Below are positions 1 through 64,000 of a stretch of DNA of 64,000 bases, piece after piece. Numbering within the stretch: position 1 is the stretch's first letter; each line of letters opens with the position of its first letter. Source of the DNA: a virus. Where the stretch lies: positions 1-64,000 of IMG/VR virus record IMGVR_UViG_3300036791_001355. One strand, given 5' to 3'. Below the pieces are notes generated by a model. That model was not told where the DNA came from. It saw only the letters and a list, made by a program, of their open reading frames with translations, and did not search any database. A program made the position numbers and the translations under genes.

Positions 1-806
1 TTAACCTCGGGCATGGCTAAGACAATGACGTCGGTGCCGCCCGCGCCCTTGCCCACCAGGGTGTCGTCATAGGCCCAGACGATGTCGTCGCCGAGGTCGC
101 CCTCGACGTTCTGCACCACGCCCGCCGTGGTGGCCGAGCCTGCGCCGGGACGCTGATAAGACGTCAACTGGACGATGTTCTGCGTCGCCATGCCGCCGAG
201 AATCCGCTGTGGACCAAGGAAGACAAAGCGATGCGGCATGCCGAACTGCATGGTGCGGGTCTTCAGCGCGGCGATCTGCTGCAGCAGGAAGATGGCCATC
301 TGGCCGTTGTCGTAAGTCGAGAAGGTGGCGTTGCCATAGCTGTCCTGCGGCAGCGAGACGGTGGTCGAGCCGGGCGAGTTCAGGATGCCCTCGCCGTTCT
401 GCGGCTGCATGCCGTAGAGCAGACTGTTCCGTAACAGCTGAAAATGCCCCTGCCGCATGGCCAGCCGCTGCGCGTCGACGATGCTGAAACCCCAGTGGGA
501 CGCATTGGCGGTGTCATGGTGGTCATACTCGGCCCGCACCCGCTGCACGTAGGTGGGCAGCGACATGATGGTGGGCACGATGGAGACCGACGGCAGCATG
601 TTATAGGCGGTGGTACCCGATGCCACACGGGTGCGGACATCCAGCCGCCGCAGATAAACATAGAGATCCTCGCTGCCGATCTTGACCCGTGGTTCGTTGC
701 CGGCAAGCACGTCAAACGCGCCCGAGGCCTGCTGGAACTGCACCAGCAGGTCAGGCTCGACGAAGCTGGGATGCACCTGCGTCCAGCTTGGCGCCAGAGT
801 GGCCAT
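1..806 (-). CDS. Major capsid protein, DUF2184 family (partial, cut by window edge)
   Basis: The frame is open from an ATG at 806 to the left edge (268 codons, no stop seen), so the C-terminus lies outside the window. The visible part resembles DUF2184 phage capsid proteins, which form the icosahedral shell; helpful stretches are FVEPDLLVQF near the start and PHRFVFLGPQRI past the middle. It follows a cement-like and a scaffold-like gene, the usual order DUF2213, scaffold, cement, capsid. An AAAGGA ribosome site lies about 10 bases before the ATG, and a GACGCG hairpin lies further upstream (832-849). The assignment rests on remembered family features and gene order; no search was run. Confidence 0.75.
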   Translation of the reverse strand, partial: MATLAPSWTQVHPSFVEPDLLVQFQQASGAFDVLAGNEPRVKIGSEDLYVYLRRLDVRTRVASGTTAYNMLPSVSIVPTIMSLPTYVQRVRAEYDHHDTANASHWGFSIVDAQRLAMRQGHFQLLRNSLLYGMQPQNGEGILNSPGSTTVSLPQDSYGNATFSTYDNGQMAIFLLQQIAALKTRTMQFGMPHRFVFLGPQRILGGMATQNIVQLTSYQRPGAGSATTAGVVQNVEGDLGDDIVWAYDDTLVGKGAGGTDVIVLAMPEV

Positions 807-831
807 TGATTGCGTCCTTTCTCAGGGAAGT

Positions 832-849
832 GCGACGCGAAGTCGCGTC
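832..849. repeat. Intergenic GACGCG hairpin before the capsid gene
   Basis: An inverted repeat of GACGCG and CGCGTC arms with a four-base loop lies in the 43-base gap upstream of the capsid start. The same hairpin occurs before three other head-block genes. It could stabilise or mark mRNA ends or be a REP-like element; no T-run follows, so it is not an obvious terminator. Confidence 0.6.
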
Positions 850-1758
850 TCAGATGATGATGACAGCGGTGGAACCGGCGTTGTTCCAGTTCGCCACCAG
901 ATTCACCCCGTCATAGGTCACGGTCTTGGAGTTGCCGATGGCCACCTGCAGCACCTTCACCGCCAGCGCCCCGCCCGACACCGCCAGCGTCATGGTGCCA
1001 GCGAGCGTGCCCCATTGCGCCGCCGTGCCCGGCAGCAGGTAGGTGAAGTGCTGGTTGTCCGTCCACGTGTTGGCGGTGTGCGTGGTGTTGATCGCCGCCG
1101 TGCCGCCCGTACCGGAATTGGTGGTGCCGGCGATGGTGAACATATCGCCGATGCCGTTGACCGGACTGGCCGCACTCATCACCACCGCCACCTGCCCGCC
1201 ATTGGTGGTGGACCATGTCTGCGAGGTGATGGTGAGCGCACTGCTGGTGGCGGTGTAGGGCACCAGCGCCTGGGCATTGAAGTCCCACGACACCTGTGCC
1301 CCGACCGAGCCACCCTCCAGGCTGGCCAGCGAGGGATCACACTGCACGCAGATGCGCGCCCCGCTGCCGAAGCGATAGAACGGCACCGTCATGCCGGTGG
1401 TGCCGAGCGGTACCTGACTGCCCGGCGTGGTGATCCACGAGAAGGCCTGATTGAACACCGAGAAGCCGATCAGGCCGCCCGCCCCGGTCTGCACCAGAGT
1501 GGTGGCCCGGCCGACGATGGAGCCGAGATTGTCGGCCGGCTGCCCCGGTGTGCCGGCGGGATAGGGGACATATTCGTAGATCCCCACCCCGCCCCACATC
1601 GGCAGCGTCTCGGTGACGCTGAGAATGCCGCCCGCGAGGTCGAAGCGGGCCGCCGGGTCGTCCAGCGCCGTGCCCTGCACGTAGCCTTCCGACTGCACGG
1701 AGAAAGTCCCCGGCGCGGTCGTAACCAGCATCGGGTTGAGGGTGACAAGAGTAGGCAT
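850..1758 (-). CDS. Capsid cement / decoration-like structural protein
   Basis: This 302-residue protein has no membrane segment or catalytic motif. Its N-terminal third (VQSEGYVQGTALDDPAARF, then a GGILSVTETLPMWGG stretch) resembles structural cement proteins (Gp24-like) that sit beside DUF2184 or DUF2190 capsid genes and stabilise the shell. The remainder is rich in Thr, Ser, Gly and Ala and looks like beta structure, perhaps an outer decoration domain. The ATG at 1758 has AGGAAAA upstream. It lies between the scaffold-like gene and the capsid gene, which supports a head role. The exact role is inferred. Confidence 0.65.
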   Translation of the reverse strand: MPTLVTLNPMLVTTAPGTFSVQSEGYVQGTALDDPAARFDLAGGILSVTETLPMWGGVGIYEYVPYPAGTPGQPADNLGSIVGRATTLVQTGAGGLIGFSVFNQAFSWITTPGSQVPLGTTGMTVPFYRFGSGARICVQCDPSLASLEGGSVGAQVSWDFNAQALVPYTATSSALTITSQTWSTTNGGQVAVVMSAASPVNGIGDMFTIAGTTNSGTGGTAAINTTHTANTWTDNQHFTYLLPGTAAQWGTLAGTMTLAVSGGALAVKVLQVAIGNSKTVTYDGVNLVANWNNAGSTAVIII

Positions 1759-1786
1759 CGCCTGTTTTCCTATTCCTTAGAAGGGT

Positions 1787-1804
1787 CGACGCGAAGGCGC
1801 GTCT
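1787..1804. repeat. GACGCG hairpin before the cement-like gene
   Basis: GACGCG and CGCGTC arms surround a short AAGG-type loop, overlapping the stop of the scaffold-like gene and about 29 bases upstream of the cement-like ATG. It belongs to the same family as 832-849. Confidence 0.55.
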
Positions 1805-2898
1805 TAGAAGGGGTTGGGCTGGGTGTTGATGCGCCGCACCCGGAAGCTTGGCATGCGGAACTGGTCGAGCATGGCGCTGACCGGCCCGACGAACTCGGAG
1901 ATGCGCCGCCCGGTACGGTCGGGCTTGATGACCTCGCGCAGCATCGGCTCCGCCCCCGGCTCGACGCGGTAGGCCGCGCTGACCGCGTCCTTGCGGATTT
2001 CCGGCGCGGCAATCTTCAGCGCCGCCACCGGCAGCTGCCTGAGATCGACGCCCTTCCACTTGTCGGAGTAGCGCTGGAAGTGCCGCGCGTTGCGGCGCAC
2101 GTAGGAGAGCAGGCTCTCACCGTGCATCGGCCGTGACACGCGCTCGCCATGAGCCATGGCGGGCTCGCTCCACAGCTGCTGCTCCTCGGCCAGACGCTCG
2201 ATTTCCTCGTCGGTGGCGCCCCGCTCCAGGGCCTCGATGCGGCGCCGCAGGCTGCTGCTGTCGGCCCGGGTGTCGCGGCGAGCATCGCGGCGATCATCGC
2301 GGCGGTCGTCATCGTCGTCCGAGCGCCCTTCGTCGCCACCCTCTTCCTCGTCGTCGTCCTTGCGGTCGGCCGCCAGCGGCGTCGGCTTCTCCTTATCGCT
2401 AGGCGGTTCCTTCTCTTCCTCCTTGTGCCACGGCTCCTCCTTCTCCTCGCCGGCCCATTCCTCGATGTCCTTCTCCTTGTCCTTGCGGCCGGAATCCTTG
2501 AACGGCGCCGCCTGCTTGCCCTTGAAGTTCTCGATGCCGGCGTCGCGGCGGCCCCGGTCCTTGCGGCCCCGGTCCTTCATCGACACGCCCCGGTCGCCCG
2601 CGTCACGGCGGGCATCGCGGCGGTCATCGTCATCGTCGTCTGACCGCGCCTCCTCCTCCTTCTTCTCTTTGTCTTCTCCTTCCTCCTCGGCATCGTCCTT
2701 GCGGTCGTCATCATCGTCATCGCTGCGGGCATCACGGCGGTCATCGTCATCGTCCTGCTTGCCGCCGCCCTGTCCGAACAGCGCGTCCAGACGTCGTCCG
2801 ATGGCCGCGTGGGCATCTTTCAGGGCCTGCAACTCCCTGTCCTTGGTCTCTTTTTCACCAGCGGGTGGGGTCGCCGCCCGCATTCCTTCTCCAGCCAT
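1804..2898 (-). CDS. Charged low-complexity head protein, probable scaffold or internal protein
   Basis: The frame is open further upstream, but the ATG at 2898 is preferred because AGGAGGAG precedes it and the upstream part is translated repeat DNA. The 364-residue protein has an extreme composition: the middle (about residues 35-230) is runs of Asp, Glu, Arg and Lys, with repeated DDDDDRRDARR-type blocks. The last 110 residues are ordinary sequence and resemble a C-terminal region seen near DUF2213 proteins in related phages (LSYVRRNARHFQRYSDKWKG, REVIKPDRTGRRISEFVG). Position between the DUF2213 protein and the capsid suggests a scaffold. That role is inferred; the charged repeats could also bind DNA or vary in length between relatives. 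Confidence 0.6.
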   Translation of the reverse strand: MAGEGMRAATPPAGEKETKDRELQALKDAHAAIGRRLDALFGQGGGKQDDDDDRRDARSDDDDDDRKDDAEEEGEDKEKKEEEARSDDDDDDRRDARRDAGDRGVSMKDRGRKDRGRRDAGIENFKGKQAAPFKDSGRKDKEKDIEEWAGEEKEEPWHKEEEKEPPSDKEKPTPLAADRKDDDEEEGGDEGRSDDDDDRRDDRRDARRDTRADSSSLRRRIEALERGATDEEIERLAEEQQLWSEPAMAHGERVSRPMHGESLLSYVRRNARHFQRYSDKWKGVDLRQLPVAALKIAAPEIRKDAVSAAYRVEPGAEPMLREVIKPDRTGRRISEFVGPVSAMLDQFRMPSFRVRRINTQPNPF

Positions 2899-2914
2899 GA
2901 CGGCTCCTCCTGCT

Positions 2915-2955
2915 AAGACGCGTAGGCGCACCGAAGGTGCGCGACATCGCGTCGC
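2915..2955. repeat. Nested palindromes upstream of the scaffold-like gene
   Basis: An outer GACGCG / CGCGTC pair encloses an inner GCGCACC-GAA-GGTGCGC hairpin. The outer pair is the family found at 832, 1787, 3086 and 9244. The inner one resembles the two ACGCACCG hairpins inside the polyvalent gene. It looks like one element inserted into another. Confidence 0.5.
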
Positions 2956-3056
2956 CCTATGCCCGCGCGTGATGAACCGCCGGGAGGCGGGGCCACTCCC
3001 GGTGTCGGTGGTGTCTCGGTTGCTCGAAATTGCGCAAAAATGCGCAGGGGTTTTGA

Positions 3057-4253
3057 TCAGTCCGGTCGGGAGCGAGACTCCCGGAGACGCGACTTCGCGT
3101 CGACCGAGCGACCTATCGGCCCGATCAGCTGCTCGACCTCGGCCAGCCAGGGCCACGCGAGTGGCCCATTCGCCCTCGGCTCAGGCGCCGAATGGGCCAC
3201 CACGCTGTCAGTTCGCGCCGCTGGGGCGGGCAACTCGATCTCGCCATCGGCCGGCTCGGGATCGCCGATGGCAATGCCGGTAGGCGAGCCGTCCTTGTCC
3301 CACACGCCCAGTTCACAGATGGCGAGGTGATCCAGCAGCGACGGCTCGCCCTCCACCAAGAGATGCTTGCCGCCCGCCAGCTGGCGCGTCTCATTGACGC
3401 TGGGATCACGGAAAATGACCGCCGGGCTGGTCGAGAGCCGGTGGCTGCGCATCACCTCCGCCGCGCGCTGGTCGTAGATCTTGCCGATGCCCCACACTTC
3501 GTCGCCCTCGATGTAGGCAAACACGATGCTGCCGATGACCCGGTTGGTGTACTCCTCGGTGTTCAGTTCGTCGGTGGGCGGGTGCTCGATGATGACCGGC
3601 AGCCCGGCGCAGCGGGCCAGGAACTCGGCGTTGAGATAAATCTCCGGGGGCCGCCAGACATACTCCTCCAACTCGGGCCGGTAGCTCACCCCGGTGCCGG
3701 TGATGCGCAAGGCGAAGAGCCAGATATTCTCGTATTGCTGCGGGCTGCCGAACTCGCCCGAGGCGATGGCGCGGGCGATGTCCAACTCGTTCATGTGCAG
3801 GCGGTCCAGCGCCAGCCGTACGCCGGGATGCAGCGGCTGCGGCGGCGAGCCGGGAGAAGCCCAGACCCAGTCGCTCAACTCGCCGTCGCCGTGGCTGAGA
3901 TCGGGCTCGAACTGCGTCTCGACATGGGCCATGAAGGTGGAATAATCGACGCCCATCAGCATGTTGCGGATGAGCAGGGAGACCGCGCCGTGGGCGGTGG
4001 CGCCCAACTCCTCGGCCACCTCGCGCATGGCCGCCTCGTCGGCCTGCTCGTCGTGCTCGATCTCGCCGCCGGGGAGTTCCCAGGTGTCGCGGTCGCGGTG
4101 GCGCACGAACAGCACGCGGTCGCCGTCGTGGCCCCGGTAGAGGATCAGCAGGCCGGCGCCGTGCAGGATACGGCTGGGCGGGGCTTCATCAGCAGCGAAG
4201 ACTGAATGGGGCTGGGCGTCGTCCAGCCGGATGGCTGGCGAGAGCAGGCGCAT
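3057..4253 (-). CDS. Nudix hydrolase fused to DUF2213 (probable prohead-protease-like) protein
   Basis: 398 residues with two parts. Residues about 30-150 form a Nudix domain with a complete Nudix box at 62-84 (Gly, five residues, Glu, then REVAEELG); such enzymes hydrolyse nucleoside diphosphates linked to another group. Residues about 155-300 match DUF2213, found before capsid genes; His224 (VIIEHPPT) and Ser274 or Ser276 (RLSTSPAV) are candidates for a protease pair by analogy with assemblin-like prohead proteases, which is inference. The C-terminal 60 residues are encoded by palindromic repeat DNA (3066-3210). The ATG at 4253 follows the preceding stop closely, and no strong ribosome site was seen. 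The substrate is unknown. Confidence 0.75.
   Translation of the reverse strand: MRLLSPAIRLDDAQPHSVFAADEAPPSRILHGAGLLILYRGHDGDRVLFVRHRDRDTWELPGGEIEHDEQADEAAMREVAEELGATAHGAVSLLIRNMLMGVDYSTFMAHVETQFEPDLSHGDGELSDWVWASPGSPPQPLHPGVRLALDRLHMNELDIARAIASGEFGSPQQYENIWLFALRITGTGVSYRPELEEYVWRPPEIYLNAEFLARCAGLPVIIEHPPTDELNTEEYTNRVIGSIVFAYIEGDEVWGIGKIYDQRAAEVMRSHRLSTSPAVIFRDPSVNETRQLAGGKHLLVEGEPSLLDHLAICELGVWDKDGSPTGIAIGDPEPADGEIELPAPAARTDSVVAHSAPEPRANGPLAWPWLAEVEQLIGPIGRSVDAKSRLRESRSRPD
3066..3116. repeat. TCGCTC element with a GACGCG hairpin inserted in it
   Basis: The reverse form of the dispersed element (GGGAGCGAGACTCCC and later CGAGCGACC) is split by a GACGCG-ACTT-CGCGTC hairpin at 3086-3101. It encodes the last residues of the Nudix-DUF2213 protein. 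Nesting suggests the hairpin arrived second. Confidence 0.5.
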
Positions 4254-4255
4254 AG

Positions 4256-4612
4256 CTAGGTGGTGGCGTCCTTGAGCGCGCCCTTGAACTCGGCCTCGTC
4301 GCTGAACGGCACCTCTTCGCGCACCGCTTCCTTGAGCAACTCGGTGGCCGCTTCCCAGGTGGCGGGGTCGAGGCTTTCTACCTCGATGGTCCGGTCAAAC
4401 TTCTTGCGGTAGGCGTGCGCCGCCAGCTGGGCCTCCAGCTTGTTCTCCTGGGCCTGGATCTCCGCCAGCGTGCGAAACGGCTTGGCGCCCATCGCCTTGG
4501 CCTCACCGTCGAACACCACGTTGCCATCGGGATCGATCAGAATGCCCGGGCTAGCCCGCATGTCGTCGTAGTCGGCTTGCTGTTCAGGGGTGAGTTTGAG
4601 TTTGTCAGCCAT
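4256..4612 (-). CDS. Hypothetical small head-block protein
   Basis: 118 residues, charged, with no motif I recognise. Helix-forming sequence and a stretch LIDPDGNVVFDGEAKAMG can be seen. An ATG at 4630 adds six residues; the ATG at 4612 is preferred because a GGAG lies 11-12 bases upstream, but this is uncertain. It sits between the polyvalent protein and the Nudix-DUF2213 protein in the same operon, so a virion or assembly role is possible. Confidence 0.6.
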   Translation of the reverse strand: MADKLKLTPEQQADYDDMRASPGILIDPDGNVVFDGEAKAMGAKPFRTLAEIQAQENKLEAQLAAHAYRKKFDRTIEVESLDPATWEAATELLKEAVREEVPFSDEAEFKGALKDATT

Positions 4613-4656
4613 ATCTAGAGTTTGCTCCATCTCTCAATATAACACACTCCGTGCCT

Positions 4657-7600
4657 TTATCCTACCAATGCCTTGATGTGAGTCCGCGTGCCGTCGTGGT
4701 AGATTTCGTAGACTTCGGTGGAGACCCCATGCGGCAGGATCACTTCCCGCTCGTGGTGGCCGACTTGGCCGGCAATGCCCAGCACCTTCTGCCCCTTCTT
4801 GACGGCAAAGTGCCACCAGACATTCTCGTGCTCCTTGTAGCCGGGTTTCGGGCCGATGGAGGCAGAGGTGAAGCCGGTGCGCATGTAGTGGTAGGTGCCC
4901 ACGCCTTTGCCGAGCGCCTGCCTGATTGCCTTGATCTGGTCGTCGTCCATGTGTTCGCCACGGACCAAGTTGATATCCTGGGTGATCGCCACGTCGGGAT
5001 CACGGAACAGCGCCCGCATGGCATCAATCTTGCCCAAGGCCTCTGGTGTCGCTGACTCATGGCCGCGCTGCACGCCGTTGATTTTTTTGTAACCGCCGCC
5101 GCCGTAGGACTGGATCGCTTCCGCATCCTTGCTGTGGGACACCTTCTGCCAGAACCCTGGCTGGAGTGACGGCACGATGTCGTAGGATTCCTGCGAACTC
5201 GTGCTGGCAGGATTCGCCGCCTCCGCCTCGGTCTTGAGCGCGTAGTGCAGGTCGGGGCTGTCCCTGGCTTGCAGCACCTGGGCGTTGGCGGGCGCCGTCA
5301 GCGAGCCGTGCTTGGCGGTCTTGGGCGCGGCGGCCTTGGCCTTCGCGGCTAGGGTTCCCGGCTTCGGCCCCGCTGGCTTGGGGGCGGGCGCGGCCGGCTT
5401 GGCCGCCGAGGGCGGTGCCTCGCCCTTCAGCGCGGCGATCCACTCCTCGCCGAAGCTCTTGGTGAAAGAGCCGGTCAGCTTGGGGTTATCCAGCACCGCC
5501 TCAATGGCGGTGATCTTCTCTGCGTCTGGCTTATCCGAGGTGGCGGCGGCATAGACCGCCTGCTGGCCCTTGGAACTGGCGTGCGGCTGTGGTCCCAGGA
5601 CCGGCGGCGGCTTGCCCTCGATGTCGGCGATGGCCACCGCCACGGCGTGCTTCTCCGCCGGCTCGGTCATGGTGTTCATCAACTCGCCCAGCGACTTGGT
5701 CGCCGTTGCCTTGGCCTTGGGACCGGCCTCCTTGGCCATGGTGGAAACGAACTTGAGCTTTTCCCCCAGGGACATCTGAGCTTTGACGTAGTTCGGAATC
5801 ATGCCGGCGGCGGTGTCGTCTTCCTGCGCCTTGCTCTGCGGCTTGGTGTCCGCCGGCTTCTTCTCGCCCTTCAGCGCCTCGATCAGCTTGGCGCCGTACT
5901 CCTTGCCCGCCGTCGGCCACGCCTGGGCGTACTGCTCCAGAGTCTTGATCTTCGACGCGAGTGGCGCATCACTGGTAGCGACCTGCAGCATGTTCTTCTG
6001 CACGCTGCTGCCGGGGACCGGCAGCTGCGGTAGTGTGGCCGCCGTGGCCTGCTCGGCCGCCTGGGTCGGGGCGTCGCTGATCGCCGCCAGCAGCTTCTCG
6101 CCGTAGGCCTTGTCCGCCGCATCGGTGGCGTGGGCGATGTCGTGCTTGAGTTGCTTGACCTTGGTCTCCAGCTTCCACTGGCCGAAGGTGGCGGACTCGT
6201 AGAGTTCCTTCTGCGTCGCTCCTTGCGGCTTGGGCACCCCGGACACCGCCAGCAACAGTTGCGCGGCATATTCCTTGTTGCTGGGATCGGTCATCTCGGT
6301 GCCGAGCTTCTTGAGCGCGGCGATCTTTTCCGTCGTGGTGGTCCAGGGATTGACCGCGTAACCAAGCAGATCCTGCTGGCCGTAGCTCTGGTTTAGTGGG
6401 TCCGGCAGTTCCGGCCCGGCGGGTTCGGCTTCCTCGGACGCGGCCTTCGCTGGCTTCTTCTTCTCGCCGGCCGCCATCTCCAGCACGCTTAGCCAATCCT
6501 CGGCGTAGGTCTTGGCGGACGGGTCGACCAGCCCCTGGGCAATGGCATCCTTCAGCCACGCCAGCTGCTGCTCGACGGGCAGATCGCCGCTGACCACGTC
6601 GCTGATTTCGGACTCGCCGTAGGTCTTCTTTTCGGGAGCAGCCTGCGCGACCTCCTTCGGCTTGGCCCCCTGCTGCGCTTCCAGCGCCGCGATCACCGTC
6701 TGGCTGTAGTCCCATGTCGGGCTGGCCTTGTTCAGGGTGCCCTTGGCAACCTGCATATCCACGTAGGTGTTGATCGCGTTGATCTTCCCTTCCACCGTCA
6801 TGCTGGGGTGCTCGGCCAGCCCCTTGATGCTTTTGCCGATGACCGAACCGCCGACCAGCCCGGGCGGGTCCGGTACAACCGGGGCGCCCTTCTCGCCCTT
6901 TAGCTCGGCGAGCTTGCCCTCCACGAACTGCGTGTTGGCTGACCCCAGCGGCTTCTTCAGCAAGCCTTCCAAGTAAGCGACCTTTTTTTCTGCCGACGGC
7001 AGATGGTCGACCTGTTGCGTCACCGCCTTGGCGAAAGTCACGTCGGGACCAGCGCCGAAGATGCCGCCTGCCTCCTTGGCTTCCGGTTCCTCGGGCGGCG
7101 CTTCCGCCTCGGCCGCCATTGCCTCCATCTCGGCTGCGCTCGGCGGCGCCGCCTCGGGCGCACCTCCCTTCTCCTTCTTCTTAGGCTTCCACTTGGTGAA
7201 CGTGGCCTTGCCCAGGCTGCCCGCCCCCAACCCCAGCTGGTTCTCGATGTCGGCCAGCAGCACGTTGGCGTAGTTGGCCCAGGAAGAGGAAGACTTGGTC
7301 GCCGAGTAAGCCTTCACGGCGTCGGCCAGCTGGTTCAGTTCCTGATTGGAAAGAGCCTCGCCCTTCTCCAGCGCCTTCTCGACCACGCCGACGATCTTCT
7401 TGGTCGCCGACGCCGCCCCCAGCGCAGGCGATGACGATGGCGTCACCTTGCCGCCGCCACCACCGCCCGAGGTGAACTGCCCGCCGCCCTCGGCCCCGGC
7501 CGGTACACGCGGATGGTCGGCCTCGCTCCAGGCATCGGCCCGGCGAATGAAGTCCTTGTGCGCCTGCTCCGCCGTCCAGGCGTCCTTCTTGGCCTCGGAC

Positions 7601-9228
7601 AGTCCGGCCCGCTTGGCGATATCGTACTTGCGGGCAATCAGCTTGGCGGCCAGATCGGCCCGCTGCTCCGCCGTGCCCGGCCCCTGGCTCTCCACCAGTT
7701 CGCGGATGGTGTCATCGGGCACCGCCACCACCTTCTTGGCGGACTCGCGCAGCTGCTCCTGGCTCATCGAGCCGTAGATGGCGTGCGCCTGGGTGTTGCT
7801 CGGGCTGCGCAGGCTCTCCCATTCGCCCGCCTCTTTACCGAAGGCGTTGCCCTTGGGACCGCCCTGGGCGCGGAAGATCATCGCCCCGCCCGCGTCCAAG
7901 GTGGTCATGTCGCCGTCAACGAGGCCCTGGTTGTCGTATTCCAGCCCGGCCGCGTCCCAGTTGGCCAGCCACGCATGGGTGGCAAAGTTCTCCTGCGCCG
8001 CCTGCTTCTGCTCGGCGCTGTGGCGGTTGATGTTCTTGACGCCCTCTTTCCACTTGGTGGCGGTGCCGAGCTTGCCGTCGCCGATGTCGATGGGCTCGGC
8101 CGACAGGATCGGCGAGCCCGCCGCCTCGTACAGGCGCGAGGCGAGAAGCTCGTTCTTGGCGTGGGCTAACGACTTGGAATACTTGACATAGTATTTCTGG
8201 CCTTCCGGCGAGGTGAAGCGCCCGCCGGGATTGCTGCCCAGCTGCCCGCCGGTCTTGGTCATGCCCGCCAGCGCCAGTTGCCCGCCCGGCTTCCCGGGAG
8301 CAGCCTGCGCGACCTTCTCCTCCTTGGGCGGGTGGTCGCTCGGAGTCTCGCTCCCGGGCTTGAGAAACTTGGTGACCATCTTGCGGTCAACCGGGGCGTT
8401 GAGGTGGTCCTCCAGTTCCTCGACCGGCGCCAGGGTAACGCTGGAGGCCTCCTCGCCGTGATCCTCGGGCGTGCCGCCCACCCGGCGAGCGAAGTAGTAG
8501 CGGGCGTTGCTGGTGGAGCGCTCGACATCGCCGGCAAAGCCGGTCAGTTCCACCTTCAGCCCGGTTTCCTCGTAGGCCTCCTTGATGGCGGTGGCCCTGA
8601 GCGACAGGCCAGGGTCTTGGGTGCCCTTGGGGAAGGTCGCCTTGTAGCCGCCAAAACCCCGCTTGGGATGCATCACCCAGACGCTGCCGTCGGGCTCCTT
8701 GATGATCACCCCGGCGCCCTGCGCGAAGCCCTCGGGCAGGGGCGGTGGGGGTGGGGCCTCGATCTTGGGGCCGCTGTCGGCCAGCTTCTGCCAGCCACCC
8801 CGGGTCTGCGGCGGTGTCCACGAGGCAAAGGCGACGCCATGCAGAGCCTTGGGCGCGGCACTACCCTTCTTGCCGAAGGTCTGCGACTTCTTGGCAGCCT
8901 TGGGTGCCTCCGGTGCGGCGCCCCCGCCACCAGCGCCTGCGGTGAACTTGCCGCCCTCGTTGCGCGGATGCTCGGCTTCCTTGAAGTCGGAGTCCCCACG
9001 CACCGTCTTCGGTGCGTCTTGCCGCCCCGGCAGCAGGTTGAAGCGCCGGGCCTGGATCAGGTAGTCGATCTGGCGCGAGATGTCGGCCAGCGACTGGGCG
9101 ATATCCTCCAGGCCTGCCTCGTCCCCACGCACCGTCTTCGGTGCGTCCTTGCGCGCGCCATGGCGTACCTGCGGTTCCAGAAAGCGGGCGACGGCGTCAC
9201 GCCATGCCCAGGGAGCGCCGTCGTCCAT
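4657..9228 (-). CDS. Giant polyvalent protein: Nudix, kinase-like, helical repeats, ADP-ribosyltransferase
   Basis: 1,523 residues. In order: an N-terminal segment; a Nudix-like domain about 165-290 whose box (FPKGTQDPGLSL, KEAYEETGL) lacks the usual first Glu; a HipA-like kinase-type domain about 335-545 with Lys349, the loop NWDAAGLEYDNQG (423-435) and LDAGG (444-448); eight or nine degenerate helical repeats of 50-60 residues about 610-1270; a Pro/Ala linker; and an ADP-ribosyltransferase domain about 1350-1523 with Arg1423 (LVRGEH), the FTSAS motif (1453) and Glu1493-x-Glu1495. This fits the polyvalent protein class described in phages and conjugative elements, whose enzymatic parts are thought to be delivered with the DNA to act on the host. 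Its place in the head operon agrees. Targets are unknown. Confidence 0.85.
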   Translation of the reverse strand: MDDGAPWAWRDAVARFLEPQVRHGARKDAPKTVRGDEAGLEDIAQSLADISRQIDYLIQARRFNLLPGRQDAPKTVRGDSDFKEAEHPRNEGGKFTAGAGGGGAAPEAPKAAKKSQTFGKKGSAAPKALHGVAFASWTPPQTRGGWQKLADSGPKIEAPPPPPLPEGFAQGAGVIIKEPDGSVWVMHPKRGFGGYKATFPKGTQDPGLSLRATAIKEAYEETGLKVELTGFAGDVERSTSNARYYFARRVGGTPEDHGEEASSVTLAPVEELEDHLNAPVDRKMVTKFLKPGSETPSDHPPKEEKVAQAAPGKPGGQLALAGMTKTGGQLGSNPGGRFTSPEGQKYYVKYSKSLAHAKNELLASRLYEAAGSPILSAEPIDIGDGKLGTATKWKEGVKNINRHSAEQKQAAQENFATHAWLANWDAAGLEYDNQGLVDGDMTTLDAGGAMIFRAQGGPKGNAFGKEAGEWESLRSPSNTQAHAIYGSMSQEQLRESAKKVVAVPDDTIRELVESQGPGTAEQRADLAAKLIARKYDIAKRAGLSEAKKDAWTAEQAHKDFIRRADAWSEADHPRVPAGAEGGGQFTSGGGGGGKVTPSSSPALGAASATKKIVGVVEKALEKGEALSNQELNQLADAVKAYSATKSSSSWANYANVLLADIENQLGLGAGSLGKATFTKWKPKKKEKGGAPEAAPPSAAEMEAMAAEAEAPPEEPEAKEAGGIFGAGPDVTFAKAVTQQVDHLPSAEKKVAYLEGLLKKPLGSANTQFVEGKLAELKGEKGAPVVPDPPGLVGGSVIGKSIKGLAEHPSMTVEGKINAINTYVDMQVAKGTLNKASPTWDYSQTVIAALEAQQGAKPKEVAQAAPEKKTYGESEISDVVSGDLPVEQQLAWLKDAIAQGLVDPSAKTYAEDWLSVLEMAAGEKKKPAKAASEEAEPAGPELPDPLNQSYGQQDLLGYAVNPWTTTTEKIAALKKLGTEMTDPSNKEYAAQLLLAVSGVPKPQGATQKELYESATFGQWKLETKVKQLKHDIAHATDAADKAYGEKLLAAISDAPTQAAEQATAATLPQLPVPGSSVQKNMLQVATSDAPLASKIKTLEQYAQAWPTAGKEYGAKLIEALKGEKKPADTKPQSKAQEDDTAAGMIPNYVKAQMSLGEKLKFVSTMAKEAGPKAKATATKSLGELMNTMTEPAEKHAVAVAIADIEGKPPPVLGPQPHASSKGQQAVYAAATSDKPDAEKITAIEAVLDNPKLTGSFTKSFGEEWIAALKGEAPPSAAKPAAPAPKPAGPKPGTLAAKAKAAAPKTAKHGSLTAPANAQVLQARDSPDLHYALKTEAEAANPASTSSQESYDIVPSLQPGFWQKVSHSKDAEAIQSYGGGGYKKINGVQRGHESATPEALGKIDAMRALFRDPDVAITQDINLVRGEHMDDDQIKAIRQALGKGVGTYHYMRTGFTSASIGPKPGYKEHENVWWHFAVKKGQKVLGIAGQVGHHEREVILPHGVSTEVYEIYHDGTRTHIKALVG
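8334..8356. repeat. TCGCTC dispersed element, in frame inside the polyvalent gene
   Basis: A 23-base copy of the dispersed element lies in the linker between the Nudix and kinase-like domains and is translated as part of PGSETPSDHPP. It marks a tolerated insertion in an unstructured linker. Confidence 0.55.
8998..9017. repeat. ACGCACCG hairpin, copy 1, inside the polyvalent gene
   Basis: Perfect inverted repeat ACGCACCG-TCTT-CGGTGCGT in coding sequence. The surrounding 27 bases are identical to copy 2, and both are translated as DAPKTVRGD. Confidence 0.65.
9127..9146. repeat. ACGCACCG hairpin, copy 2, inside the polyvalent gene
   Basis: Second copy, 129 bases from copy 1 and in the same reading frame, so the protein carries DAPKTVRGD at residues 28-36 and 71-79. 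Confidence 0.65.
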
Positions 9229-9243
9229 TGAGGCCTCCCCTCA

Positions 9244-9260
9244 GACGCGACTTCGCGTCG
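9244..9260. repeat. GACGCG hairpin before the polyvalent gene
   Basis: GACGCG-ACTT-CGCGTC lies 16 bases upstream of the polyvalent ATG, next to GGGGAGG. It has the same arrangement as before the capsid, cement and scaffold genes. Confidence 0.55.
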
Positions 9261-9265
9261 TCCAT

Positions 9266-9309
9266 GGCAAATCCAGAAAATTGCCCGAATCGCTCGGCCT
9301 GCGTTATCC
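9266..9309 (+). promoter_or_regulatory. Candidate promoter with GGCAA...TTGCC dyad
   Basis: TTGCCC at 9281-9286 and TTATCC at 9304-9309 are separated by 17 bases. A GGCAA arm at 9266 pairs with the TTGCC of the -35 box, as in the leader cassettes at 24.2, 26.8 and 36.9 kb. It points to the 9355 gene. The 5' region then carries a GGTC...GACC hairpin (9318-9338) and CACACATGGGGGAC before the ATG, similar to the leader ends of those cassettes. Confidence 0.5.
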
Positions 9310-9317
9310 TCATGCCC

Positions 9318-9338
9318 GGTCCCGCAAGGTGCGTGACC
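9318..9338. repeat. GGTC...GACC hairpin in the leader of the 9355 gene
   Basis: A 21-base imperfect palindrome closely matching the perfect one at 16214-16234. It lies between the promoter and the start codon, so it would form in the 5' leader RNA. Confidence 0.5.
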
Positions 9339-9354
9339 ACACATGGGGGACGCC

Positions 9355-9690
9355 ATGAACGACCATCCTGACCTGTTCGCCCTGTTCGACCTGCCCGCCG
9401 GCATCGCCCGCCGCGACGAAGGCATGGCGCGGGTTGCCGACCACAACCCGAACTGGACTGCCGAGGCGCTGCGCATCATCGCCACCCTGCCGCGCGGCTG
9501 GACCGGCCTGCCGGAAGACTGGCGCCCGATGGTCGAGGCCCGCATCGGCCCGCCCACCAGTTCCTTTGCCTATGGCCCGCTGACCAAGACCGCCAGACAG
9601 ATCGGCCTCGTCCGCCTGACCGGGCGCCGCCTGCCGATGCGCCGCCGCACCTCCAATGGCCGCATGACCGACGAATACGAGCGCCTCTAG
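9355..9690 (+). CDS. Hypothetical protein in a plus-strand cassette
   Basis: 111 residues, unknown function. An ATG at 9343 is in frame, but 9355 has GGGGGA at good spacing. The N-terminal half is acidic and the C-terminal half very basic (RRLPMRRRTSNGRM), suggesting nucleic-acid contact. It is transcribed against the flanking head genes, has its own promoter, and its stop overlaps the stop of the gpF-like gene. Confidence 0.65.
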   Translation: MNDHPDLFALFDLPAGIARRDEGMARVADHNPNWTAEALRIIATLPRGWTGLPEDWRPMVEARIGPPTSSFAYGPLTKTARQIGLVRLTGRRLPMRRRTSNGRMTDEYERL

Positions 9691-11318
9691 GCCTTGGCGC
9701 GTACCAGGGTCAGGGCGTCGTTGCCCGCCGCCGTCAGCATGCTCTCGGGCAACTCACGCAGGTGATAGAGGTAGGTATAATAACACCTACAGTTGTGCGT
9801 AACGATTCCATTGGCTATATACCAGCCGCTACTGGTCTGTAGATTGAACACATGCCCCGTCCAGCGCCGCTGATCGACCTTGATGATGCGCGTCACGCGT
9901 ACGAAGCGGGAGAGAGCATTCTCTCGCTGTCCCGTCGGCTGGGAGCGTCGTGCCGATATCTCACTTACAGCCTGGAACAGGCTGGCGTCACGCTCCGCAA
10001 CGGCAGTGAGGCCAGCGTATTGCGGATGGCCCGCGCAGGTGCCGAGGGCCGCGCCAAGCTGATCGCCGCCGCCCATGCCGCCCGTCGCGGCAGTAAGGCG
10101 TCCGAAGTCGAACTGATCCGCCGCGCCAGCCGCAAGCCCCGCCTGCACGGGTTCGGTGAAGACCACGTGCTCACCGCGCTGCATGCCGTCGGCATTGCCG
10201 CCGAAGCGCAGCGGCCGGTCGGTCCATACAACGTCGATATCGCTTTCGCTGCCGTCGCCGTGGAACTGCTTACGCTGCCCACCGCGCACCTCCGTGACCC
10301 CAAGTTCGAACAGCGCGCCGAATATTTGCGCAATGTTGGTTACTGTGTGGTCTTGGTGACTTTCAGATGGAGATACCCGGATGATCTCACCGGCAACCTC
10401 GATGAGGTCATCGCCTTCTTGCAAGGCGCCAATAGCGACCCAGCCGTCAGGCGTCAGGACTGGATGATTCGGTGTGGCGCGCAGCGTTTTGCCCGTGGCC
10501 GTAATCACCTTGGTCAGCTGACCGCTGTACCAACGCCGGTACGCTACTTCCACACCGTCAGCGAATGGAATCTGCGTCGTGCCGGGTAAGCAGTACACTT
10601 CCTCGCCCGGCTGCGTGATCTGGTCGGTGTAGCCGGCCCGCCCGGCCTTCATCAGGCGCTGCTGCAAGGCCCAGTTGCCCCGGATGGCATAGACCCAGTC
10701 GGCGCCCTTGTAGCGGGCGTCGCGGTCGCGGTGATCGGGCCGGAAATCGTAGTGCACCTGCCTGAAGTGACTGCGCCACAGGGCGGCGATGGCGCCGCCG
10801 TCGGTGGCCAGGATGCTGTTGATCGCCGACACCAGCTTGTGGCCCTGGTCGATCAGCACCCGCCGCTCGCGGAAACTCTGCCCGGCCAGTTCCTTGCGCA
10901 CGTCGTTCTTGGTCTCGACCTTGTCGACCTTGGCGCCGCCGACCGGGATCGAGGTGGCCCAGCCCTGAAAGCGCCGCAGCGTGTCGGCGATGGTCTGCTG
11001 GCGGTTCAGCTTGATGAGGTTGGCCGAGGCCAGGATGCGCCGGTCTAGCTCGGCCCGCAGCTTCGGCTTGACCAGTTCCAGGGTGAAGCGAGAGACGCCC
11101 GGGTGGTGGCGCAGGATCAGGCCCCGGTTGATCAGCCGCTCATAGGTGCCCGCCAACACCCGGCGCAGCTGCTCGTCCAGCACCGCCTCGGAGACCATCT
11201 GCTCCAGCGCCGACTGGCGGATGGTCTCGACCCAGTATTGCAACCGCTCCTCGCTGTCGTAGCCGTGCTCGGCGAGATCGGCGACGGCGGCCGAGACGGT
11301 TTCGAAGAACGTCGCCAT
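9687..11318 (-). CDS. gpF-like head morphogenesis protein interrupted by an intein
   Basis: 543 codons. Residues 1-242 plus 510-543 form a 276-residue protein of the Mu gpF-like head morphogenesis / minor head family, which acts at the portal vertex; the conserved C-terminal element CRCYYTYLYHLREL is present. Between Tyr242 and Cys510 lies a 267-residue intein starting with Cys243 and ending His508-Asn509, so splicing would rebuild EEVY-CRCYY. The ATG at 11318 lies just beyond the stop of the 80-residue gene upstream. Gene order (portal, gpF-like, polyvalent, DUF2213) is typical. The protein needs splicing to restore its conserved end. Confidence 0.88.
   Translation of the reverse strand: MATFFETVSAAVADLAEHGYDSEERLQYWVETIRQSALEQMVSEAVLDEQLRRVLAGTYERLINRGLILRHHPGVSRFTLELVKPKLRAELDRRILASANLIKLNRQQTIADTLRRFQGWATSIPVGGAKVDKVETKNDVRKELAGQSFRERRVLIDQGHKLVSAINSILATDGGAIAALWRSHFRQVHYDFRPDHRDRDARYKGADWVYAIRGNWALQQRLMKAGRAGYTDQITQPGEEVYCLPGTTQIPFADGVEVAYRRWYSGQLTKVITATGKTLRATPNHPVLTPDGWVAIGALQEGDDLIEVAGEIIRVSPSESHQDHTVTNIAQIFGALFELGVTEVRGGQRKQFHGDGSESDIDVVWTDRPLRFGGNADGMQRGEHVVFTEPVQAGLAAGAADQFDFGRLTAATGGMGGGDQLGAALGTCAGHPQYAGLTAVAERDASLFQAVSEISARRSQPTGQRENALSRFVRVTRIIKVDQRRWTGHVFNLQTSSGWYIANGIVTHNCRCYYTYLYHLRELPESMLTAAGNDALTLVRAKA
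9792..10592 (-). mobile_element. Intein (267 residues) without an in-frame endonuclease
   Basis: Splicing features are complete: Cys1 (CLPGTTQI), the block B TxxH as Thr282-Pro-Asn-His285, the C-terminal block VFNLQTSSGWYIANGIVTHN, penultimate His, terminal Asn and Cys at +1 of the extein. Residues between the blocks (about 313-470) contain no LAGLIDADG or HNH motif. Instead the opposite strand encodes a free-standing EDxHD endonuclease covering residues 244-489. The insertion point lies in the most conserved part of the host protein, as is usual for inteins. Confidence 0.93.
9852..10589 (+). CDS. EDxHD / Vsr-like homing endonuclease encoded antisense within the intein
   Basis: 245 residues. 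The N-terminal half holds a helix-turn-helix-like region (AYEAGESILSLSRRLG, then EQAGVTLRNGSEAS). The C-terminal half matches the EDxHD homing-endonuclease family, relatives of Vsr and I-Bth0305I: Glu103, then QRPVGPYNVDIAFAAVAVEL with Asp129 and Glu138, then His146 and Asp149, and RAEYLRNVGYCVVLV. These enzymes cut DNA to spread their host element. The TAA stop is at 10587-10589 and the intein Cys1 codon at 10590-10592, so the gene lies wholly within the intein. Each codon is the exact reverse complement of an intein codon. No strong ribosome site precedes the ATG; an upstream stop at 9840 limits other starts. Confidence 0.85.
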   Translation: MPRPAPLIDLDDARHAYEAGESILSLSRRLGASCRYLTYSLEQAGVTLRNGSEASVLRMARAGAEGRAKLIAAAHAARRGSKASEVELIRRASRKPRLHGFGEDHVLTALHAVGIAAEAQRPVGPYNVDIAFAAVAVELLTLPTAHLRDPKFEQRAEYLRNVGYCVVLVTFRWRYPDDLTGNLDEVIAFLQGANSDPAVRRQDWMIRCGAQRFARGRNHLGQLTAVPTPVRYFHTVSEWNLRRAG

Positions 11319-11319
11319 G

Positions 11320-11562
11320 TCAGGGCGACTTGTCTCGCTTGGTGTCCTTCACCCACCAGCCATTGACGGCCCCACCGCCGCCCTCGTCAGCGAAGTTCTC
11401 CCGGCGGTAGTCGAGCAGGCCCTGGGCGCTGAGACGGTGCAGCTTGGCCCGCGCGGCGCGGGTGTTCCAGCCGAACCGGCGCGCCACCGAGACGGTGGTG
11501 ACCGGGCCGGCGCGGCGGACGAACTCCAGCAGGCTCTCGGTCCAGGCTGGATTGGCGCGCAT
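11320..11562 (-). CDS. Small winged-helix-like protein
   Basis: 80 residues. The N-terminal two thirds (LLEFVRRAGPVTTVSVARRF, then TRAARAKLHRLSAQGLLDYR) read as a winged helix-turn-helix with a strand-like wing, the layout of small DNA-binding proteins. It ends one base before the gpF-like ATG and follows the 82-residue gene, so it is in the head operon. It may regulate or assist packaging; the function is unknown. Confidence 0.6.
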   Translation of the reverse strand: MRANPAWTESLLEFVRRAGPVTTVSVARRFGWNTRAARAKLHRLSAQGLLDYRRENFADEGGGGAVNGWWVKDTKRDKSP

Positions 11563-11565
11563 GCC

Positions 11566-11814
11566 TTAGTGGACCTGCACCACGCGCCACGCCATGCCAT
11601 TCTTCTTGAGGATGTTGTCCAGCATCCTCATGGCCTCATCGGGCTGTGTCTCCACCAGCGTACCCATCAGCGTGATGCCAATAGCGAAGCACGCCCGGTT
11701 GACGGTGTGCTCGCCCTCGCAGCGCGTTTCGACATAGGTCCGCGTGGCGTCGGCGCAGTAGGTGATCATCCGCTCCATTTGCTCGCTCGCCTCGGCAAAC
11801 TCGTCCGGGGTCAT
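11566..11814 (-). CDS. Hypothetical 82-residue protein
   Basis: An acidic, helical-looking protein with three Cys residues and no recognised family. A GGAGG ribosome site precedes the ATG. It is the first minus-strand gene downstream of the plus-strand island at 12.2-14.5 kb, so it may need its own promoter within 11815-12000. Confidence 0.55.
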   Translation of the reverse strand: MTPDEFAEASEQMERMITYCADATRTYVETRCEGEHTVNRACFAIGITLMGTLVETQPDEAMRMLDNILKKNGMAWRVVQVH

Positions 11815-12176
11815 GGCCAGCCTCCCATCAGCGTCCTTGGCCCGCTACGCCCGGTGCACGGCAGCTGCCATGCCTGCCGACACGGGGGACACAGGGCTAT
11901 GTGTGTCGCCGCGAACGCTGATGGAAGCTCGTACGGAATGCCAGTGCCTGCCATCCAGTGCCAATGGGGTGTTACGCTCCTATGAACTAGGTGCTAGGTG
12001 GGTGGGCGTATCGCGCGTAACACAGCTGCCATCCAGTACCAGTGCGCCACCATGCGCCGGCATACCGCCAAAAATAATCTTGACTTCGGAAAAGTCACAC
12101 TCGTAGCGTCGTTTCGTCCGACACACTGTGTGCGAGACGTTTGCCGAAACTGTTCGGCAAAAAAGGATACGACGCG
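11815..12176. promoter_or_regulatory. 362-base intergenic control region with repeats and dyads
   Basis: No convincing gene is seen. The region holds a direct repeat (CTGCCATCCAGT at 11948 and 12026), a possible plus-strand promoter TTGACT (12075) with a weak -10, a GACTT...AAGTC dyad overlapping that -35, and two palindromes: CACAC-T-GTGTG (12122-12132) and TTTGCCGAA-ACTG-TTCGGCAAA (12140-12161). The second ends 15 bases before the ParB-like ATG. They could be operator sites or a 5' leader hairpin. Confidence 0.5.
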
Positions 12177-13196
12177 ATGGCAAAAACAAATCGCAGCCCG
12201 CAAGCGACAATACCGCTGATTTCGCAGGGCGAACAGATGGTCGCGGCCATCCAGAATACCGCGAAAACCGCCACCCCCGAAGATCATGCTTTGCTTGCTG
12301 ACTTGCAGGCAAAATCCCGCAATCATGGCACTGCAGACACTTACGGGATGGAATTGGTTACTGCCACTCCCGGCTTTTGCGCATTGCTATTTCTCGATCA
12401 GGACCACAACCGCCCCTGGGACCCCAACTGGTCCAACGAAATCGGCCACCTGATGCGCAATGGAAAGTGGAAGCCAAACACCGATTCCTACGCGCTCTAC
12501 GGCGATGACGGAAAGCTCGGCAACGGCCAACATCGCACTGCTGCCCAGGCAGTTACCGGCTTCACATTCAAGGTTCCGTTCTTCCTGGGATTAAAGAAAG
12601 CCGACATCGGCGCAATCGACTGCGGCAAGCCGCGCACCGGAGTTGATCTCGCTGCCCTGTCCGGTATCAGCCGGGCCAAAGAAAAGGCAGGTATCCTCGC
12701 GGGCGTCTGGGGATGCCTTCAGGCTGCTGGGGAACTGGTCCGGCAGTATCGCTCACCGGACGATATCGCCATCGAAATCCAGCAGCACGACAAGATGCTC
12801 GCGCGCTCGTTGGAGATTGGTTACGTCTCTGTTGAGCATGCCACGACTCCGGTCCTGCCTCCCACGTTAGCGGCAAAACTGGCTGGGCTGCTCCTCTTCA
12901 AAGGCTGGCCGGAACGCCGCATGATCGACCGGCTGGACGAACTCCAGTGCGCTGATTTTGCTTCTGACAAAGCCCCGCTCGCAGTGGCCCGGCAGTACAT
13001 CGCCTCGAACCGCAAGCCGGACGACACGCTCACGCCGCAGAAAGAACTGGCGGTGGCAGTGAAGGGATTCGTGCTCGCTGAGCAGGGTGCCGTCACCGCC
13101 AAGAAGGCCGAGCTGACCGTGGCCCGCCAGAGATTCCCGGACGCCTCCTATCCTGGCGTGGTACCGGCCGCTCCGACTGTCCAAGCCGCAGACTGA
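12177..13196 (+). CDS. ParB/sulfiredoxin-fold-like protein
   Basis: 339 residues. The pattern MRNGKWKPNTDSYALYG then GKLGNGQHRTAAQAV (GNGQHR at 115-120) and AIDCGKPRTGVD matches phage and plasmid proteins of the ParB-like nuclease fold that carry a GQHR signature. Such proteins bind nucleotides or DNA; the substrate here is unknown. An in-frame ATG lies at 12141, but 12177 is chosen because AAGGA lies at good spacing and the earlier ATG is inside a palindrome. It leads a plus-strand trio and uses less GC-biased codons than the head genes, which suggests a later acquisition. Confidence 0.7.
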   Translation: MAKTNRSPQATIPLISQGEQMVAAIQNTAKTATPEDHALLADLQAKSRNHGTADTYGMELVTATPGFCALLFLDQDHNRPWDPNWSNEIGHLMRNGKWKPNTDSYALYGDDGKLGNGQHRTAAQAVTGFTFKVPFFLGLKKADIGAIDCGKPRTGVDLAALSGISRAKEKAGILAGVWGCLQAAGELVRQYRSPDDIAIEIQQHDKMLARSLEIGYVSVEHATTPVLPPTLAAKLAGLLLFKGWPERRMIDRLDELQCADFASDKAPLAVARQYIASNRKPDDTLTPQKELAVAVKGFVLAEQGAVTAKKAELTVARQRFPDASYPGVVPAAPTVQAAD

Positions 13197-13212
13197 TCCC
13201 GTTCGTGGATAT

Positions 13213-13242
13213 GGGCCGTCCATGTCGCATTGATGGCGGCCC
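13213..13242 (+). promoter_or_regulatory. Stable hairpin in the gap before the 13273 gene
   Basis: GGGCCG and CCAT pair with ATGG and CGGCCC, leaving one bulged T and a nine-base loop. It ends about 30 bases before the next ATG, in a 76-base gap. It may separate expression of the two genes; no T-run follows, so termination is not implied. Confidence 0.45.
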
Positions 13243-13272
13243 GGTCTGTGTCTTCGCGATGCGGGGGGGATC

Positions 13273-14178
13273 ATGCTCAACGTGGTAACGGAAGACGCGC
13301 GCTCCGAGGAAATCTCGTGGCGTTTGCTGCAATACGAACTGGCCGAGATCGAGCGAAACTATAGCGAGGCCCTGGAGCACTGGGTTCGGGTCGGTCACTA
13401 CCTGCTGGATTTGCAAAGCAAGTATCCGCCGCACGGCGGCCAGTTCGGCCAAGCCTGCGCTCGACACGAGATAACCCTGACCGTCCAGCAACGGTCAGCG
13501 ATGTGGTGGACGACGCTGGAAGACGATCAGCGGGCCACGCTGCGGGAGGAATCACCGGAGGCGCTGGAACCGGAGAGTCTGCAAAAGGCTTGCCGTAAAT
13601 ACCATCCGGCATGGGCGAAGCGCAGCGAATCCTCAGTCTTCGGACGGTCCGAAGACTCAAAAACCAAACGCAAACGAGGGAAGAAGCCGATTCTCAAAGT
13701 CGCGGGAACCGAAGCCGATGAGGCAGAGCCGAAGCCCGAGAAACTGCCGCCGCGCCCCAAACCAACCGCACGCACGCCGAGTCAGTTGCGAGCGCAGCAA
13801 TACAAAACCACGCCGCCGCAGCCACTACAACCGAAAGAGCAGTCTATCATCTGGTATGGCGTCCAGCTCTGGCCACCGGACCCGGCCAATGCACTGATGC
13901 ACGGGGTCTACGACTATCGCCAGTGGTTTTGCGCCATCCGCGATTTCCGCAGCGTCACTGACCTGTTCGCCGACCGCTCCCCCCACAGCATCGCGCAAAA
14001 CATGCGAACGCGGTGCAAGAAGTTCAAACTGATGTTCGCCGACGGATACTCTACCGACAAAGCCGAGGCACTGCGCGATTTGGTCGGCTGTCTCGACACC
14101 CTGACAACGCTGATGGCAGTTAATCCCGAAGGCGAATGCCAAATTCCGGCTGACATCGTCCTGTTCAAGGGAACCTGA
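13273..14178 (+). CDS. Hypothetical protein, N-terminus DUF3102-like
   Basis: 301 residues. The N-terminal region (ALEHWVRVGHYLLDLQSKYP, HGGQFGQACARHEI) resembles DUF3102 phage proteins, which are probably DNA-associated. A basic, Pro-rich linker follows (about 125-195), then a conserved-looking C-terminal domain with many aromatic residues. A G-rich ribosome site precedes the ATG. It follows the ParB-like gene in the same cassette. The function is unknown. Confidence 0.6.
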   Translation: MLNVVTEDARSEEISWRLLQYELAEIERNYSEALEHWVRVGHYLLDLQSKYPPHGGQFGQACARHEITLTVQQRSAMWWTTLEDDQRATLREESPEALEPESLQKACRKYHPAWAKRSESSVFGRSEDSKTKRKRGKKPILKVAGTEADEAEPKPEKLPPRPKPTARTPSQLRAQQYKTTPPQPLQPKEQSIIWYGVQLWPPDPANALMHGVYDYRQWFCAIRDFRSVTDLFADRSPHSIAQNMRTRCKKFKLMFADGYSTDKAEALRDLVGCLDTLTTLMAVNPEGECQIPADIVLFKGT

Positions 14179-14201
14179 CGGCCAGCCAGCAGGAGAAGCC
14201 G

Positions 14202-14507
14202 ATGGACACCCGCAACCGGATCACCATTCACGACGTGGCCGCTGACCTGGGCCTCGAACTGAGCCACGCCCAGGCATGGCGCATCGGCGATGCCGTCAAG
14301 CGCATCCACCGCTGGGATACCGGCGAGCTGCCGGTCAAGGACAACCGCACCAAGAAGGCCGGCACCGGCAGCCACTGCTTCGCGCTCTATCCCGACACCG
14401 CCGAATGGCGCGAGCGCATCGCCCGCCAGATCCGCACCGTCAGGGCCGAGGAGCCAACCACGCAGACCGACCTGTTTGCTACTCCCCCATCCCCGTCTTC
14501 TGCTTGA
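14202..14507 (+). CDS. Small HTH-like protein
   Basis: 101 residues, beginning ITIHDVAADLGLELSHAQAW, which looks like a helix-turn-helix, then a basic region with KAGTGSHCFALYP. AGGAGAAGCCG precedes the ATG. Its 3' end overlaps the end of the portal gene on the other strand by 29 bases. Probably a DNA-binding accessory protein; the function is inferred only from shape. Confidence 0.55.
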   Translation: MDTRNRITIHDVAADLGLELSHAQAWRIGDAVKRIHRWDTGELPVKDNRTKKAGTGSHCFALYPDTAEWRERIARQIRTVRAEEPTTQTDLFATPPSPSSA

Positions 14508-16056
14508 ACGGCATCACCTTGGGCTGCTTCTGACCACCGCCGCCGGGAGGCCCACCACCACCGCCAGGAGGGCCGCCAGGGCCGCCACCCGCACCACCCG
14601 GCCCACCACCACCGCCCATGCCCATGCCGCCCTGCATGGCCTGCTCCTGCTGCTCCTGCTGCTTGGCGCCAAACTCCGCCAAGGCCTCGGTGTCGAGCAC
14701 CAGCGGCACGCCGAACAGCAACTCGGTGTCGGCGATGTTGTCGCAGGCCCAGTCCAGCACGCGCGCCTTGTTCTCCGGGTCCATGTTGGGCAGGAACGTC
14801 TCCACCACGCCGATGATGGCCCGCAGCTTGACGTCGTCGGTCTTGACCCGCTCGCTCTCGGGCTCGATCAAGAGACTGGGCCACGAGGCGATGAAATCAT
14901 TCTGCCACCGGCTCATGGCCGCCTCGTACGTCATCTTGCCGTACTGGTCCGGGTAGGTCTGCTGCATGCGCTGGAAGAACTCCCGGTTCCACGCCCGGTG
15001 CTGCACGATGCGGTCGAGGAACTCGTAGGTCGGGTGCATCTCCTCGCGGAAGCGCTCGATATACCGCGCGATGTTCTTGGCATCCTCCGAGCCCTCGCCG
15101 AAGCCGGACACCAAAGTCTCGTTCTCCAGCAGCACCGCCGGCATGTCCGCCGCCGTGGCGAGGTTCTTGAGGATGTTGGTGCGCGCGAACGTCCCCGCCC
15201 CGTCGATGTTCTGCATGTTCAGCGTCTCGATGTTTTCCTCCACGTCGATGCTGAGCACGTTGTCGGTCTGCGCCTGCTTCAAGAGCGAGCGCTTCATGCT
15301 GGCGATGCCCACCATGACGCGGTCAATGATGCTGCCGGGGCTCTTCATCTTGGCGATCAGCACGCCCGCCTTGCGGGTGATCATGTCGTCGGTGCGCATC
15401 GATTGGATGAAGCTCTTGAGCGGGAACAGCGAGCGCTGATACACGCTCCGCCCGACATAGCCGAAGGCCGACGAGGTGAAAGCGATGTAGACCGGCTCCT
15501 CGTTCATGATCACGCACACCCGCGAGCGGTGATAGGTCTGCCCCTGGGTGGTGATCACCGTGGTCTTCTGGAACTCGGGCGAGTTGGGATCTTGGCTGAG
15601 AATCAGCGACCCCGCCGTATTGAGCGGATCGAGCACGTTGAAATAGAGTTCTTCGTCGGCATAGCGCTCGGGCGGGATCACCTCGGTGGAGGGGATGCCC
15701 ACGGCGCCGACGACGATGCTGGCGATGCCGTAGGCGCGAGCGAGACGGTGGCCGCTGTGGATGATGCGGTCGGCGTGAATCGCCCCCCACTGGCGCTCGA
15801 AGGCTTCGTGGACGTCGGGCGGCGCGCCCGCCACCTCGATCTTGCGTTTCTGCGACTGCGCCAGGGTGATCGGCGCCTCCACCATCTTCGCCCCCAGCGG
15901 GTGGTAGAGCAGGATGGTCTTGCACAGTTGGTAGCTGGGATCGGAGCCGGGCACGATGTCGTCGGCGGTGAGCATCTCTAAGAGCGCCGAACCCATGCTG
16001 GAGGTGCTGAGCGTGAGCATGGCGCCGGTCGGCTCGGGGCCTGAACTGCCTGACAT
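14479..16056 (-). CDS. Portal protein, DUF1073 family
   Basis: 525 residues. DUF1073 proteins form the portal ring through which DNA enters the head. The alpha/beta core (PLGAKMVEAPITLAQSQKRK, ADRIIHSGHRLARAYGIASI) and the helical wing rich in Asn and Glu fit, and the C-terminus is a Gly/Pro/Met-rich tail of low complexity. GAGGAG precedes the ATG. Some databases name this family after the anti-CBASS protein Acb1 because of fusions; no Acb1-like domain is visible here. The neighbours (terminase upstream, gpF-like downstream) confirm the assignment. Confidence 0.88.
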   Translation of the reverse strand: MSGSSGPEPTGAMLTLSTSSMGSALLEMLTADDIVPGSDPSYQLCKTILLYHPLGAKMVEAPITLAQSQKRKIEVAGAPPDVHEAFERQWGAIHADRIIHSGHRLARAYGIASIVVGAVGIPSTEVIPPERYADEELYFNVLDPLNTAGSLILSQDPNSPEFQKTTVITTQGQTYHRSRVCVIMNEEPVYIAFTSSAFGYVGRSVYQRSLFPLKSFIQSMRTDDMITRKAGVLIAKMKSPGSIIDRVMVGIASMKRSLLKQAQTDNVLSIDVEENIETLNMQNIDGAGTFARTNILKNLATAADMPAVLLENETLVSGFGEGSEDAKNIARYIERFREEMHPTYEFLDRIVQHRAWNREFFQRMQQTYPDQYGKMTYEAAMSRWQNDFIASWPSLLIEPESERVKTDDVKLRAIIGVVETFLPNMDPENKARVLDWACDNIADTELLFGVPLVLDTEALAEFGAKQQEQQEQAMQGGMGMGGGGGPGGAGGGPGGPPGGGGGPPGGGGQKQPKVMPFKQKTGMGE

Positions 16057-16213
16057 TCAGCACTCCTCGGAAGCCTTCGAGCGACCCTTTGAAAAAGCTC
16101 CGCGCGTCCTACGCCTTTGCACGGGGACGGGAGAGGGCGCGCGGAGAGGTGCATGGAAGAGGAACCCTGCACAGATGACCGCCTGCGCACACGCGGATGC
16201 GCGCCAGGAGTCC

Positions 16214-16234
16214 GGTCACGCAAGTTGCGTGACC
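16214..16234. repeat. Perfect 10-bp-arm palindrome upstream of the portal gene
   Basis: GGTCACGCAA, a single G, then TTGCGTGACC. It lies in the 194-base gap between the beta-helix gene and the portal gene. A close copy lies at 9318-9338. It may be an operator or an RNA hairpin; no T-run follows. Confidence 0.6.
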
Positions 16235-16250
16235 CGTGGCGCGAATTGGG

Positions 16251-17456
16251 TTAGCGACCGGGCGGCAGTCCCACCACGGTGCCGTTGCCATCGACGACGG
16301 GCGTCTGGCCGTGCCACTCGCAGTCAGGGCCGAAGGTCAGCACGCCGCCCTGTAGTTGAATGAACGTATCATTACAGTCGAGCTGCATGACGGTGCCGGT
16401 AACCACGTTGTTGTCGAGCAAGCCCTTGTCCTGATATTCCAGCCCGTAACTGATGACGCGGCGATTGGGCGAGTTCGCCGGCTTGGCCAGGGTCGCGTTC
16501 CTGACCTCCAAGAGGCCGCCGTTGCAGCAGTCGATCAGGGAAGCTGTCGAGTTCCGCATGGTGCCGCCATCGACATAAGCGTGCCACGCCCGCGACTTGA
16601 GCGAGTAGCCCTCGGTCGGATCGACGCTGTCGGTGTTCTTCAGTCGTACTGCGTAACCATCACCGACATAGATGTTGTGGGTGTAGCCATCGCCAAGACC
16701 GTTATGCTCTAGCAAGCAATTCACGATGGTGATGTCCCACATCGGCCCGTTATCGGCGGCGACGCCGTTCTGATTGTTGCTGAAGTGACAACCCTCGACG
16801 GTGCCGTAGCCGGCGGCATCGCAACGTACCGCCGCCACCAGCGTATGGCTCTGCTCGCGAATGCCGGCGCCGCTGATGGTAAAGCCCTTGATGTGCCATG
16901 CCGGGGTCGAGGCGACAATCGCCGCCTTGCCCTGATAAACCAGTTCACTAACCGGAACATCACTGAAATCCCAACGAACGCCGGTGCCATCGAGCAGCAA
17001 GTTCTTGTAGATCACGAACGATTCGCGCGGGGTCGCGGGCGGCACGACGACAGTGTCGCCGTCCACCGCCGCGTCAATCGCCTGTCCCACCGTGGTGTAG
17101 GGCTGCCCCACCGTCAGCGTGCGCCCCGAACTGCCGGGTGCCACCGCAGGCAGCGACGGGGCCGGCGGCGCGCCGGGGTTGGCACCCGATGATGGCGGCT
17201 CGACCGGCGGTTGCTCCACGGGCGGCTGCTCAATGGGGGGCTGTTCGCCCCCGCCGATGTCGAGCGGAGCGCTGAAACTGGCCACCACGCCGTTGTCAAA
17301 CGTGACCGTGCCCGCCAGGGTCGGCACCTGTGCCGCCGCGCCCTGGGCCACTTCCTTGATGGTGGTATCAAATAACCCCGTCACGCCATCCGTCAGCGTC
17401 AACGTGCCAGAGAGTCGCGCCGTGGTAGTCGCCAGCGGTTTGGGTGGCTTGGCCAT
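16251..17456 (-). CDS. Right-handed beta-helix protein (tailspike / pectate-lyase-like fold)
   Basis: 401 residues from the ATG at 17456, which has AGGAGA upstream; an in-frame longer reading to 17552 is less likely. Residues 1-80 are a small beta domain, followed by a repeated EQPPVEQPPVEPP linker. Residues about 130-401 show the short repeating strands and the opening LTVGQPYTTVGQAIDAAVDG typical of right-handed beta-helices in pectate-lyase-like or tailspike proteins. No catalytic residues could be assigned. It may bind or degrade a host polysaccharide. Its place between terminase and portal genes is unusual for a tailspike. Confidence 0.65.
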   Translation of the reverse strand: MAKPPKPLATTTARLSGTLTLTDGVTGLFDTTIKEVAQGAAAQVPTLAGTVTFDNGVVASFSAPLDIGGGEQPPIEQPPVEQPPVEPPSSGANPGAPPAPSLPAVAPGSSGRTLTVGQPYTTVGQAIDAAVDGDTVVVPPATPRESFVIYKNLLLDGTGVRWDFSDVPVSELVYQGKAAIVASTPAWHIKGFTISGAGIREQSHTLVAAVRCDAAGYGTVEGCHFSNNQNGVAADNGPMWDITIVNCLLEHNGLGDGYTHNIYVGDGYAVRLKNTDSVDPTEGYSLKSRAWHAYVDGGTMRNSTASLIDCCNGGLLEVRNATLAKPANSPNRRVISYGLEYQDKGLLDNNVVTGTVMQLDCNDTFIQLQGGVLTFGPDCEWHGQTPVVDGNGTVVGLPPGR

Positions 17457-17563
17457 CGCTTTCTCCTGTGGGTTTGGTTCCACCATCCGAGGCACGGCAT
17501 GATGGCCAGGGGTCACCCCCTTCGTGGCTGACCGATGCCGCCGCTTACCCATGGGAGAACGCC

Positions 17564-17848
17564 ATGATCACCCTCACCGTTGCGGGCGAGTTCACCCCCC
17601 TGGAGCTAGCCGCATTCCTCTGCCTGATCCAGGGTCTGGACCGCGCCCGCAGAGAAGACAAGCACTGGAGCGTGAATGTTGACGACGCCGACGGCGCCAC
17701 GGTACGCGAGGCCGAGGCGCTGCTGCGTCAGACCCCGCCGCCCGCCGTCGATGCCCACGAAGCCATGGTGCGCATCACCGCTGCCGGCGAGGTCGCTCGA
17801 AACCTCGCTCCCGAGGTTCGCACCCACCCCAACAAAGGAGGACACTGA
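17564..17848 (+). CDS. Hypothetical 94-residue protein in a plus-strand cassette
   Basis: The ATG at 17564 has GGGAGA upstream. The protein is helical and acidic in the first two thirds. The end (EVARNLAPEV) is encoded by a dispersed element (17791-17813), an in-frame extension. The next gene starts directly after the stop with AGGAGG, so the two are co-translated. Confidence 0.6.
   Translation: MITLTVAGEFTPLELAAFLCLIQGLDRARREDKHWSVNVDDADGATVREAEALLRQTPPPAVDAHEAMVRITAAGEVARNLAPEVRTHPNKGGH
17791..17813. repeat. TCGCTC dispersed element inside the 17564 gene
   Basis: A 23-base copy of the family. With the next bases it can form a hairpin (CGAAACCTCG-CTCC-CGAGGTTCG). It encodes the C-terminal extension of the 94-residue protein. 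Confidence 0.6.
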
Positions 17849-18046
17849 ATGGCCCGCCTGCTGGCCTGGATCAGCATCGACGGCAACAGCGCCCTGGCCT
17901 GCTACCTCAGCGAGACCGCCCAGGAGCGCCAGCCCGCGACCCAGTGGTTCCCCACCGCCGCCGCCGCCAAAGCCTGGATTCAGCACGAGGCAGCGCGGCT
18001 CAAGGTCGGCATCGCTTGGCTGGATCGTCACACCCGGCGCGGTTGA
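17849..18046 (+). CDS. Hypothetical 65-residue protein
   Basis: A small soluble protein with WISIDGNSALACYLS and a basic end. The ATG directly follows the upstream stop, and AGGAGG lies inside the upstream gene. Its 3' end overlaps the convergent gene at 18028. No family recognised. Confidence 0.55.
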   Translation: MARLLAWISIDGNSALACYLSETAQERQPATQWFPTAAAAKAWIQHEAARLKVGIAWLDRHTRRG

Positions 18047-18243
18047 TCGCCGTCTTCCTCCAGCAGGGTCAGGCTGACCCAGTGGCCCGAGGCAAAGGCC
18101 CGCCGCAGATAGTGCCCGTCATCGTAGAGCAGCAGCGCGCCGCCGCCGCAGCACTCCACCATATGCGCCTCGATCACCTCGTGGACGGTGCCCCTATTCT
18201 CCGTGGTGGCCCCCCAGTGCGGCAGTTCCACCCGGTAGCGCAT
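18028..18243 (-). CDS. Hypothetical 71-residue protein
   Basis: A short soluble protein with YDDGHYLRRAFASGHWVSL; no family recognised. It lies two bases after the next upstream minus gene, so it is probably in the same operon (18.8-18.0 kb) downstream of the terminase. Confidence 0.5.
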   Translation of the reverse strand: MRYRVELPHWGATTENRGTVHEVIEAHMVECCGGGALLLYDDGHYLRRAFASGHWVSLTLLEEDGDQPRRV

Positions 18244-18245
18244 GG

Positions 18246-18488
18246 CTATGGCCGGTGCCGGTCGGGGAAAATGACGTAGACCATATCGCCCCAGAGCGCC
18301 CCCATATTTCCCCGCGAGGGCGTCCAGACCAGCCGCGATGGCGCGTCCGCCATCGCCTCGCTGAAGCTGTAGAAGATTACCGCCCCGCGCCCCCTGCCCC
18401 AGATGTGTCGGCCGTGCTTGTTGAGCGTCCGATAGTAAAGCGGGCCGTTCTCGCGCAGCCGAGTCAGCACGAAGCGCCCCGCATTCAT
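18246..18488 (-). CDS. Hypothetical 80-residue protein
   Basis: Basic N-terminus, then GRGRGAVIFYSFSEAMADAP. The start overlaps the stop of the 107-residue gene by four bases (ATGA type), showing coupling. No family recognised. Confidence 0.5.
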   Translation of the reverse strand: MNAGRFVLTRLRENGPLYYRTLNKHGRHIWGRGRGAVIFYSFSEAMADAPSRLVWTPSRGNMGALWGDMVYVIFPDRHRP

Positions 18489-18808
18489 GGTGTCCCCAGC
18501 ACGTAGGTCAGGAAGTCCCGCAGCAGCTTGATGTCTTCGCGATCCAGCTGCACCCCCATGGTGCAGTGATAGGCCTCTTCCGGGCCGCTGATTTCCATAT
18601 GGCTGGCAATGAGCGACAGGGTGCAGCCGCCTTCTTCGATGTCGCAGCTGAGCGACATCTCCCGGTCGTCCACATCAAACAGCGTCGCGCTGTCCCAGTT
18701 GCCCTTGGCATCGGCTGCAGGAGCGCGCTTGCGCACGTCCGCATTGCCTGACAACGGACACAAAGTGACGTGGCTGGTCAGATAAGCCAGGAACTCCTTC
18801 CCTGCCAT
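18485..18808 (-). CDS. Hypothetical 107-residue protein
   Basis: The frame is open through the tandem repeat upstream, but the ATG at 18808 is chosen because the repeat array ends one base before it. The protein is acidic, with alternating strand-like segments (MSLSCDIEEGGCTLSLIASH). It lacks a normal ribosome site: the repeat units carry AGGAG, but the nearest is about 24 bases away. The function is unknown. Confidence 0.5.
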   Translation of the reverse strand: MAGKEFLAYLTSHVTLCPLSGNADVRKRAPAADAKGNWDSATLFDVDDREMSLSCDIEEGGCTLSLIASHMEISGPEEAYHCTMGVQLDREDIKLLRDFLTYVLGTP

Positions 18809-18809
18809 C

Positions 18810-18929
18810 AAGTCGCTCGCAGCCTCGCTCCTGAAGTCGCTCGCAGCCTCGCTCCTGAAGTCGCTCGCAGCCTCGCTCCTGAAGTCGCTCGCAGCCTCGC
18901 TCCTGAAGTCGCTCGCAGCCTCGCTCCTG
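18810..18929. repeat. Five tandem copies of a 24-base TCGCTC element
   Basis: Exactly five 24-base units, each starting AAGTCGCTCGCAG and ending CTCGCTCCTG, fill the gap between the terminase stop (18933) and the next ATG (18808). The unit is a relative of the single copies at 8334, 17791, 20283 and elsewhere. Perfect identity suggests recent expansion by slippage. Confidence 0.9.
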
Positions 18930-18932
18930 AGA

Positions 18933-20270
18933 TCAGAAGCCTTTGTTGTCGCCCAGCGCCATGGCCACGCCATAGGTGAAGCAGTCGAGCAGGTCATCGG
19001 CGCCTGAGTCCACGCCCACCCGATAGCCCACCACCTGGGCCAGCAGATGGTTCCGCGTCGTCGCCTTGTAGGTGATCACCCGGTCATAGGCGGGCTGGCT
19101 GATTTTCACCTTGCCCTGGTGCACGTAGCCGCTGACGTTGATGGCCCGCCCGTCCTTGCCCACCTTGGTCAGGTCGCTCTCGATAGGGTGCGCCCGCCAG
19201 CCGCGCCGCCGCGCCTGCTGCAGCAGGATAGTGCCGCTGTTCTTGTCCTCGATCCACGCCCCCAGGGCGCCCATGCGCGCCCGGCACTGCTTGGCCAGTT
19301 CCTCCATGCGCTGATAGATGCCCGGCAGCCACTGCTCCAGCAGGCTGCCCTCGATCTGCACAATGTCCCAGTCGAGGATGAGCAGCGGAATGCCGAAATG
19401 ACGTGACACGCCCCAGTAGATGACGGCGGTGCCGTCGTGCTCGCTGTGGTCCTTCACGGCGGTGTCGATGGTGACGAAGATGCCATCGCAGATGGCGGGG
19501 TAGGCGGGCGCCTTGTTGTCGACCAAGAGCGAGGTCTGGGCAAAGAAGGCCGCGCCCGACCAGTCGACGAACTTGGCCTCGTACTCCTGCTCGAACACCA
19601 GCGGGTGAGTGCGCGCGCGTAAGGCCTCGATCTCGTCCTGCGGCAAATAGGGGTTATTGGCCGAGGGCGCCCAGTACTCGACAAAGCCCCACTCCTCGGG
19701 CTCATTGCACAGGCGCCAGAAGAAGTTCTCGCTATCCAGCCCGTTGGTGTTGGAGGCGGCCAGCGCGGTGCCTTTGTAATCCAGCAGGGTCGGCTCGATG
19801 CTCTTGCGCCAGACATCGGTCATGAACGGCTTGCAGAAGGCCGCCTCGTCGACGATCACCTTGTGGTAGCGGCGGCTTCTGCCGGCGCGCTCGTTATCCA
19901 AGCTCCAGAAGTCAATCCTGCCCCCGGTCGTGGTGCGAATCACCCCGTCCATGCGGTTGGAGCGCAAGATGACCGGGCCGAGGCGCTCGACCACATCGGT
20001 GTAGGCCTCGGAGAGGAATTTATACTCCGGGGCAAACCAGCCGACGTACTCGCCGCGTATGGCGGCATCGCAGGCGATGGTCTCGCACAGCAGCGTCTTG
20101 CCCCAGCGCCGGCCGCAGCGGATCGCCTTGTGCCGCCCGGGCATGCGATAGGCCTTGAGTTGGTCGGCATGGAGCGTGGGCAGTTCCACCTCGACCTCGC
20201 GGGCACTGTCGGGGCCGCGCCTGGGCGGCAGGTGTACGCGCTGCTCACTCTGCGGGTGGGTCTGCTCCAT
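18933..20270 (-). CDS. terL: Large terminase subunit
   Basis: 445 residues. The ATPase domain has Walker A CGRRWGKT (52-59) and Walker B VIVDEA (138-143). The nuclease domain has acidic residues in TIDTAVKD (Asp269), IEDKNSG (about 341) and GADDLLDCF (near the end), as in RNase H-fold terminase nucleases. It drives DNA translocation into the prohead and cuts concatemers. The start overlaps the small terminase gene. The length is normal for the family. Confidence 0.95.
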   Translation of the reverse strand: MEQTHPQSEQRVHLPPRRGPDSAREVEVELPTLHADQLKAYRMPGRHKAIRCGRRWGKTLLCETIACDAAIRGEYVGWFAPEYKFLSEAYTDVVERLGPVILRSNRMDGVIRTTTGGRIDFWSLDNERAGRSRRYHKVIVDEAAFCKPFMTDVWRKSIEPTLLDYKGTALAASNTNGLDSENFFWRLCNEPEEWGFVEYWAPSANNPYLPQDEIEALRARTHPLVFEQEYEAKFVDWSGAAFFAQTSLLVDNKAPAYPAICDGIFVTIDTAVKDHSEHDGTAVIYWGVSRHFGIPLLILDWDIVQIEGSLLEQWLPGIYQRMEELAKQCRARMGALGAWIEDKNSGTILLQQARRRGWRAHPIESDLTKVGKDGRAINVSGYVHQGKVKISQPAYDRVITYKATTRNHLLAQVVGYRVGVDSGADDLLDCFTYGVAMALGDNKGF

Positions 20271-20802
20271 CCGGCTCCCTGTGGTCGCTCGAAGGCTCGC
20301 TCCCGTGGTCCTCGCCGTTGGGTTCCGGCTTGGCGTCGATCACCTGCGGCAGGCCGCCCCGGATCAGGATAGTGGTGCCGCCGCCGTTGGCGTAGGTCTC
20401 GTCATCCCGTGGCGGGCGCCACTCCGGGCCACCCTTGCAGAAGAGCCAGTATTTCTGCGCCGCCACGTTGCCGCCGAGGGCGGAGCGCACGACAGCGGTG
20501 GAGATGCGGGCCTTGACCTCATCGAAGGCGTTGGCGAGGTCGCGGTGATAGTGCCGTTCAAGGCTCTGCTCGGTGATGCCCATGACAAGAGCGATGATGC
20601 GGTTGGTATTGCCGTTGGCGCGGAGGACTTGAACGGCGCGACGCTGTTCGTCGGTAGGTTTGAACTTCTTGCGTCCAGCGTTTTTACGAGCCCCGCCTGA
20701 ATTAGCTCGTGGGCCACCGCGTCTCGATTTGGGTTTGGCAGGCGGGACGGGCTCGAACTCTGGCAGTACGGGTTGAATAGGCTCGTCGTCGCCGTCGGCC
20801 AT
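20245..20802 (-). CDS. terS: Small terminase subunit-like DNA-binding protein
   Basis: 185 residues. A basic Gly/Asn/Arg segment (RRGGPRANSGGARKNAGRKK) precedes a helix-turn-helix region (QVLRANGNTNRIIALVMGIT). This layout is common in phage small terminases, which recognise the packaging site. The gene directly precedes the large terminase and overlaps it. The C-terminal 20 residues are encoded by a dispersed element. Confidence 0.8.
   Translation of the reverse strand: MADGDDEPIQPVLPEFEPVPPAKPKSRRGGPRANSGGARKNAGRKKFKPTDEQRRAVQVLRANGNTNRIIALVMGITEQSLERHYHRDLANAFDEVKARISTAVVRSALGGNVAAQKYWLFCKGGPEWRPPRDDETYANGGGTTILIRGGLPQVIDAKPEPNGEDHGSEPSSDHREPDGADPPAE
20283..20305. repeat. TCGCTC dispersed element at the end of terS
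   Basis: A 23-base copy 38 bases before the terS stop, in frame and close to the terL start at 20270. Confidence 0.6.
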
Positions 20803-20887
20803 GGTGATTTGCCTTCAATAGCCACCGTATTTCACCAGTTATGAATGCCGCTCACCCCCGTAATCAGCAAGTTTCAGCAAGCGGTTT

Positions 20888-21004
20888 TTAGCGCGGCCAA
20901 TGGGTGAGGAGCCAGATGATGGCAGCGCCGAGGGCGAGGGTGGCGGCGGAGAGGCCGAGCATGGCGCCGGTCATGGTGCCGTTTCCCTGGTCGAAATAGG
21001 TCAT
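20888..21004 (-). CDS. Possible 38-residue membrane protein
   Basis: Reads MTYFDQGNGTMTGAMLG, then a hydrophobic stretch of about 18 residues ending IIWLLTHWPR. A second ATG ten codons in has AGGGA upstream. The same frame continues upstream into another hydrophobic run (LAIILLIILLLFV) but with no clear start. It may be a holin-like or accessory peptide; support is weak. Confidence 0.35.
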   Translation of the reverse strand: MTYFDQGNGTMTGAMLGLSAATLALGAAIIWLLTHWPR

Positions 21005-21072
21005 GACGAAGAGCAGCAGGATGATGAGCAGGATGATGGCCAGGGAGCCCCATCCTGCGGCATCCAGGCCGC

Positions 21073-22629
21073 TCAGGGGTGTGGGCCTGTGGCGACATAG
21101 GCGAACAGCGGGAGGTCGTCCTCGACGCGCTGCTTGGCCATGGCGCAGTAGGTGGGGTTGAGGTCGATGCCGATGGCGTGGCGCTGGAGTCTATCGGCGG
21201 CGAGGAGGGTGGTACCGGCGCCTGAGAAGCAATCTAAAACTACACAGGGAACCGGAGCAGGAGTTGTCCACTCCATGCGTGATCCACAGTGTGGGCATTG
21301 CCGCGCATCGGAAACGTCCTCTGACAATGAGGGCAGGTCACAATGTAGACGGGCCTCTTTGCCCCGTCGTGCTGTCTCTTTTCCATCAGTTCCAGATTGC
21401 TGAGGCGATTGTCGAGCCTGTTGCCATTCTTGTGGTGGACCACCTCGGCCGAGGTCAGAAGCCTGCCCAGCTTCTTCTCCATAACCAGCCGATGCTCCAT
21501 CACGTAGCCATCGCCCGTTGCATTCGGATGGCCCTTCCGAAGAAGCATCCGGTAACCCTTTGAGGTTACTGTCCACCCCTTCGTTGTGGAGCGATTGGCC
21601 GCTGTCCACCTTTGAGCACAAAGCCTCGAACAGCATTTCTGCCTGCTGGCCACTGGCTGAAACAGGATCGCGCATTGGCTGCATTTGATCGGCTGAAGAA
21701 TGCGTCGTCCTGGCATCCTTATGGTCTAGCACGGCCTCACATTTGACACACCGGTATTCATGGCATGGGCAGGCGGGTGTCCAGCCGGTGGTGAGGCGTT
21801 GTATGGGCTCGTTGTAGGCGTTGCCTGCGGTGCCGCGTGAGTGCCGTGCCTCTTGCTTTGGTCCCATCCAGTGATCGTGGCGGCGGTAGGTGATTTCGCT
21901 CTGGCGTATCCATGGGGCACCGCACTGGGCACAGCAGCCGTGCTCGGAGGTTCCGGCCTTGATGCATCGCTCGGCCAGTTCGGGCGGCATGGTGGCGAAG
22001 TGAGCGGCGCTATAGGAGGTGGTGGCGATGGTCCACACGTTGCGGGCGTTGGCGCCCAGAGGATTGAGGGTGACCATGGCGTCCTTGCCGCCCAGGGCGA
22101 TGCGGGCGCCGCGCTCGCCGGTCATGGTGTGGCTGAAGCCGTTCACCGGGGAGCGGGCGCGCTCGATGCTATTGGCTTGGTGCGGCTCGCGGATGGCGTC
22201 GGCGTCGTAGAAATATCTGGGCTGTTTGGTGAGCAGGAAGATGTGCTCGTGGGCTGAGGTCGGGCGGTCGGTGATGGATTCCGGCATGGGATTCGGTTTG
22301 CACCAGATGATGTCCGAGCGCAGGTACCACCCGTCCGCTTGGAGCGCGAGGGCGACGCGGGCGGGCATTAGCTGCAGCTGCTTGTTGGTGTGGCCGTCGC
22401 CCAGGTTCAGCCACAAGGTGCCATCGGGGCGGAGAATGCGGCGCACCTCGCGGAAGACCGCGACCAGGGTGGTGATATAGGCCTCTGGCGTAGCTTCCAA
22501 GCCGATCTGGGCGGCCATGCCATAGTTCCTGTGCCCGTAGTAAGGGGGGCTGGTGACACAGCTGTGGACGCTGCTTGCGGGCAGGGTGGGCAGGATGGTG
22601 CGGCAGTCGCCTTGCAGCAGGCGATTCAC
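21073..22629 (-). CDS. DNA methyltransferase (beta class N4/N6) with a nested HNH gene
   Basis: 518 residues from a GTG at 22629; an ATG at 22740 is in frame but overlaps the upstream gene and translates repeat DNA. Motif IV TSPPYYG lies near residue 28 and motif I CFSGAGTT near the end, the order of beta-class amino-methyltransferases. This enzyme probably protects phage DNA against restriction. Two knuckles (CVKC, CPHC) form a split zinc ribbon; between them about 140 residues of unusual sequence correspond to the HNH gene read in another frame. The methyltransferase frame stays open and ends normally, so it may still be active. A dispersed element abuts the GTG. Confidence 0.8.
21240..21716 (-). 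CDS. HNH homing endonuclease nested in the methyltransferase gene
   Basis: 158 residues, same strand as the methyltransferase but shifted by one base. An N-terminal zinc-finger-like region (CSQC, then CCSRLC), then the HNH core [10 protein letters not shown] and [20 protein letters not shown] (His94, His95, Asn97, Asn107), and a C-terminal CPHC. The pattern is that of phage HNH homing endonucleases. The stop falls at the first codons of methyltransferase motif I (CVVLDCFSG). No group I intron core could fit, so it appears to be an inserted gene that leaves the host frame open. Confidence 0.85.
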
Positions 22630-22630
22630 A

Positions 22631-22681
22631 GGAGCGAGATTTCGAGCGACCCTCGCTGCGAGAGCGAGGCTTCGAGCAACC
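22631..22681. repeat. Two inverted TCGCTC elements upstream of the methyltransferase
   Basis: Reverse copies at 22631-22651 and 22660-22681 (GGAGCGAGATTTCGAGCGACC and a variant). The first ends next to the GTG start codon. They fill the gap to the upstream stop at 22686. Confidence 0.6.
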
Positions 22682-22685
22682 CCAC

Positions 22686-22943
22686 CTACGCGACCTGACG
22701 GGTGACGCGCCCCGGTGGGTTGTCGATCAGGCTCAGCCACTGAGAGACGGCGGGCGTGCCGTGCAGGCGGTCAAGGCCGCGCAGCCAGGAGGCCAGGGCA
22801 GCGTCGATGGGTTCACGGCCGCGCAGCTGCTTGCGGGTGAAGCTGTCGTCGCGCTGCGCCATTTGCCACAATAACGTCTGGGACCAGCCGAGACGGGTGA
22901 GGATGGCGCGGGCTTCGTCGGGGGTCATGATCATGGGGGTCAT
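22686..22943 (-). CDS. Small HTH-like protein
   Basis: 85 residues from the ATG at 22943 (GGGA upstream); starts at 22934 or 22928 and a longer frame to 23039 are possible. The sequence ARAILTRLGWSQTLLWQMAQ then WLRGLDRLHG resembles a Cro/XRE-type helix-turn-helix. It could be a regulator; no operator was identified. It precedes the methyltransferase. Confidence 0.5.
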   Translation of the reverse strand: MTPMIMTPDEARAILTRLGWSQTLLWQMAQRDDSFTRKQLRGREPIDAALASWLRGLDRLHGTPAVSQWLSLIDNPPGRVTRQVA

Positions 22944-23004
22944 GGCGTGATCCCATAGCATCGGGAGAGGCATTCCTGCCCCTCCTTTTGCTCTCTCTGG
23001 CGGT

Positions 23005-24141
23005 TCAGGCTGCCAGTCCGGGTGCGAAGCTTTGAGCACCCCTCAGCGGGTCGCCCTTGTGGGTGGCGATGGCCTGCCACTCGTGCGGGGACAACTCGAT
23101 GATCTGGCCACCCATCTTCTCGAACTCCGACGCCCGGTCGTAGGCGGGGAGGTCTTCGGCGGTGCGGGTGATGGCGTTGAACAAGCCATAGCGGGTCAGG
23201 CTGGCGCCCTCGATGAGGTGGCGCAGGACGCTGGAGCGCTCGCCGTCGTTCATGCCGAACCGCTTGGCCGTGAACTCGACCACCTTGACCGGGTCCGCCT
23301 CGATCTTCTCGGCCACGGTGCCGGTGATCTGGTCGATGCGGGCGGCGAAGCGAGCCTCGTCGAAAGCCCCCTTCACGACGTCGCGTACCTGCGACCAGAT
23401 GGCCGCGTCGGTCAGCCTCTTGGTCTCGTCGGACAGCAACTCCATGATGCTATCGGTGGACACCAGTTCGTGGCGGGCACCGACGTGACGGCGCTTCATG
23501 CCCTCGTTGGCAAACACGGCCAAGTTCGTGCAGGCCCGCGTCCACACCCCGGTTTCGACCGAGAGGCTGCCGGCACCGACTTCCGAGTTGGAGATGACGA
23601 TGGCGGGCACGCAGGTGTCGAAGATGGTGTGGCTGCCGTCACCCATGCGGCCGCCCTTGGGGATATCGCGGTTGATGCGGTGGTCGCACGCCTTGAGGTA
23701 GAGCTTGCGCTCGGTAATCTCGCAACTGATGACCTCCAGCTGGCAATCAGCCAGCACGGGCAGGATGGCCTCGGCGAGGTCCAAGTTTTCCAACGGCCGG
23801 TACTTGTCGGAGAGGAAAGCGCGGGTGACGCCGTCCATGGTGCGGACGAGGCGCTTGTCGTCAGTCTTGAGCCACGTATTGACGTTGTGGGCCAGCAGGT
23901 CCGGGTTGGTGGTGCGGCAGCGGTCGTAGTACTTGGTCGGGATGCCGGTGTAGACACCGATCTGGTCGTGGGCGATCTCATTGATGCCGAAGATGTTGGC
24001 GGAGCCGCCTACCATGAGGCGAGGCTCCTGACCCCACACGCCCATCTCGATGGCGGTGGCGGGGGCGACGAGGTCACGCTTGGCGTTGGCCTGCCGCTCG
24101 ATTTCGGCGGCGAGTTCGGAAATAGAGCGTCCGACTTTCAT
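23005..24141 (-). CDS. DUF932 family protein
   Basis: 378 residues. The ATG at 24141 has AAAGGGG upstream; the longer frame to 24225 is unlikely. The pattern YTGIPTKYYDRC, RAFLSDKYRPLENLDLAEAI and the NSEVGAGSL / TRACTNLAV region match DUF932, a family of phage and plasmid proteins of unknown biochemical role. Divergent from the first leader cassette at 24.2 kb. Confidence 0.8.
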   Translation of the reverse strand: MKVGRSISELAAEIERQANAKRDLVAPATAIEMGVWGQEPRLMVGGSANIFGINEIAHDQIGVYTGIPTKYYDRCRTTNPDLLAHNVNTWLKTDDKRLVRTMDGVTRAFLSDKYRPLENLDLAEAILPVLADCQLEVISCEITERKLYLKACDHRINRDIPKGGRMGDGSHTIFDTCVPAIVISNSEVGAGSLSVETGVWTRACTNLAVFANEGMKRRHVGARHELVSTDSIMELLSDETKRLTDAAIWSQVRDVVKGAFDEARFAARIDQITGTVAEKIEADPVKVVEFTAKRFGMNDGERSSVLRHLIEGASLTRYGLFNAITRTAEDLPAYDRASEFEKMGGQIIELSPHEWQAIATHKGDPLRGAQSFAPGLAA

Positions 24142-24228
24142 AGGGATACCCCTTTCTGGGTAAGCGCTGGGGCGGGATTGCCCTCTGGCCGGTCCCTGTG
24201 TAGCCGGTATGGTGTGGCGATGCAAGTG

Positions 24229-24287
24229 GAATATTTGCGCGTTTAGGCAAGTTTTTTCTTGCCTCCTCGGGCGGGCTCCTTTAGATA
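24229..24287 (+). promoter_or_regulatory. Cassette promoter 1
   Basis: TTGCCT (24259-24264), 17 bases, TAGATA (24282-24287). The -35 lies in the right arm of GGCAAG-TTTTTT-CTTGCC (24246-24263), and an AATATTTGC box is just upstream. The same layout recurs at 25.46, 26.77, 28.76 and 36.95 kb. Confidence 0.75.
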
Positions 24288-24294
24288 TGGCGTT

Positions 24295-24338
24295 GCCGCC
24301 AGGGATGGTCCCGGCGGGCTTCAGACAGGGGTTTCCCG
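24295..24338 (+). promoter_or_regulatory. Structured 5' leader 1
   Basis: Hairpin 1: GCCGCC, bulged A, GGGA-TGG-TCCC, GGCGG (24295-24318). Hairpin 2: GGGG-TTT-CCC (about 24328-24337) ends one base before the ATG and would cover the ribosome site. The arrangement matches leaders 2-4. Confidence 0.7.
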
Positions 24339-24533
24339 ATGGCCTCCTCAGCCGCTCACATCCAAGCCTGCCAAGCCACTCTCGCCCGCATCCTCGCGCT
24401 GCGCCCCGCGCTGCACCGCATCAGCGACCGCAAGATGAACCAGCTGGTCGCCATGATTGACCGCGTGGTGCGCGACGCCACCGCCGCCGGCTGGTCGCAG
24501 GACCGCATCGTCAACTACCTCGACAACCTGTGA
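24339..24533 (+). CDS. Hypothetical 64-residue protein (first gene of cassette 1)
   Basis: A helical basic protein; HRISDRKMNQLVAMIDRVVR looks amphipathic. The start codon directly follows leader hairpin 2. No family recognised. It heads a five-gene operon ending at 25445. Confidence 0.65.
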   Translation: MASSAAHIQACQATLARILALRPALHRISDRKMNQLVAMIDRVVRDATAAGWSQDRIVNYLDNL

Positions 24534-24549
24534 GGGGGAGGGCTAAGCC

Positions 24550-24813
24550 ATGAATGCTTTCGATCTTCGCGGCGGCTACACGCAGGAGCAGCTTGACGCT
24601 GCCTTCACCCTGGTGGCGCCGAGCGACAACTGGAAGCTGCCCGTCAACACCTTCCTGCCGGGCGATCTCAGCGTGCCTGAACTGGCCCTGCTGACCTTCG
24701 CGGTGCCGTTCTACACCGGCAGCGTGCCGACCCTGACCCGCTGCCGCGATGCCTGGGGCGTACTGGGCTGGCGGGTCACGGCGGACGGCTACTACGCCAC
24801 CGTGGGGGCCTGA
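24550..24813 (+). CDS. Hypothetical 87-residue protein
   Basis: Preceded by GAGGG at good spacing. The sequence GGYTQEQLDAAFTLVAPSDN then a Val/Tyr-rich C-terminus suggests a small folded protein; no family recognised. Two bases separate it from the next start. Confidence 0.6.
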   Translation: MNAFDLRGGYTQEQLDAAFTLVAPSDNWKLPVNTFLPGDLSVPELALLTFAVPFYTGSVPTLTRCRDAWGVLGWRVTADGYYATVGA

Positions 24814-24815
24814 CC

Positions 24816-25064
24816 ATGGGCCTCCCCCCGATGACCCGCGAGGAAGCCTACGGCGTCGAGATCACCACCGTGAACGGCGAGGTCGCGGTGCTGCCGCACA
24901 CCATGCACGTGAAGCAGCAGCACGCGCTGGTGGCGCTGACCAATCTGCGCTGGGGCTACCGGCACGCGCCGCCCACGCACTGGTGGCATCAGGTCAAGCA
25001 CGCCCGCGTGGTGCGGGTGCAACTGTCGTGGCACATCAAGGAGAGCAGCAATGTCGCTGAGTGA
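24816..25064 (+). CDS. Hypothetical 82-residue protein
   Basis: Contains a His/Trp-rich middle (YRHAPPTHWWHQVKHARVV), perhaps metal binding. Its end overlaps the next start by 14 bases, showing translational coupling. No family recognised. Confidence 0.6.
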   Translation: MGLPPMTREEAYGVEITTVNGEVAVLPHTMHVKQQHALVALTNLRWGYRHAPPTHWWHQVKHARVVRVQLSWHIKESSNVAE

Positions 25065-25278
25065 GCATTTTCGCCGGGACAATACCGAGGGCTATGACGC
25101 GGCCGATCTGGCGGCGCTGAACGCGGCCTGGACGCGCATCACCGCACATGGCGCACCGGGTGAGGACGAGGACGACATCGGCGTACGGTCGATGCTCAAC
25201 CACTGGGGCGAGCAGCTGCTGGCCGCGTATGATGCCGGGCGGCGCGGTGATGACCTCGTGGCATGGTTCTATCAATGA
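25051..25278 (+). CDS. Hypothetical 75-residue protein
   Basis: An acidic helical protein with AAWTRITAHGAPGEDEDDIG. AAGGAGAG precedes the ATG. The stop overlaps the next ATG (ATGA). The function is unknown. Confidence 0.6.
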   Translation: MSLSEHFRRDNTEGYDAADLAALNAAWTRITAHGAPGEDEDDIGVRSMLNHWGEQLLAAYDAGRRGDDLVAWFYQ

Positions 25279-25445
25279 CCCGCCGCATCATCCAGATCGC
25301 CGTCTCGCCGGGCCGCCATGGCGAACCGGACACCTTGTACGCGCTGACCGATATGAGCGAGGTGTGGGAACTCAGCGGCGGCCATTGGTCGCGCCTGGAG
25401 CCGCTGCCGCCGGACGAGCGATGGCCGCATGGCAACCCTGCCTAA
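25275..25445 (+). CDS. Hypothetical 56-residue beta-rich protein
   Basis: Reads as short strands: RRIIQIAVSPG, TLYALTDMSEVWELSGGHW. This resembles one WD-type or Kelch-type blade, as in many short phage proteins. ATGA overlap with the previous gene. The last gene of cassette 1. Confidence 0.55.
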   Translation: MTRRIIQIAVSPGRHGEPDTLYALTDMSEVWELSGGHWSRLEPLPPDERWPHGNPA

Positions 25446-25460
25446 ATGCGTGCCTAAATA

Positions 25461-25503
25461 CGCAAATATTCCGCTTGCATTGTCAGCGCCGCCGGGCTAG
25501 AAA
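25461..25503 (+). promoter_or_regulatory. Cassette promoter 2
   Basis: GCAAATATT box, TTGCAT (25475-25480), 17 bases, TAGAAA (25498-25503). GCAA and TTGC arms flank the box as in the other copies. Confidence 0.75.
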
Positions 25504-25509
25504 GCCTCT

Positions 25510-25555
25510 GCCGCCAGGGACTGGCCCGGCGGCTTATCAGATCGGGTTTAACCCA
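25510..25555 (+). promoter_or_regulatory. Structured 5' leader 2
   Basis: Hairpin 1: GCCGCC, bulged A, GGG-ACTGG-CCC... GGCGGC (25510-25533). Hairpin 2: GGGTT-T-AACCC (25544-25554) ends one base before the ATG. Hairpin 2 differs in sequence from the other leaders (AA pairs with TT), but pairing is kept. Confidence 0.7.
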
Positions 25556-25771
25556 ATGGCTCGCGTAACCTCCCGCACATGGATGCGAGTGATGGCCGGA
25601 CTCTATCGCTACGGCGACTGGACCATCGGCCGGAACGAGGACAGCAACCCTGGCTACTACTGGTCGATCCACCATCCCGACCGGGGCGAGTTCTACGCCC
25701 ACACGCTGAAGGAGGCGAAGGCTGCTGCCCTGCGTGCCGACCGTGAGTGGCAGCATTCGGTGGAGGGCTGA
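25556..25771 (+). CDS. Hypothetical 71-residue protein (first gene of cassette 2)
   Basis: Start fixed by leader hairpin 2. The sequence YGDWTIGRNEDSNPGYYWSI then YAHTLKEAKAAAL looks like a small strand-strand-helix fold. No family recognised. Confidence 0.6.
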   Translation: MARVTSRTWMRVMAGLYRYGDWTIGRNEDSNPGYYWSIHHPDRGEFYAHTLKEAKAAALRADREWQHSVEG

Positions 25772-25774
25772 GCC

Positions 25775-26008
25775 ATGACAAACTATCTCACCGCCAGCAC
25801 CGCCGGCTGGTATTGGCTGACCTACCGCACCGCCGATGGCGCCCCCGGCTATACTTGGCCCCACCCTGACGGCCGCTTTTGCTTCTACTGGGAGCCGTCC
25901 TGGCAAGCCTGGAGCGAGACGCGCAAGCGCGACTCGTACGTCTTGCTGCACCCCAACAATGGCTGGCGTCTCGAAGGGCCGGCCCAGGAGGAGGACGCGG
26001 CGCCATGA
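25775..26008 (+). CDS. Hypothetical 77-residue aromatic-rich protein
   Basis: Many Trp and Tyr residues (GWYWLTYRTADGAPGYTW, FCFYWEPSWQAW). It may be a small beta fold. GAGGG precedes the ATG; the stop overlaps the next ATG. Confidence 0.6.
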   Translation: MTNYLTASTAGWYWLTYRTADGAPGYTWPHPDGRFCFYWEPSWQAWSETRKRDSYVLLHPNNGWRLEGPAQEEDAAP

Positions 26009-26253
26009 CGACCCCCACCTATCGCGTCTGGTGCGTGGTCAGCGGCGGCGTCACCGGCACCCGGCAGGCGTGGCTGAAGGACGGCGACGGGCTGGTCCGC
26101 GAATGGACCGACCGGGCCGAGGCCGAAAGGCAAGCCAACGTGCTGACGCGGCGAATGAACTATCATCCGCTCGCCAAGGCGACGTTTCAGTATCTGGTCC
26201 GGAAATCGCCCGACTACAGCATGCTGTCCGACAAACCAAGCTGGGAGAACTGA
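26005..26253 (+). CDS. Hypothetical 82-residue protein
   Basis: ATGA overlap with the previous gene. The N-terminus reads as strands (YRVWCVVSGGVTGTRQAWLK) and then a helix with Glu and Arg. Similar in outline to the cassette-leading protein at 25556 (strand, strand, helix). The function is unknown. Confidence 0.55.
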   Translation: MTTPTYRVWCVVSGGVTGTRQAWLKDGDGLVREWTDRAEAERQANVLTRRMNYHPLAKATFQYLVRKSPDYSMLSDKPSWEN

Positions 26254-26257
26254 GCCG

Positions 26258-26356
26258 ATGGACCCGCTCGGCCTCGCCCTCGGCCTGCTGCTGCTCGTTC
26301 TCGTGGCGCTGATTCTGACCGCTAACCCCAATCAACGAGGACACTCAATACCATGA
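26258..26356 (+). CDS. Small membrane protein, 32 residues
   Basis: Almost the whole of residues 4-20 is hydrophobic (LGLALGLLLLVLVALILT), one membrane helix. The stop overlaps the next ATG (ATGA), so it is coupled to the exported protein downstream. Confidence 0.55.
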   Translation: MDPLGLALGLLLLVLVALILTANPNQRGHSIP

Positions 26357-26760
26357 TGATCAACGTACGAGCCCTTGGCGTCACTGTCGTATTGCTTGGC
26401 GGCGCATGGGCTGCGAGCGTCGCCTCGCACAGTCCCCCAGCCAGCAATCTGCCGGTATTCGGAGCCAGCGATATTGCTGCCATCATCGAAGCAAGCCAGA
26501 GACAGGAACCGCTTTTCAACCGCGACTACAAAAACCGGGCCTTCTCGGCCTCTGGTCTCGTGAAGGAAATCACTTCGGATCTGGGCGGCGGCTACATGGT
26601 CTCCGTAGACGTTCGTGGCAGCACCGTCCTTTGTTCGCTCGACGGCACGAGGTACGATCTCGCGAGCCTCGCCCTCAATAGCCGGGTCAGCATCACCGGC
26701 ACGATTCGCTTCACGGTCTTGGGCCATTTGTCCATCAGCGAATGCAACATGCGTGCGTAA
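26353..26760 (+). CDS. Exported OB-fold-like protein
   Basis: 135 residues. The first 20 residues (VRALGVTVVLLGGAWAASVA) look like a signal peptide. The rest (FSASGLVKEITSDLGGGYMV, LNSRVSITGTI) resembles small exported OB-fold (tRNA_anti-like) proteins. Probably acts in the periplasm; the role is unknown. The last gene of cassette 2. Less GC-rich than its neighbours. Confidence 0.6.
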   Translation: MMINVRALGVTVVLLGGAWAASVASHSPPASNLPVFGASDIAAIIEASQRQEPLFNRDYKNRAFSASGLVKEITSDLGGGYMVSVDVRGSTVLCSLDGTRYDLASLALNSRVSITGTIRFTVLGHLSISECNMRA

Positions 26761-26762
26761 AA

Positions 26763-26806
26763 AGGCAAATATTTCACTTGCCCTGGCATCGCCACTAGGC
26801 TAGAAA
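26763..26806 (+). promoter_or_regulatory. Cassette promoter 3
   Basis: GGCAAATATTT box, TTGCCC (26778-26783), 17 bases, TAGAAA (26801-26806). GGCAA and TTGCC form a dyad over the -35. Confidence 0.75.
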
Positions 26807-26812
26807 CTACCT

Positions 26813-26861
26813 GCCGCCAGGGAATCCTCCCGGTGGCGAACATCAGACTGGGGACACCCCG
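26813..26861 (+). promoter_or_regulatory. Structured 5' leader 3
   Basis: Hairpin 1: GCCGCC, A, GGGA-ATCC-TCCC, GGTGGC (26813-26837) with one G-T wobble. Hairpin 2: GGGG-ACA-CCCC (about 26850-26860) ends one base before the ATG. Confidence 0.7.
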
Positions 26862-27065
26862 ATGAGCTTTTCCCTCCACGCCGAAGCCAAGGCCCTCGCC
26901 GCCCGCGTCCGTGCCCTGGCCAACCAGCGCGACGCCGACTTCATCCAGAGCGCCGATCCCCGCGCCTTGCAGGGCGGCGCCATCAGCTGGGACGCCCACG
27001 AAATCCACGAAATTGCCGATCAGCTGCTCGACGTCGCCCTCCAGCTTGAGAACGTGGAGGGCTGA
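26862..27065 (+). CDS. Hypothetical 67-residue helical protein (first gene of cassette 3)
   Basis: Ala/Leu-rich helices (EAKALAARVRALANQRDADF, HEIADQLLDVALQLENVEG) suggest a coiled-coil or helical bundle. Start fixed by leader hairpin 2. No family recognised. Confidence 0.6.
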   Translation: MSFSLHAEAKALAARVRALANQRDADFIQSADPRALQGGAISWDAHEIHEIADQLLDVALQLENVEG

Positions 27066-27068
27066 GCC

Positions 27069-27155
27069 GTGACCACCGCCTTCGTCCTCATCGCCCTGAT
27101 TTTCGTCATTCTCGCTGTCTTCAGCGTCCTTTCGTCCCTCGGCAGGGAGGGCTGA
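27069..27155 (+). CDS. Small membrane protein, 28 residues
   Basis: GTG start three bases after the previous stop. One hydrophobic helix (AFVLIALIFVILAVFSVL). Followed after three bases by another GTG-started membrane protein. Confidence 0.45.
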   Translation: MTTAFVLIALIFVILAVFSVLSSLGREG

Positions 27156-27158
27156 GCG

Positions 27159-27290
27159 GTGCACTTCCTTTTCACCGTGGCCTGGATCATCGGCGGCTTC
27201 GCCCTGTCCGTGCTGCTCGCCTTCGGCCTGTCGGCCTCCGCCATCGTCGCGCACGCTGTCATCGCGCGGCACCGGAGGAGCACGCCATGA
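27159..27290 (+). CDS. Small membrane protein, 43 residues
   Basis: GTG start with GGAGGG upstream. A hydrophobic segment of about 30 residues (FTVAWIIGGFALSVLLAFGL and on), then a basic end. The stop overlaps the next ATG (ATGA). Confidence 0.5.
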   Translation: MHFLFTVAWIIGGFALSVLLAFGLSASAIVAHAVIARHRRSTP

Positions 27291-27451
27291 CCTTCATGGA
27301 GTTCTGGCGTGCCCTCAACCTCGCACTCACCGCCCGTGGCGAGCCCGAGGCGCTGTGGAGCGAAGCCCGCGAGTGGTACGCGTGGCGCCCGGTCAAGCTC
27401 GTCGATACCCGCCTCGTCAACCGCGTCATCAACGCGCGGCGGCCGCTGTGA
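27287..27451 (+). CDS. Hypothetical 54-residue protein
   Basis: ATGA overlap with the previous gene and GTGA overlap with the next, so a tightly coupled member of cassette 3. Helical and basic (WSEAREWYAWRPVKLVDTRL). No family recognised. Confidence 0.5.
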   Translation: MTFMEFWRALNLALTARGEPEALWSEAREWYAWRPVKLVDTRLVNRVINARRPL

Positions 27452-27969
27452 CCGGCACCCCCCGCCTGCGCTGCTGGGACGGCAAGACCCAGATGGCCTG
27501 GGTCTACGACGACGGCGGCCGGGCTGCCGCCGGCTTCAAGGGCCGCTCCGCCGACTGCGTCGCGCGTGCCATCGCCATTGCCACCGGCACGCCCTATCGC
27601 GCGGTCTACGACGCCCTCAACGCGCTGGCCCAGCGTGAGCGACCGAGGCAAGGCAAGGCCCGTTCAGCGGCCCGCACGGGCGTCCGCAAGACCATCTACC
27701 GGCCCTACCTCGAAGCGCTGGGCTGGCGCTGGGTGCCGACCATGCGGCTGGGCCGGGGCGCCACCGTGCATCTGTGCGAGGAGGAACTACCGACCGGCCG
27801 CCTGATCGTCAGCGTCAGCCGTCACCTGACGGCGGTGATCGACCACGTCGTGCACGACAGCCACGACCCCCAGCGGGCTGGCGTCGAGACCGTCAACGGC
27901 AGCGACCGCATCATCCGCCGCTGCGTCTACGGCTACTTCACCAAATCGGCGACGCGAGTCGCATCTTAG
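27448..27969 (+). CDS. Cysteine-peptidase-like (C39/papain-like) phage protein
   Basis: 173 residues from the GTG overlapping the previous stop. Cys37 begins a helix (DCVARAIAIATGTPYRAVYD), and RHLTAVIDHVVHDS near residues 125-138 gives a His and Asp. This Cys-helix plus late His pattern is that of papain-fold proteins, and close relatives are common in phages. Activity is not proven. A GCGAC-GCGA-GTCGC palindrome lies at its 3' end. Confidence 0.6.
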   Translation: MTGTPRLRCWDGKTQMAWVYDDGGRAAAGFKGRSADCVARAIAIATGTPYRAVYDALNALAQRERPRQGKARSAARTGVRKTIYRPYLEALGWRWVPTMRLGRGATVHLCEEELPTGRLIVSVSRHLTAVIDHVVHDSHDPQRAGVETVNGSDRIIRRCVYGYFTKSATRVAS

Positions 27970-27980
27970 GGAGGACCGCC

Positions 27981-28373
27981 ATGTGGATCTGTCTGTCTGA
28001 CGCCTTCCTGTCCGTGGTGCAGCATCCCCAGTCGCCCCGGCGGCTGATGGTGCGGGCACGGGCACGGGGCGACATCACCCGGGTGTTTCCGCAGGCGCGG
28101 GTGCACCATACGCCGCAGCGCGACTATCCGTGGCGGGCCTACCTGTCGCGGCAGGCGGTGGCCGACGCCGTGGCCCGCGAGGTGCGCGACATCGACTACA
28201 CCAACTTCAAGGACTCGGTGCCCGAGGACGCCCGCCACGACGCCTATACGGCCGTGTGGGTGACCATGCTGGACTGGTCGCACGGACGCTTCCGCCGCCG
28301 TCCAGCGCCCGCCTGGGAGCCGCTGGAGCAACCCTGGGCCGATGAACCGCCGTGTCTGTGGGGCAAGCCATGA
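27981..28373 (+). CDS. Conserved phage protein of unknown function, 130 residues
   Basis: Begins MWICLSDAFLSVVQHPQSP, a start I recognise from small phage proteins without assigned function. GGGAGGA precedes the ATG. Mostly strands, then a helix with RHDAYTAVWVTMLDWSH. The stop overlaps the next ATG. Confidence 0.65.
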   Translation: MWICLSDAFLSVVQHPQSPRRLMVRARARGDITRVFPQARVHHTPQRDYPWRAYLSRQAVADAVAREVRDIDYTNFKDSVPEDARHDAYTAVWVTMLDWSHGRFRRRPAPAWEPLEQPWADEPPCLWGKP

Positions 28374-28576
28374 GCCCGCACAAGATCGAGCGCACCATCC
28401 GCGCCCTGGGCTGGAGCGTCGAGCGCACCCACGGCGGCCACTACGTGTGCCGCCATCCCGACGCCGCCTATCCCGTCTATGCCGCCGCCACGCCGTCCTG
28501 CCACCTGTTTTTCGCCAACCTCAAGGCCGAGTTCCGGCGCGCGCTGCGGGCCAAACGATCCAAGGAGACCGCGTGA
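28370..28576 (+). CDS. HicA-like (YcfA fold) protein
   Basis: 68 residues with RALGWSVERTHGGHYVCRHP, which matches the HicA / YcfA double-stranded RNA-binding-like fold with a key His in GGHY. HicA proteins are mRNA-cleaving toxins. The next gene (54 residues) does not look like HicB, so a classical toxin-antitoxin pair is not supported; the protein may simply bind RNA. Confidence 0.6.
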   Translation: MSPHKIERTIRALGWSVERTHGGHYVCRHPDAAYPVYAAATPSCHLFFANLKAEFRRALRAKRSKETA

Positions 28577-28740
28577 TGGTCAGCCGTAAGTTACTCCATC
28601 TCGAAAAGCACCTGCGCGACAAGGCCGCCGAGGGCATGCCGCTGACGCCATACGAGATGCGACATGTGGCCGATATTCTCGCCGCCATGCGCGAACTGGT
28701 GCTGCAAATGGAACTGCTGCGGGTGGACCCTGAGGCCTGA
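28576..28740 (+). CDS. Hypothetical 54-residue helical protein
   Basis: Two predicted helices (RKLLHLEKHLRDKAAEG, HVADILAAMRELVLQMELLR). TGATG overlap with the HicA-like gene. The last gene of cassette 3. The function is unknown. Confidence 0.55.
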   Translation: MVSRKLLHLEKHLRDKAAEGMPLTPYEMRHVADILAAMRELVLQMELLRVDPEA

Positions 28741-28744
28741 GCAT

Positions 28745-28801
28745 TTATTTGCCTAGCCGTGATATTTGCCTATTGCATGTCGTAAGGAGATAGGGTAGAT
28801 A
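28745..28801 (+). promoter_or_regulatory. Cassette promoter 4
   Basis: Two TATTTGCC / ATATTTGCC boxes, then TTGCAT (28773-28778), 17 bases, TAGATA (28796-28801). Confidence 0.75.
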
Positions 28802-28809
28802 ATGCCTCA

Positions 28810-28851
28810 CCGGCAGGGGTGGTCCCGCCGGCCGCACACAGGGGTTTCCCG
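28810..28851 (+). promoter_or_regulatory. Structured 5' leader 4
   Basis: Hairpin 1: CCGGC, bulged A, GGGG-TGG-TCCC, GCCGG (28810-28831). The outer stem differs from leaders 1-3 at both sides, yet pairing is preserved. Hairpin 2: GGGG-TTT-CCC (28841-28850), one base before the ATG. Confidence 0.7.
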
Positions 28852-28914
28852 ATGCTTCAGATGCCCGCTCTTCTCGCCCTCCAGGCGACCCTCGTGTGCC
28901 AGGAGGCGGCGTGA
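28852..28914 (+). CDS. 20-residue leader peptide
   Basis: An ATG exactly where leaders 1-3 place their first gene, reading MLQMPALLALQATLVCQEAA, then TGA overlapping the next ATG. It may be a real microprotein or a translation-coupling leader for the 95-residue gene. Confidence 0.45.
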   Translation: MLQMPALLALQATLVCQEAA

Positions 28915-29201
28915 TGAACATCCAAACCAACAACTGGATCAGCGGCCTGTGGATGGCCTGGGATGACGACACCGATGACGGCGCCCTGGACAGCCAGTGG
29001 CGCCGCATCGCCACCGGCCTTTCCGAGGCCGAGGCGGTCGCCACCCTGCTGCGGCAGCTGTCGGATCAGGACATCGACTGGCTGGCATGGGAGGTCCGCG
29101 CTGGCCACCACGCCGCCTGGGCGGAACTGATCGCGGCCGAGGACGACAGCCGCGCCGCACTCAACCCCCACCAGTGCCTCGACTACGGCAAGGGCCTCTG
29201 A
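28914..29201 (+). CDS. Hypothetical 95-residue protein
   Basis: CAGGAGG precedes the ATG and the previous stop overlaps it. Acidic, Trp-rich, helical (SEAEAVATLLRQLSDQDIDW). No family recognised. The second gene of cassette 4. Confidence 0.6.
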   Translation: MNIQTNNWISGLWMAWDDDTDDGALDSQWRRIATGLSEAEAVATLLRQLSDQDIDWLAWEVRAGHHAAWAELIAAEDDSRAALNPHQCLDYGKGL

Positions 29202-29203
29202 CC

Positions 29204-30325
29204 ATGACCAAGCGCAGCGCCACCCTGGCCGATGCCTTCATCGCCCATCGCTACACGGCGGGCGATCCCAACTGCAATCTCATCGCGCCCCGCGTCATCG
29301 AGCGGGTGCAGGCCAAGGCCCGGCAGGCGCGGCGCTTCGTCTTCGACGACGATGCCTCGCGCCGGATCGGCGACGTGGTGCGCGAGATTCCTGATCTGAT
29401 CGTCCGCGAAGCCCAGTTCGCCCGCGCCCCCTTCCCGCTGACCTGGGTGGAATACAACTCGGTGGCGATGTGGCGCAGCGTCTACCGGGAGCAACCCCAC
29501 AAGCTGGAAAACGAGTTCCCCGACCATGCCGCCCGCATCGGTTACCTCATCGAGGAGAACGAGGTCTACGTGGTGGCGGGCGGGCACGCCGTGACGCCCG
29601 AGGCGCTCAATATCGTCCATCTCGGGCATTTCGCCTATGAACTGAATGTCGTCGGCAGGGATCGCAGCCAGATCCTGCGCGATGAGATGGCGAGAAGGGG
29701 CCTCGACGCCGCTTCCGAACGCCACGTGCGCGACTGGTTCAACCGCTTCTTCTGGTCCTCCACCGCCGACCACCTCGACGACGCCACGCTGGACGCCCTG
29801 TCCAATCGCTTCGCCAGCTATCCGCTCTACGACACCAACGGCCCGCTGCATGGCCACATGCAGCAGGTCATGGCCGAGTGCTTCGGCGATCTGCGCAACA
29901 TCATCGCCATCCTGCTGATGCTCAACCGGCCCCGCATCACCCGCTATGACAACGAACTGCCGCGCTCACGCGGCTGGCTGAAGAACCGGCAGGTGCCCTA
30001 TCTGGCGCACACCCCGGTGACCATCCACCTCGACCCGCTGCCGATCCTGCGCCACCTGGGCACCCCGCTGGGCGAGGCCGAGCCCCGGCGGCGGCACGAG
30101 GTGGACGGGCACTATCGCCATCGGGGGGGAACGCCCGGCTGCATCCACCCCTGGGTGCGCACCGACGAAGACTGGATAGCGGTGGCCGAGCATGCCGCCC
30201 CGGCCGATGTCGATCACTGGCTGTGTCCGGTGTGCGAACGCAAGCGCTGGTGGGTCAAGACCTATCATCGCGGCGACGCCGCCCGTGGCTACGTCACCCA
30301 CGACCACCGCTATGTCACGCCCTGA
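29204..30325 (+). CDS. Uncharacterised 373-residue phage protein with zinc-knuckle-like end
   Basis: The largest protein of the small-gene region. It reads as a soluble mixed fold; the segment EALNIVHLGHFAYELNVVGR is distinctive. Near the C-terminus CPVCERKRWWVKTY has one CxxC pair, preceded by HEVDGHYRHRGG and a Cys, so zinc binding is possible. No enzyme motif recognised. Four bases separate the ATG from the previous gene. Confidence 0.6.
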   Translation: MTKRSATLADAFIAHRYTAGDPNCNLIAPRVIERVQAKARQARRFVFDDDASRRIGDVVREIPDLIVREAQFARAPFPLTWVEYNSVAMWRSVYREQPHKLENEFPDHAARIGYLIEENEVYVVAGGHAVTPEALNIVHLGHFAYELNVVGRDRSQILRDEMARRGLDAASERHVRDWFNRFFWSSTADHLDDATLDALSNRFASYPLYDTNGPLHGHMQQVMAECFGDLRNIIAILLMLNRPRITRYDNELPRSRGWLKNRQVPYLAHTPVTIHLDPLPILRHLGTPLGEAEPRRRHEVDGHYRHRGGTPGCIHPWVRTDEDWIAVAEHAAPADVDHWLCPVCERKRWWVKTYHRGDAARGYVTHDHRYVTP

Positions 30326-30340
30326 GCGAGGAGGTCGCTG

Positions 30341-31303
30341 ATGCTCGCTCATCTGGAAGCCGACCTGAGCGCGCGTCTGCTGCGCAGCGTCAGGCCATGG
30401 CTCAAGCCGACGCCGCAGCAGGTTCGCAACGCCGTCCTGGGCCTGCGCATGATCGTCTCCAGTCACGGCCACAACGACAAGCAAAGCGAGTTCCTGGCCA
30501 CCACCAACGAGGCCTTCGTCGGCGCCATCGCCAGCGGGCGCCTGATCTGCGTCGGCCACCTGCCCAACGAGGCGATCAAAACGCTCGGCGGCCAGGGCGC
30601 CCAGCTGTTCGGCCACGGCCACATCAAGCACCCGTTCGCCGCCCCCTACTGCATTTTCCATACCTGGGAGCAGGGCGGTTCCATCCTGCTGGTCGATCCC
30701 TTCGACTTTCACGTCCAAAGCCGGGAGCGCCTGCCCGAGGGCACCTTTCTGGTGGTCGAGGCGCAGCCGGTCATGGTGGCGGGCGAGCCGTCGCTGCTGC
30801 TGGCGGCGGGCGCCTTCGCCACGCTGGACCCGGTCAGCTGCCGCTACGGCGGCGAGATCATCCTCTCGGGCATCTACCAGGGCAACGGCATGGATGGGCT
30901 CAAGCTAAGCCTGGAACTGCTGCCCAGTATGCTGGACCCGACCATGGCGGCGCTGCTGCTGCTCAACACCGATGGCATCGAGGCGACCCAGTGGCAGCCC
31001 GGCGAGAAGCTCAACCGCGCGCGGGTGAAGAACGGCAACGCGCCGCTGCCGCCGCACTGGGAGGTCAACACCGGCCCCTACATCACCGCCCTGCTGGCAC
31101 GGCGCCAGCGCGGGCCACGCTCGGCCAGCCAGGGCGGCCACCACGCCAGCCCGATCCCGCACATCCGCCGGGGGCACGTACGCCACCTCGACGAGGTGCG
31201 CACCACCTGGGTGCACGATTGCCTGATCAACCTGACCGATCCCGACGCCCCGGTGGCGCGCTCGTTCTACAGCCTGCGCCGCGAGGAGGCGGCGAGCCGA
31301 TGA
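30341..31303 (+). CDS. Uncharacterised 320-residue phage protein
   Basis: GAGGAGG precedes the ATG. The end (PHIRRGHVRHLDEVRTTWV) has the RRGHxR pattern seen at the C-terminus of several phage proteins of unknown function. The middle looks beta-rich. Paired with the 373-residue gene, it may form a functional unit. The function is unknown. Confidence 0.6.
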   Translation: MLAHLEADLSARLLRSVRPWLKPTPQQVRNAVLGLRMIVSSHGHNDKQSEFLATTNEAFVGAIASGRLICVGHLPNEAIKTLGGQGAQLFGHGHIKHPFAAPYCIFHTWEQGGSILLVDPFDFHVQSRERLPEGTFLVVEAQPVMVAGEPSLLLAAGAFATLDPVSCRYGGEIILSGIYQGNGMDGLKLSLELLPSMLDPTMAALLLLNTDGIEATQWQPGEKLNRARVKNGNAPLPPHWEVNTGPYITALLARRQRGPRSASQGGHHASPIPHIRRGHVRHLDEVRTTWVHDCLINLTDPDAPVARSFYSLRREEAASR

Positions 31304-31506
31304 CCCTGGAAGAGATTCACGCCTGCATCGTCCGATCCGCGACTCAACTGGATGAAATACACACCGTGATCAGTGCTGATCATCCCACTGACGAAGAAGG
31401 GTTTGTGAAGCCCGAAGACCCCGATCTCGCTGATGCCTTAACGACGATGGAGAACGTAGCTTCTGCTTTATCGCGGCTGGCATTCAAAATAGCTCGGGAG
31501 AGTTAG
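31300..31506 (+). CDS. Hypothetical 68-residue acidic protein
   Basis: ATGA overlap with the previous gene. A helical acidic protein (TLEEIHACIVRSATQLDEIH); no family recognised. The last gene of cassette 4. Confidence 0.55.
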   Translation: MTLEEIHACIVRSATQLDEIHTVISADHPTDEEGFVKPEDPDLADALTTMENVASALSRLAFKIARES

Positions 31507-31573
31507 CCACGCATGTTCTGCTGTTCCCGGCCCAATAGTCCCGAAAACGCCTCTCAGTCAGCTTTTCGACGTT

Positions 31574-31589
31574 TACAACGGCAGTTGTA
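31574..31589. repeat. TACAAC-GGCA-GTTGTA palindrome
   Basis: A perfect 6-bp-arm inverted repeat in the 113-base gap before the 25-residue membrane protein, possibly an operator. Confidence 0.35.
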
Positions 31590-31619
31590 TTTGCCGAATA
31601 TGCATGTAGCGCCCAAAGA

Positions 31620-31697
31620 ATGGATGATCTCTGGAAATGGGTCGCCATCTGCTTCCTCGCGGGGCTGATCGGCGGCCTCGTCGCGCGGCATCTGTGA
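31620..31697 (+). CDS. Small membrane protein, 25 residues
   Basis: Reads MDDLWKWVAICFLAGLIGGL then VARHL: an acidic N-terminus, one hydrophobic helix, a basic end. The last plus-strand gene before the minus-strand replication block. Confidence 0.4.
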   Translation: MDDLWKWVAICFLAGLIGGLVARHL

Positions 31698-31752
31698 CGG
31701 GGTCACACCTCTCCAGAGGATACAAATTCTTGCGCATTTTCAGCCGGACGAG

Positions 31753-32310
31753 TCAAGATGTTGTTGTCCCGGCTGAACTTCGGCCGTGATAGTACTCATC
31801 CAACCCGTCCAGCGCGTGGCGCAGCCACAGCAGCGCCAGCCCGATATGGCCGAGGCCGTGGGCGTCCTCGAACTCGCGCGGCGGACGGTTGTCGAGCAGC
31901 ACCCACCACAGCACGGTGTCGCGGCTGATGCCGAGCATCAGGCGTACCCGCTGCACGGCGCGGATGGCCCGGCGCTGGCTCTCGGTGGCGCCCTGGTAGC
32001 CGCCGCCCCGGGCGGTCAGCAGCAAGGCCCACGAGCAGGCGGTGCCGGCGCTGGCGCGGCTGAGATCGTCGAGGAAGCGGTTGGCGGCGTCGAACTGGCG
32101 CTTGCTGACGAGGTCGCTGCGGTAGAGGTCGTCGAGCACCGACCAGCGGCGGGCGCCGCGCACCAGCGCCTTGATGGCGGGGTCGGGATCGGCGCGGTCT
32201 TCCAGCACGGCGGCACCGGCCCCCCGGCTTTCCAGTCGACCCTGCCGCGTGACATGCACGCTAGGGCCATAATCCGAGGCGTGGAAGGCAGGAAGACGCC
32301 GCCGCTTCAC
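31753..32310 (-). CDS. Hypothetical 185-residue protein, DUF6456-like outline
   Basis: Soluble and helical; VLDDLYRSDLVSKRQFDAAN and IRAVQRVRLMLGISRDTVLW read like the helices of phage DNA-binding proteins. A resemblance to DUF6456 is only an impression. The last gene of the replication operon, 30 bases after the primase-helicase. Confidence 0.5.
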   Translation of the reverse strand: MKRRRLPAFHASDYGPSVHVTRQGRLESRGAGAAVLEDRADPDPAIKALVRGARRWSVLDDLYRSDLVSKRQFDAANRFLDDLSRASAGTACSWALLLTARGGGYQGATESQRRAIRAVQRVRLMLGISRDTVLWWVLLDNRPPREFEDAHGLGHIGLALLWLRHALDGLDEYYHGRSSAGTTTS

Positions 32311-32340
32311 CCGACTACCACCCCCCCCCCTGCACTGCCC

Positions 32341-34164
32341 TCAGTGGTCATCCTGATCGCTCCAGTGGGGCGGCGCGTCATCCGGCCCGCTGCCGTGCAG
32401 ATCCGCCACCGGAGTGCGGTAGCGACCCACCGAGGCGTCGAAGTCCAGCTTCGCCGAATCCCCCCGGCGACCCCAGCGGCGGAAGCGTGTCTTCCAGACG
32501 ATGATCTCGGCCTCGCCCATCTCCGGTGCCCACACCGTCACCCCGAGATCGGTCTTGTTGGCCCAGTGGGCAGAACCCGAGATGTCATAGGCACCGGGCG
32601 GGTTACGCTTCTCGCCGTTTTTGAGCGGCGGCGGCTTGGCCGGATGCGCCACCACCCAGACATTGCAGCCATGGCGCAGGGCAAAGCCCCGCAGGCGCTG
32701 CAGGGTGCGTCCGGTGTAGTCGGTCTCGGTCATGTCGCCGCGCTGGTGCTCGATCTCGTTCCAGGGGTCGATCAGGAAGTCCGTCGTGCCGTCGCGCAGG
32801 ACGCAATAAGCCGCCCGCTCCAGCAGCCACTCCAGCGTCGGCGCCTGATCCGTGGCGTCGCATTGCAGCACCTTGACGTGGTCGCGGAGGAACTCCGAAG
32901 CCGCGTCCACCTGCGCGTCTGCCATGCCCTGCCCCGAGTTGGACCCCGGCCCCGGCCAGAACGGCTCGCCGATGAACGCCTCGGCGCACTCGACCATGAA
33001 CTGCTCGAACTCGTGCTCGGGCGAGAACACCAGCCACTTGCGTCCGTGCTTGCCCATGGTGTGCAAGGCGGTGAACCGCACCCAGGTGGACTTGCCATGA
33101 TTGGGCGTCCCGGTGACGACGATCAGCCGCCCCTCCACCGGCAGCTTGAGCACCTTGTCCGTGGCCCCCGTGCCGGTGGTCATGGTGGGCGGCGGCGGAC
33201 TCTTGCGCCAGTCGCGCAGCGTGTCCGGCCCAAGATCCAGAATGCCCTCGATGGGATAGGGCGTGGCGGCGGCGAGAGCGGCCTCGATCTCGGCCGGGCC
33301 GTTGTCCTTGGCGGTGGCCAGCACCTCGCCCGCGTCCTTGCAGCCACGCGGCCATGTCACCAGCGAGACTTTGTGGCGGCCCAGGCGACGCGCCAGTTCC
33401 TCCTTCAGCGCCATCCCCGGCCCATCCATGTCCCCCGCCAGCACGTGGTGCTTGACCTTGGCCAGCTGTACCGCGTGCGTGGTCAGCGCGGCAAATCGCG
33501 CATCGTCCTGGCGGAACTTGGCCTGAGCCGGCGCCCCGTCGCGCAGGCTGACCACGTTGGTCTGCCCGGACTCGAACATCGCCAGCACGTCCGGCTCGCC
33601 CTCGACCCAGAGCAGCGTCTCCGGGGGTTGCTCCAAGACCTCGGCGTTGAACAGCACCGGCTCGCCCGTGTTCTCCTGGCTCTGCGGCCCTTTCTCGGGA
33701 TAGGGGCGGTATTTCCGCGTCACCACCTTGCCGTTCCAGCGGTACGGGAAGACCACGGCAGGGCGCTTGCCAAGGCCGGGAAAGAACCGCTCCACCGCGT
33801 AGATCCCGAAGTGATTCAGCGTTTTCGTCGCGATCCGGCGCTCGTCGAAGAACTTGTGGAGCCACTCCGGGCGATGCTGCTGCTGCTCCTCGCTGTGCTT
33901 GGGCAGCGGTTCCCGGCGCAACGGCGTCTGGGGCTTCCACCCGTGGCGTACCCGCCCGCTGCCACTCCAGCCACAGGTGCCCCGGTGGCAGACCCACACC
34001 GCGCCCGCGCCATCCGGGTCGATGTCAACCGAGCACGACAACTCGCGGCTCGTGCCGCCCTCGCATCGCGGGCAGCGGATGTGCTCGTTGTGACCGGGAG
34101 TCAGCCGCTTCAGCCTGAGCCCGGCGCCCGCCAGGATGGCGGGGAGACTGTCCGCGCCGTTCAT
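32341..34164 (-). CDS. Bifunctional primase-helicase (T7 gp4-like)
   Basis: 607 residues. A zinc ribbon (Cys31, Cys34, Cys59, Cys64), a Toprim primase core (WVEGEPDVLA 186-195, GDMDGPG 244-250) and a RecA-like DnaB/gp4 helicase domain with Walker A GTPNHGKST (352-360) and LIDPWNEIEH as the Walker B region. It unwinds DNA and makes primers at the fork. The start overlaps the initiator gene stop (ATGA). It belongs to the block transcribed from about 36.8 kb. Confidence 0.92.
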   Translation of the reverse strand: MNGADSLPAILAGAGLRLKRLTPGHNEHIRCPRCEGGTSRELSCSVDIDPDGAGAVWVCHRGTCGWSGSGRVRHGWKPQTPLRREPLPKHSEEQQQHRPEWLHKFFDERRIATKTLNHFGIYAVERFFPGLGKRPAVVFPYRWNGKVVTRKYRPYPEKGPQSQENTGEPVLFNAEVLEQPPETLLWVEGEPDVLAMFESGQTNVVSLRDGAPAQAKFRQDDARFAALTTHAVQLAKVKHHVLAGDMDGPGMALKEELARRLGRHKVSLVTWPRGCKDAGEVLATAKDNGPAEIEAALAAATPYPIEGILDLGPDTLRDWRKSPPPPTMTTGTGATDKVLKLPVEGRLIVVTGTPNHGKSTWVRFTALHTMGKHGRKWLVFSPEHEFEQFMVECAEAFIGEPFWPGPGSNSGQGMADAQVDAASEFLRDHVKVLQCDATDQAPTLEWLLERAAYCVLRDGTTDFLIDPWNEIEHQRGDMTETDYTGRTLQRLRGFALRHGCNVWVVAHPAKPPPLKNGEKRNPPGAYDISGSAHWANKTDLGVTVWAPEMGEAEIIVWKTRFRRWGRRGDSAKLDFDASVGRYRTPVADLHGSGPDDAPPHWSDQDDH

Positions 34165-35006
34165 AGCGAGTTCCACCCGATGCCACCGTTGCGGCGTGGC
34201 GTATGGTTGTCGAACTTACCCTCACGGATCTGCACCAGCTTCTTTGGGCTCAGCAGGAAGTCGAAATCGGCCCTCCAGGCGCGCGAGCCACCGCCTCGGC
34301 AGAAATCCGAAGCTTCCAGCTTGCGGATCGCCTCCAGCATCCCCTCCGGGCCGTGCTCCTTCAGCCGCGCTCGCAGATGGACCCGACGCTGCGGCGTGAG
34401 CATGCGGACCACGGGCATGCCGCTCCGCTTGGCCATCTCGTTCCAGGCCTCGACGATGGGCTGCTCGTCCTCCGCGCCCTGTGGTTTGGCTTTGGTCCGC
34501 GCTGGTTTGGTTTCTGGCTCTGGCGCGGATTCGGGAAACAATTCTGCCGCGCGGTCCACGAGAGTCTGCGAAGCAGACTCGGTATCTTTCTTCCTAAGGG
34601 GGTACTTAAGGGGATTGGGTGCATCTCTTGCACCCTTGGGGTGCACCTGTTGCACCCTTGGCTTCGTCATGGGTGCAGTGGTTGCACCCCTCATGGGTGC
34701 ATGTGTTGCACCCTTGCTTTCGACGGAATGGCCCCGCAACAGCGTAAAAATCAAGTGTTTCCCCTCCATTCTGACACGCAGAAGAGGGTCTGGCGCATTA
34801 CTTAGCGCCCGCACCGCGTACTGCACCGTGCGCTCGCTCAGCCCGGTGTCGTCTCGGATGGTGCCAATCGCGATGGGGCCTTCACGGTTAAACCTGTCCA
34901 CCCGCTCGGCGACGGTGACCAGCACCCACCGCTGAGTCGAGGGAAGATTGCGCTGCCGTGCCGCCTTGATGGCCCAGGCGCAGTTGGGACAGGACGCGGG
35001 AATCAT
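34161..35006 (-). CDS. Replication initiator-like (lambda O type) protein with origin inside the gene
   Basis: 281 residues from the ATG at 35006 with an AGGTG site. The N-terminal half has a winged-helix region (IAIGTIRDDTGLSERTVQYA, VRALS). The linker (about 115-150) is encoded by four iterons. The C-terminal part (RARLKEHGPEGMLEAIRKLE, then WRADFDFLLSPKKLVQIREG) resembles the end of phage replication proteins that load the helicase. Overlap with the primase-helicase and the iterons give it the lambda O plan. The role is inferred. Confidence 0.75.
   Translation of the reverse strand: MIPASCPNCAWAIKAARQRNLPSTQRWVLVTVAERVDRFNREGPIAIGTIRDDTGLSERTVQYAVRALSNAPDPLLRVRMEGKHLIFTLLRGHSVESKGATHAPMRGATTAPMTKPRVQQVHPKGARDAPNPLKYPLRKKDTESASQTLVDRAAELFPESAPEPETKPARTKAKPQGAEDEQPIVEAWNEMAKRSGMPVVRMLTPQRRVHLRARLKEHGPEGMLEAIRKLEASDFCRGGGSRAWRADFDFLLSPKKLVQIREGKFDNHTPRRNGGIGWNSL
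34562..34616. other. AT-richer segment and hairpin beside the iterons
   Basis: A perfect hairpin GAGTCTGC-GAA-GCAGACTC (34562-34580) is followed by a segment richer in A and T than its surroundings (34581-34616). In gene direction it lies after the iterons, as the unwinding region does in lambda. Confidence 0.5.
34617..34713. other. Putative replication origin: four 19-bp iterons
   Basis: Four copies of GGGTGCA-N5-TGCACCC at 34617, 34639, 34671 and 34695 with spacers TCTCT, CCTGT, GTGGT and TGTGT. Arms are identical in all four. They lie in the middle of the initiator-like gene. Lambda-type origins have the same plan: four iterons inside the O gene next to an AT-rich region. Confidence 0.8.
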
Positions 35007-35230
35007 GACCGCACCTCCCCAGCGAGAAGGTATTCCCACTCGGGAAGCAGCGTGACTGGGCCATGCACCTCAGAAGTTGTCCCAGTGATCTCACAGTCAC
35101 GCCGGGCGCACTGCGCAATAAAGAGATCGCGCACCTCATCTAACCCGATTTGCGTCATGCACGTACCGTGGACAGGACACGAGCAAATGCTGAGACGCCG
35201 AGCGCGATCAGCTGGGGATTGCCGTTTCAT
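35003..35230 (-). CDS. Hypothetical 75-residue Cys-rich protein
   Basis: AAGGAG precedes the ATG at 35230. Cys residues in CSCPVHGTC and CARRDC suggest a small metal-binding protein. The stop overlaps the initiator gene start. A replication-operon member of unknown function. Confidence 0.55.
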   Translation of the reverse strand: MKRQSPADRARRLSICSCPVHGTCMTQIGLDEVRDLFIAQCARRDCEITGTTSEVHGPVTLLPEWEYLLAGEVRS

Positions 35231-35402
35231 CGGCACAGACTCCTTGCGTTCCGTGCAAGGCCGTGCCAGATTCCAAGCGGTTCTAAGGCTTGGTCTGCGG
35301 CACGTCCCTGCACAGACTGGTTCAACCAATCAGGCGCCTCCGTCTTCACAGGACGGGGGCGTCGCCTATTTTGGGCCAAGCCCCCGCCTACGCCAAGCGG
35401 AT

Positions 35403-35612
35403 TCATGCGTCCCTCGGCAAACGCAACGAACGCGGCCTCAGCGGCAGGCCGTGCTGCAGGCAGCGGGCGCGATCCGGCACCGCCCGGCACAGCAGAATGC
35501 CCGCCTCGCGTACCTCCTCCTGACCCGGCCACACCAGCACGGCAGGCGCTCCGCAGACACACCGCCGCTCGGCGAAGGCCTGCGCCAGCGCCGCCGATCC
35601 CGCCGGCTTCAT
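35403..35612 (-). CDS. Hypothetical 69-residue Cys-containing protein
   Basis: The ATG at 35612 overlaps the stop of the RuvC-like gene (ATGA). Four Cys residues in RRCVCGAPAVLVWPG and ILLCRAVPDRARC suggest a zinc ribbon. The 172-base gap that follows (35231-35402) shows no gene. Confidence 0.5.
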   Translation of the reverse strand: MKPAGSAALAQAFAERRCVCGAPAVLVWPGQEEVREAGILLCRAVPDRARCLQHGLPLRPRSLRLPRDA

Positions 35613-36160
35613 GGTACCCCCTCTCTCCCCCCCTTCGGGGGAGAGAGAGACCCACCGTTCAGACGGCCGTAATGCCACAGCCACACCAGCGCCGCGTCGG
35701 CGGCATGGTGGGTCGCCACCTTGATGCCCCGGCGGTGGCAGTAACGCAGCACCTCACGCTTGACGACGTCCTTGGAGTAGCGGCAGCCGAGCAGTTCATC
35801 GCGCACGGCCTGGGCATTGATCTCGCTCACCGCACAGCGCGCGTGCCACGCCTCGGTGTGCGCCTGCCACGTCAGCCCGTATTGCTGGCGGGCACTGCGC
35901 ATGTTGGTCTGCGCCAGCGGCGGCAACGGCGCCTCCAGCACGAGGTGGGCCGGCTCCACCTCCTCCAGCAACTCGGCCAGCCGCTCGGCGAAAGCCGCCC
36001 CCCTGGCGCCCTCGCCGCCGACCATCGGCAGCTGCCACGTACCGTGCGCCAGTTCCTGCGGCTGGTGGCCATAGGCCCAGCCGACGGCACTGGACAGATC
36101 CAGCGCCAGCACGCCGCCGGTTAGCACCAGACGCGGTTCACCCTCGCCATCACGCGGCAT
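35609..36160 (-). CDS. RuvC-like Holliday-junction resolvase
   Basis: 183 residues from the ATG at 36160. RNase H-fold signatures: GVLALDLSSAVGWAYG (first Asp), AHLVLEAPL (Glu), and HHAADAALVW (late Asp). Such enzymes cut branched DNA before packaging. The C-terminal end (SLSPPKGGREGVP) is encoded by a palindromic element (35621-35647), so it is an added tail. Confidence 0.8.
   Translation of the reverse strand: MPRDGEGEPRLVLTGGVLALDLSSAVGWAYGHQPQELAHGTWQLPMVGGEGARGAAFAERLAELLEEVEPAHLVLEAPLPPLAQTNMRSARQQYGLTWQAHTEAWHARCAVSEINAQAVRDELLGCRYSKDVVKREVLRYCHRRGIKVATHHAADAALVWLWHYGRLNGGSLSPPKGGREGVP
35621..35647. repeat. CTCTCTCCCCC hairpin at the end of the RuvC-like gene
   Basis: An 11-bp-arm inverted repeat (CTCTCTCCCCC and GGGGGAGAGAG, five-base loop) read in frame as SPPKGGREG. 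Similar palindromes extend genes in many alphaproteobacteria. Confidence 0.6.
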
Positions 36161-36164
36161 GGCC

Positions 36165-36767
36165 TCACGCCCCCGGTGACGGGGTGACGACCAGCACCAG
36201 CGGCGGTTTCCTGCGCGCCCGCTTCTGGTGCTCCTCCGTCCCCGGCAGCGGCGGCTGCTTGCGGCGGCGGCGAGTGCGCGTGGCGGTGACCTGTTCGGTG
36301 TCCGGCCCCAGCTGCCGCGCGATGGCTGCCTGTCCCCGGTGCCACCCGGCCAGCCACGCCAGCGCCAGTTCCGACCCCGACGGGTAGGGCGCATCGGCGA
36401 TATCGACGCCCTCGCAACCGGCCCGGTAGCCCCGGTCCTCGGCATCCCACGGGTCTTCGCCCCGTACCGAGGTCACCTCCGTCATGCCAGCGAAGAGATC
36501 ATGGGCGCCAATCGGAATGCGGCGCAGGCCGAGGTAGTAGAGGCGGTGCCGCAGGGCGACGCGAACCTCGTCGCCGTCGCGCTTGCCATCCCTGATGGCG
36601 GCTTTCAGTTCGGTGACATTCTCGCCCGCCACGCGGGCGCGCTTGTAGAGATTGCGCAGCACGCCCTGCTCTTCCTCGACCCGTCTCTGCTGCGCCATGA
36701 TGTCACGCAGCCAGCGCAGCGAGTCTTGCGGGTCCAGATCGACGGAAACGGTTGTGGCATCTGACAT
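36165..36767 (-). CDS. Phage protein with ribosome-modulation-factor-like C-terminal motif
   Basis: 200 residues from the ATG at 36767 with GGAGGGGGGAA upstream. Residues 1-100 are helical. Residues about 115-165 have GYRAGCEGVDIADAPYPSGS and LAWLAGWHRGQ, a pattern reminiscent of ribosome modulation factor and common in phage proteins. The tail is very basic. The first gene of the minus-strand replication operon. Confidence 0.6.
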   Translation of the reverse strand: MSDATTVSVDLDPQDSLRWLRDIMAQQRRVEEEQGVLRNLYKRARVAGENVTELKAAIRDGKRDGDEVRVALRHRLYYLGLRRIPIGAHDLFAGMTEVTSVRGEDPWDAEDRGYRAGCEGVDIADAPYPSGSELALAWLAGWHRGQAAIARQLGPDTEQVTATRTRRRRKQPPLPGTEEHQKRARRKPPLVLVVTPSPGA

Positions 36768-36999
36768 TTCCCCCCTCCGTGATCTGTTACTGGCGTGATT
36801 CCGCCCTGCGAAGATGCAGGTGCACAAAGCAACTTTGTCAATAAAGCCGCCCTTGGGCTGCGTCACGGTGAGCCGTCGGCCATCCTGCGCCGTTCACACA
36901 AGTGACGCAAGGCGTGTGACGCTTTTGTTGACATCCGGGGAGCAATAGGCAAATATTGCCCGCTTCGGGCCGCTACCCGAGAATGAGGACAACACATTG
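36768..36999. promoter_or_regulatory. Divergent control region between the replication and recombination operons
   Basis: On the minus strand TTGACA (near 36841-36836) is followed at 17 bases by a weak TGCATC. On the plus strand TTGACA (36928-36933) pairs with AAATAT at 17 bases, and TTGCCC (36956-36961) with GAGAAT (36979-36984) at 17 bases. GGCAAATATTGCC (36948-36960) is a perfect 5-bp-arm dyad. GTGACGC occurs at 36902 and 36916, and its reverse at 36860, possible repressor sites. Confidence 0.6.
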
Positions 37000-37566
37000 A
37001 TGGACAAGCCGACTCCGTTGCCAACCCGGGCACGCGGGAATTTTTCTCGTCCCCCGTCCCCGTTCCAGATCGAGGCGGCGCTGGCGGAAGCCTTGCGCGG
37101 CCGAAAGCAGTTGCTGGAAATCGATCCCACCATCGCCGACGATCCCAAAGCCTATGCCGACACCTTGGAGGGCATCACCGACGACTGGGTGGAGGAACTG
37201 CACCGCTGCATCGAGGGGGTGCAGAAGGCCGAGGATTACCAGCAGGTGATCGGCCAGCGCATCGCCGAACTGGAGAAGCGCCGAGCCCGCTTCAAGGCGC
37301 AGGAAAAGCACTGGCGCAGCGTCGCTCTACGCATGCTCGAACTGCTCGATGTCAGGCGCTTCGAGCGCCCCGAGTACACCCTCAGCATGCGGCCCGGTGC
37401 GGCGCATGTGCAGCTGACCGACGAGACCCTGCTGCCGCCCGAGTTCCAGCGCGTCACGGTGGAGGCGGACAAGGCGGCTCTGCTCAAGGCGCTCAAGGCG
37501 GGCGAGACGGTACCCGGCGCCGTGCTCTCCAACCCGCAACTCACCCTCTACCTGACGGAGCGCTGA
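37000..37566 (+). CDS. Siphovirus Gp157-like protein
   Basis: 188 residues from the ATG at 37000; a TTG one codon earlier is possible. GAGG lies upstream. The helical N-terminal half (QIEAALAEALRGRKQLLEID), a coiled coil (RIAELEKRRARFKAQEKHWR) and the beta-rich end (RRFERPEYTLSMRP) match Gp157, a family found beside recombination genes in phages and linked to phage resistance in streptococci. It precedes the ERF gene. Confidence 0.8.
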   Translation: MDKPTPLPTRARGNFSRPPSPFQIEAALAEALRGRKQLLEIDPTIADDPKAYADTLEGITDDWVEELHRCIEGVQKAEDYQQVIGQRIAELEKRRARFKAQEKHWRSVALRMLELLDVRRFERPEYTLSMRPGAAHVQLTDETLLPPEFQRVTVEADKAALLKALKAGETVPGAVLSNPQLTLYLTER

Positions 37567-37569
37567 GCC

Positions 37570-38793
37570 ATGACCACGAAGAAAGAAGTGGCGACGGCGG
37601 CCCCTGTGGTTCCTGCCTTGCCAGAAGGTGCGACCAAGTCGGCTTCGCTGATCGACATCATGGCACCAGTGCTGGCGGCGCTTTTGCAGCGCGAGAATCC
37701 GAACATGGATGCGGTGGACCGGGCCATGGCCATGGCCGAGCGGCTGGAGTTCGCGCGCCGGGAACAGGAGTTCAAACAGGCCTTCGCCGTTATGTGGCCC
37801 AAGCTGCCGCAGATCGCCAAGAAGGGTGACGCCAGCCTGGGCGGCAAGGGCGGCTACAAATACGTGCGCGAAGAAGACGTCATGGAGGAGTGCAAGCCGA
37901 TCATGGAAGACCATGGTTTCGGCCTGTCCGCCCAGCCGGTCGAGCAGGATCTGAAGACGGGCACACTGACCATGGAAGTCGAACTGATTTTCCGGAATGG
38001 CTTTTCCAAGCGCGCGCGGATGAGCGGCTACGCCGATGCCGGACCCGGACGCAACGCGCTGCAGGCAATGGGCTCGGCCCAGACCTACCTGACCAAATAC
38101 CTGACTAAGGGCCTGCTGGCATTGGTCCAGAGAGGCGCCGACGACGACGGCAACCGGGTAGGCCTGCGGGAAAGCGGCGGCGACTATATGGGCAACGCCA
38201 AGACGCGCCCTGGCGGCAGCGGCAGCAGTGACCGGCTGAATACCCCGCCCCAGGATCTGCCCGGCGACCAGCCAGCCCCACCGCCGCCCAAGGCCAAGGC
38301 GGCCGCAGCGCAGTGGATCGACCCCGATGGCATCGTGCATGACAACGCCAAGGCATGGTCGCTGGCCTTCAACGAGCACTGGGCGATGGCCAGCCCGGAG
38401 GAGCGGCTGGAACTGCACGAGGAGTATGGCGCCACCCTGCTGGCGGCCCGCAGCGCTGACCGCGAAGCGGCAGTCATCCTGGCGGGGGTGGAGAACAGAC
38501 GCGACCAGAGCGAGACCGAATCGGGACCGACAGATTCGCCCGACTCGAAGCCCGACTCGGCCAAGCTCAGCGACGATGAACAATGGGCCGGAAGAGTGCC
38601 CGACGTGTTGAAACGCCTGCCCAGGACCAACGAAGGCCGCGTGAATTTCGCCAAGCTGCTGCAAGAAGCCACGGCCAGGATGCAACGGCTCAAGAAAGCC
38701 AGCCCCACGGTCTACGAACAGACCCGGGCAAAGTTCACGGCGACCAGCGAGAGGATAGATTTCGCCCCCGCCAACAAAAGGGCGACACCGTGA
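37570..38793 (+). CDS. erf: ERF family single-strand annealing recombinase
   Basis: 407 residues. The N-terminal 200 residues match ERF proteins (FARREQEFKQAFAVMWPKLP, GKGGYKYVREEDVME, GSAQTYLTKYLTKGLLALVQ), which anneal single strands during phage recombination. The rest is a charged, low-complexity tail. It starts four bases after Gp157, a common pair. The stop overlaps the MarR-like start (GTGA). Confidence 0.9.
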   Translation: MTTKKEVATAAPVVPALPEGATKSASLIDIMAPVLAALLQRENPNMDAVDRAMAMAERLEFARREQEFKQAFAVMWPKLPQIAKKGDASLGGKGGYKYVREEDVMEECKPIMEDHGFGLSAQPVEQDLKTGTLTMEVELIFRNGFSKRARMSGYADAGPGRNALQAMGSAQTYLTKYLTKGLLALVQRGADDDGNRVGLRESGGDYMGNAKTRPGGSGSSDRLNTPPQDLPGDQPAPPPPKAKAAAAQWIDPDGIVHDNAKAWSLAFNEHWAMASPEERLELHEEYGATLLAARSADREAAVILAGVENRRDQSETESGPTDSPDSKPDSAKLSDDEQWAGRVPDVLKRLPRTNEGRVNFAKLLQEATARMQRLKKASPTVYEQTRAKFTATSERIDFAPANKRATP

Positions 38794-39101
38794 GCGCCCC
38801 GATGACGGACGAACAGCTGGGCTCGCTGCTGCGCGGCGAGAAACAGCTCCAGGCGCGGCACCTGAAGCTCTTGGCCATCCTGCCGCCGGGCGGGCTCTCG
38901 GTACAGGATGCCGCCCATGCCATGCGGATCAGCACGCCATGGGCTAGCCGCACCGCGACACTGCTGGTCAGGCACGGCTATATCAAGCGCATGGAAGGCG
39001 AGGATGACCGCCGGGTGGCGTACCTGACGCCGACGCCCTCTGGGCTGGCGCTGGCGGCCCGTGTCACCGTGGTATCACGCTCACGGCGGAGTGCCGCGTG
39101 A
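38790..39101 (+). CDS. MarR-like winged-helix protein
   Basis: 103 residues from the GTG at 38790 (AAGGG upstream, GTGA overlap with ERF); an ATG at 38802 is an alternative. A winged helix (LLAILPPGGLSVQDAAHAMR, ATLLVRHGYIKRMEGEDDRR) as in MarR regulators. A candidate regulator of this operon. Confidence 0.7.
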   Translation: MSAPMTDEQLGSLLRGEKQLQARHLKLLAILPPGGLSVQDAAHAMRISTPWASRTATLLVRHGYIKRMEGEDDRRVAYLTPTPSGLALAARVTVVSRSRRSAA

Positions 39102-39125
39102 ACGACGCGAAGGAGCGTCTTGGCG

Positions 39126-39329
39126 ATGCCTGACCTGCTCAAGATCTCCCTGGAGGACATGGCGGCGGAGGTGGCGCGGGAATGTGGCCTGCGCCGCAAG
39201 GTTTATCCGCGCATGGTCCACACCGGGCGCCTCAAGTCCGACCGGGCGGAGCGGCAGATGGAGGTGATGGAGGCGGCGGCCGACTATCTGCGCGAGCAGG
39301 CCGACGCCGAGAGGAAGGGCCATGGTTGA
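39126..39329 (+). CDS. Hypothetical 67-residue phage protein
   Basis: Helical; CGLRRKVYPRMVHTGRLK then AERQMEVMEAAADYLREQAD is a common phage pattern without assigned function. AAGGAG lies upstream within a GACGC...GCGTC palindrome (about 39104-39119). A TTG at 39120 is an alternative start. Confidence 0.65.
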   Translation: MPDLLKISLEDMAAEVARECGLRRKVYPRMVHTGRLKSDRAERQMEVMEAAADYLREQADAERKGHG

Positions 39330-39534
39330 CGTGGTGGTGGAGCTCCAGCGCGTTCTCGACGAGGTCGCGGCGCTGCGGCAGCGGCTGACGCCCGGCGACG
39401 TGCTGGCGCTGCTCGAGGTGAAGCGGAGAGAAGCGCTGGAGGAAGCGGCGCGGGTCGTGGAAAGTTACGGCTACGGACGGTCGCACGGCTACGAACTTGC
39501 CGCCGCCATCCGCGCGCTGAAGGACAAACCATGA
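39322..39534 (+). CDS. Small coiled-coil protein, copy A
   Basis: 70 residues. The C-terminal half (EALEEAARVVESYGYG, then AAAIRALKDKP) is shared with the next gene, so the two are paralogs. Starts within the previous gene. The function is unknown. Confidence 0.6.
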   Translation: MVDVVVELQRVLDEVAALRQRLTPGDVLALLEVKRREALEEAARVVESYGYGRSHGYELAAAIRALKDKP

Positions 39535-39821
39535 GCGCAGTGGTGACGGAGCTGCGCCACTGGCTCAATCAGGGCGTATGTCCGCCGCTGCAATTGGTGC
39601 GCTGCGCTGTCACCGAGATTGAGGCGCTGCGGCAAGAGTTAGAGCTTCGCAGCAGCGCCGAGTTCGTGGCGGCCAATGAATTGACGCAGGCCCGCGCCGA
39701 GGCGCTGGAGGAGGCGGCGAAGGTGTGCGAGCAGTTCAGCCCCGCTCACGGCGATGACAATTGGCGGCCTCAGTCCGAGAGATACGCCGCCGCCATTCGG
39801 GCGCTGAAGGAGAAGCCGTGA
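39531..39821 (+). CDS. Small coiled-coil protein, copy B
   Basis: 96 residues with the same EALEEAAKV...AAAIRALKEKP end as the previous gene, showing a tandem duplication. ATGA overlap at its start; its TGA overlaps the GIY-YIG ATG. Confidence 0.6.
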   Translation: MSAVVTELRHWLNQGVCPPLQLVRCAVTEIEALRQELELRSSAEFVAANELTQARAEALEEAAKVCEQFSPAHGDDNWRPQSERYAAAIRALKEKP

Positions 39822-40273
39822 TGCCGCGTCGCCGGGATCGCGCTGTCGGGTGGTGTGTCTATGTGCTGCTCGATCTGGCGGGCGTGCCCCGCTATGTCGG
39901 CATGACCACCAATCTGGATCATCGCATCGCCCAGCATCGGCAGACTGGCGGTCGATTCAAACGATCCAGGCAATACCACCAAGATCTCGTAGCGTTTTGC
40001 AAGAATGGTTTCCGGATCGGCGTGTTTGCGCGCGGATTGACTGAGGCAGAGGCAAGCAATTACGAAGAAATGCTGATCGACCTGTTTGGTAGAACGTGGG
40101 ACGAGACCGGATCTTTATATAACCGTGTAAAGGGAGGTAGATACGCCGGCGGCGCTTATGCTCCACTTTGTCCGCCGAGGGTTATTGATGACTGGCTGGC
40201 AGCCCCCGGCAATGCGGCTTGGGAGCTTGAACGTAAAAAGTATTTACACCAAGCCGGCAAGGAAACGGATTAA
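39821..40273 (+). CDS. GIY-YIG nuclease
   Basis: 150 residues. The catalytic pattern is CVYVLLDLAGVPRYVG (12-27) with Arg35 (DHRIAQH) and a later Glu (ASNYEEMLI). GIY-YIG enzymes are homing or structure-specific nucleases. Codon use is richer in A and T than the neighbours, which suggests acquisition. TGATG overlap with copy B and AGGAG upstream show it is expressed with the operon. Confidence 0.85.
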   Translation: MPRRRDRAVGWCVYVLLDLAGVPRYVGMTTNLDHRIAQHRQTGGRFKRSRQYHQDLVAFCKNGFRIGVFARGLTEAEASNYEEMLIDLFGRTWDETGSLYNRVKGGRYAGGAYAPLCPPRVIDDWLAAPGNAAWELERKKYLHQAGKETD

Positions 40274-40351
40274 CTCCTCTGGAATCAAACGGTTACATTT
40301 CGGAACAGAAATTGCATATGTGTCCCCGTGAACACAGAGGACCACACCGCC

Positions 40352-41002
40352 ATGAAACAGCTCCTTCTCGCCAGCGCCGTGACGCTGGCGATCCCGCTCG
40401 GCGCCGCTGCCGCGCCGAATGAGATCATCAACTTCGCCGGCCCGCTATCCAGCGACTTCATCGCCACCAACCCGACCAGCACCTCGACGGCGCTGTCGGT
40501 CAACAACGTCAACGTCACCATCAGCGGCCTGTTCGGCAACCCGTCCGTGACCAGCGGGGTGATGAACCTCAGCGCGGTCAACACCGATGCGGCAACGAAT
40601 GTGACCGGATTTGCCATTCAGCACTACAATGGGAGTTTCAGCATCACCAACGGGGGTGCGGTTAACTACCTCTCGGGCACCTTCACCGACGCGGCATTCG
40701 GCGCCCTCGGCGGCGATGGATTGACGGTAAATGTAACAAATCCACCGGAGTCGTTAACATTGACTTCCAGCGTCATCCCGGCCAGCGACCTCGTGCCACC
40801 GACGGCGTTCGACCTTTCCATGAGCGCGGTCAACCCACCGTTGACGATTGCCAACGGCACCATCCAGGCATTCGCCGCCAGCTTCACGGGCGACGCCTCG
40901 GCTAACGTGGCGACAGGAGTGCCCGAGCCGGCCTCGCTCGCCATCCTCGGCACCGGCCTGCTGGGCCTTGGCTTCGTCATGAGGAGGAACCATCGTGCGT
41001 AA
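40352..41002 (+). CDS. PEP-CTERM exosortase-substrate protein 1
   Basis: 216 residues from the ATG at 40352; a GTG at 40328 is a weaker option. A signal peptide (QLLLASAVTLAIPLGAAAA), a beta-rich Thr/Asn/Gly body, and a C-terminal PEP-CTERM signal: VPEPASLAILGTGLLGLG, then VMRRNHRA. In hosts with exosortase this signal anchors or exports proteins to the envelope or matrix. The exosortase is not in the window. Followed by a second PEP-CTERM gene with overlap. Confidence 0.85.
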   Translation: MKQLLLASAVTLAIPLGAAAAPNEIINFAGPLSSDFIATNPTSTSTALSVNNVNVTISGLFGNPSVTSGVMNLSAVNTDAATNVTGFAIQHYNGSFSITNGGAVNYLSGTFTDAAFGALGGDGLTVNVTNPPESLTLTSSVIPASDLVPPTAFDLSMSAVNPPLTIANGTIQAFAASFTGDASANVATGVPEPASLAILGTGLLGLGFVMRRNHRA

Positions 41003-41630
41003 TCTTCTTCTCGGTACAGTCGTCCTGGCCGGTTTCGTCGGTCCAGCCTACGCGGCGGCCTCGCTCGGTCCCGACGCCGCCACCGAAGGCCTGACCTACA
41101 CGCTGACGGAAACCAGCACCTCCGGTCTGATGGCCAGTTTCGAACTACAGATTACCGGCGCCAACACCGCCAGTGACACAATTGGCGGCAGAACCGGAAT
41201 AAACGCCATCGCCTTCACCAACCCGACCGGTGGCCTTGCTACTGCCGTGATGACCTCGCCGGCCGGCTACAACTTCGTCCCGGGCGGCCTGAACAGCACA
41301 GGATGCAACGGCAACGGTGGTTTCTTCTGCTTCGACAATTTAGCCATCCCGCCGACGCCCACTACTTTGGTCAGTGGCACGCAGACGCTCGATTTCACGG
41401 CGACGCTGAATGCCGGCGGCTCTTGGAGCGGCTACAGCCCCGATTTCAAGATCGACTGGGTGGGCCGGCAGAACAACTACAGCCTCGTTTCCGAGGCGAT
41501 ACCAGTTAATATGGGCGGTGGACCGCCGCCGCCTCCGCCTCCCCCGCCGCCGCCGATCCCGGAGCCGGCCTCGATGCTGGTGCTGGCGAGCGCGCTGGCA
41601 GCACTGGGGGTAATCCGTCGTCGCCGCTAA
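40995..41630 (+). CDS. PEP-CTERM exosortase-substrate protein 2
   Basis: 211 residues from a GTG with GAGGAGG upstream, overlapping the end of protein 1. A signal peptide (LLLGTVVLAGFVGPAYAA), a beta-rich body with a Cys pair (STGCNGNGGFFCF), a run of 11 prolines, then IPEPASMLVLASALAALGVI and RRRR. Same sorting signal as protein 1, but the bodies differ. A terminator follows at 41675. Confidence 0.85.
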   Translation: MRNLLLGTVVLAGFVGPAYAAASLGPDAATEGLTYTLTETSTSGLMASFELQITGANTASDTIGGRTGINAIAFTNPTGGLATAVMTSPAGYNFVPGGLNSTGCNGNGGFFCFDNLAIPPTPTTLVSGTQTLDFTATLNAGGSWSGYSPDFKIDWVGRQNNYSLVSEAIPVNMGGGPPPPPPPPPPPIPEPASMLVLASALAALGVIRRRR

Positions 41631-41674
41631 GGCGCAAACAACTCCTGGCTTAGCTCCTGTTTGCCAGGACACTC

Positions 41675-41708
41675 GGGGGGCGAAAGCCATGATCGCCCCC
41701 CTCTTTTT
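41675..41708 (+). terminator. Rho-independent terminator of the plus-strand operon
   Basis: GGGGGGCGA and TCGCCCCCC arms with a nine-base loop, then TCTTTTT. It ends the 37-41.6 kb operon. Confidence 0.85.
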
Positions 41709-41721
41709 GCCGCTGGATAGC

Positions 41722-41749
41722 AAAAACCCCCCGCCTCGACAGCGGGGGG
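41722..41749 (-). terminator. Rho-independent terminator of the minus-strand tail operon
   Basis: On the minus strand, CCCCCCGC and GCGGGGGG arms with a seven-base loop, then TTTTT. It overlaps the base before the 90-residue gene stop and faces the plus-strand terminator. Confidence 0.85.
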
Positions 41750-42022
41750 CTATTCCTTCGGCGGCAGCGGGCGGCTGGCGGCAATCAGCGCCAGGATCGC
41801 CGTCAGCAGTTCAGTCATGATCTCGCGCACATTGTTGCCGAGATTGCCGCACGCCCCGTCCGGCTGCGGCAGGTCAGACCGCGCCACGTAATTCCACACG
41901 CAGCCGACCACGGCGACCATCGTCTCGCCCATGGCGATGCAGACGACGACCGCCAGCAACAGGAAACAGGCACGGACGATATCGAACGGCCGCCTGGGCG
42001 GCGGCTCTCGCGGCTCCGTCAC
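41750..42022 (-). CDS. Small membrane protein, possible holin
   Basis: 90 residues. One long hydrophobic segment (ACFLLLAVVVCIAMGETMVA and on), a second moderately hydrophobic helix near the C-terminus (LLTAILALIAA). A size and layout seen in holins, which open the inner membrane at lysis. No endolysin lies nearby, so this is a guess. The last gene of the tail operon. Confidence 0.5.
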   Translation of the reverse strand: MTEPREPPPRRPFDIVRACFLLLAVVVCIAMGETMVAVVGCVWNYVARSDLPQPDGACGNLGNNVREIMTELLTAILALIAASRPLPPKE

Positions 42023-42092
42023 GCGTCGTCAACGGGATCAGGCGGCAGAAGGGGTCACTGGCTGTCCCTCCTGCCGCTGCGGGCTTACTCCC

Positions 42093-42689
42093 TTACTTGC
42101 TGGGAGTCGGCACGCCAGGATGGCTCTCGCTCGGCACGATGGCCATCGCCCAGCCCGCCTCGGGTGTCCAGTAGGCGATGACGTCCCAGTTTTCCAGCGG
42201 CTTCGGATCTGGCTTGCCGCCCTCACCCGGGGGCAAGGCGATAGGATGCGTCGGGCGCGGCGGGTACACCACGGGCGGCAGCGGAATCACGATGGGATGC
42301 TCGGGCCTTGCGTCAGGCGGCCAGATTTCCGGCGGCAGGACAATCGGGTGAGATGGGTAGCCCGGCACGGCCGGGGGCGGAATGACTATCGGGTGCTCGG
42401 GGTGGACCCCATCAATGAAACCGGGCGGCAGGACGATGGGATGGGTCGGAAACCCTGGAATATAGATGGGATGGGTCGGCACCCCGGGTGCCCCGCCGGG
42501 AGCAATGGGATGCGCCGGATACGGCGGCAGGGAGCCTGGACCGCCCGAGATAACCGGCGGCCAGTAGATTGGGTGGGTCGGCGTCCCGCCGCCGCCGTCA
42601 CCGCCACCACCGGGCGGCAGGATCGGTCCCTGGTAGACTTCGGGGATATGAATCTTGCCGACGAAGACAGCATCCAATACTGGCATCAT
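42093..42689 (-). CDS. Proline-rich HPI-repeat protein
   Basis: 198 residues. The middle is eight or so repeats of a PTHPI(V/Y)(L/I)PP type, spaced by 15-20 residues. The ends are ordinary (VLDAVFVGKIHIPEVY; NWDVIAYWTPEAGWAMAIVP). Similar HPI proteins occur in other proteobacterial phages without assigned role. Two adjacent ATGs are possible starts (42689, 42686). Confidence 0.65.
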   Translation of the reverse strand: MMPVLDAVFVGKIHIPEVYQGPILPPGGGGDGGGGTPTHPIYWPPVISGGPGSLPPYPAHPIAPGGAPGVPTHPIYIPGFPTHPIVLPPGFIDGVHPEHPIVIPPPAVPGYPSHPIVLPPEIWPPDARPEHPIVIPLPPVVYPPRPTHPIALPPGEGGKPDPKPLENWDVIAYWTPEAGWAMAIVPSESHPGVPTPSK

Positions 42690-42766
42690 AAGTCTCCCAA
42701 ATTGTTGCGGAAAAGCACGGGTCGGGATGCGGAGGAGCGCAGGCTGCTTCTGCGGTCGGCAAAAGC

Positions 42767-43165
42767 CTAGCCCATCAGGGGCGAGACGACCATGGTCAAG
42801 TCTCTGATAAACAATCGGCCCATGATCGTCTTATTCACCGTCAAGACGAGCCGGTACTGCACCCCCGCCGCACTGGCTGGGGCATAGAAGCCCGCCGTCA
42901 CCACCAGTCCGGAACTATCCACCGACAGCGGCCAGTTGGCCCCGGCCAGCATCAGATCGGCCGAGGTCATCGGCTGCCCGTCCGAACGCGAGATGCCGAG
43001 AGTCACCGCCGAGGCGGACGGAATCGCGTCGCCCGCCGCGCCGAGATCGGGCGTGGTATCTATATAGCGCCCGTCGATCTCGCCCGCGCGCATGGCCGGC
43101 ACCTGTACCGGCGCGGGCTGAATCACGGAGTAGGTGCAGGCCACGGAAGAACTCACGTCGCGCAA
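42767..43165 (-). CDS. Hypothetical tail protein, 132 residues
   Basis: The only start codons near the N-terminus are a TTG at 43165 and a GTG at 43156; no strong ribosome site is seen. The body (GAAGDAIPSASAVTLGISRS, YRLVLTVNKTIMGRLFIRDL) reads as an immunoglobulin-like beta sandwich, as in phage fibre-associated proteins. Between the large repeat proteins and the HPI protein. Confidence 0.55.
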   Translation of the reverse strand: MRDVSSSVACTYSVIQPAPVQVPAMRAGEIDGRYIDTTPDLGAAGDAIPSASAVTLGISRSDGQPMTSADLMLAGANWPLSVDSSGLVVTAGFYAPASAAGVQYRLVLTVNKTIMGRLFIRDLTMVVSPLMG

Positions 43166-43220
43166 CGGAGTGAAGCGACCCTCCGCCCTCCGGTAGTCAT
43201 TTCGCTACGCTTCATGACGG

Positions 43221-45512
43221 TCATACCAGCACCTCCACGCGGGTCATGGGATAGAGCTTCACCCCGATGGTCGCCGTCTGCCGATAGCTGTAGGCAACGC
43301 TGACCCGGGCCTCGCCGTTGATGGCGACGGCGTCATAGACCGGCGGCGCAGCGGGATACAGCACCATGCTGCAGACACCGTTGATTGTCGTCCGCGCCAG
43401 CACCCGCAGCCCTGGCGCCACGGCCACGCCGCTCTGCCCGGCGATGAGGGCAGTGGCGAACAGGGTGGTGGCGGTGGTGACGTGGCCGCTGCCGGCGATG
43501 ACAACGCCGGGGGCCAGCACGGCGGTGACGGCGACGCTCACCCCGGCCGTGCCGGCGATCTGCAGCGCGGCCAGAGCGGAGAGGTTGGCACTGACGCTGC
43601 CCTGGCCCGCGATCACGGCAGGCCTGACCGGCACAGTCAGGGCGGCGCTGGCAGCGACGCTGCCGAGGCCCGCGACCGGCGTGCTGGCGGTCGTGCTCAC
43701 GCTGGCCGCCGCGCTGACGCTGCCGCTGCCGCCGAGGGCGAGGACGGCGGGCCGGTAGGTGGCCACGGAGGTGACACCGACGGTGCCCTGGCCGGTGACG
43801 AAAACCGAGGCGGACGGGGCCACAAAGGCCGCCGCCACACTGGCCACGCCCGCCACCGTGGCGCCGCTGCTGAGCCGCGACGAGGCGCTGGCGGTGACAC
43901 TGCCGAGACCCGCCATGGGGACGCTGGCGAGCAGCGTAAAGCCAGGGAGCGCCATACCTGAGAGGCCGCTGATGCCGCTGCCGGCAGCCAGCACGAGCGA
44001 GGCCGAGGCGGCGACGCTCCCCGCCCCGGTCAGCAGCGCCGAGCCGGCCTGTGGCGCCCCGGCCGAGGCAGCGGTGGCGACGACGGTGGCGAGGCCGCCG
44101 AGCGGTGCCGTGGCGCGCGCCAGCACGCCGGCGGCGACGGCAAGCTGTCCGCTGCCCGCGCTCGGCGCCGAGGCGGGCCGGATCGGACCGGCGGCAGCGG
44201 TTACGCTGGCAATCCCGGCAAGGGCGAAGCTGCCGGCGGCCAGCAGAAGCGTGGCGGCGACCGTGACGCCGCCACTGCCCTGGATCGGCGGGGCGACACT
44301 GGCGACCGCCCTGACGATGGCGGCGGCGGCCACAGTGCCGACGCCGCTGAGGGTGGCCGACGACACCGGCGGCCCGACGGCCGCCACCTTGAGGCCGACC
44401 TGGGCGGTGTACCATGTCGTGTTGTTGGTACTGCCAGAGGTGAAGGTGGCGGTGGTGCTGCCCGCCGACGACGTGGTGCGATCCTCGGTCGAGGCGGCAA
44501 AGCCGATGGAACTGCTGGGCAGCCGTCCGGCCCAGCCGGTGCCAGCACTGGTGGGCGGGATGTTGAAGTAGGTCAGCCCGGCCGCCCATTGAATGTTAGT
44601 GGCATTGGTCGACGTCAGCGCCCCGGACGTGACGGCGTCCGTGGTGATGTTGTTCATGCCGGTCTGGAAGTTCTGCAGGTGGGTATCGAGGGCGGAGACG
44701 CCCTGATATTCATCGCAGCCGCAGGTCTGGCTGGCCCAGCCGCTGCCCGCCAGGGTGATGGTCTGCGGATTGCCGGTGACGTTGGCGCGGGAGAAGACGA
44801 CGTAGGAGCAGTTCTCGCCCGTGGCGGCGTCGTAATAGCTCTGCACGACGCTGTAGCTGTTGCCCTTGTCGTCGGTGATGCCGGTCAGGTTGGCGACGGT
44901 GCCGATCCAGGCGGCAAAGCCGATGATCAGGTTGCCGGACCCGACCGGGTGGGTCAGCGCCAGCGGAATGGTGGCGGCACTGCCGCCGGTATAGACCACC
45001 GTCTGCACCCAGGTCGGCCCGGGCGGCGGCGTGGTGGTGTAGACGAGATCACAGCCGACATACTGGAAATTGCTGGCGGTGGTGATGCTGGTGGGCGGAT
45101 CGACCGTCGAGTAGCACGACACCGCATTGGTGAAATCGGCCGAGGTGGTGCCGGTGGCGTTGTTGTCGCTCCACGGCGCGTTGCCCGATGAAGCCGGCAT
45201 GTGCGCCAGCACCGCGTAGCTGGAGGCGCCGTTCAGCAGCACGGGGGTGCTGAGGGGGACGTAGGCGAACGTGCCGGCGGTGCCGGCGCTGAGATTAACC
45301 GTCACCTGAGCCAGATTCGCCAGCACGGTGGTACCGGCCGTGCGCAGCAGGGCGACGTCGCGGTTGCCGGTCGCGCCCGGCATCACGTAGGTGCCGATCT
45401 GCGTCACCCACAGGCCGGTATGGGTGGCGGCCGGCGTGATTTGGCCGCCGACCCAGAATGGCCCGTCGTTGCGGGCGGTGCCCGGGGTAAAGGTGGCGAC
45501 CATGTTGGCCAT
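43221..45512 (-). CDS. Large repeat-containing tail protein A
   Basis: 763 residues; the ATG at 45512 overlaps the stop of the next upstream gene, and the longer frame to 45692 is unlikely. Residues 1-370 are beta-rich (WVGGQITPAATHTGLWVTQI). Residues about 375-730 are 12-15 repeats of a xxGxGSVxAxAxx type of about 25 residues. The same repeats occur in the genes at 45512 and 58321. Probably an extended virion fibre. Confidence 0.65.
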   Translation of the reverse strand: MANMVATFTPGTARNDGPFWVGGQITPAATHTGLWVTQIGTYVMPGATGNRDVALLRTAGTTVLANLAQVTVNLSAGTAGTFAYVPLSTPVLLNGASSYAVLAHMPASSGNAPWSDNNATGTTSADFTNAVSCYSTVDPPTSITTASNFQYVGCDLVYTTTPPPGPTWVQTVVYTGGSAATIPLALTHPVGSGNLIIGFAAWIGTVANLTGITDDKGNSYSVVQSYYDAATGENCSYVVFSRANVTGNPQTITLAGSGWASQTCGCDEYQGVSALDTHLQNFQTGMNNITTDAVTSGALTSTNATNIQWAAGLTYFNIPPTSAGTGWAGRLPSSSIGFAASTEDRTTSSAGSTTATFTSGSTNNTTWYTAQVGLKVAAVGPPVSSATLSGVGTVAAAAIVRAVASVAPPIQGSGGVTVAATLLLAAGSFALAGIASVTAAAGPIRPASAPSAGSGQLAVAAGVLARATAPLGGLATVVATAASAGAPQAGSALLTGAGSVAASASLVLAAGSGISGLSGMALPGFTLLASVPMAGLGSVTASASSRLSSGATVAGVASVAAAFVAPSASVFVTGQGTVGVTSVATYRPAVLALGGSGSVSAAASVSTTASTPVAGLGSVAASAALTVPVRPAVIAGQGSVSANLSALAALQIAGTAGVSVAVTAVLAPGVVIAGSGHVTTATTLFATALIAGQSGVAVAPGLRVLARTTINGVCSMVLYPAAPPVYDAVAINGEARVSVAYSYRQTATIGVKLYPMTRVEVLV

Positions 45513-47152
45513 CACACGGTCTCCGTCGTCGGGGCCGGCATCACACCGCGCGGCAGCGGCGCCAGTTCGCCGCCCCGCTCCAGCGGCGCCAGCGGGATGC
45601 CACGGGCCACCGGCGGCAGATCCGTCTCGCGCGCGACAGGTGCCAGCGGTACGCCACGCGGCATGTCTTCCAGTTCCACGCTGCGCTGGCACGGCGCCAG
45701 CCTGATGCCTTTGACGGTGATCTGGTCATAGGTCTCGGCCACGGCGAGCGCGGCGGTGCCGTCGATGCGAACGGCGGCGGTGAAGGTCTGGCCCTGGTAC
45801 CACGTCAGACTGCCCTGGCCGCCGATCAGGCTGCGCCCTGGCAGGGCCACGCCAGCGGGCAGGAGCACAGACCCCACCCCGGGCAGCGCCGCCCTGACGG
45901 CCATCCTGAGGGCTGCCAGCCGCAGGTCCACCAGCACGCCGCCATGGATGGCGACCGAGGCTTCCTGGCTCAGGGAGGCGAAGAGGTTGCCGTAGCCCCA
46001 CACCGGGATGGGCTGGGCCAGGAAGCGCGCCACCGGCCGCGCCACGAGGCTGCCCTGGCCAGGGATGGCGACGTACGCGGCGCTGCGGCACTGCGCGGTG
46101 ACCGCAAGCGTGCCCTGGCCGCTGATGAGCGAGACAGCGGCGAACAGCCGTGCCGGGGGGGCAACGGCAACGCTGCCGGTGCCGCCGATGACGGCACTGG
46201 CCGGGCGCTGCGGGATGACGACGACGGCGACGCTGCCGTTACCGCCGATAGCGACCCGGGCCGCTGCCAGCACGGTGGCGGCGACGGCGACATTGCCGGT
46301 GCCGGCAATAAGGCAGCGAGGACCGAGGAAAGCAGCAGCGGGAGCGCCGACGCTGCCCGCGCCCGCGATAGTGCAGACGGCAGCCAGTTGCCGGCTGGCG
46401 GTGACGCTGACGGTGGCCCGGCCGAGGGCGAGGTACCACGCCGTGCAGAACTGCGTGGTGGCGACGCTGAGGCTGCCGACGCCGTCGATCTCGGCGCTGA
46501 GAGACCGCAGCGGAGTGGCCGCCACCGTGACGCCGCCGACGCCGTCGATCTCGGCGCTGGCGGGCCTTTGTGGGATCGTATCGACGGCGATGCCGCCGAC
46601 CCCCCCGATGGCGCAAGCGGCAGGCCAGACGGTGCCCGTAAAAGCGGCGGCGAGGACGAAGCCTTCACCGGGCAGCCGGGCAGTGGCGCCCAGCAGGCCG
46701 GTGACAGGAGCGAGGCTGACGCTGGCGGCACCGCCGATGCTCGCCGCACCCGCCAGCCTGAGCGAGGCCTGGACCGAGACGCTGCCGCTGCCGGCGATGC
46801 TGATGTACGGGAGGGCGACGTAGGTGCTGCGAGTGGTGACGCTGCCGACACCGCTGATCTGCGCCGAGACCTGCAGCCCGGTGCCTTCGTGCACCGAGAC
46901 GGCGGCAACGCCGTCGATCTCGACGCTGGCACCGGCGATGACGTTGACGCTGAGACGAAGCTTCTCCCAGTCGCCGCCGACCGTGCCGCTGCCGTTATCC
47001 CAGACGAGGGTGGTGTTCCACAGGTAGCGCGGCGCGTTCCAGACCTCGCCCGCGCCATGGATGGCAGCGCTGGGGCCAGCGCTGAACTGCGGCTCGGCGA
47101 CGCTGACGCTGCCCCCGGTGTCGATGCGTACGCGGGCCAGGAACCACGCCAT
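45512..47152 (-). CDS. Large repeat-containing tail protein B
   Basis: 546 residues. A short beta domain (residues 1-75), then about 16 repeats of IxGxGSVxVxA (for example ISIAGSGSVSVQASL), and a Pro/Arg-rich tail with LPPVARGIPLAPLERG motifs. Shares repeats with protein A directly downstream. A dispersed element lies 14 bases before its ATG. Confidence 0.65.
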   Translation of the reverse strand: MAWFLARVRIDTGGSVSVAEPQFSAGPSAAIHGAGEVWNAPRYLWNTTLVWDNGSGTVGGDWEKLRLSVNVIAGASVEIDGVAAVSVHEGTGLQVSAQISGVGSVTTRSTYVALPYISIAGSGSVSVQASLRLAGAASIGGAASVSLAPVTGLLGATARLPGEGFVLAAAFTGTVWPAACAIGGVGGIAVDTIPQRPASAEIDGVGGVTVAATPLRSLSAEIDGVGSLSVATTQFCTAWYLALGRATVSVTASRQLAAVCTIAGAGSVGAPAAAFLGPRCLIAGTGNVAVAATVLAAARVAIGGNGSVAVVVIPQRPASAVIGGTGSVAVAPPARLFAAVSLISGQGTLAVTAQCRSAAYVAIPGQGSLVARPVARFLAQPIPVWGYGNLFASLSQEASVAIHGGVLVDLRLAALRMAVRAALPGVGSVLLPAGVALPGRSLIGGQGSLTWYQGQTFTAAVRIDGTAALAVAETYDQITVKGIRLAPCQRSVELEDMPRGVPLAPVARETDLPPVARGIPLAPLERGGELAPLPRGVMPAPTTETV

Positions 47153-47165
47153 GCCTCAGGCCTCC

Positions 47166-47188
47166 CGGGAGCGAGGTTTCGAGCGACC
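47166..47188. repeat. TCGCTC dispersed element between two tail genes
   Basis: A reverse copy of the family in the 55-base gap between the 47208 and 47152 genes. Confidence 0.6.
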
Positions 47189-47207
47189 CTCCCTGGGCGC
47201 GGTGGGG

Positions 47208-47534
47208 TTAGCTCCCTAGCTTGGCTTCCAGCGCCGCGATGCGCTGAATCAGCGGCTGCACCATGCCGTCGAGATAGGCTTTCGGCACCGCGTCGTAGGG
47301 CTCGACCGGTGCCGTGCGGGGCAGCTTCAGCGGCTCGATCTGGCTGGGGTCGGGCAGGGTGGGAGGCGGCGGCGGATCGGGCACGTTGCCCTCGGCCAAC
47401 CACGCCTCGTATTCGGCCCGGTCACGGTTAGCCGGATCGTTCGGGATGTGGGCCTGATCGGCGACGCGCAGGATGGTGTCCGAGACTTTCGTCGGGTCCA
47501 TGCCGTCGCGAATCTGCTGGTAGGGTTGGGCCAT
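47208..47534 (-). CDS. Small tail-fibre-associated protein
   Basis: 108 residues. HIPNDPANRDRAEYEAWLAE then a Pro run and a C-terminal coiled coil (MVQPLIQRIAALEAKLGS). Such short proteins follow fibre genes in many phages and may assist fibre assembly. The role is inferred. Confidence 0.55.
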   Translation of the reverse strand: MAQPYQQIRDGMDPTKVSDTILRVADQAHIPNDPANRDRAEYEAWLAEGNVPDPPPPPTLPDPSQIEPLKLPRTAPVEPYDAVPKAYLDGMVQPLIQRIAALEAKLGS

Positions 47535-47535
47535 G

Positions 47536-48597
47536 TCAGATGTCCGCCGAGGCTGTAATGGTAAAATTCATACAGTTGTATCCAGCGGCATTAGCATTGG
47601 CTATCACAGTCACGCCGCATCCAAGAGGCGTTAGGCTCACAAATGATGTTGGGCTACCTGTAGTGCCATAGTTGTTTAACATTACACACGTTGCACTAGC
47701 TCGCATAGGCACCGGAAAATAGATACTGGAATATAGTTGCCCGCCCGCGGCAGCCGCATATAAACCGTTTACTGCTACCTGCGTAGGGCAATAAAACCGT
47801 TGGCAGCGTTGAAGGTCTGTCATCCAGTCAATTTTCTCCAACGGAGTCATTACATTTCCGACCTCAAGCTGCATACCCCAGAGTTGCACTACGCCGCTCT
47901 GCACGCCGATATTGCCAGCACTAGGACCGTTAGTGGTGCCGCTAGAGAAAAATATCTGAATTATCGTGAAGTCAGTACCGAGATTAGTGCCTAGCGTCTT
48001 CCCAACTGTAGTCGGGATCGTCATTGTTACGCTGTAGCGAGCAGCGCTCGTGGTGATTGGCACGGCGGTGCCCGTGGGAGAAAACGAAACTGCGGTTGAC
48101 GGTGATCCTCCGGTGCCAAAAGACTGATAGCCATTGATGCCAAGCTTCAGGGCCGCGCCAGCCGACGCCAAGAAGCTCAGGGTCACGGTCTTGCCGCCAA
48201 GTCTGCGCACGTTCTCTATCGCGTGAACGATTTCATTGTATGCACCGGCTGCAGCATTGCCGGTGAAGGTATTCTGAAGAAGATATTGCACGGCGTCATC
48301 GCCAACTACCGAACGCCAGCCATCAGTAGCTTGGATCAGATTAACGCTGGCCGTATCCGACGAGACATTCAGCGCCCACCGATCCGCCGTATAAGTCGCG
48401 GTCGTGGTCCACGGCCCAGCCCCACGTTGCTGGATATTGAAATACGGGTTATGCAGGAGGTTCCGTCCCGCATTATTAACGAACTGCGCCGCCGGGCTGC
48501 CACTAACCCACTTCACCCCATCGTAGGTGTAGGTCAGCCCGTTGGAGCCGAGGACGGTCTGGCCGATGGTCAGCGGGGGATTGGGGAAATCGAACAT
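47536..48597 (-). CDS. Tail fibre paralog 1
   Basis: 353 residues. The N-terminal module (FDFPNPPLTIGQTVLGSNGL) and the C-terminal jelly-roll-like domain starting NAGRNLLHNPYFNIQQRG are shared with the two genes upstream. This C-terminal domain is common in phage receptor-binding fibres. It lacks the middle insert of copies 2 and 3. Less GC-rich than the flanking genes. Confidence 0.75.
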   Translation of the reverse strand: MFDFPNPPLTIGQTVLGSNGLTYTYDGVKWVSGSPAAQFVNNAGRNLLHNPYFNIQQRGAGPWTTTATYTADRWALNVSSDTASVNLIQATDGWRSVVGDDAVQYLLQNTFTGNAAAGAYNEIVHAIENVRRLGGKTVTLSFLASAGAALKLGINGYQSFGTGGSPSTAVSFSPTGTAVPITTSAARYSVTMTIPTTVGKTLGTNLGTDFTIIQIFFSSGTTNGPSAGNIGVQSGVVQLWGMQLEVGNVMTPLEKIDWMTDLQRCQRFYCPTQVAVNGLYAAAAGGQLYSSIYFPVPMRASATCVMLNNYGTTGSPTSFVSLTPLGCGVTVIANANAAGYNCMNFTITASADI

Positions 48598-48600
48598 GGG

Positions 48601-49866
48601 TCAGAGGTCCGCCGACGCTGTCCAGTTAAATACGCCATAACCACCACCTGTCGCTGTGACAGCAACCACGCAAGTAAACCCAGTAACGTCGTTATCAGCC
48701 ATCCTCGCCCCAGAACAATTCGAATAGGCTGGGGTGCCTATCACTGCCGTTGTTGGTGCTGCTCTCATCTGTACAGGAAGGCACCATGTGTTTCCTACCG
48801 TGCCTCCAGCCGAGCTGTTGCTGAAACAGACAACATACTTTCCTGTTTGGAAAAACCGTTGGCAGCGCTGAAGATCGAGCATCGGATCGATTTTCTCTAA
48901 CGGCGTCATTACGGTGCCGACCTCACACTGGGCACCCCACAAGCTGACGGTACCGGACTGCACCCCAATATTGCCTGCGTTGTTCGCGTAGGTACTCCCG
49001 GAGGATAGCCAGAACGCCACCTGCAAGTAGCTGTCATTGTTGGTGCCGTAGGTCATGCCAGCCGTGCTCGGGAGCGTGGCGGTCACGCTGTACCGCCGCC
49101 ATGTCGTTGTGAGTGCGACCGGTGTTCCGGTGGGCCGGATCATTGCAGAGGGCGATCCGCCAGTACCAAAGAGCAGCAAATTGCCAACGCCCACTGACAG
49201 CGGCGTCGCGCTGCACATTGCCCAGAAACTGGTAGTGATCGTTTTGCCAGACAGACGATGAAGATTCTCTATCTGTTGGATTATCTGATGGTAATCGCCT
49301 GCGGCACCAGTGCCGGTAAAGGTATCGACCACCTTATAGAGCGCTGCCTCATCGCCGATGGCGGCACGATCAGCATCGGTCATCGCGGTCAGGCTCATGC
49401 TGCCGCTACCGCCGCTCCACCCGATGCTCCAGCGATCAGCCGTAAATCCGGGCGTCGTGAAGGAAGTACCGCGCTGCTGAATATTAAAATATGGATTGTG
49501 CAGGGCATTCCTGCCGACGTTATAGCCGCTCTGCGCGCTGGTGACCCCGGTCACCCATTGCGCGTTCTGGCGCAGGTAGGCGTTGGCGTCCTGCGGTGCG
49601 TCGGCCAGCGTGCCCTGCGGGGTGGCGGGCACCCATTGCGAGCTGTTACCATCGTTGTAGTACAGCATCAGGGCCAGCCCGATGCTGTCCCACCAGAGCT
49701 GCCCGTTGGCCGGATTGGCGGGCGGGCTGTCGCCGACCGCCAGCGCGTTGCCGCCCGTCACCAGCCACTTGGTGCCGTCGTACAGCCAGGAGGTGGCGCC
49801 GTTCGGGCTGGTATAGGTCTGGCCAGTGGTGACCGGCGGGTCGGGGAAGTTGAGGGCGCCCGACAT
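48601..49866 (-). CDS. Tail fibre paralog 2
   Basis: 421 residues. The same N-terminal module (LNFPDPPVTTGQTYTSPNGA) plus a middle module (PPANPANGQLWWDSIGLALM) and the NPYFNIQQRG domain. Only three bases separate it from paralog 1. Divergence is highest in the C-terminal half, as expected for receptor binding. Confidence 0.75.
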   Translation of the reverse strand: MSGALNFPDPPVTTGQTYTSPNGATSWLYDGTKWLVTGGNALAVGDSPPANPANGQLWWDSIGLALMLYYNDGNSSQWVPATPQGTLADAPQDANAYLRQNAQWVTGVTSAQSGYNVGRNALHNPYFNIQQRGTSFTTPGFTADRWSIGWSGGSGSMSLTAMTDADRAAIGDEAALYKVVDTFTGTGAAGDYHQIIQQIENLHRLSGKTITTSFWAMCSATPLSVGVGNLLLFGTGGSPSAMIRPTGTPVALTTTWRRYSVTATLPSTAGMTYGTNNDSYLQVAFWLSSGSTYANNAGNIGVQSGTVSLWGAQCEVGTVMTPLEKIDPMLDLQRCQRFFQTGKYVVCFSNSSAGGTVGNTWCLPVQMRAAPTTAVIGTPAYSNCSGARMADNDVTGFTCVVAVTATGGGYGVFNWTASADL

Positions 49867-51143
49867 CAGAGATCGGCCGAGGCTGTATAGCCAGAGGTAA
49901 CTTGCCCCCCTCCAGTAGCGGTAAAGGTAAACCAGTAACCAATACCGTTGGCATCGAGAGCCGCTGTAGCGAGGGCCGAACCGTTGGTATAAGCGATGTT
50001 GTAAAGCCCCACAGTGGGTGCGGCTCGCATTGGAACGGGAAACAACATACGACTAGCGGGGCCTTGGCCGGCAACGTGATAGCCCGCTAAATAGATTGCA
50101 CCAACCTGATAAAAGCGTTGGCAGCGCTGAAGGTCAGTCATGGGGTCAATTTTCTCTAGCGGGGTCATTACGTTTCCGACCTCGATCTGGACTCCCCAGA
50201 GGTTGATGGCGCCGGATTGGACGCCGACGTTGCCGGCACGAGTAGCGAGAGCCGAACCGGCAGTTGGCCAAAAGTTAAAATTCGTATAGTCATTGGCATT
50301 CGTGCCAAGTGTCATACCCGCCGCACTCGGCAATGAAAGCGTCAATGAGTAGCGGGCAAATGCCGTTGTCATTGTCACCGCTTGCCCAGAACCAAGGACG
50401 CTGGAGGACGGCGAGCCGCCAGTGCCGAAACTCTGATCTAATGAGACACCTAATTTCAGTCCCGCTGATGATGCGATAGCCCAGAATGACACCGTGACCG
50501 TCTTGCCAGCCAGTCGCCTCACTCCTTCGATACGTTCAGAGAAGTAAGCATGATCACTGGCGCCGGACGTTCCAGTGAACTGGATACCGGCGACGTTGGT
50601 GCAACTCTCATCACCGATTTGCGAACGATTGGCGTCGGTTGCGACGTTCTGTGTCACAGACATTGACGCGCCCGTGCCATAGAAGCCCATCACCCAACGG
50701 TCCATGGTGTAAGCACCACTCACCGTCCAGTTTCCCGACCCGCGCTGAGCGACGTTGAAATATGGGTTCTGGATGACATTGCGACCAACGTTGTCCGCCA
50801 CTGCTGGGAGCGTCGCTACCTGGGTCCACGCTGCCGCGCGCCGGGCATAGGCATAGGCATCGTTGGGCGCGTCGGCCATGCCGCCGGTCAGCTGGTTGAC
50901 CGCCACCACCCACTGTTTCGAGGTGCCATCGTCGATGTAGACGAAAAGCTGGCCCGACACGGTATCCCACCACTCGTTTCCATTGCTCGGGTTGGCTGGA
51001 GGGGTGGCCCCGACGGTGATGCTGGCGCTGCCGCCGCTACCCCCGCCGGTGATCGGCATCCACTTGATGCCGTCGTACAGCCACGACGCGCCGCCGCCGG
51101 TAAAGACGGTGTTGACCGGCGGATTGGCGGGGAAGTCCAGCAT
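49866..51143 (-). CDS. Tail fibre paralog 3
   Basis: 425 residues. The same three modules (LDFPANPPVNTVFTGGGASW; PPANPSNGNEWWDTVSG; NPYFNVAQRGSGNWTVSGA). Overlaps paralog 2 by one base. Tandem duplication of fibre genes is likely. Confidence 0.75.
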   Translation of the reverse strand: MLDFPANPPVNTVFTGGGASWLYDGIKWMPITGGGSGGSASITVGATPPANPSNGNEWWDTVSGQLFVYIDDGTSKQWVVAVNQLTGGMADAPNDAYAYARRAAAWTQVATLPAVADNVGRNVIQNPYFNVAQRGSGNWTVSGAYTMDRWVMGFYGTGASMSVTQNVATDANRSQIGDESCTNVAGIQFTGTSGASDHAYFSERIEGVRRLAGKTVTVSFWAIASSAGLKLGVSLDQSFGTGGSPSSSVLGSGQAVTMTTAFARYSLTLSLPSAAGMTLGTNANDYTNFNFWPTAGSALATRAGNVGVQSGAINLWGVQIEVGNVMTPLEKIDPMTDLQRCQRFYQVGAIYLAGYHVAGQGPASRMLFPVPMRAAPTVGLYNIAYTNGSALATAALDANGIGYWFTFTATGGGQVTSGYTASADL

Positions 51144-52967
51144 TCACCGCGCTTCCAGCGCCGCTACCCGCGCCACCAGGGCCTCGTTCTGCGCCGCCAG
51201 CTGCTCGACCATGGCGCTGAGTTCCTGCACCGCGTTGACCATGGCGTAGTCGAGCCGCTCGGTTCTGATGTGGCGCATGTCATCGACTTCCTCGCCATCG
51301 ACATAGCCCGGGTGGCGATAGATCAGCTCCGGCCAGAACTCCTCGGCATCCTGGGCAACGATCCCCGCATGCACAGTGGTGGTATCGCGGGGCTGCCTGG
51401 GCGGGGCAGGGTCCAACTGCGGATCGCGCTTGGGATTGTCGTCGTTGCCCTTCCATGTGAAGTCCATCACCTTGAGGCGCTTGATCTCATCGAGTCCGCG
51501 CTGGTGCGGACCGATGACGTTCTTGATCCGCGCGTCGCTGGTATTGGCAACGATGTAGCAGTAGTTGCCGCCGTCGATGTAGAGGTAGGTGGCGTGGTTG
51601 CCGTCGATGGACGCCATGAACCAATGGCCGGTGGCCGAGAAATAAACGCCGTTGCCGTTGTTGGACTGACAGCCGCCATTGCAGACGCACTGCCCGTCTA
51701 CCTGGGCGGTGCCTGTCGTATGCATGTAGGTGCAGGTGACTGCGGCGCGTGGCCAAATGTTGCCGGCAGTATCAATGTAGAAATTAGTCGTGCCGTTCTC
51801 GACGAAAGTCCAATTGCCGTTGCTGGAGTCGCGATTGAGACGATAGGCCCAGTTATTCGGCGAGATGCCGCAATTGCTGCCGGTGCAGTAAAACACGTCG
51901 CCCGTGCTGCAGGCGGCGTTGGAATGCATGGAACCATTGACCTGCAAATTCCCGTAAGAAGCCAGATAGTTCGCGTACATCCCCTGCGCCACCAGCGCAT
52001 TGCCAGAGCTGTCGATGTGCATCCGTTCCGCACCGGCACTGTTGTCCCACACCGTCCAGTTGCCATTATTGAAACAGCCGGTCAGCCAAGAGCGGACGTT
52101 CGTGCAAGTAAAGTCAACACAGGCATGGTTGGCTTGCGGCGAGGTGAGGTAAAGGTAACCCGCTGAATTAACGGAGAGTGTGTTATTGACGGTCAGAGTG
52201 CCGTCCGCCTGCATATTGCCAGTGCTGTGGACATAGCCCCCGGTCAGGGTGCTGCTGGCGGTAACGTTGGTCGTGCTCAGCGTGCCCGTCGCCGACAGGC
52301 TCATCACCGACGTCCACGTCACCTGCGCACCGGCCGCGCCAGCGGGGGCGTTCAGCCAAGCGAAGCTGCCATCGGGCTGGGATTGCGTGGCCGAGGCCGC
52401 GCTGGTGCCGAGATATCTGAACAGTCCGGTGGTGTTGGAGATATACGCCCCCGAGACCAGTCGCGCGTTCAGCCCGGATGGCGCCACCGCGCCCGCGCCT
52501 GCCGTCATCAGCGTGCCGGGCAGGGCGTCGGCGGGAATGGCGGTGCCGCCCAGCCCCAGGCTGCCGGGGCCGTTCAGCGTGCCGCCGCTGATCGGCAGCA
52601 CCTGCCACCAGCCATTCTGGTAGCGGCCATAGGTATGGCTGTCGACCGGCGCATCGGCGATGCCGCTGCTATTGGAGGCGGCCACCCACTGACTCGTATT
52701 TGGATCGGTATAGTAAATGAAAAGCTGGCCCGAGACGCTGTCCCACCACAGTTTCCCCGCTGTCGGGGAGGCGGGCGCGGTGTCGGAGATGGTCACCGAC
52801 ATGACGTAGGACTGGAGATAGCGCAGCGGCACGGCATCGAGCGGCTGCACCGGGTCTTGGTAGAGGGTGAAGCCGCCCTGCATGATGCCGCCCGCCAGCA
52901 GCAGACGGGCGTTCAGGGCCGCGTTGACCTCGTTGGCATCGGCGGGCTGACCGGGCGAGATCGGCAT
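51144..52967 (-). CDS. Tail spike with C-terminal S74 chaperone, copy 1
   Basis: 607 residues. N-terminal anchor (ISPGQPADANEVNAALNARL), a WWDSVSGQLFIYYTD module, a beta-helical middle, and a peptidase S74 intramolecular chaperone from about 475: TSDARIKNVIGPHQRG with Ser477 and Lys482, and HAGIVAQDAEEFWPEL. S74 domains fold spike trimers and cleave themselves off. A coiled coil ends the protein. The base after its stop begins paralog 3. Confidence 0.85.
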   Translation of the reverse strand: MPISPGQPADANEVNAALNARLLLAGGIMQGGFTLYQDPVQPLDAVPLRYLQSYVMSVTISDTAPASPTAGKLWWDSVSGQLFIYYTDPNTSQWVAASNSSGIADAPVDSHTYGRYQNGWWQVLPISGGTLNGPGSLGLGGTAIPADALPGTLMTAGAGAVAPSGLNARLVSGAYISNTTGLFRYLGTSAASATQSQPDGSFAWLNAPAGAAGAQVTWTSVMSLSATGTLSTTNVTASSTLTGGYVHSTGNMQADGTLTVNNTLSVNSAGYLYLTSPQANHACVDFTCTNVRSWLTGCFNNGNWTVWDNSAGAERMHIDSSGNALVAQGMYANYLASYGNLQVNGSMHSNAACSTGDVFYCTGSNCGISPNNWAYRLNRDSSNGNWTFVENGTTNFYIDTAGNIWPRAAVTCTYMHTTGTAQVDGQCVCNGGCQSNNGNGVYFSATGHWFMASIDGNHATYLYIDGGNYCYIVANTSDARIKNVIGPHQRGLDEIKRLKVMDFTWKGNDDNPKRDPQLDPAPPRQPRDTTTVHAGIVAQDAEEFWPELIYRHPGYVDGEEVDDMRHIRTERLDYAMVNAVQELSAMVEQLAAQNEALVARVAALEAR

Positions 52968-52968
52968 G

Positions 52969-54156
52969 TCAGCGCGCCTCCAACGCCGCCACGCGGGCGG
53001 TCAGTTCCTGCACCGCGTTGATCAGCGCGAAATTCAGCTGCTCCAGGCGCAGATAGCGCAGATCGTCGACCGCGTTGCCGTCGATATGGCCCTGACGGCG
53101 GGCCACCAGTTCGGGCCAGAACTCCTCGACGTCCTGCGCCATGATGCCAGGGTGCACCGTGGTGGTGTCGCGGGGCGGCAGGTCCGGGGCAGGCGATACT
53201 TTCTCTGCCGCGCTGGGATCGTCGTCGTTGCCCTTCCACGTGTAGTCCATCACCCGCAGACGGTTGATGTCGGCCAGCCCGCGCTGATGCGGCCCGACCA
53301 CGTTCTTAATCCTGGCGTCGCTGGTGTTGGCGGTGATGTAGCACCAGTTCCGGCCATCGACGTAAAGATAGGTGGTGCCGTTGCCGTCCACCGAGGCCAT
53401 GAACCAATGACCGACGGCGGAGAAATAGACGCCCTGGCTGCCGTTGGACTGACAGCCGCCATTGGCAATTAGCTGGCCGTCGATCTGCCCGTTGCCGGTC
53501 GAATGCACGTAGCCGCCCTGCACCGTGCCGCCGCAGGTCAGGTTGCTATTGGCATTCACCGTGCCGTTGACCTGGGCGCCGCCGTCGATCTGCAAGCTGC
53601 CGGTGGAGTGAATCCAGCCGCCGACCAGGGAGTTGGGCGTGGAGATATTGCCCTGGCACCAGAGATTGCCGCTGCCATCGAGCGTGGCATACCAGTTGCC
53701 ATTCATCGACCAGATGCGCATGCCGTCGCTCTCGCGCCAGCAATCGTACCAGTTGGCGGCCCAGTTCAGCAGCCGCAGGTTGCCTGAGCGACCGAGGTAG
53801 AAATCACTGACCTGATTATAGGCGGCGTTGACGTTGTTGTCGCATAACGTGCTGCCGCCGATGTGGTGATGGTTGCCGCCCGCGCCGCCGATGGTGAAGC
53901 GGTAAGAGCCGGCGGTCTCATCAGCGATGGCAAGGGTGCCGGTGTTGTCGCAGCCCGCCGACCACGTGCGCGCGCCCGCCACGGTGTAGCGGATGCGCGA
54001 GTAGAAGCCACTCGGCACGTTGACATTGATGGGATCGCTGCCGGGGGCATTCATCGCCACCGGCCCGGTGAGTATGCCGCCCGCCAGCGCGAGGCGTGCG
54101 TTGATCGCGTTGTTGACATCCGCCGCGAGCGCGGGCTGGCCGGTGACGATTGCCAT
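52969..54156 (-). CDS. Tail spike with C-terminal S74 chaperone, copy 2
   Basis: 395 residues. Anchor (VTGQPALAADVNNAINARLA), a beta-rich middle and an S74 domain with Ser279 and Lys284 (TSDARIKNVVGPHQRG). The last 130 residues closely match copy 1; the middle differs. Confidence 0.85.
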   Translation of the reverse strand: MAIVTGQPALAADVNNAINARLALAGGILTGPVAMNAPGSDPINVNVPSGFYSRIRYTVAGARTWSAGCDNTGTLAIADETAGSYRFTIGGAGGNHHHIGGSTLCDNNVNAAYNQVSDFYLGRSGNLRLLNWAANWYDCWRESDGMRIWSMNGNWYATLDGSGNLWCQGNISTPNSLVGGWIHSTGSLQIDGGAQVNGTVNANSNLTCGGTVQGGYVHSTGNGQIDGQLIANGGCQSNGSQGVYFSAVGHWFMASVDGNGTTYLYVDGRNWCYITANTSDARIKNVVGPHQRGLADINRLRVMDYTWKGNDDDPSAAEKVSPAPDLPPRDTTTVHPGIMAQDVEEFWPELVARRQGHIDGNAVDDLRYLRLEQLNFALINAVQELTARVAALEAR

Positions 54157-54165
54157 GACCGGTCC

Positions 54166-54561
54166 CTATGCCAACGTAATGACTAGCGATCCCACGGCGA
54201 TGACGAGGCTGTCACCCGAAGCCAGCGTGCGCGCCGTCGCCAAGGTGCCGTAGTAGAGCATGTTGCCCGCTGCCGCCGCCGTGGTGTCCCACACCTGAAT
54301 GCCGGTGATGGCCGCCGATGACAGCGCCGGACCGAAGGTCATGGCCGACGAGTTCGAGGCGCTGCCCGCAGGCGAGGAGGCGCCGGGGAACGGACAGGTG
54401 GCGCGGCTCAGCCCCGAGCCGGTGCCGATCTCCGATCCGGAGACGGAACTGGGCGCCCCCAGCGCCAACCCCACCGACCAGTTGGCCGGCCGCGTCGGGA
54501 TCGCCCCGCCGAGGCTCCAGTCCAGCATAGCCTTTTGCATGTACGCAGCGATCCCGGCCAT
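54166..54561 (-). CDS. Small tail protein
   Basis: 131 residues from the ATG at 54561, which overlaps the methyltransferase stop (TGATG). MAGIAAYMQKAMLDWSLGG then WSVGLALGAP is the pattern of small phage tail-fibre proteins. Beta-rich, without catalytic motif. It precedes spike copy 2. Confidence 0.65.
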   Translation of the reverse strand: MAGIAAYMQKAMLDWSLGGAIPTRPANWSVGLALGAPSSVSGSEIGTGSGLSRATCPFPGASSPAGSASNSSAMTFGPALSSAAITGIQVWDTTAAAAGNMLYYGTLATARTLASGDSLVIAVGSLVITLA

Positions 54562-55319
54562 CACTCTGTCTCCTTGATATCCTCGCGTATCGGGTCGGCT
54601 TCATGTACCGCGAGATAGCTCATGAAGCAGGGAAGCAGGACGTAGCCGCGCTCTTCCAGCCACGCGCGCAGCGCCGCGTCGTCGCTCTTGATCTTCTCGA
54701 TCAGCATCACGGGATGGAAGGTGCGTAGCAGCGCATTGGCGCCCTGCAGCACCGCCAGTTCCATGCCCTCGACATCGAGCTTGATGAAATCCACCCGCAG
54801 GATCGGCACTTCATCCAGCGGGATCGACGGCACCGGCATGGTGCGGCTGATGTCCTGGCCGATGTTCTCGCCAGGACGGTCCTCGCCCAACTCGACGCTG
54901 CCATAGCTGCCCGGTTGGTCATAGTCGGGCTGCGGCACATCGACCCAGCCGACACGGTCGCTGAGCACGTTCAGACGCGCGCTGGCGTTGGTCAGGTTGT
55001 TGAGGCAGATGTTGCCCGCCAGGGCATAGAACAGCCGCTCCTGGGCTTCTATGGCCAGCACACGGCCCCATCCCTGCATCACCCGTGCCATGGCCAGCGT
55101 GTGGGTGCCGATATTGGCCCCGGCATCGACCGCCATGACGCCGTCGCCCCGGTATTTGCGCCGCAGCCGCAGCAGTTCGCAGCACAGCGACACCTCGGCG
55201 GGATCGAAGCTGCCGGTGTCCAATAGCTGGCCGCCAACGCCTTGCCAGCCGGGACCGTAATCGAGCCGGGGCACCAGCATGCTGCCGTGCTCGGTGGCGG
55301 CCAGCACAAAGGCGATCAC
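54561..55319 (-). CDS. FkbM family methyltransferase
   Basis: 252 residues from the GTG at 55319, which overlaps the glycosyltransferase stop; an upstream start at 55361 is possible. The SAM-binding motif VDAGANIGTHTLAMARV and the late FIKLDVEGMELAVLQGA are typical of FkbM methyltransferases, which O-methylate sugars. Next to a glycosyltransferase, it could methylate a glycan on the tail or on the host surface. Confidence 0.88.
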   Translation of the reverse strand: MIAFVLAATEHGSMLVPRLDYGPGWQGVGGQLLDTGSFDPAEVSLCCELLRLRRKYRGDGVMAVDAGANIGTHTLAMARVMQGWGRVLAIEAQERLFYALAGNICLNNLTNASARLNVLSDRVGWVDVPQPDYDQPGSYGSVELGEDRPGENIGQDISRTMPVPSIPLDEVPILRVDFIKLDVEGMELAVLQGANALLRTFHPVMLIEKIKSDDAALRAWLEERGYVLLPCFMSYLAVHEADPIREDIKETE

Positions 55320-56476
55320 TCCGCTGCCTGCGGCACCTCGGGCGCCGCCTGGGCGAACCACTTGGCGGTCTCCATCAGCTGCTCGGGGTTGATGTCAGCG
55401 ATGCACGCCGCCGCCTCCGCGTGCTCGGCTTTGCGACACGTTTCGATACTATCATGAAGGCGGTGGCATGGCCAGCACGGTACCCGCTCCTGATCGGCGT
55501 GCAGCGTCGCGGTGTAGCGCCAGTGCTTGGTGATGTTTTCCTCGCTGGCGTGGCTCAGCAGCACGATCTTGCCAATGTCCCCGCGCATCGCCACCGACCA
55601 CATCGGCCCGGTGTCGGGGCCGATCACCAGGGTGCACAGCCGCAGCTGCGACAGCGTGCGCCGGATCGGCCATAGCGGCTCGGGCTTGTCGGCGAGCTTG
55701 ATGTGCACCGCATCGGGTTCCACCGACCAGCCTTGCGTCTCGGTGCCGGGCGAAATGGCCTGATGCAGGCCGGCGAGCGAGCCGTTCTGCGCCTCCACTT
55801 GCTCCATGATCGCTTTCGAGATGGCGAAGTCACGCGGCCCGGAGCCGAACATGATGACCGGCCAGCCGATTTCCTTGATCAGCCGCGCCACCACCATCGA
55901 CGAGTAGGGATAGATTTTGTCGATGCGGCTGCCCGAGACGCACCAGCCGATGACCTCGGTGCTGCCGAGCTTGCGCTGCGTCGCCAACGCTTTGTCCCGC
56001 TCCTGCTCGGTGGGGAAAAAATCGGGCGCGAACTGATAGGGCACCTCGGCGATGTCGTGCACGTACTCGAGATAAGACCGCCCGCACAGCTTGCGACGCA
56101 TGGAATCCGGCCAGTTGAAAGCTGTCTGTGCCTGCACCAGGGCCAGCGCTACCTCGCAGGAATGGGAGAGATGCACGAACTTCGCCACTTCGCGGGCGCG
56201 GGCGGTGAACCATTGCTGCCATTCGATGCCGCCGTGCTGCGGCAGGTCTTCCGGCTTTTTGAGCACCAGCTTGGCGATGTGCGGGTTGTGCTCGAACACC
56301 GCCGATGCCGGTTCCTGGGTGATCACCTCGACGAGATAATCGCGCGCCAGCAGGGGCAGAATCGACGAGGCGATGAGGTTATCGCCGATGGAGCCCATGC
56401 GGCAGACGGTGGCCCACTGGGTCGCTCGAAAGCTCGCTCCCGCAGCGAGGTCGCTCGAAACCTCGCTCCCGGTCAC
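55316..56476 (-). CDS. GT9-like (heptosyltransferase family) glycosyltransferase
   Basis: 386 residues from a GTG at 56476. MGSIGDNLIASSILPLLARD is the N-terminal motif, and VIGPDTGPMWSVAMRG the sugar-nucleotide motif, of GT9 enzymes such as ADP-heptose transferases. The first 20 residues are encoded by two dispersed elements, so the protein has a repeat-derived N-terminus. It is coupled to the methyltransferase and to the upstream gene by overlapping codons. It may glycosylate fibres or alter host LPS. Confidence 0.82.
   Translation of the reverse strand: MTGSEVSSDLAAGASFRATQWATVCRMGSIGDNLIASSILPLLARDYLVEVITQEPASAVFEHNPHIAKLVLKKPEDLPQHGGIEWQQWFTARAREVAKFVHLSHSCEVALALVQAQTAFNWPDSMRRKLCGRSYLEYVHDIAEVPYQFAPDFFPTEQERDKALATQRKLGSTEVIGWCVSGSRIDKIYPYSSMVVARLIKEIGWPVIMFGSGPRDFAISKAIMEQVEAQNGSLAGLHQAISPGTETQGWSVEPDAVHIKLADKPEPLWPIRRTLSQLRLCTLVIGPDTGPMWSVAMRGDIGKIVLLSHASEENITKHWRYTATLHADQERVPCWPCHRLHDSIETCRKAEHAEAAACIADINPEQLMETAKWFAQAAPEVPQAAE
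56419..56471. repeat. Two TCGCTC elements at the start of the glycosyltransferase
   Basis: Two copies (GGTCGCTCGAAAGCTCGC and GGTCGCTCGAAACCTCGC types) separated by seven bases. They encode SEVSSDLAAGASFRATQ at the N-terminus. Confidence 0.6.
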
Positions 56477-56703
56477 CCCGCCGATGACCCCGAGCCCATG
56501 ATGGAGATTTCGCCCGGGCCGATGACATGGACGCGCCCCCCCGCATGGAGCGCAGCGGAGTGCGCTTCCTTGGCAGCCTGCGGTGGCGGCTCCTGGCGCG
56601 GCGGCTCCTTGGGCGGCTCCTCCTGCGGCAGTGGCGGCGGCTGCCCCGGCGGCGGCGGCTGCACTGGTTCCGGCGGCGGGTCGCCCGGCGGCTTGTCGCT
56701 CAT
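56473..56703 (-). CDS. Proline-rich small protein
   Basis: 76 residues from the ATG at 56703 (ATGA overlap with the spike gene). The first 45 residues are mainly Pro, Glu and Gln; the end (GRVHVIGPGEISIMGSGSS) is beta-like. The stop overlaps the glycosyltransferase start. A linker or fibre-associated peptide; the function is unknown. Confidence 0.5.
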   Translation of the reverse strand: MSDKPPGDPPPEPVQPPPPGQPPPLPQEEPPKEPPRQEPPPQAAKEAHSAALHAGGRVHVIGPGEISIMGSGSSAG

Positions 56704-58310
56704 TGCCTCTGCTCCTTCAGGTGCTTGACCTCGTATTCCAGGGTGGCTACCCGCGTTGCCAGTTCCTTGCAGGCATTGACCAGCGCCCACAGCACGGGCG
56801 GCTCTTCGATGCCGAGCATGCCGGGCAGGCGCTTGGTGGCGACTTCCTGCTGCATGCGGGCGGCGATTTCAACCACCGCCTCGGGCAAGATATCGCGGGT
56901 CTTCTGGGCGCTGACACCGTAATAGACGGTGCCGTCGTCCACGGTGTCGCCCTCGCCGTTGTATTGAAACGAGACCGGTTCCAGGCTGATGATTTCATTG
57001 AGGCCGCGCTGATAGGGGCGCACGGCGCGTTTGGCCCGGTCGTCGCAGATATTGGGCGCCCAGATCGAACTATAGGCAGAAACATTGCCACTATAGTCGC
57101 ATTGGAACAGATGGGCGCCGTCCGGGCGCTGGTAGGTCATGGTGCCGTACCAGCCGGCCGTCTGCAGCCACTTGAGCGCGAAGCCGTTGCCGGGTTGGTT
57201 GCACCAGTAAACCAATCGCGACAGTTGCTGGTCGACCGCCAGCCCGAACCAGCCGCCGCTCAGACCATAGCCGCCGACCCCGAGTTCGCCATTGCACATC
57301 ATGTTGCTGTTGGCGTTGACATCGTGGTCGGCATTGACGTCGCCGCGCGAGTGGACGTACCCGGCGTTGACGGTGCCGCCCGCGTTCACGTCGCTGTTGG
57401 CATTGACGAAATTGCTGGAATAGACCGCTCCCGCCGCGTGCAGGTCGTAGCCGCTGACATTGCCGCCGACCGCCACCGTGCCGCCGGTATAGGTGCCCGC
57501 CGCGTTGATGTTGCCGTTGGAATAGACGTAGGCGGAGCCGACCCAGCCACCCGCCCACACCGTGCCATTGACGCTGACGTTGCCGCCCGTGAAGGTGTTG
57601 CCGGCGTTGACGTTGCCGGATGACGACAGATAGCCCGCCGTGATGTTCTGGGTGGTGCTGAGATTGCCGCCGCAATAGATGCCCGCCCCCGAGCCGTCGA
57701 TGGTGACGGCGCCGGTCGAGAGATTCCAGGCAAACGGACGCAGCGCGGTCCACGAGCCGTTGGCGTCGTTGGCGTTGGTCTGCAGCCAGTAGGCGTTGGC
57801 GCCGTCGTTGCGCAGCATCACGCCGTAGGCGCCGCCGATGGCACGGAACTGCCCGTAGGGGTCCATGCCGCGCGAGATGAAGCCGGTTGAGGAGCGGACC
57901 TGATTGGTGGTGTCGATGTAGTTGGTCGTTTGCAACCAGCCCTGCACCGTGGTGTTGGCGAACACCGGCGCGATGCTGGCGTCGGTCATGTGCGGGATCT
58001 GCACCATGGCCGACATCTGGCCGCTGGTGGGACCGTTCCAGGCATAGTCGCCGATCACCCAGGACTGCGCCGTGGTGCCTTCCTGGCCGCGCAGCACGGT
58101 CAGCACGTCACCGGTCCGGGCGGTGCAGTAGCACACCTCGTAATTGACGCGGGTGGCGAGGTCGTTAAGCGTCAGCGCGAACTGCTGGTTCGCCGCCGGG
58201 ATGGGAAAGGCGGCGCCGCCGCCCGCCGCCAGGGTGATGACGGTGGCGCCGGGACCAATCGCCTGCCCCAGGCTGGAGCGTGCATTGTCGGAGAAGACAA
58301 AGGCCGCCAT
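56700..58310 (-). CDS. Tail spike with variant S74-like C-terminus, copy 3
   Basis: 536 residues. N-terminal part with VITLAAGGGAAFPIP. The middle (about 215-350) is a run of short repeats of GNVNAGNTF / GGTVAVGGNV type, likely a beta-helix. The C-terminal domain aligns with S74, but the serine position is Cys422 (ICDDRAKRAV) with Lys427 kept; QNGEGD... and YGVSAQKTRDILPEAVVEI follow. It may be inactive or use cysteine. Confidence 0.78.
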   Translation of the reverse strand: MAAFVFSDNARSSLGQAIGPGATVITLAAGGGAAFPIPAANQQFALTLNDLATRVNYEVCYCTARTGDVLTVLRGQEGTTAQSWVIGDYAWNGPTSGQMSAMVQIPHMTDASIAPVFANTTVQGWLQTTNYIDTTNQVRSSTGFISRGMDPYGQFRAIGGAYGVMLRNDGANAYWLQTNANDANGSWTALRPFAWNLSTGAVTIDGSGAGIYCGGNLSTTQNITAGYLSSSGNVNAGNTFTGGNVSVNGTVWAGGWVGSAYVYSNGNINAAGTYTGGTVAVGGNVSGYDLHAAGAVYSSNFVNANSDVNAGGTVNAGYVHSRGDVNADHDVNANSNMMCNGELGVGGYGLSGGWFGLAVDQQLSRLVYWCNQPGNGFALKWLQTAGWYGTMTYQRPDGAHLFQCDYSGNVSAYSSIWAPNICDDRAKRAVRPYQRGLNEIISLEPVSFQYNGEGDTVDDGTVYYGVSAQKTRDILPEAVVEIAARMQQEVATKRLPGMLGIEEPPVLWALVNACKELATRVATLEYEVKHLKEQRQ

Positions 58311-58320
58311 GCAACGTCTC

Positions 58321-59556
58321 CTAGGGGGTGTGAGCGATGATGGTGCCCGCGCCCGCGATGGTCACCGTGGCATAGAGCGGCCCGGCCCCTCTGGCCCGTA
58401 TGCTGCCGCTGCCCGACAGGGTCAGCCCGGCCTGAATCTGCGCCCCGGGTGCCACCACCACGAAGCCCTCGCCGGGCAGGCTGACGGCATTGGTGGCGAA
58501 CTCGATGGTGTTGACCATGAGGCTGCCGACGCCACCGATGGCGGCACTGCCCTGGCGGCCGATCATGACGGCGCCGACGCCCGCGATGATCGCGTTGGCC
58601 TGCCGCGTGATGACGCCGGCACTGACCAGCACGCTGCCGCTGCCGCCGAGGCTCGCGTACGCCACGCGCTGCACGTAGACGCCGTAGTAGTCCCACACCG
58701 CCTGATCCCAGGAGAACTGATCCCAGGTGGTAAAGACAGGCTCCAGCAGCGTCACCGAGGCGGTGGCAGGGATGGTGGCCGGGTTGTTGCCAAAGTCCGC
58801 GCCCGCCACCACCGACACGCTGGCGGTGCCCTGGACGGTCGCCAGTTGCGGCACGAACCTGATGGTGTTGGTGGCGATATGCACCCCAGCCGTGCCTGCC
58901 AGCAGGATGATCGGCTCGATGCGGACGGTGAAGGAATACTGCACCGGCAGCCCGAGCACGCCGTCGAACACCGCGTACTGGAGAATGCGAGCGATGACGG
59001 AATCGGCGACGTCGATGGTGACGGCGGTGCCCTGGCAGGTGATGGAAACGTCGGCGGTGTTGTCGTTGACGGCGAGATAGCCGTTGCGGCCATGCAGGAA
59101 GCGGTGCACCCGCTGTTTCAACCACCTTGTGGTGTACTGCCAGCCGTCGCCCTTGTAGGTGTGCCACGTGAGGATGCGCTTGAACTGATCGTCGTTGAGA
59201 ACGACGTAAGCGGCGCCCGGGGGGCCGACCATCAGGCCCTGGTCGTAGGCCAGCACGCGGTACTCGACGGTGTTGTACGGCCCGGCATCGCCGGTCGCGG
59301 GGGCGATGATGGAGAGGATGGGGCGGATGATGCCGTAGAGCCCGTGCGCCACCCAGTCTAAGAGATCGCCGGTCAGCAGTGAGTAGACCGGCAGATTCAG
59401 GGCGTTGAGGTCATCGACCCATTTCTGGCCCTGATAGTTCTGAGCCGCAACGAAAGTCTGCAACGTGTCGTCATCGCTGTACTGCTGATAGAGGTACGAC
59501 TTGACCACCGTGGCCAGCGAAACGGGGCCAACCGGCGGAAACTGCGCCCCTGCCAC
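58321..59556 (-). CDS. Baseplate-proximal tail protein with GxGSV repeats
   Basis: 411 residues. Residues 1-190 are a distinct domain (SLATVVKSYLYQQYSDDDTL, KRILTWHTYKGDGWQYTTRW) found after baseplate J in this type of phage. Residues about 200-411 carry the IxGxGSV repeats of the 43-47 kb proteins (ASLGGSGSVLVSAGV, SAAIGGVGSLMV). It links baseplate and fibre functions. Confidence 0.68.
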   Translation of the reverse strand: MAGAQFPPVGPVSLATVVKSYLYQQYSDDDTLQTFVAAQNYQGQKWVDDLNALNLPVYSLLTGDLLDWVAHGLYGIIRPILSIIAPATGDAGPYNTVEYRVLAYDQGLMVGPPGAAYVVLNDDQFKRILTWHTYKGDGWQYTTRWLKQRVHRFLHGRNGYLAVNDNTADVSITCQGTAVTIDVADSVIARILQYAVFDGVLGLPVQYSFTVRIEPIILLAGTAGVHIATNTIRFVPQLATVQGTASVSVVAGADFGNNPATIPATASVTLLEPVFTTWDQFSWDQAVWDYYGVYVQRVAYASLGGSGSVLVSAGVITRQANAIIAGVGAVMIGRQGSAAIGGVGSLMVNTIEFATNAVSLPGEGFVVVAPGAQIQAGLTLSGSGSIRARGAGPLYATVTIAGAGTIIAHTP

Positions 59557-59557
59557 T

Positions 59558-61045
59558 TCATGGCCCCTGCGTCACTGTCACTTGCGCCGGCGCGGTCTGA
59601 AAATAGCCATTGGGATCTCCCATGATGGTCATCAGACCAGCGGGCGGGCTGACGGCAAGATTGTCGATGGTGACGATCCAACTCATGCCGGAAATCTGGT
59701 TCAGGCTGATGAGCGTCTCCATGGCATCCTGAGCCTGCTCCTGCGCGGCCAGCAGGTTGAGCGGATTGCCGGCGGGGATTTCGTTGACGTAGGTGACGAT
59801 GGCGGTCTGGGCCAGCTGGTTCAGTACCTGCGCCGAGGGCACCGTGACGGTGGCCTCCCACTTCATGACGATGCTCACCTGTTGCACCGGCGGGGTGACA
59901 AAAGGGATGAAGTAGGTATCCGGAAAATCGCTGACGGGGACGGAGTTGTTGCGCAGATTGGGTGCTGCCACACCGCCGCCGGTATAGGCGGGCCACGTGG
60001 TGGTGTTGACGCCGATGGTGAAGTTCCACGGGTCAACCACGGTCACCGTATAGGAGCCGGTGTTTAGGTTGACCATGCCCAGGACACCGGAGAACGTCAC
60101 CACCTGCCCGCTGGCGTAGAGATGCTTCAGCCCGGTGGTGATGCGGCCGGGATTGGCCTGCGTCGCCGCCGTCAGGTTCAGCACCGAGCCGGTCAGCACG
60201 CAGGGCACCGGCATGGAACGGTAAATGGCGCCCGCCACGGCGTAGGGGTCAGGATTGGAGCCGCCGCAGATCACCATCCACTGGTTGGGCGGCACCGCCA
60301 CCACCGAGGTCTGCTGCGGCGACACGCCGGGAATCTTCTCCAGCTGGGTCTTGAGGAAAGCGGGCGTGCCCTGGCAGGTGGCGACCGAGGCCTGCAGCAC
60401 GCGCAGGCGGTATTGCTGCTCGGTCTCGACGGTCTGCCCGCCCGAGCCCTGCAGCGGGTTCTGCACCGCCAGCCCAACGGTGAGCGGCACGCTGGTGAGG
60501 ATCTGCGTCACCGTCCCGGCGGGCACGGCGAACGAGCCGGCCGTGCTGGCCACCGCCGTCAGCGGGATCGACTGCCCGTTCTGGCCGATGATGCCGCCGT
60601 CCTGCACGATGTAGGTATTGGTGCCGTCGCCGATGAGGAACCCGGCCTGGATCAGATAGCCGACGGTGCCCGAGAAAATCACCTGCACGGATACATTCGT
60701 CGTGGTTCCGAACGGGATGCCGAACAGCTGGCCCAGCTGCGCCATGATGAAGGCGTTGGCGCCGTACGGGGTCAGGCTGTTGATCAGTTCGACGCGGGCC
60801 TGATCGCACAGCACCACCGCGCCGACATCGGTCGAGGAAATGTCCTCGATCAGCGAGCCCGGCAGGGTGGCGGTATAGCCCGGCAGCGGCGGCATCACCT
60901 GATTGCCGCCCGCGTCGGTGCCGTAGGTGACGAGATTGATCAGCTGCGTACGCAACGAGGCCGGGGTCTGCGGCAGCGTGCCCGCCCGCGTCATGACGAC
61001 GGGGTAGTAGAAGGCGTCCTCGACCGGTTCGGGCGGGGTCGGCAT
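59558..61045 (-). CDS. Baseplate J-like protein
   Basis: 495 residues. SLIEDISSTDVGAVVLCDQA, NAFIMAQLGQLFGIPFG, and TVETEQQYRLRVLQA are baseplate J family features. J proteins form the wedge of contractile-tail baseplates. The position between the spike and fibre genes is typical, and it supports myovirus morphology. Confidence 0.88.
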   Translation of the reverse strand: MPTPPEPVEDAFYYPVVMTRAGTLPQTPASLRTQLINLVTYGTDAGGNQVMPPLPGYTATLPGSLIEDISSTDVGAVVLCDQARVELINSLTPYGANAFIMAQLGQLFGIPFGTTTNVSVQVIFSGTVGYLIQAGFLIGDGTNTYIVQDGGIIGQNGQSIPLTAVASTAGSFAVPAGTVTQILTSVPLTVGLAVQNPLQGSGGQTVETEQQYRLRVLQASVATCQGTPAFLKTQLEKIPGVSPQQTSVVAVPPNQWMVICGGSNPDPYAVAGAIYRSMPVPCVLTGSVLNLTAATQANPGRITTGLKHLYASGQVVTFSGVLGMVNLNTGSYTVTVVDPWNFTIGVNTTTWPAYTGGGVAAPNLRNNSVPVSDFPDTYFIPFVTPPVQQVSIVMKWEATVTVPSAQVLNQLAQTAIVTYVNEIPAGNPLNLLAAQEQAQDAMETLISLNQISGMSWIVTIDNLAVSPPAGLMTIMGDPNGYFQTAPAQVTVTQGP

Positions 61046-61059
61046 CGCTCAGCTGCCGC

Positions 61060-61275
61060 TCAGCGTACGATACGGCCGCGCAGGATCTGGTCGGCGCAGT
61101 GGCGCATGGCCACGGCATCACCCCGGCGGCAGGCGTCCATGTACTTGCTCTGGGCGTCAATCCCAGTGAAAGTGCCCTTGTTCTTCCCGGCGTACAGAAT
61201 GCTAGCGCCTTTTTCCTTGCCATACTCCTTCTGGAGCGCAGCTTTGATCGTCTGTCCTTTGTGCGTCAGAGGCAT
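61060..61275 (-). CDS. Small conserved phage protein
   Basis: 71 residues from the ATG at 61275 with GGAGGGGAACTC; the frame to 61341 is longer. MPLTHKGQTIKAALQKEYGK then YAGKNKGTFTGIDA is a short pattern common in phages, function unknown. The LAGLIDADG gene overlaps its first 74 bases. Confidence 0.7.
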   Translation of the reverse strand: MPLTHKGQTIKAALQKEYGKEKGASILYAGKNKGTFTGIDAQSKYMDACRRGDAVAMRHCADQILRGRIVR

Positions 61276-61747
61276 GAGTTCCCCTCCGATTGAGTCTTGG
61301 CATAGCTTCAAAAAAGCACTCGTTCTCTGCAAAGTCCGCATCGGTCATGCGCGTCACGAGACGCCCGCTGATGGGACTATGGGTAGGTTCACGAAGCGGC
61401 ACGGACAGCGCAAGATCAGCCTGTCGTCGTTTCACGATAAGGTAAGGCAGGGCAGATTCGATGACCCATTTAGCGTGCGCTGCTGCGATGGACCATAAAT
61501 ACGTTGGTTTGCGGCCACGCTTTTCCGTGCTGCGCTGGGAATAGAAGTACAGGCCTCCGCCAAACTTAGTACACAACCATTGAATCAATAACCGGCTTGT
61601 ATTGCTTACTTGCAAAGTGACGATGAGATATCTGCGCCCGTGTCTTTTTCGGCCGCCGAACCCGATACACCCCTCGCCGTCGATGATCCCAGCAAGATAA
61701 GCTTTCTCGCATTCCGTCAGAGACGGATATAATTTGCGCGTAGCCAT
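61202..61747 (-). CDS. LAGLIDADG homing endonuclease
   Basis: 181 residues with one LAGLIDADG motif, AYLAGIIDGEGCIGF (16-30), followed by strands (RYLIVTLQVSNTSRLLIQWL) and a basic region, the plan of single-motif enzymes that act as dimers. It lies in a gap between tail genes and has lower GC than the baseplate genes. A 10-bp-arm hairpin at 61778 lies upstream. Its 3' end overlaps the next gene start, so it may have joined the operon without breaking it. Confidence 0.88.
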   Translation of the reverse strand: MATRKLYPSLTECEKAYLAGIIDGEGCIGFGGRKRHGRRYLIVTLQVSNTSRLLIQWLCTKFGGGLYFYSQRSTEKRGRKPTYLWSIAAAHAKWVIESALPYLIVKRRQADLALSVPLREPTHSPISGRLVTRMTDADFAENECFFEAMPRLNRRGTHASDAQRTDDQSCAPEGVWQGKRR

Positions 61748-61777
61748 TGAACGAGGTTCCCTCTCGATTGGTGGTTA

Positions 61778-61812
61778 GGAGCGTCACCGCATTTGCCGTG
61801 CCGTGACGCTCC
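61778..61812. repeat. Hairpin upstream of the LAGLIDADG gene
   Basis: GGAGCGTCAC and GTGACGCTCC arms with a 15-base loop. On the plus strand it is followed by GTATTTT, weakly terminator-like; on the coding (minus) strand it is not. It may mark the edge of the insertion. Confidence 0.45.
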
Positions 61813-61829
61813 GTATTTTAAGACATTGT

Positions 61830-62195
61830 TTATCCAAACCCCACCAATAGAGTTGCGGTCGTACCGGTGGCGCGGACGTAGCTGGCGCACACCGGCAGCA
61901 AGGTGCCCGCCGCCACGGTGGAGAACACCACCGGAGTGCCGGCGGGATCGTCGGCCGCCGCGATCACCGCCACGTTGCCTGCGCCACCGACCCAGATGCC
62001 GCTGACGCGGCGGGCCAGCGGTGTGGCGTCGGACGGCGTGATGACGAAGCAGTGCACGGCAGGCCCGTAGGGCGGCGTAATTGGCCCTGTGGGGGCGGCC
62101 AGCAGAGAGGGTGATGGTGGGGGCGGGGCGGGCGGTGGCGGCTCCTGGCGGCCGTTGCGGTGGGTGTTGTGGCTGTTATTCGTTCTCTGGGACAT
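61830..62195 (-). CDS. Conserved small virion protein
   Basis: 121 residues from the ATG at 62195. A Pro/Ser linker (residues 18-35), then FVITPSDATPLARRVSGIWV and GTLLPVCASYVRATGTTATL. This compact beta domain recurs in head and tail loci of many phages; the role is unknown. Confidence 0.65.
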   Translation of the reverse strand: MSQRTNNSHNTHRNGRQEPPPPAPPPPSPSLLAAPTGPITPPYGPAVHCFVITPSDATPLARRVSGIWVGGAGNVAVIAAADDPAGTPVVFSTVAAGTLLPVCASYVRATGTTATLLVGFG

Positions 62196-62205
62196 GCTCG
62201 TCCTT

Positions 62206-62580
62206 TCAGGGGCAAACTTGCACCGTGCCGGCGTTGTTCCACAGCGTGCCAGTGACGAGCCCGGTGCAGGCGGTGGGCAGCTTGGTGGGGGCGGACATGA
62301 CGTAGGCCGACAGCTGCTGCAGGTTGACCTGTCCCAACGCATTGGGAAACATCGACGGCCGCCACAGCAGCAGCAGGTCCGAGCCCGAGGCCGACGCAAA
62401 GGCGGGCTGGCAGCCGATGGAACCGACCGGCGCGCCGACCGGATTGCAGGCGCCCTGGGCTTTGCCCGGACGCGGCGTTAGCACCAGCGTCACGACCAGG
62501 GCCAGCGCCAGCACCACTATCGTCAGCGCCGCCCACGCCACAGCTTTGAGCGACAGGTTAGACGGCAACAAATTTCCCAC
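62206..62580 (-). CDS. Membrane-anchored small protein
   Basis: 124 residues. A membrane helix at 14-35 (AWAALTIVVLALALVVTLVL), then a periplasmic-looking region with four Cys residues. It could be a spanin-like or superinfection protein; no lysis genes are near. Overlaps the upstream gene by 23 bases. Confidence 0.55.
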   Translation of the reverse strand: MGNLLPSNLSLKAVAWAALTIVVLALALVVTLVLTPRPGKAQGACNPVGAPVGSIGCQPAFASASGSDLLLLWRPSMFPNALGQVNLQQLSAYVMSAPTKLPTACTGLVTGTLWNNAGTVQVCP

Positions 62581-63070
62581 TCTTCACCCCCACGCTGACG
62601 GCATAGCCGTGGCCGTCCAGCACCGCCTGTCCGAAGCCGTCCACCAGCGCCTGCGGCACCACCTGGGTGGAAATCTGCGCCCCGGTGTGGAACTGCACGT
62701 TGAGCTGATAGGTCGGCACCACGGTGGCCCAGTAGTTGGAATTATCGACCGGCATCTTGTTGATGATGAGCGACAGGAAATAGGGGCTGAAGCGCTGTTG
62801 CATCAACGTCATGTAGTAGTCGGGGAAAACTTGGCTGACCACCGACTGCCGCGCGGCGATGCCCCAGTTGGCATAGAACGGACTTTCATTCCAATTCAAT
62901 TTGCAACATTGAATCAGCGTGGTCAGATAGATGGAATCGTTCCAGCCGCCGCTATCGGGATTGACCTGGACCCAGAATTTCGCCCCCGAGGCGGTGTCGA
63001 TGACGCGCCCATAGGTGCGCATACCCTGCCCGGCATAGGGGGCAACGGCAGCGGGCGGCAGCAGTGCCAT
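62558..63070 (-). CDS. Tail/baseplate protein, unassigned
   Basis: 170 residues, beta/alpha, aromatic-rich (WNDSIYLTTLIQCCKLNWNE, FSPYFLSLIINKMPVDNSNY). It lies between the spike gene and the J region, where gpW or DUF2634-like baseplate proteins usually lie, but I cannot match it to a named family. Confidence 0.6.
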   Translation of the reverse strand: MALLPPAAVAPYAGQGMRTYGRVIDTASGAKFWVQVNPDSGGWNDSIYLTTLIQCCKLNWNESPFYANWGIAARQSVVSQVFPDYYMTLMQQRFSPYFLSLIINKMPVDNSNYWATVVPTYQLNVQFHTGAQISTQVVPQALVDGFGQAVLDGHGYAVSVGVKSGKFVAV

Positions 63071-63072
63071 GG

Positions 63073-63735
63073 CTAGGTGCCGGTGACCGGCTTGTCGGTG
63101 TTGGCACCGCCGCGTGTCACCCCGCTGTGGGCATGGGTGGTGAGGTGAATCTGGGTCGCGCCCGCCATCACCTCGCCATTGACGGTCAGTGAGCCGGTCA
63201 TGGTGACATTGCCGTTCTGAATCGTCAGCGCGGTGCCGCCGAGGTCGATGACCATGCCCGAAGCGGTGATGTTCATGGTCACCCCGCCGCTGCCCCTGGC
63301 GGCGGTAGCAGACTGGATGGTGACGCCCGCCGGGCCGTAGAGCACCAGCTTGTTGGAGACCACCGGGAACCAGTTCTTGTTGCCCACCGGCATGAACACC
63401 AGGGCGCCCAGGTTGGGCGGCTCACGCCAGTCCGCCGTGCCGGTGCCGAGACCGCTCATCTGGCCGATGAAGACATCGGCGGACAGCGCGATGCCCTTGT
63501 CGCCGACCTGAATCGGGTAGCGGATATATTCCGGCCCGAACACCGGCATGGTGACGTGCGGCAGGGTCTGCGGGTCAGCCTTCATCTCGAACTTGACGGT
63601 GACGATGGAGCCGTTGACCGCCACCACCGAGCAGGGCAGCACCTTGCCAAGGCGCTGCACCCGGCTCTGGGCCGCCTGCCTGCCCGCCATGCCGATGGAC
63701 TGCGCCAGCGGCAGCTTCTGTGCATTGGTGGCCAT
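63073..63735 (-). CDS. Baseplate spike protein (gpV / Gp138-like)
   Basis: 220 residues. N-terminal OB-like domain (VVAVNGSIVTVKFEMKADPQ, YIRYPIQVGDKGIALSADVF), then a triple-stranded beta-helix of short repeats (VTIQSATAARGSGGVTMNIT) and a tip with TTHAHSGVTRGG, where HxH can bind iron. The trimer pierces the outer membrane at injection. Confidence 0.85.
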   Translation of the reverse strand: MATNAQKLPLAQSIGMAGRQAAQSRVQRLGKVLPCSVVAVNGSIVTVKFEMKADPQTLPHVTMPVFGPEYIRYPIQVGDKGIALSADVFIGQMSGLGTGTADWREPPNLGALVFMPVGNKNWFPVVSNKLVLYGPAGVTIQSATAARGSGGVTMNITASGMVIDLGGTALTIQNGNVTMTGSLTVNGEVMAGATQIHLTTHAHSGVTRGGANTDKPVTGT

Positions 63736-63738
63736 GGC

Positions 63739-64000
63739 TTAACTCGTGGCCGGCAAGGCCGGTGGCGTTTGCGCGATGGGCTGGCCGCCTTTGCCGAGTT
63801 GAAATGCCCAGATGGTGGTGTTCCAACTGGCAGCGTCGGGCTGGCGGTAATTGCCCCAGTGCTGGATCTGCTGGATCTGGAAGATCTGGTTACCAAAGGC
63901 CAGCGAATCGGCCAGCCGCCCGGTGCCGCCCTGGGCCGGGAACGAGCCCGCCGTGACTTGCGAGATCAGCCCCTCGGGAAACCTGATGATATCGCTGACA
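63739..64000 (-). CDS. Hypothetical tail protein (partial, cut by window edge)
   Basis: Open to the right edge: 87 codons plus stop visible. The visible part (FGNQIFQIQQIQHWGNYRQP then WNTTIWAFQLGKGGQPIAQT) is soluble and lies one gene upstream of the spike, so it probably belongs to the baseplate or tail. The start is outside the window. Confidence 0.6.
   Translation of the reverse strand, partial: VSDIIRFPEGLISQVTAGSFPAQGGTGRLADSLAFGNQIFQIQQIQHWGNYRQPDAASWNTTIWAFQLGKGGQPIAQTPPALPATS

What the first reader, a model, noticed from the sequence alone, without database searches (positions are those of the whole stretch)
4657..9228. Polyvalent protein with Nudix, kinase-like and ADP-ribosyltransferase domains in the head operon
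One 1,523-residue protein joins three enzyme-type domains and a helical-repeat array. The ART triad (Arg1423, FTSAS, Glu1493-x-Glu1495) is complete. The Nudix box lacks its usual first Glu, which may alter activity. Position among head genes suggests the protein is packed in the capsid and injected. ART plus Nudix could act on host proteins and on ADP-ribose products, for example against NAD-based defences (inference).
Basis: partly seen in the sequence, partly recalled or inferred. Interest (0 to 1): 0.75.

Follow-up and report, generated by a model that had tools for sequence, protein, structure and literature searches.

The report
Phage head-cargo protein with three enzymes
This phage carries, among its capsid genes, one giant protein that joins a nucleotide-cleaving enzyme, a protein kinase of an undescribed family and an ADP-ribosylating enzyme; the same trio recurs in many unrelated phages and, apparently, in one plant-pathogen effector, so it looks like a mobile three-part kit for taking over cells.

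Summary
The protein (1,523 aa) joins a Nudix domain, a CtkA/HipA-type kinase domain absent from Pfam and PHROGs as a family, four clear helical-hairpin repeats, and an Arg-Ser-Glu ART with VIP2/C3 fold. The 'missing' first Nudix Glu is normal for this subfamily; the metal-binding Glu residues are invariant. New result: the three domains form a recurrent module. Loci fetched by the kinase alone carry the ART in 26/30 and the Nudix in 18/30; loci fetched by the Nudix alone carry the ART in 34/35 and the kinase in 31/35. Among 16 phages with a related terminase, 0 have the kinase and 1 an ART. The gene sits in a variable cargo slot between MuF and the head-protease gene. Homologous domains in Yersinia phage fHe-Yen8-01 are annotated 'particle associated'. 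A Pseudomonas syringae-complex protein matching effector HopAG1 has the same trio. Most likely it is a virion-delivered host-takeover protein: ART and kinase modify host proteins, and an RppH-like Nudix processes ADP-ribose adducts or nucleotides. Delivery by this phage, substrates and order of action are untested.

The parts
4657..9228 (-). 1,523-residue Nudix-kinase-ART polyvalent protein (P0001)
9234..9240 (-). ribosome-binding site GGGGAGG upstream of the ATG
   Evidence: read from the sequence
8944..8985 (-). head-cargo motif copy 1 (FKEAEHPRNEGGKF, residues 82-95), before the Nudix domain
8347..8880 (-). Nudix domain with conserved N-terminal extension (residues 117-294); Nudix box residues 202-224
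   Evidence: Pfam; family conservation
7582..8280 (-). CtkA/HipA/PI4K-type kinase domain (residues 317-549); conserved Lys349, Glu360, Asn423-Trp424-Asp425, Asp432-Asn433, Asp445-x-Gly-Gly
7474..7530 (-). head-cargo motif copy 2 (WSEADHPRVPAGAEGGGQF, residues 567-585), after the kinase domain; longer spacer than the scanned pattern allows, read by eye
5845..6573 (-). helical-hairpin repeat region, four clear units (residues 886-1128)
4666..5229 (-). ADP-ribosyltransferase domain (residues 1334-1521) with Arg1423, Ser1455/1457, Glu1493-x-Glu1495
9687..11318 (-). MuF-type head protein, upstream flank of the cargo slot (contains an intein-like insert)
14479..16056 (-). portal protein
   Evidence: PF06381 2.3e-18, phrog_146
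18933..20270 (-). terminase large subunit
3057..4253 (-). separate Nudix + DUF2213/head-maturation-protease-like gene, downstream flank of the cargo slot

Best explanation
The protein is late-made head cargo that is packaged in the capsid and enters the cell with the DNA. Its three enzymes form one functional module for taking over the host: the ART puts ADP-ribose on host protein(s), probably at arginine (ExE-type ART); the kinase phosphorylates host protein(s); and the RppH/Ap4A-like Nudix domain acts on the pyrophosphates that this chemistry or the host supplies, most likely ADP-ribose still attached to protein or RNA, trimming it to phosphoribose so that host hydrolases cannot undo the mark. 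The helical repeats and the HPR...GKF linkers are spacers or packaging elements. Shown here: the three folds, conserved catalytic residues, recurrent co-occurrence and common strand, location in a variable slot of the head cluster, and particle-associated annotation of homologues in another phage. Inferred: packaging in this phage, injection, substrates, and the order of action.
For: Folds. Catalytic residues conserved across 63-67 kinase, 52 Nudix and 65 ART domains. Module: kinase-anchored non-redundant loci with at least 5 kb on both sides carry ART in 26/30 and Nudix in 18/30; Nudix-anchored loci carry ART in 34/35 and kinase in 31/35; 126 of 127 loci have all detected domains on one strand. 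Control: 16 records (44-77 kb) with a related terminase have kinase 0/16 and PF03496 1/16. Domain distances correlate (r 0.67, 0.51, 0.49 in 50 loci; no permutation of 2,000 reaches them). Slot: the head block is syntenic in relatives, and the MuF-protease interval is empty or holds other cargo (topoisomerase IB, ART alone, a protein with a metallopeptidase-like HEFGH motif). Virion: ART+kinase gp129, gp130 and Nudix gp131 of Yersinia phage fHe-Yen8-01 are annotated 'phage particle associated'; a paper on other Yersinia phages uses that term for LC-MS/MS-detected proteins (PMC8309999). Nudix step: the subfamily matches RppH/Ap4A/MutT1 models, no ADP-ribose pyrophosphatase; published work found that Nudix ADP-ribose pyrophosphatases do not cleave protein-bound ADP-ribose whereas RppH and NudT16 do (PMC4680915); the Nudix domain lacks an ART in its locus in only 1 of 35 cases.
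Against: No experiment on this phage. The fHe-Yen8-01 statement is a depositor's annotation of split homologues in another phage. Conserved residues do not prove activity. Nudix substrates cannot be read from sequence. The kinase could act on a small molecule or lipid rather than protein (PI4K and CotH share the fold), and 9 of 30 well-flanked kinase loci have ART without the Nudix subfamily, so the Nudix is not indispensable. Co-occurrence does not prove a shared substrate.
Confidence: 0.6

Rival explanations
1. Counter-defence kit: the injected Nudix destroys free ADP-ribose-type signals or NAD-derived alarms of host defence, while ART and kinase act separately on other targets.
For: Iyer and co-workers propose head-packaged phage Nudix domains as counters to ADP-ribose signals (PMC9503650); the Nudix catalytic residues are intact.
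Against: The subfamily matches RppH, Ap4A and MutT1 models and no ADP-ribose pyrophosphatase model reached threshold; its near-constant linkage to an ART (34/35) suggests work on ART chemistry rather than on an independent signal.
Confidence: 0.2
2. RNA-directed takeover: the RppH-like Nudix decaps host or phage RNA and the ART attaches ADP-ribose or RNA to proteins, shifting gene expression early in infection.
For: Closest NCBIfam and PDB matches of the Nudix subfamily include RNA pyrophosphohydrolase RppH and Dcp2.
Against: Nudix substrate classes are not reliably read from sequence; no RNA-binding domain was recognised; the kinase has no obvious part in it.
Confidence: 0.12
3. Structural or assembly protein: the enzyme folds serve only head assembly or as inert internal proteins.
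For: Position between MuF and the head-protease gene; helical repeats and linkers typical of internal head proteins.
Against: Catalytic residues of all three enzymes are conserved; related phages with the same head block lack the protein altogether, so it is not needed for assembly.
Confidence: 0.05
4. The module is mainly a cell-directed toxin or effector gene that phages pick up and carry (as in the HopAG1-type protein), rather than a tool for infection.
For: A chromosomal Pseudomonas syringae-complex protein has ART-kinase-Nudix (HopAG1 literature).
Against: Phage copies sit among head genes in many lineages and homologues are annotated as virion components; 45 of 65 non-redundant Nudix-anchored viral loci hold the whole trio.
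Confidence: 0.08

Closest known systems
Polyvalent proteins of phages (Iyer et al. 2017, PMC5512222)
   Same: Large multidomain protein with several enzyme domains, encoded beside head genes; ART is a common component.
   Different: Their kinase group is defined by a conserved His and Asp and loss of the C-terminal lobe; this kinase is CtkA/HipA-like with an NWD...DN...DxGG pattern. The fixed Nudix-kinase-ART combination was not seen in the passages read.
Phage T4 Alt
   Same: R-S-E ADP-ribosyltransferase linked to the head; weak match to the Alt PHROG.
   Different: The ART core is nearest to VIP2/C3-type enzymes; here it is fused to Nudix, kinase and repeats.
HopAG1 type III effector of Pseudomonas syringae (PMC9963460, PMC4981494)
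   Same: ART at the N terminus and Nudix at the C terminus; the P. syringae-complex protein in L189 also has this kinase domain between them and its Nudix is 43% identical to the window's.
   Different: Different order (ART-kinase-Nudix), 719 aa, no repeats, encoded in a chromosome without recognised phage genes. The name HopAG1 for L189 is inferred from architecture and host group.
CtkA / HipA / PI4K-type kinases
   Same: Fold (Z 15.8 to about 11) and conserved Lys, Glu, Asp, Asn, Asp positions.
   Different: No significant PDB match by sequence profile; own family, linked to ART and Nudix; smaller than HipA.
RppH / Ap4A hydrolase / MutT1 Nudix enzymes
   Same: Nudix box and best profile matches.
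   Different: Own subfamily with a conserved N-terminal extension and Leu (usually) in place of the first Nudix Glu.

Membership tests
R-S-E ADP-ribosyltransferases (PF03496) | ART fold | tested here: met
   AF2 pLDDT 92; Z 18.2 to C3, 17.3 to VIP2; profile of homologues matches VIP2 chains at about 1e-31
R-S-E ADP-ribosyltransferases (PF03496) | catalytic Arg, S-x-S/T, ExE | tested here: met
   Arg1423, Ser1455/1457, Glu1493, Glu1495; full set in 53 of 65 domains, one clade with Lys/Cys variants
R-S-E ADP-ribosyltransferases (PF03496) | NAD-dependent transfer to arginine | not testable with these tools
   needs an enzyme assay
Nudix hydrolases (PF00293) | Nudix domain over curated cut-off | tested here: met
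   49.8 bits against 21.1
Nudix hydrolases (PF00293) | complete GX5EX7REUXEEXGU box | tested here: not met
   first Glu is Leu208 and Arg is Lys216; Glu217, Glu220, Glu221, Gly223 kept; both departures are shared by most of the subfamily. Whole-family membership rests on the Pfam score and the metal-binding Glu residues
Nudix ADP-ribose pyrophosphatases | match to ADP-ribose pyrophosphatase models | tested here: inconclusive
   no such NCBIfam or PDB match at the thresholds used; best are Deinococcus Nudix, MutT1, RppH, Ap4A hydrolase
CtkA/HipA/PI4K kinase superfamily | fold | tested here: met
   Z 15.8 to CtkA, 13.0 to PI4KII-alpha, about 11 to HipA/HipT
CtkA/HipA/PI4K kinase superfamily | conserved ATP and phosphotransfer residues | tested here: met
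   Lys349, Glu360, Asp425, Asn433, Asp445 at least 99% in 67 non-redundant domains; assignment of roles is inferred from pattern
HipA family proper (Pfam HipA_C / HipA_2) | Pfam score over curated cut-off | tested here: not met
   no hit for the window domain; 21 of 67 relatives hit HipA_C only weakly, best 1.1e-3
Polyvalent-protein kinases of Iyer 2017 | conserved His and Asp of the phosphotransfer site, insert between them, C-terminal lobe lost | tested here: not met
   no conserved His before the catalytic Asp; invariant Asn-Trp-Asp instead, and a C-terminal helical part is present
Polyvalent proteins | several enzyme domains in one protein in a virion-gene context | tested here: met
Polyvalent proteins | packaged in the virion and injected | not testable with these tools
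   only homologues in fHe-Yen8-01 are annotated as particle associated
T4 Alt | ART injected from the head that modifies RNA polymerase | not testable with these tools
   weak PHROG match only, 1.2e-3

The most novel reading that the evidence does not exclude
The trio is one mobile protein-modification machine working in sequence on the same target: the ART adds ADP-ribose, the RppH-like Nudix trims it to phosphoribose so that host hydrolases cannot reverse it, and the kinase adds a further phosphate on target or mark. Phages deliver it from the capsid and a plant pathogen delivers the same trio by type III secretion, so it would act on chemistry shared by bacterial and plant cells. The shared HPR...GKF motif would be a general tag of head cargo.
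Probability: 0.22. Interest if true: 0.92.

Novelty: new variant of a known kind. Interest (0 to 1): 0.74.

Why it matters
Phage-injected ADP-ribosyltransferases are known mainly from T4 Alt. A recurrent Nudix-kinase-ART module, with a kinase family missing from Pfam and PHROGs and found in only 19 of 50,697 cultured-phage records but in over 500 environmental viral stretches, points to a widespread takeover strategy that has escaped annotation. The shared architecture with a HopAG1-type plant-pathogen protein links phage virion cargo to a type III effector and gives a direct way to ask what the three activities do together. The cargo slot and the shared motif give handles on how phages choose what to pack with their DNA.

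Tried and rejected
Direct search of viral contigs with the whole protein found no relative; domain alignments were needed. Profile search of the kinase against PDB sequences found nothing meaningful; the fold search did. A reverse scan with the ART alignment was impossible, as no stretch was conserved enough. The idea that the missing Nudix Glu marks altered activity was rejected. The idea that the module is a fixed part of this phage lineage was rejected: absent from 16 related records, though an empty answer is only as good as the search, which did ring in the window's own record by protein and in many other loci by HMM. The chance that Nudix and ART merely occur often in head clusters was rejected by the same control. 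Weak Nudix hits in those controls come with scores of the generic kind, and the syntenic relatives carry the separate Nudix-protease gene. No paper in the library describes the trio or names fHe-Yen8-01. Truncated-looking copies of the HopAG1-type gene (L198, L206, L223) were not pursued.

Full report
WHAT IS THERE. The reported ORF is real but on the minus strand: ATG at 9228, stop at 4657, 1,523 residues, with a good ribosome site. Pfam finds Nudix at 170-287 (E 4.6e-13) and an ADP-ribosyltransferase at 1360-1511, just under the curated cut-off for the whole protein and above it for the domain alone. The region 317-549 has no family hit, but an alignment of 63 relatives gives a model with pLDDT 96 whose best solved matches are CtkA (Z 15.8, 215 residues, rmsd 3.9), PI4KII-alpha, CotH, HipT and HipA. 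The ART model (pLDDT 92) matches C3 and VIP2 enzymes at Z 17-18. Four helical-hairpin units lie at 886-1128.

CATALYTIC RESIDUES. ART: Arg1423, Ser1455/1457, Glu1493, Glu1495; the full set is kept in 53 of 65 domains, and a clade with Lys and Cys in place of Arg and Ser accounts for most exceptions. Nudix: Glu217, Glu220, Glu221 and Gly223 are invariant in 52 domains; the first Glu of the textbook box is Leu208 here and Leu, Ile, Met or Asp in most of the subfamily, so it is not a defect of this phage. Kinase: Lys349, Glu360, Asn423, Trp424, Asp425, Asn433, Asp445, Gly447 and Gly448 are 97-100% conserved in 67 non-redundant domains; which residue does what is inferred from the pattern.

THE THREE DOMAINS TRAVEL TOGETHER. 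A first tblastn against cultured phages showed the kinase and Nudix in adjacent genes of about 90-kb phages, next to an ART. The kinase alignment was then used to fetch viral contigs: 513 stretches encode relatives, 80 were kept. After removing near duplicates, 30 loci have at least 5 kb on both sides of the kinase: 26 carry an ART and 18 the Nudix subfamily. The reverse test, fetching by the Nudix subfamily alone, gives 35 such loci: 34 with ART, 31 with kinase, 30 with all three. All detected domains lie on one strand in 126 of 127 loci. Arrangements are shuffled: Nudix-kinase-ART, kinase-ART followed by Nudix, Nudix-kinase with separate ART, and loci with two kinase copies, each fused to one partner. 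Distances between loci correlate between the domains, as expected of parts inherited together, though shared phylogeny contributes. Limits: retrieval is by conserved peptide patterns, ORFs are stop to stop, many contigs are fragments, and the HMMs were trained partly on the kinase-selected loci.

CONTROL AND SLOT. Eighty loci were fetched by the window's terminase. In 16 long records (44-77 kb) there is no kinase and one PF03496 ART. The head block terminase-portal-MuF-Nudix/protease is syntenic. Between MuF and the protease gene some relatives have nothing, and others have topoisomerase IB (L230, Pfam 3.9e-23; L243 by similarity), a methyltransferase-like protein (L227, L231, by eye), a protein with a metallopeptidase-like HEFGH motif (L244), or an ART alone (L289, 5.2e-13). 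The window's gene occupies this variable slot, so it is accessory cargo and not a core part of the lineage.

A SHARED LINKER OR TAG. The motif [DE]xxHPR-x(1-9)-G[KRQE][FW], often followed by Gly/Ser runs, occurs in 69 of 221 ORFs with one of the three domains and in 23 of 8,925 other ORFs of the same viral loci. None of 82 copies falls inside a domain although domains make up 33% of those residues. The other carriers include portal C termini and the topoisomerase IB and ART cargo proteins. The window protein has one copy that fits the pattern, before the Nudix domain, and a longer variant after the kinase, read by eye. Its role (packaging signal, cleavage site or plain linker) is unknown.

IN VIRIONS? 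In Yersinia phage fHe-Yen8-01 the ART+kinase protein, its neighbour and the Nudix protein are all annotated 'particle associated'. No paper on this phage is in the library, but a paper on other Yersinia phages uses the term for proteins found by LC-MS/MS of particles (PMC8309999). This supports packaging of the homologous domains; it does not show it for this phage, and injection is inferred from T4 Alt and the polyvalent-protein literature.

OUTSIDE PHAGES. One genome per species gave 69 kinase loci: 8 with all three domains, 18 with ART, 6 with Nudix. In Rhodobacter the kinase is fused to a PTP/DSP phosphatase domain, which fits a real kinase. In the Pseudomonas syringae complex (L189) an intact 719-residue chromosomal protein has ART (HMM 4.7e-7 in a one-sequence search), kinase and Nudix. 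Published work found ART at the N terminus and Nudix at the C terminus of effector HopAG1 (PMC9963460), so this is probably HopAG1; no mention of its central kinase was found in the passages read.

MECHANISM. The Nudix subfamily resembles RppH, Ap4A hydrolase and MutT1, with no ADP-ribose pyrophosphatase match. Published work showed that Nudix ADP-ribose pyrophosphatases do not act on protein-bound ADP-ribose but RppH and NudT16 do, leaving phosphoribose (PMC4680915). With the near-constant presence of an ART where this Nudix occurs, the simplest joint scheme is ART first, Nudix second, with the kinase modifying host proteins in parallel or on the same target. That is inference; I give about 0.6 to the general takeover-cargo model and about 0.22 to the strict sequential version.

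NOVELTY. Multidomain injected proteins, phage ARTs and packaged Nudix domains are known. The fixed trio, its kinase family and the link to a HopAG1-type protein were not found described, within the limits of an open-licence library. I class it as a new variant of a known kind.

Noticed in passing
window 9792-10592 (-), inside MuF gene 9687-11318: Intein-like insert of 267 residues in the MuF protein (Cys243 to ...THN509, followed by CRC; Pfam Intein_splicing 1.6e-8, just under cut-off). Most relatives' MuF proteins align only over the first ~243 residues; L231 aligns over the full length.
   Followed up: partly
window 3057-4253 and 1804-3156 (-): A Nudix + DUF2213/protease-like gene and an overlapping ORF in another frame match the N- and C-terminal parts of one family (phrog_6216); several relatives have both in one ORF, so the window may have a split gene or a frameshift.
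   Followed up: partly
window 8992-9018 and 9121-9147: Exact 27-base direct repeat within the N-terminal coding part of the protein (encodes DAPKTVRGD twice).
   Followed up: no
window 12141-14178 (+): Plus-strand ORFs (one matching phrog_5931, 3.1e-14) lie between portal and MuF on the opposite strand to the head genes.
   Followed up: no
L164 7278-8681, L162 7356-8675 (Rhodobacter): The kinase domain is fused to a PTP/DSP-type phosphatase (PF22784, PF22785) in bacterial chromosomes, without the ART or Nudix found nearby.
   Followed up: partly
L189 7134-9290 (Pseudomonas cerasi): Chromosomal ART-kinase-Nudix protein, probably HopAG1, followed by a glycoside hydrolase family 5-like gene.
   Followed up: partly
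L050, L057, L059, L067, L134: Loci with two kinase copies: one protein Nudix+kinase, its neighbour kinase+ART.
   Followed up: no
ART domains of L050-L052, L056, L057, L062, L065, L067: A clade of these ARTs has Lys in place of the catalytic Arg and Cys in place of the first Ser, with both Glu residues kept.
   Followed up: no
window 47536-61045 (-): Tail-fibre genes in tandem (47536-54156; three adjacent proteins match the same fibre family phrog_4492) and a baseplate wedge protein (59558-61045), indicating a contractile-tailed phage.
   Followed up: no

Follow-up and report, generated by a model that had tools for sequence, protein, structure and literature searches.

How can one segment of a phage head gene hold two long coding frames on opposite strands, and do both of them encode functional proteins? 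The question is raised by the window, the whole stretch of 64,000 nucleotides analyzed here (positions 1 to 64,000 of the 75,505-base IMG/VR virus record IMGVR_UViG_3300036791_001355), in which the original prediction, made from the sequence alone, placed an intein in a gpF-like head protein and a complete EDxHD homing endonuclease on its opposite strand, in exact codon register. Both the predicted coordinates and the register were borne out: a single uninterrupted open reading frame (ORF) on the minus strand (11318-9687) encodes the head protein with the intein, and a plus-strand ORF (9852-10589) encodes the putative homing endonuclease (HEN) of 245 amino acids. Codons of both ORFs begin at positions divisible by 3, so that plus- and minus-strand codons pair as exact reverse complements and the numbers of the paired HEN and intein residues add up to 248. 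The HEN start codon ATG (9852-9854) is the complement of CAT, which encodes the conserved intein residue His247 in block F, and the stop codon TAA (10587-10589) pairs with intein Leu2 (TTA), placing it beside the first intein codon, as predicted. One pairing had to be corrected: QFHGDGSESDIDVV (intein residues 109-122) lies opposite YNVDIAFAAVAVEL (HEN residues 126-139) rather than opposite GPYNVDIAF. Outside the two overlapping frames, a minus-strand ORF of 1,523 amino acids with a Nudix-like stretch (4657-9228) adjoins the head gene, and a plus-strand ORF of 115 amino acids (9343-9690), located upstream of the endonuclease, converges on the head gene; a PHROG search with the latter yielded no match.

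The minus-strand ORF consists of an N-extein (residues 1-242; 10593-11318), the intein (267 amino acids; 9792-10592) and a C-extein (CRCYYTYLY...; 9690-9791), followed by a stop codon (9687-9689). The N-extein belongs to a MuF/gpF-like phage head protein, as judged from a match to phrog_324 (head morphogenesis; 2.8e-12) and an end-to-end alignment with the intein-less gp3 of Klebsiella phage Chronis; the C-extein is delimited by the ORF and by the same empty-site alignment. Overall, the head-protein identity is based on PHROG matches for the window copy, which did not reach Phage_Mu_F, and on a Phage_Mu_F match in several relatives. PHROG 15127 ('head protein') matched the intein region, including inteins in UDG-type or other hosts, and since it does so across differing host genes, this profile probably describes the intein and not a head protein.

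All intein residues named in the original prediction (Cys243, T282xxH285, His508-Asn509 and Cys510 of the ORF) are present, within Cys1, block B TPNH (intein residues 40-43; 10464-10475, minus strand), block F GHVFNLQ (246-252), block G VTHN and the Cys that follows it. The window intein scored 37.2 bits against Pfam Intein_splicing (cut-off 35.8), a profile matched by 73/73 inteins tested. Across the aligned family, C1, T40, H43 and N267 are invariant and the splicing blocks are near-invariant; the +1 residue is Cys in nearly all loci, and the insertion point is mostly a conserved CxC motif of the head gene. Structure models were built on alignments without rows from annotated phage records. 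In the intein model, the Hint halves mostly reached pLDDT values of 94-98 and much of the linker only 42-55, and the best matches in a comparison with PDB structures were inteins. Two more familiar arrangements were considered and rejected, namely, a LAGLIDADG or HNH endonuclease read in frame within the linker, for which there was no Pfam match in 73 members, and a fractured gene with a split intein, given that head protein and intein form a single ORF. The minus strand encodes an intein, to judge from these features, and the precursor would be expected to splice. In one relative (L281:2174-3133), the intein ORF ends early within the linker, which might reflect a broken copy or an assembly error.

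When searched as a single sequence, the plus-strand ORF gave no PDB match and only a weak helix-turn-helix (HTH) match, and a family alignment was needed. A profile of 7 HEN rows matched 3R3P (I-Bth0305I) at 8.5e-6, and a profile of 84 rows searched against PDB matched 3HRL at 1.9e-7, 3R3P at 2.4e-6 and the Vsr-type mismatch endonuclease 1CW0 at 0.28. Pfam MTES_1575 was detected in 63 of the 84 members and DUF559 in 22, along with many HTH families. The HEN model (mean pLDDT 95.4, pTM 0.80) consists of an HTH, a long helix, a nuclease core and a C-terminal hairpin; its top PDB match by Foldseek was 3R3P (probability 1.00, TM 0.68 by target, with a modest E of 2.4e-3), followed by 3HRL. In the window, the HTH spans HEN residues 10-50 (9879-10001, plus strand; helices 10-18, 23-30 and 34-43; HTH_58 at 0.0027 in this copy), the core residues about 101-195 (10152-10436; E103, Q120, Y126-N127-x-D129, VAVE138, R155 and G163), and the beta hairpin residues 204-238 (10461-10565; pLDDT about 97), with a conserved [VM]IR motif encoded by the complementary strand of intein block B. 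The expected relationship to I-Bth0305I was thus recovered by both profile and fold searches. The EDxHD assignment held in part: the conserved set comprises E103 (132/135), Y126, N127, D129 (135/135), E138 (135/135) and R155, so that E and D are kept, but His occupies the aligned position in only 69/135 HENs and the final D is variable; H146, highlighted in the original prediction, is present in the window copy but not conserved across the family. Because the strict signature is partly conserved, 'Vsr-like/MTES_1575 nuclease closest to I-Bth0305I' is the safer name. No free-standing HEN relative was found at E below 1 in 50,697 phage records, among the matches listed, and the identity of the HEN therefore rests on remote homology. 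The plus-strand protein is likely the homing endonuclease of a mobile intein unit, which would be produced in the cell and would cut the empty site.

The window by itself proves little, because in this GC-rich sequence the probability of an open antisense frame, estimated from extein codon usage, is about 0.33; the significance comes from the homologs. Searching with the plus-strand ORF by tblastn, we matched 115 phage records; each of the matches listed is overlain by a gene for a head, structural or hypothetical protein, which is on the opposite strand in all of the first six records inspected. Scans of viral contigs yielded nothing with a single protein as query and hundreds of loci with alignments of the HEN, the whole intein or the splicing domain only; a scan of bacterial genomes added 14 loci, in records whose titles include Rhabdochlamydiaceae, Bavariicoccus, Massilioclostridium, Chloroflexi, Actinomycetota, Gammaproteobacteria, Peregrinibacteria and others. 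With the best 80 matches taken per scan, which under-samples diverged or HEN-less inteins, the census comprised 327 complete inteins, 239 of them distinct, in 216 clusters below 80% amino acid identity, with an intein GC content of 33-70%. More than 200 distinct relatives, from phages of very different bacteria, Gordonia phages among them, carry the same predicted two-strand design. In the annotated phage records listed, the locus is named a head, structural or hypothetical protein and, once, an intein; in Salmonella phage PK1 (L188:1411-2220), the antisense frame has a CDS entry of its own, for a hypothetical protein (XRA40086.1).

The possibility, raised along with the original prediction, that homologous inteins routinely break the antisense frame was not borne out. 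In 198/198 loci in which both frames were detected, they run on opposite strands, overlap and keep a common codon register, and the antisense frame is intact in 146/147 complete inteins found with a 73-residue splicing-domain query. Not a single antisense stop codon occurs among the 50,438 codons (9,321 Leu or Ser) of the intein bodies in the 216 clusters. In a subset of 135 clusters, the antisense stop rate was 1.5% and 1.3% in exteins and 3.1% in the first 35 intein codons, the latter because the HEN stop falls there, opposite intein codons 2-32 in 175/186 loci. Below 45% GC, Leu/Ser codons that create antisense stops make up 31% in exteins versus 0/757 in the intein body. The chance of an open frame falls to 6e-16 per locus in low-GC homologs, and multiplying over 68 loci, treated as independent, gives about 1e-257. 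A natural control is provided by a HEN-less mini-intein of 172 amino acids at a similar site (L301:2501-3016), in which 9 of the 172 codons are antisense stops; the head-gene ORF that carries it (434-3436) holds two inteins, the other being a large one upstream. Two-strand coding is nearly certain, or as well established as sequence evidence can make it.

To determine which strand is under selection, we classed the substitutions in 29 close pairs from 11 groups by their effect on each protein, as silent in the intein frame and changing the HEN (SN), or the reverse (NS). The SN/NS ratio was 3.62 in exteins (95% interval, 3.08-4.48) and 8.09 in intein codons outside the HEN; within the overlap, it was 1.28 in the N-terminal and 1.33 in the C-terminal splicing part, and 0.42 (0.29-0.52) in the intein linker, where NS exceeded SN in 11/11 groups. 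The pattern is of the head-protein type in exteins and of the endonuclease type in the linker. Thus, purifying selection acts on both frames and not, as the alternative to the original prediction would have it, on the intein alone. At the level of single residues, the plus strand drives E103 (GAA/GAG, 64/68), G20, R49, A74 and A92, because the HEN third positions are free there, and intein block B drives the HEN residues opposite to it. The suspicion that conservation on one strand might mirror the other was therefore correct for HEN MIRC (205-208), which mirrors block B, but not for the intein FHGD (110-113), located exactly opposite HEN VAVE (135-138; 10254-10265). There, both strands are fixed and the synonymous positions of VAVE are frozen (A136, GCC in 131/135; E138, GAA in 122/135, in contrast to E103), and the HEN-less L301 mini-intein retains DFHGDG, so the motif likely serves the intein as well and FHGD is no mere mirror of VAVE.

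The codon usage around the HEN start points in the same direction. Of 104 testable clusters, 85 use CAT for the block F His, versus 39.6 expected from the extein usage of the same loci (P = 1.7e-28), whereas the block B His is mostly CAC; CTC encodes the block F Leu in 76/113, versus 29% in exteins. A Shine-Dalgarno core precedes the HEN ATG in 55/92 cases, compared with 3.9% of 337 control antisense ATGs, as exemplified by Aaphi23 (TTTGGAGGTTATAAATATG). From these biases, we infer that the conserved GHVYNLxT of the intein doubles as the ribosome site and start codon of the HEN. The window copy (TAGATTGAACACATG) keeps the ATG but lacks the Shine-Dalgarno sequence of most relatives: within 9840-9854, a rare CTA codon at the block F Leu creates an in-frame TAG just upstream and removes the ribosome site. 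A search for a sigma-70-like promoter near the window HEN found none, and this copy may therefore be poorly expressed. Across the family, sigma-70-like sites are present upstream of the HEN in 26%, versus 9% on the other strand there and 5% in exteins, which is a weak hint of a promoter.

The intein also behaves as expected for a self-contained homing unit, although homing itself is inferred. An empty allele exists in Klebsiella phage Chronis, whose intein-less gene aligns across the junction (GEEVY|CRCY in the window, GEEVF|CRCY in Chronis), and in several pairs the inteins are far more similar than the exteins: 98.9% intein versus 67% extein identity in one pair (L067/L070), 97.5% versus 79% in another (L075/L085), and 92% versus 73% between Snoke and ZCSE7. 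The unit with its antisense endonuclease is also found in genes for UDG (L019, L129) and RtcB (L149), inserted at the conserved motifs CxPP and NCHHNYVE, in a putative phage protease gene (L078; weak XkdF match) and in one further host gene (L116). The element thus transfers independently of its host gene.

Taken together, the data are best explained, with a probability that we put at about 0.88, by a mobile intein in a MuF-type phage head gene, with a Vsr-like homing endonuclease encoded on the complement of its splicing domain. The minus strand would produce the head protein with a self-excising splicing domain, and the plus strand, codon for codon, an HTH fused to a Vsr-like (MTES_1575/EDxHD-class) endonuclease. 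The endonuclease would start at the complement of the block F His and end just inside the first intein codons, so that a single mobile stretch of DNA carries both activities. On meeting an intein-less allele in the same cell, the endonuclease would cleave it at the empty site, and the unit would be copied into the break during repair; homing of this kind presumably drives the spread of the unit. Since each base of the overlap serves both proteins, the endonuclease could not suffer a frameshift, or most kinds of deletion, without loss of the head protein too, and this shared fate should make it decay more slowly than homing endonucleases ordinarily do.

Three other explanations were weighed against this one. 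The plus-strand ORF could be a by-product, a GC-rich gene that reads open backwards and whose relatives mirror conserved intein codons, in line with the open-frame chance in the window alone and with the MIRC motif, which does mirror block B. Low-GC homologs, with their minute per-locus chances, and the linker substitutions, which track the plus strand, have already refuted this explanation; in addition, antisense stops are absent from the body and present at the HEN end, as well as in the HEN-less L301, the codons of the start and ribosome site are biased, and the plus-strand profiles match nucleases of known structure. It is also very improbable that the endonuclease alone is functional and that the minus strand, albeit open, no longer splices: the freely varying linker (SN/NS 0.42) and its low model confidence would fit, but the near-invariant splicing blocks, the SN/NS ratio (8.09 in intein codons that the HEN does not cover, and still above 1 where it overlaps the splicing domain), the frozen synonymous sites of the HEN at FHGD and the insertion mostly at the conserved CxC motif of a head gene all speak against it.

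A role of the plus-strand protein as a DNA-binding nuclease other than in homing, that is, in phage exclusion, Vsr-like mismatch trimming or antisense regulation of the head gene, is somewhat less remote, yet still unlikely. The EDxHD histidine is not strictly kept and antisense transcription would run across a late gene, both of which are compatible with such a role; however, the HEN is wholly contained in the intein and ends at its boundary, moves with it between phages and between host genes, has an empty site in Chronis and has a homing endonuclease as its closest solved relative. For the broader proposition that the units described here represent an old, worldwide and undescribed class of inteins, with splicing domain and HEN on complementary strands, GHVYNL as both ribosome site and start, and protection from frameshifts by a needed head gene, we consider the odds to be even.

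Homing endonucleases usually decay after fixation of the element, and a frameshift-proof HEN gene would be a direct test of whether coding overlap stops this cycle. The question of coding by complementary strands has reportedly been raised for tRNA synthetases in the form of the Rodin-Ohno idea. The present family would provide hundreds of natural examples of two folds written on complementary strands and, if the two-strand interpretation is true, would rank with the best documented instances in nature of a gene whose two strands each specify a folded protein.

The unit resembles inteins with in-frame LAGLIDADG or HNH endonucleases in combining a self-splicing Hint domain and an endonuclease into one mobile unit at a conserved host-gene site, but in the present case the endonuclease is read from the opposite strand, with codons that it shares with the splicing domain. 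In the 'fractured genes' said to have been described by Dassa in 2009, the two halves of a split intein flank an independent endonuclease gene, whereas here the intein ORF is uninterrupted and the endonuclease is its complement. With Vsr-like EDxHD homing endonucleases (I-Bth0305I, 3R3P), the HEN shares the nuclease fold, core residues and association with inteins in phages; it differs in that H and the final D are not strictly kept in the family. Full-text literature searches showed no intein with an antisense endonuclease among the papers listed; an earlier mention is possible, in that a 2025 preprint on non-canonical actinophage inteins may touch on the subject and Gordonia phages fall within its scope. 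In the ShiLan element (PMC11855218), an HNH homing endonuclease is likewise concealed in an alternate frame of an in-frame insertion, there in a phage methylase gene, with a similarly puzzling route of translation, but that frame is on the same strand, and the element lacks both a splicing domain and a detectable ribosome site. In nuclear group I introns, antisense genes for homing endonucleases such as I-DsqI (PMC9548176) are also expressed from the strand opposite the host gene; the I-DsqI gene, however, is placed within the P9.2 peripheral loop of the intron RNA, and therefore no second protein-coding frame overlaps it. Antisense overlapping genes of bacteria, such as asa (PMC6294744), also yield two proteins from complementary strands, but are reportedly single known pairs in one species, as opposed to two products that are both recognizable folded families with conservation across 216 clusters. 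The component parts of the unit are thus all of known kinds and, within the scope of the literature searches above, their combination appears to be new.

Follow-up and report, generated by a model that had tools for sequence, protein, structure and literature searches.

How a homing endonuclease gene can be housed inside a DNA methyltransferase (MTase) gene whose own reading frame remains open is the question raised by this locus; to our knowledge, homing elements in working genes are generally thought to require an intron or an intein for their removal. The 64,000-nucleotide stretch analyzed here (the window) comes from an IMG/VR virus record of 75.5 kb, and the nested pair is summarized in Table 1. 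As described in the initial annotation, the HNH gene uses the same strand as the MTase, is shifted from it by one base, and is enclosed by the open host frame, at least as the sequence reads. The host frame begins with GTG, although the true start may lie further in, and contains no internal stop codon across the insert or elsewhere; its product matches PF01555 (E = 4e-44) and phrog_67 (E = 6e-68), and this single ORF contains TSPPYYG (with the catalytic SPPY) and, C-terminal to it, the SAM motif DxFxGxGT. The nested gene matches PF13392 HNH_3 (E = 2.9e-13) and phrog_20891 (E = 4e-23) and carries the HH...N signature of the HNH_3 nuclease domain; its stop codon, TAG at 21,240–21,242, falls within the V-V codons that open MTase motif I, in agreement with the earlier placement of the HNH end. 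No well-placed Shine-Dalgarno sequence was present for the HNH start, where AAGG lies directly against the ATG, and no RNA structure was found around this start (z = +1.3).

Table 1. Nested gene pair and associated sequence features, in window positions
Feature	Position	Strand	Basis or remark
Host MTase ORF, beta-class DNA N6/N4, 555 aa	21073..22740	-	PF01555, phrog_67, AF2 fold match
Nested HNH_3 endonuclease, 158 aa, ATG start	21240..21716	-	PF13392, phrog_20891; one base off the host frame
MTase motif I	21208..21240	-	Immediately follows the element (3' side); codons at the 5' edge of the motif form the HNH stop
Inserted element, inferred extent about 505 bp	21258..21762	-	Comparison with insertion-free homologs; borders +/- a few codons
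5' host-frame zinc knuckle CVKC (putative)	21739..21750	-	Lies before the HNH start codon; belongs to the element
3' host-frame zinc knuckle CPHC (putative)	21286..21297	-	Shares DNA with the HNH C-terminal end, read in the other frame; belongs to the element

The long linker within the MTase had been taken for an insertion, and alignment with insertion-free homologs bears this out: the gap at the insert site is mostly 12–15 residues in those homologs versus 178 in the window, and therefore the long linker is not ancestral. In the insertion-free pattern, TTGWxPxCxC is followed by about six residues and then by VPCxVLDPF. Further elements were sought by scanning viral contigs with an MTase query and with HNH or HNH-alignment queries, and 189 unique HNHs of this kind were obtained, comprising 18 sense-nested in MTases, 6 sense-nested in other ORFs, 28 antisense-nested, and 137 free, where an HNH was called nested only if the enclosing ORF was open. 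One locus tallied among the six other-ORF cases (L356) is in fact an MTase, with its element at another site, after motif IV. The window arrangement was found in ten cases, namely the window and nine IMG/VR loci (L015, L190, L224, L272, L273, L274, L275, L280, and L282), and all ten elements lie directly 5' of motif I in phase +1. Their host MTases fall into several subfamilies, among them the HFAxFP and HPTVKP types. An eleventh pre-motif-I insertion, in L124, carries an HNH of a different type at the same place. In all 19 pairs with an HNH inside a motif-I ORF, that ORF was open; four separate motif-I genes near HNHs were all complete MTases, so the surveyed HNH/motif-I pairs included no MTase that an HNH of this kind had disrupted. 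The L275 MTase shows an apparent frameshift upstream of its element, and the L280 locus is cut by the contig end. A near-identical phage pair with and without the insert was not found, the element recurring instead in distant MTases; a scan of genome contigs recovered MTases and no nested HNH of the window type.

Whether the open host frame could be a matter of chance was evaluated by a synonymous-codon shuffle of the HNH gene, in which the HNH protein and the codon pool were kept over 4000 shuffles. For the window, no stop codon was observed in the MTase frame versus a mean of 6.3 expected, and none of the 4000 shuffles was stop-free; in the trimmed region, 0.05% of the shuffles were stop-free in this frame, while the third frame, serving as a control, held 5 stops versus 5.1 expected. 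Over the eleven pre-motif-I insertions (the ten window-type elements and L124), the host frame contained 0 stops against about 54 expected, and the third-frame control contained 75 against 66 expected. Selection therefore maintains the open MTase frame, a result that favors read-through over splicing. Moreover, in a pairwise codon-position test, the host-frame similarity between the window and L015 was 0.51 versus 0.33 +/- 0.03 predicted from HNH coding alone, a difference to which shared ancestry contributes; this confounded comparison suggests constraint on both frames and serves here as supporting evidence only.

The insert is probably a homing element devoid of any splicing device, in which one frame encodes an HNH endonuclease akin to homing HNHs and the other encodes a tolerated loop stapled by zinc. 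In such an arrangement, the HNH would be translated from the internal ATG, which lacks a good ribosome site, and would cut insert-less MTase genes at the conserved motif I codons or close by, whereupon repair would copy the element into the cut gene; homing of this kind is suggested because the element recurs. The MTase would be translated straight through the insert, yielding an open loop of about 145–230 residues between the knuckles, and the two knuckles may meet on one zinc ion and staple the loop ends, so that both MTase halves could still fold into one presumably active enzyme. The earlier expectation of two proteins from the insert without an intron or intein is likely; the host frame is open and neither an intron nor an intein is detectable. 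With more reserve, though still on the side of acceptance, a splicing-free class of homing elements is proposed that gains host tolerance through overlapping code, pairing an HNH frame with a zinc-ribbon staple frame (CxxC at one end and CPxC at the other) and fitting beside a catalytic motif of several MTase subfamilies and perhaps in other genes.

Structural modeling is consistent with a single enzyme. The window MTase was modeled with AF2 on a 41-sequence alignment. Both halves form one beta-class fold in this model, and structural alignments run across the insert; the two halves can be overlaid on MTases of a single chain (TM by target 0.81 for 8urk), with fold matches to M.BceJIV, MboIIA, and RsrI at a TM by target of about 0.75–0.85. 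Residues 343–444 of the model are disordered, and the knuckle regions (at about 298 and 449) are better ordered than this segment, with block means of 79 and 59–77 that denote moderate confidence. For the HNH family alignment (A5), the sole PDB match was I-HmuI (1u3e), which was weak (E = 0.03). In the HNH frame of the same alignment, a lone CPHC/CPFC knuckle near the C-terminus is nearly invariant and has no visible partner knuckle.

It had been stated that, in the MTase frame, CVKC and CPHC lie on either side of the HNH, which is correct for the HNH core, and that they are the two halves of the host's own zinc ribbon, which did not hold: the closest insertion-free relatives are without the pair, and nine other elements have the same pair at their ends. 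All ten window-type elements carry, in the host frame, a CxxC before the HNH domain and a CPxC after it. Where the frames overlap, the C, P, and C of the latter are invariant in the host frame (zero entropy) and mostly vary more in the HNH frame. Measured from the HH motif of the HNH, the CPxC is positioned at +47 to +49 codons in nine elements; in L282 and L356 it is found at +41 codons, beyond the HNH stop codon, and is therefore no by-product of HNH coding there. An HNH homing into DNA that already encoded a zinc ribbon, such that each host MTase possessed the ribbon before insertion, would also account for a pair at this site, and many MTases of the family do carry a native zinc motif nearby (CxxCGxPW ... 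TTGWxPxCxC), so that pre-motif-I regions are often cysteine-rich. However, the pair is missing from the nearest insertion-free relatives, for example L107 and L108 for the window and L042 for L272, and the HPTVKP-type relative of L272 has the sequence LVTPPGGTVLDPF; in a comparison of 155 linkers, only HNH-bearing genes showed the extra CVxC/CPxC pair. The spacing between the 3' knuckle and the HNH motif is fixed across different hosts, both knuckles are present in L356 at another MTase site, and a DNA-pattern scan of viral contigs (CPxCG, three residues, E/D, and WTTP) matched the contig of L015 only. A ribbon native to the host, rejected on the relatives and this pattern scan, is thus improbable. 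Because the knuckles are absent from the nearest insertion-free relatives, recur in hosts of several subfamilies, and hold the 3' member at a constant HH distance, they are, by these sequence comparisons, the element's own, and the ribbon travels with it. Imperfect pairs were noted in L283 (CSRC...CSCG) and L366 (CKC...CQKC), and the pair is absent from L124, L295, and the ShiLan-type loci tested. The L283 insert is counted as suggestive only; its host is unmatched in Pfam, has no phage homolog found, and looks like a PolX-like nucleotidyltransferase, and is probably not an MTase.

HNH genes are frequent in phage group I introns, and the HNH likeness to I-HmuI, weak as it is, points the same way; the insert might accordingly be an unrecognized self-splicing intron with an HNH ORF, across which the host frame is open by chance. 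This reading is very unlikely given the deficit of host-frame stops over the eleven insertions, and it was rejected on the Rfam searches, which returned no intron in the window region even at E <= 1 (the sole match being a sub-threshold snoRNA outside the element) and none in eleven related loci at the gathering threshold; intein domains were likewise absent from the window MTase by Pfam and NCBIfam. Alternatively, the element may have decayed so that one product is dead, for example with a non-functional long MTase beside a live HNH, or the reverse. Such decay would be in keeping with an HNH lacking a clear ribosome site, with the apparent upstream frameshift in the L275 MTase, and with the frequent dispensability of phage orphan MTases (PMC11855218); nevertheless, it is unlikely, since no stop codon interrupts either frame in any of the ten window-type elements, the host frame is open against expectation, and the window/L015 host-frame similarity exceeds that predicted from HNH coding, subject to the same contribution of shared ancestry.

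Hidden out-of-frame HNHs in mycobacteriophage methylases (the ShiLan domain and Pacc40) were described by Arsenault et al. in 2025 (PMC11855218), the ShiLan domain having first been seen in PMC9957025. The principle of such a nested gene is therefore already in print, and the window element is a related but distinct variant. ShiLan-type loci were recovered in this survey as L023 (Mantra), L024 (Totinger), and L026 (Starcevich). In ShiLan, as in the window, the HNH is out of frame and on the same strand in a phage DNA methylase, the host frame is open, and an intron or intein signature is lacking; the L273 HNH has a 36% homolog in the HNH of ShiLan. The ShiLan site, however, is the TALKP..EPIVVARKP region, whereas the window element sits directly before motif I in another methylase subfamily; the phase is +2 in the three ShiLan-type loci, whose HNHs lie elsewhere in the gene, and +1 in the window, where the HNH has an ATG start and a stop codon at motif I. 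The window element bears host-frame zinc knuckles at both ends, unlike the ShiLan-type loci tested, and the accessible text of PMC11855218 reports zinc fingers in the HNH frame only. The absence of stops likewise gives strong statistical support for read-through in the window and weak support in the ShiLan-type loci tested, for which the shuffle returned a P0 of 0.46 (L023) and 0.04 (L026), weak or not significant. The hidden HNH of Pacc40 gp60, as described in PMC11855218, is the second out-of-frame endonuclease insertion to be published but occupies another methylase site and involves a different methylase and HNH, with host-frame zinc motifs unreported in that description.

Among classical homing systems, I-HmuI-type HNH endonucleases share the HNH nuclease core with the element but are encoded in a group I intron, whereas the window element has no detectable intron. 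Inteins with homing endonucleases are similar in being mobile insertions beside a conserved host-protein motif that are translated with the host; the element differs in having no splicing domains and in placing its nuclease in another frame, and its host-frame peptide seems to be retained, closed by the putative zinc knuckles, while an intein is excised. If confirmed, this arrangement would represent a third way, in which an element is kept at both the RNA and the protein level and is tolerated through a host-frame structural module that it brings itself.

Several other nested nucleases were encountered. In the window, a 543-aa protein (9687–11318, minus strand) carries an intein match (PF14890) just below the cut-off and is probably the intein case mentioned in the initial annotation; a 245-aa ORF (9852–10589, plus strand) lies antisense within it; this ORF matches an HTH weakly and may include a nuclease-like part. 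The MTase of L015 contains, besides its window-type element, a second, antisense HNH (1969–2421, minus strand; PF01844, E = 1.7e-8), and its frame is open across both. In L273 (780–3602), an MTase combines a window-type element with a match to an intein N-terminus and a LAGLIDADG domain, and in L021 (1908–4562), one MTase ORF holds two out-of-frame HNHs (2539–3273 and 3848–4282), one of them in an intein-like region. Antisense HNHs in intein-like regions were also observed in L016-L018, L212, L218, L244, L249, L255, L326, and L336, mostly with terminase-like hosts, and in L240 with a clamp-loader-like host; Pfam terminase matches were obtained for L212, L218, and L326, and Pfam Intein_splicing matches for L218, L240, and L326, the last alone being above the cut-off. 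In Gordonia phage GAL1 (L189, 2197–3237), an out-of-frame HNH resides in a DUF3310 gene (PF11753), with the host segment VNHPKHY / VNKPQHY part-repeated on both sides. Finally, the window encodes a 1523-aa protein (4657–9228, minus strand) that has a NUDIX domain and, toward the C-terminal end, matches an ADP-ribosyltransferase weakly and below threshold.
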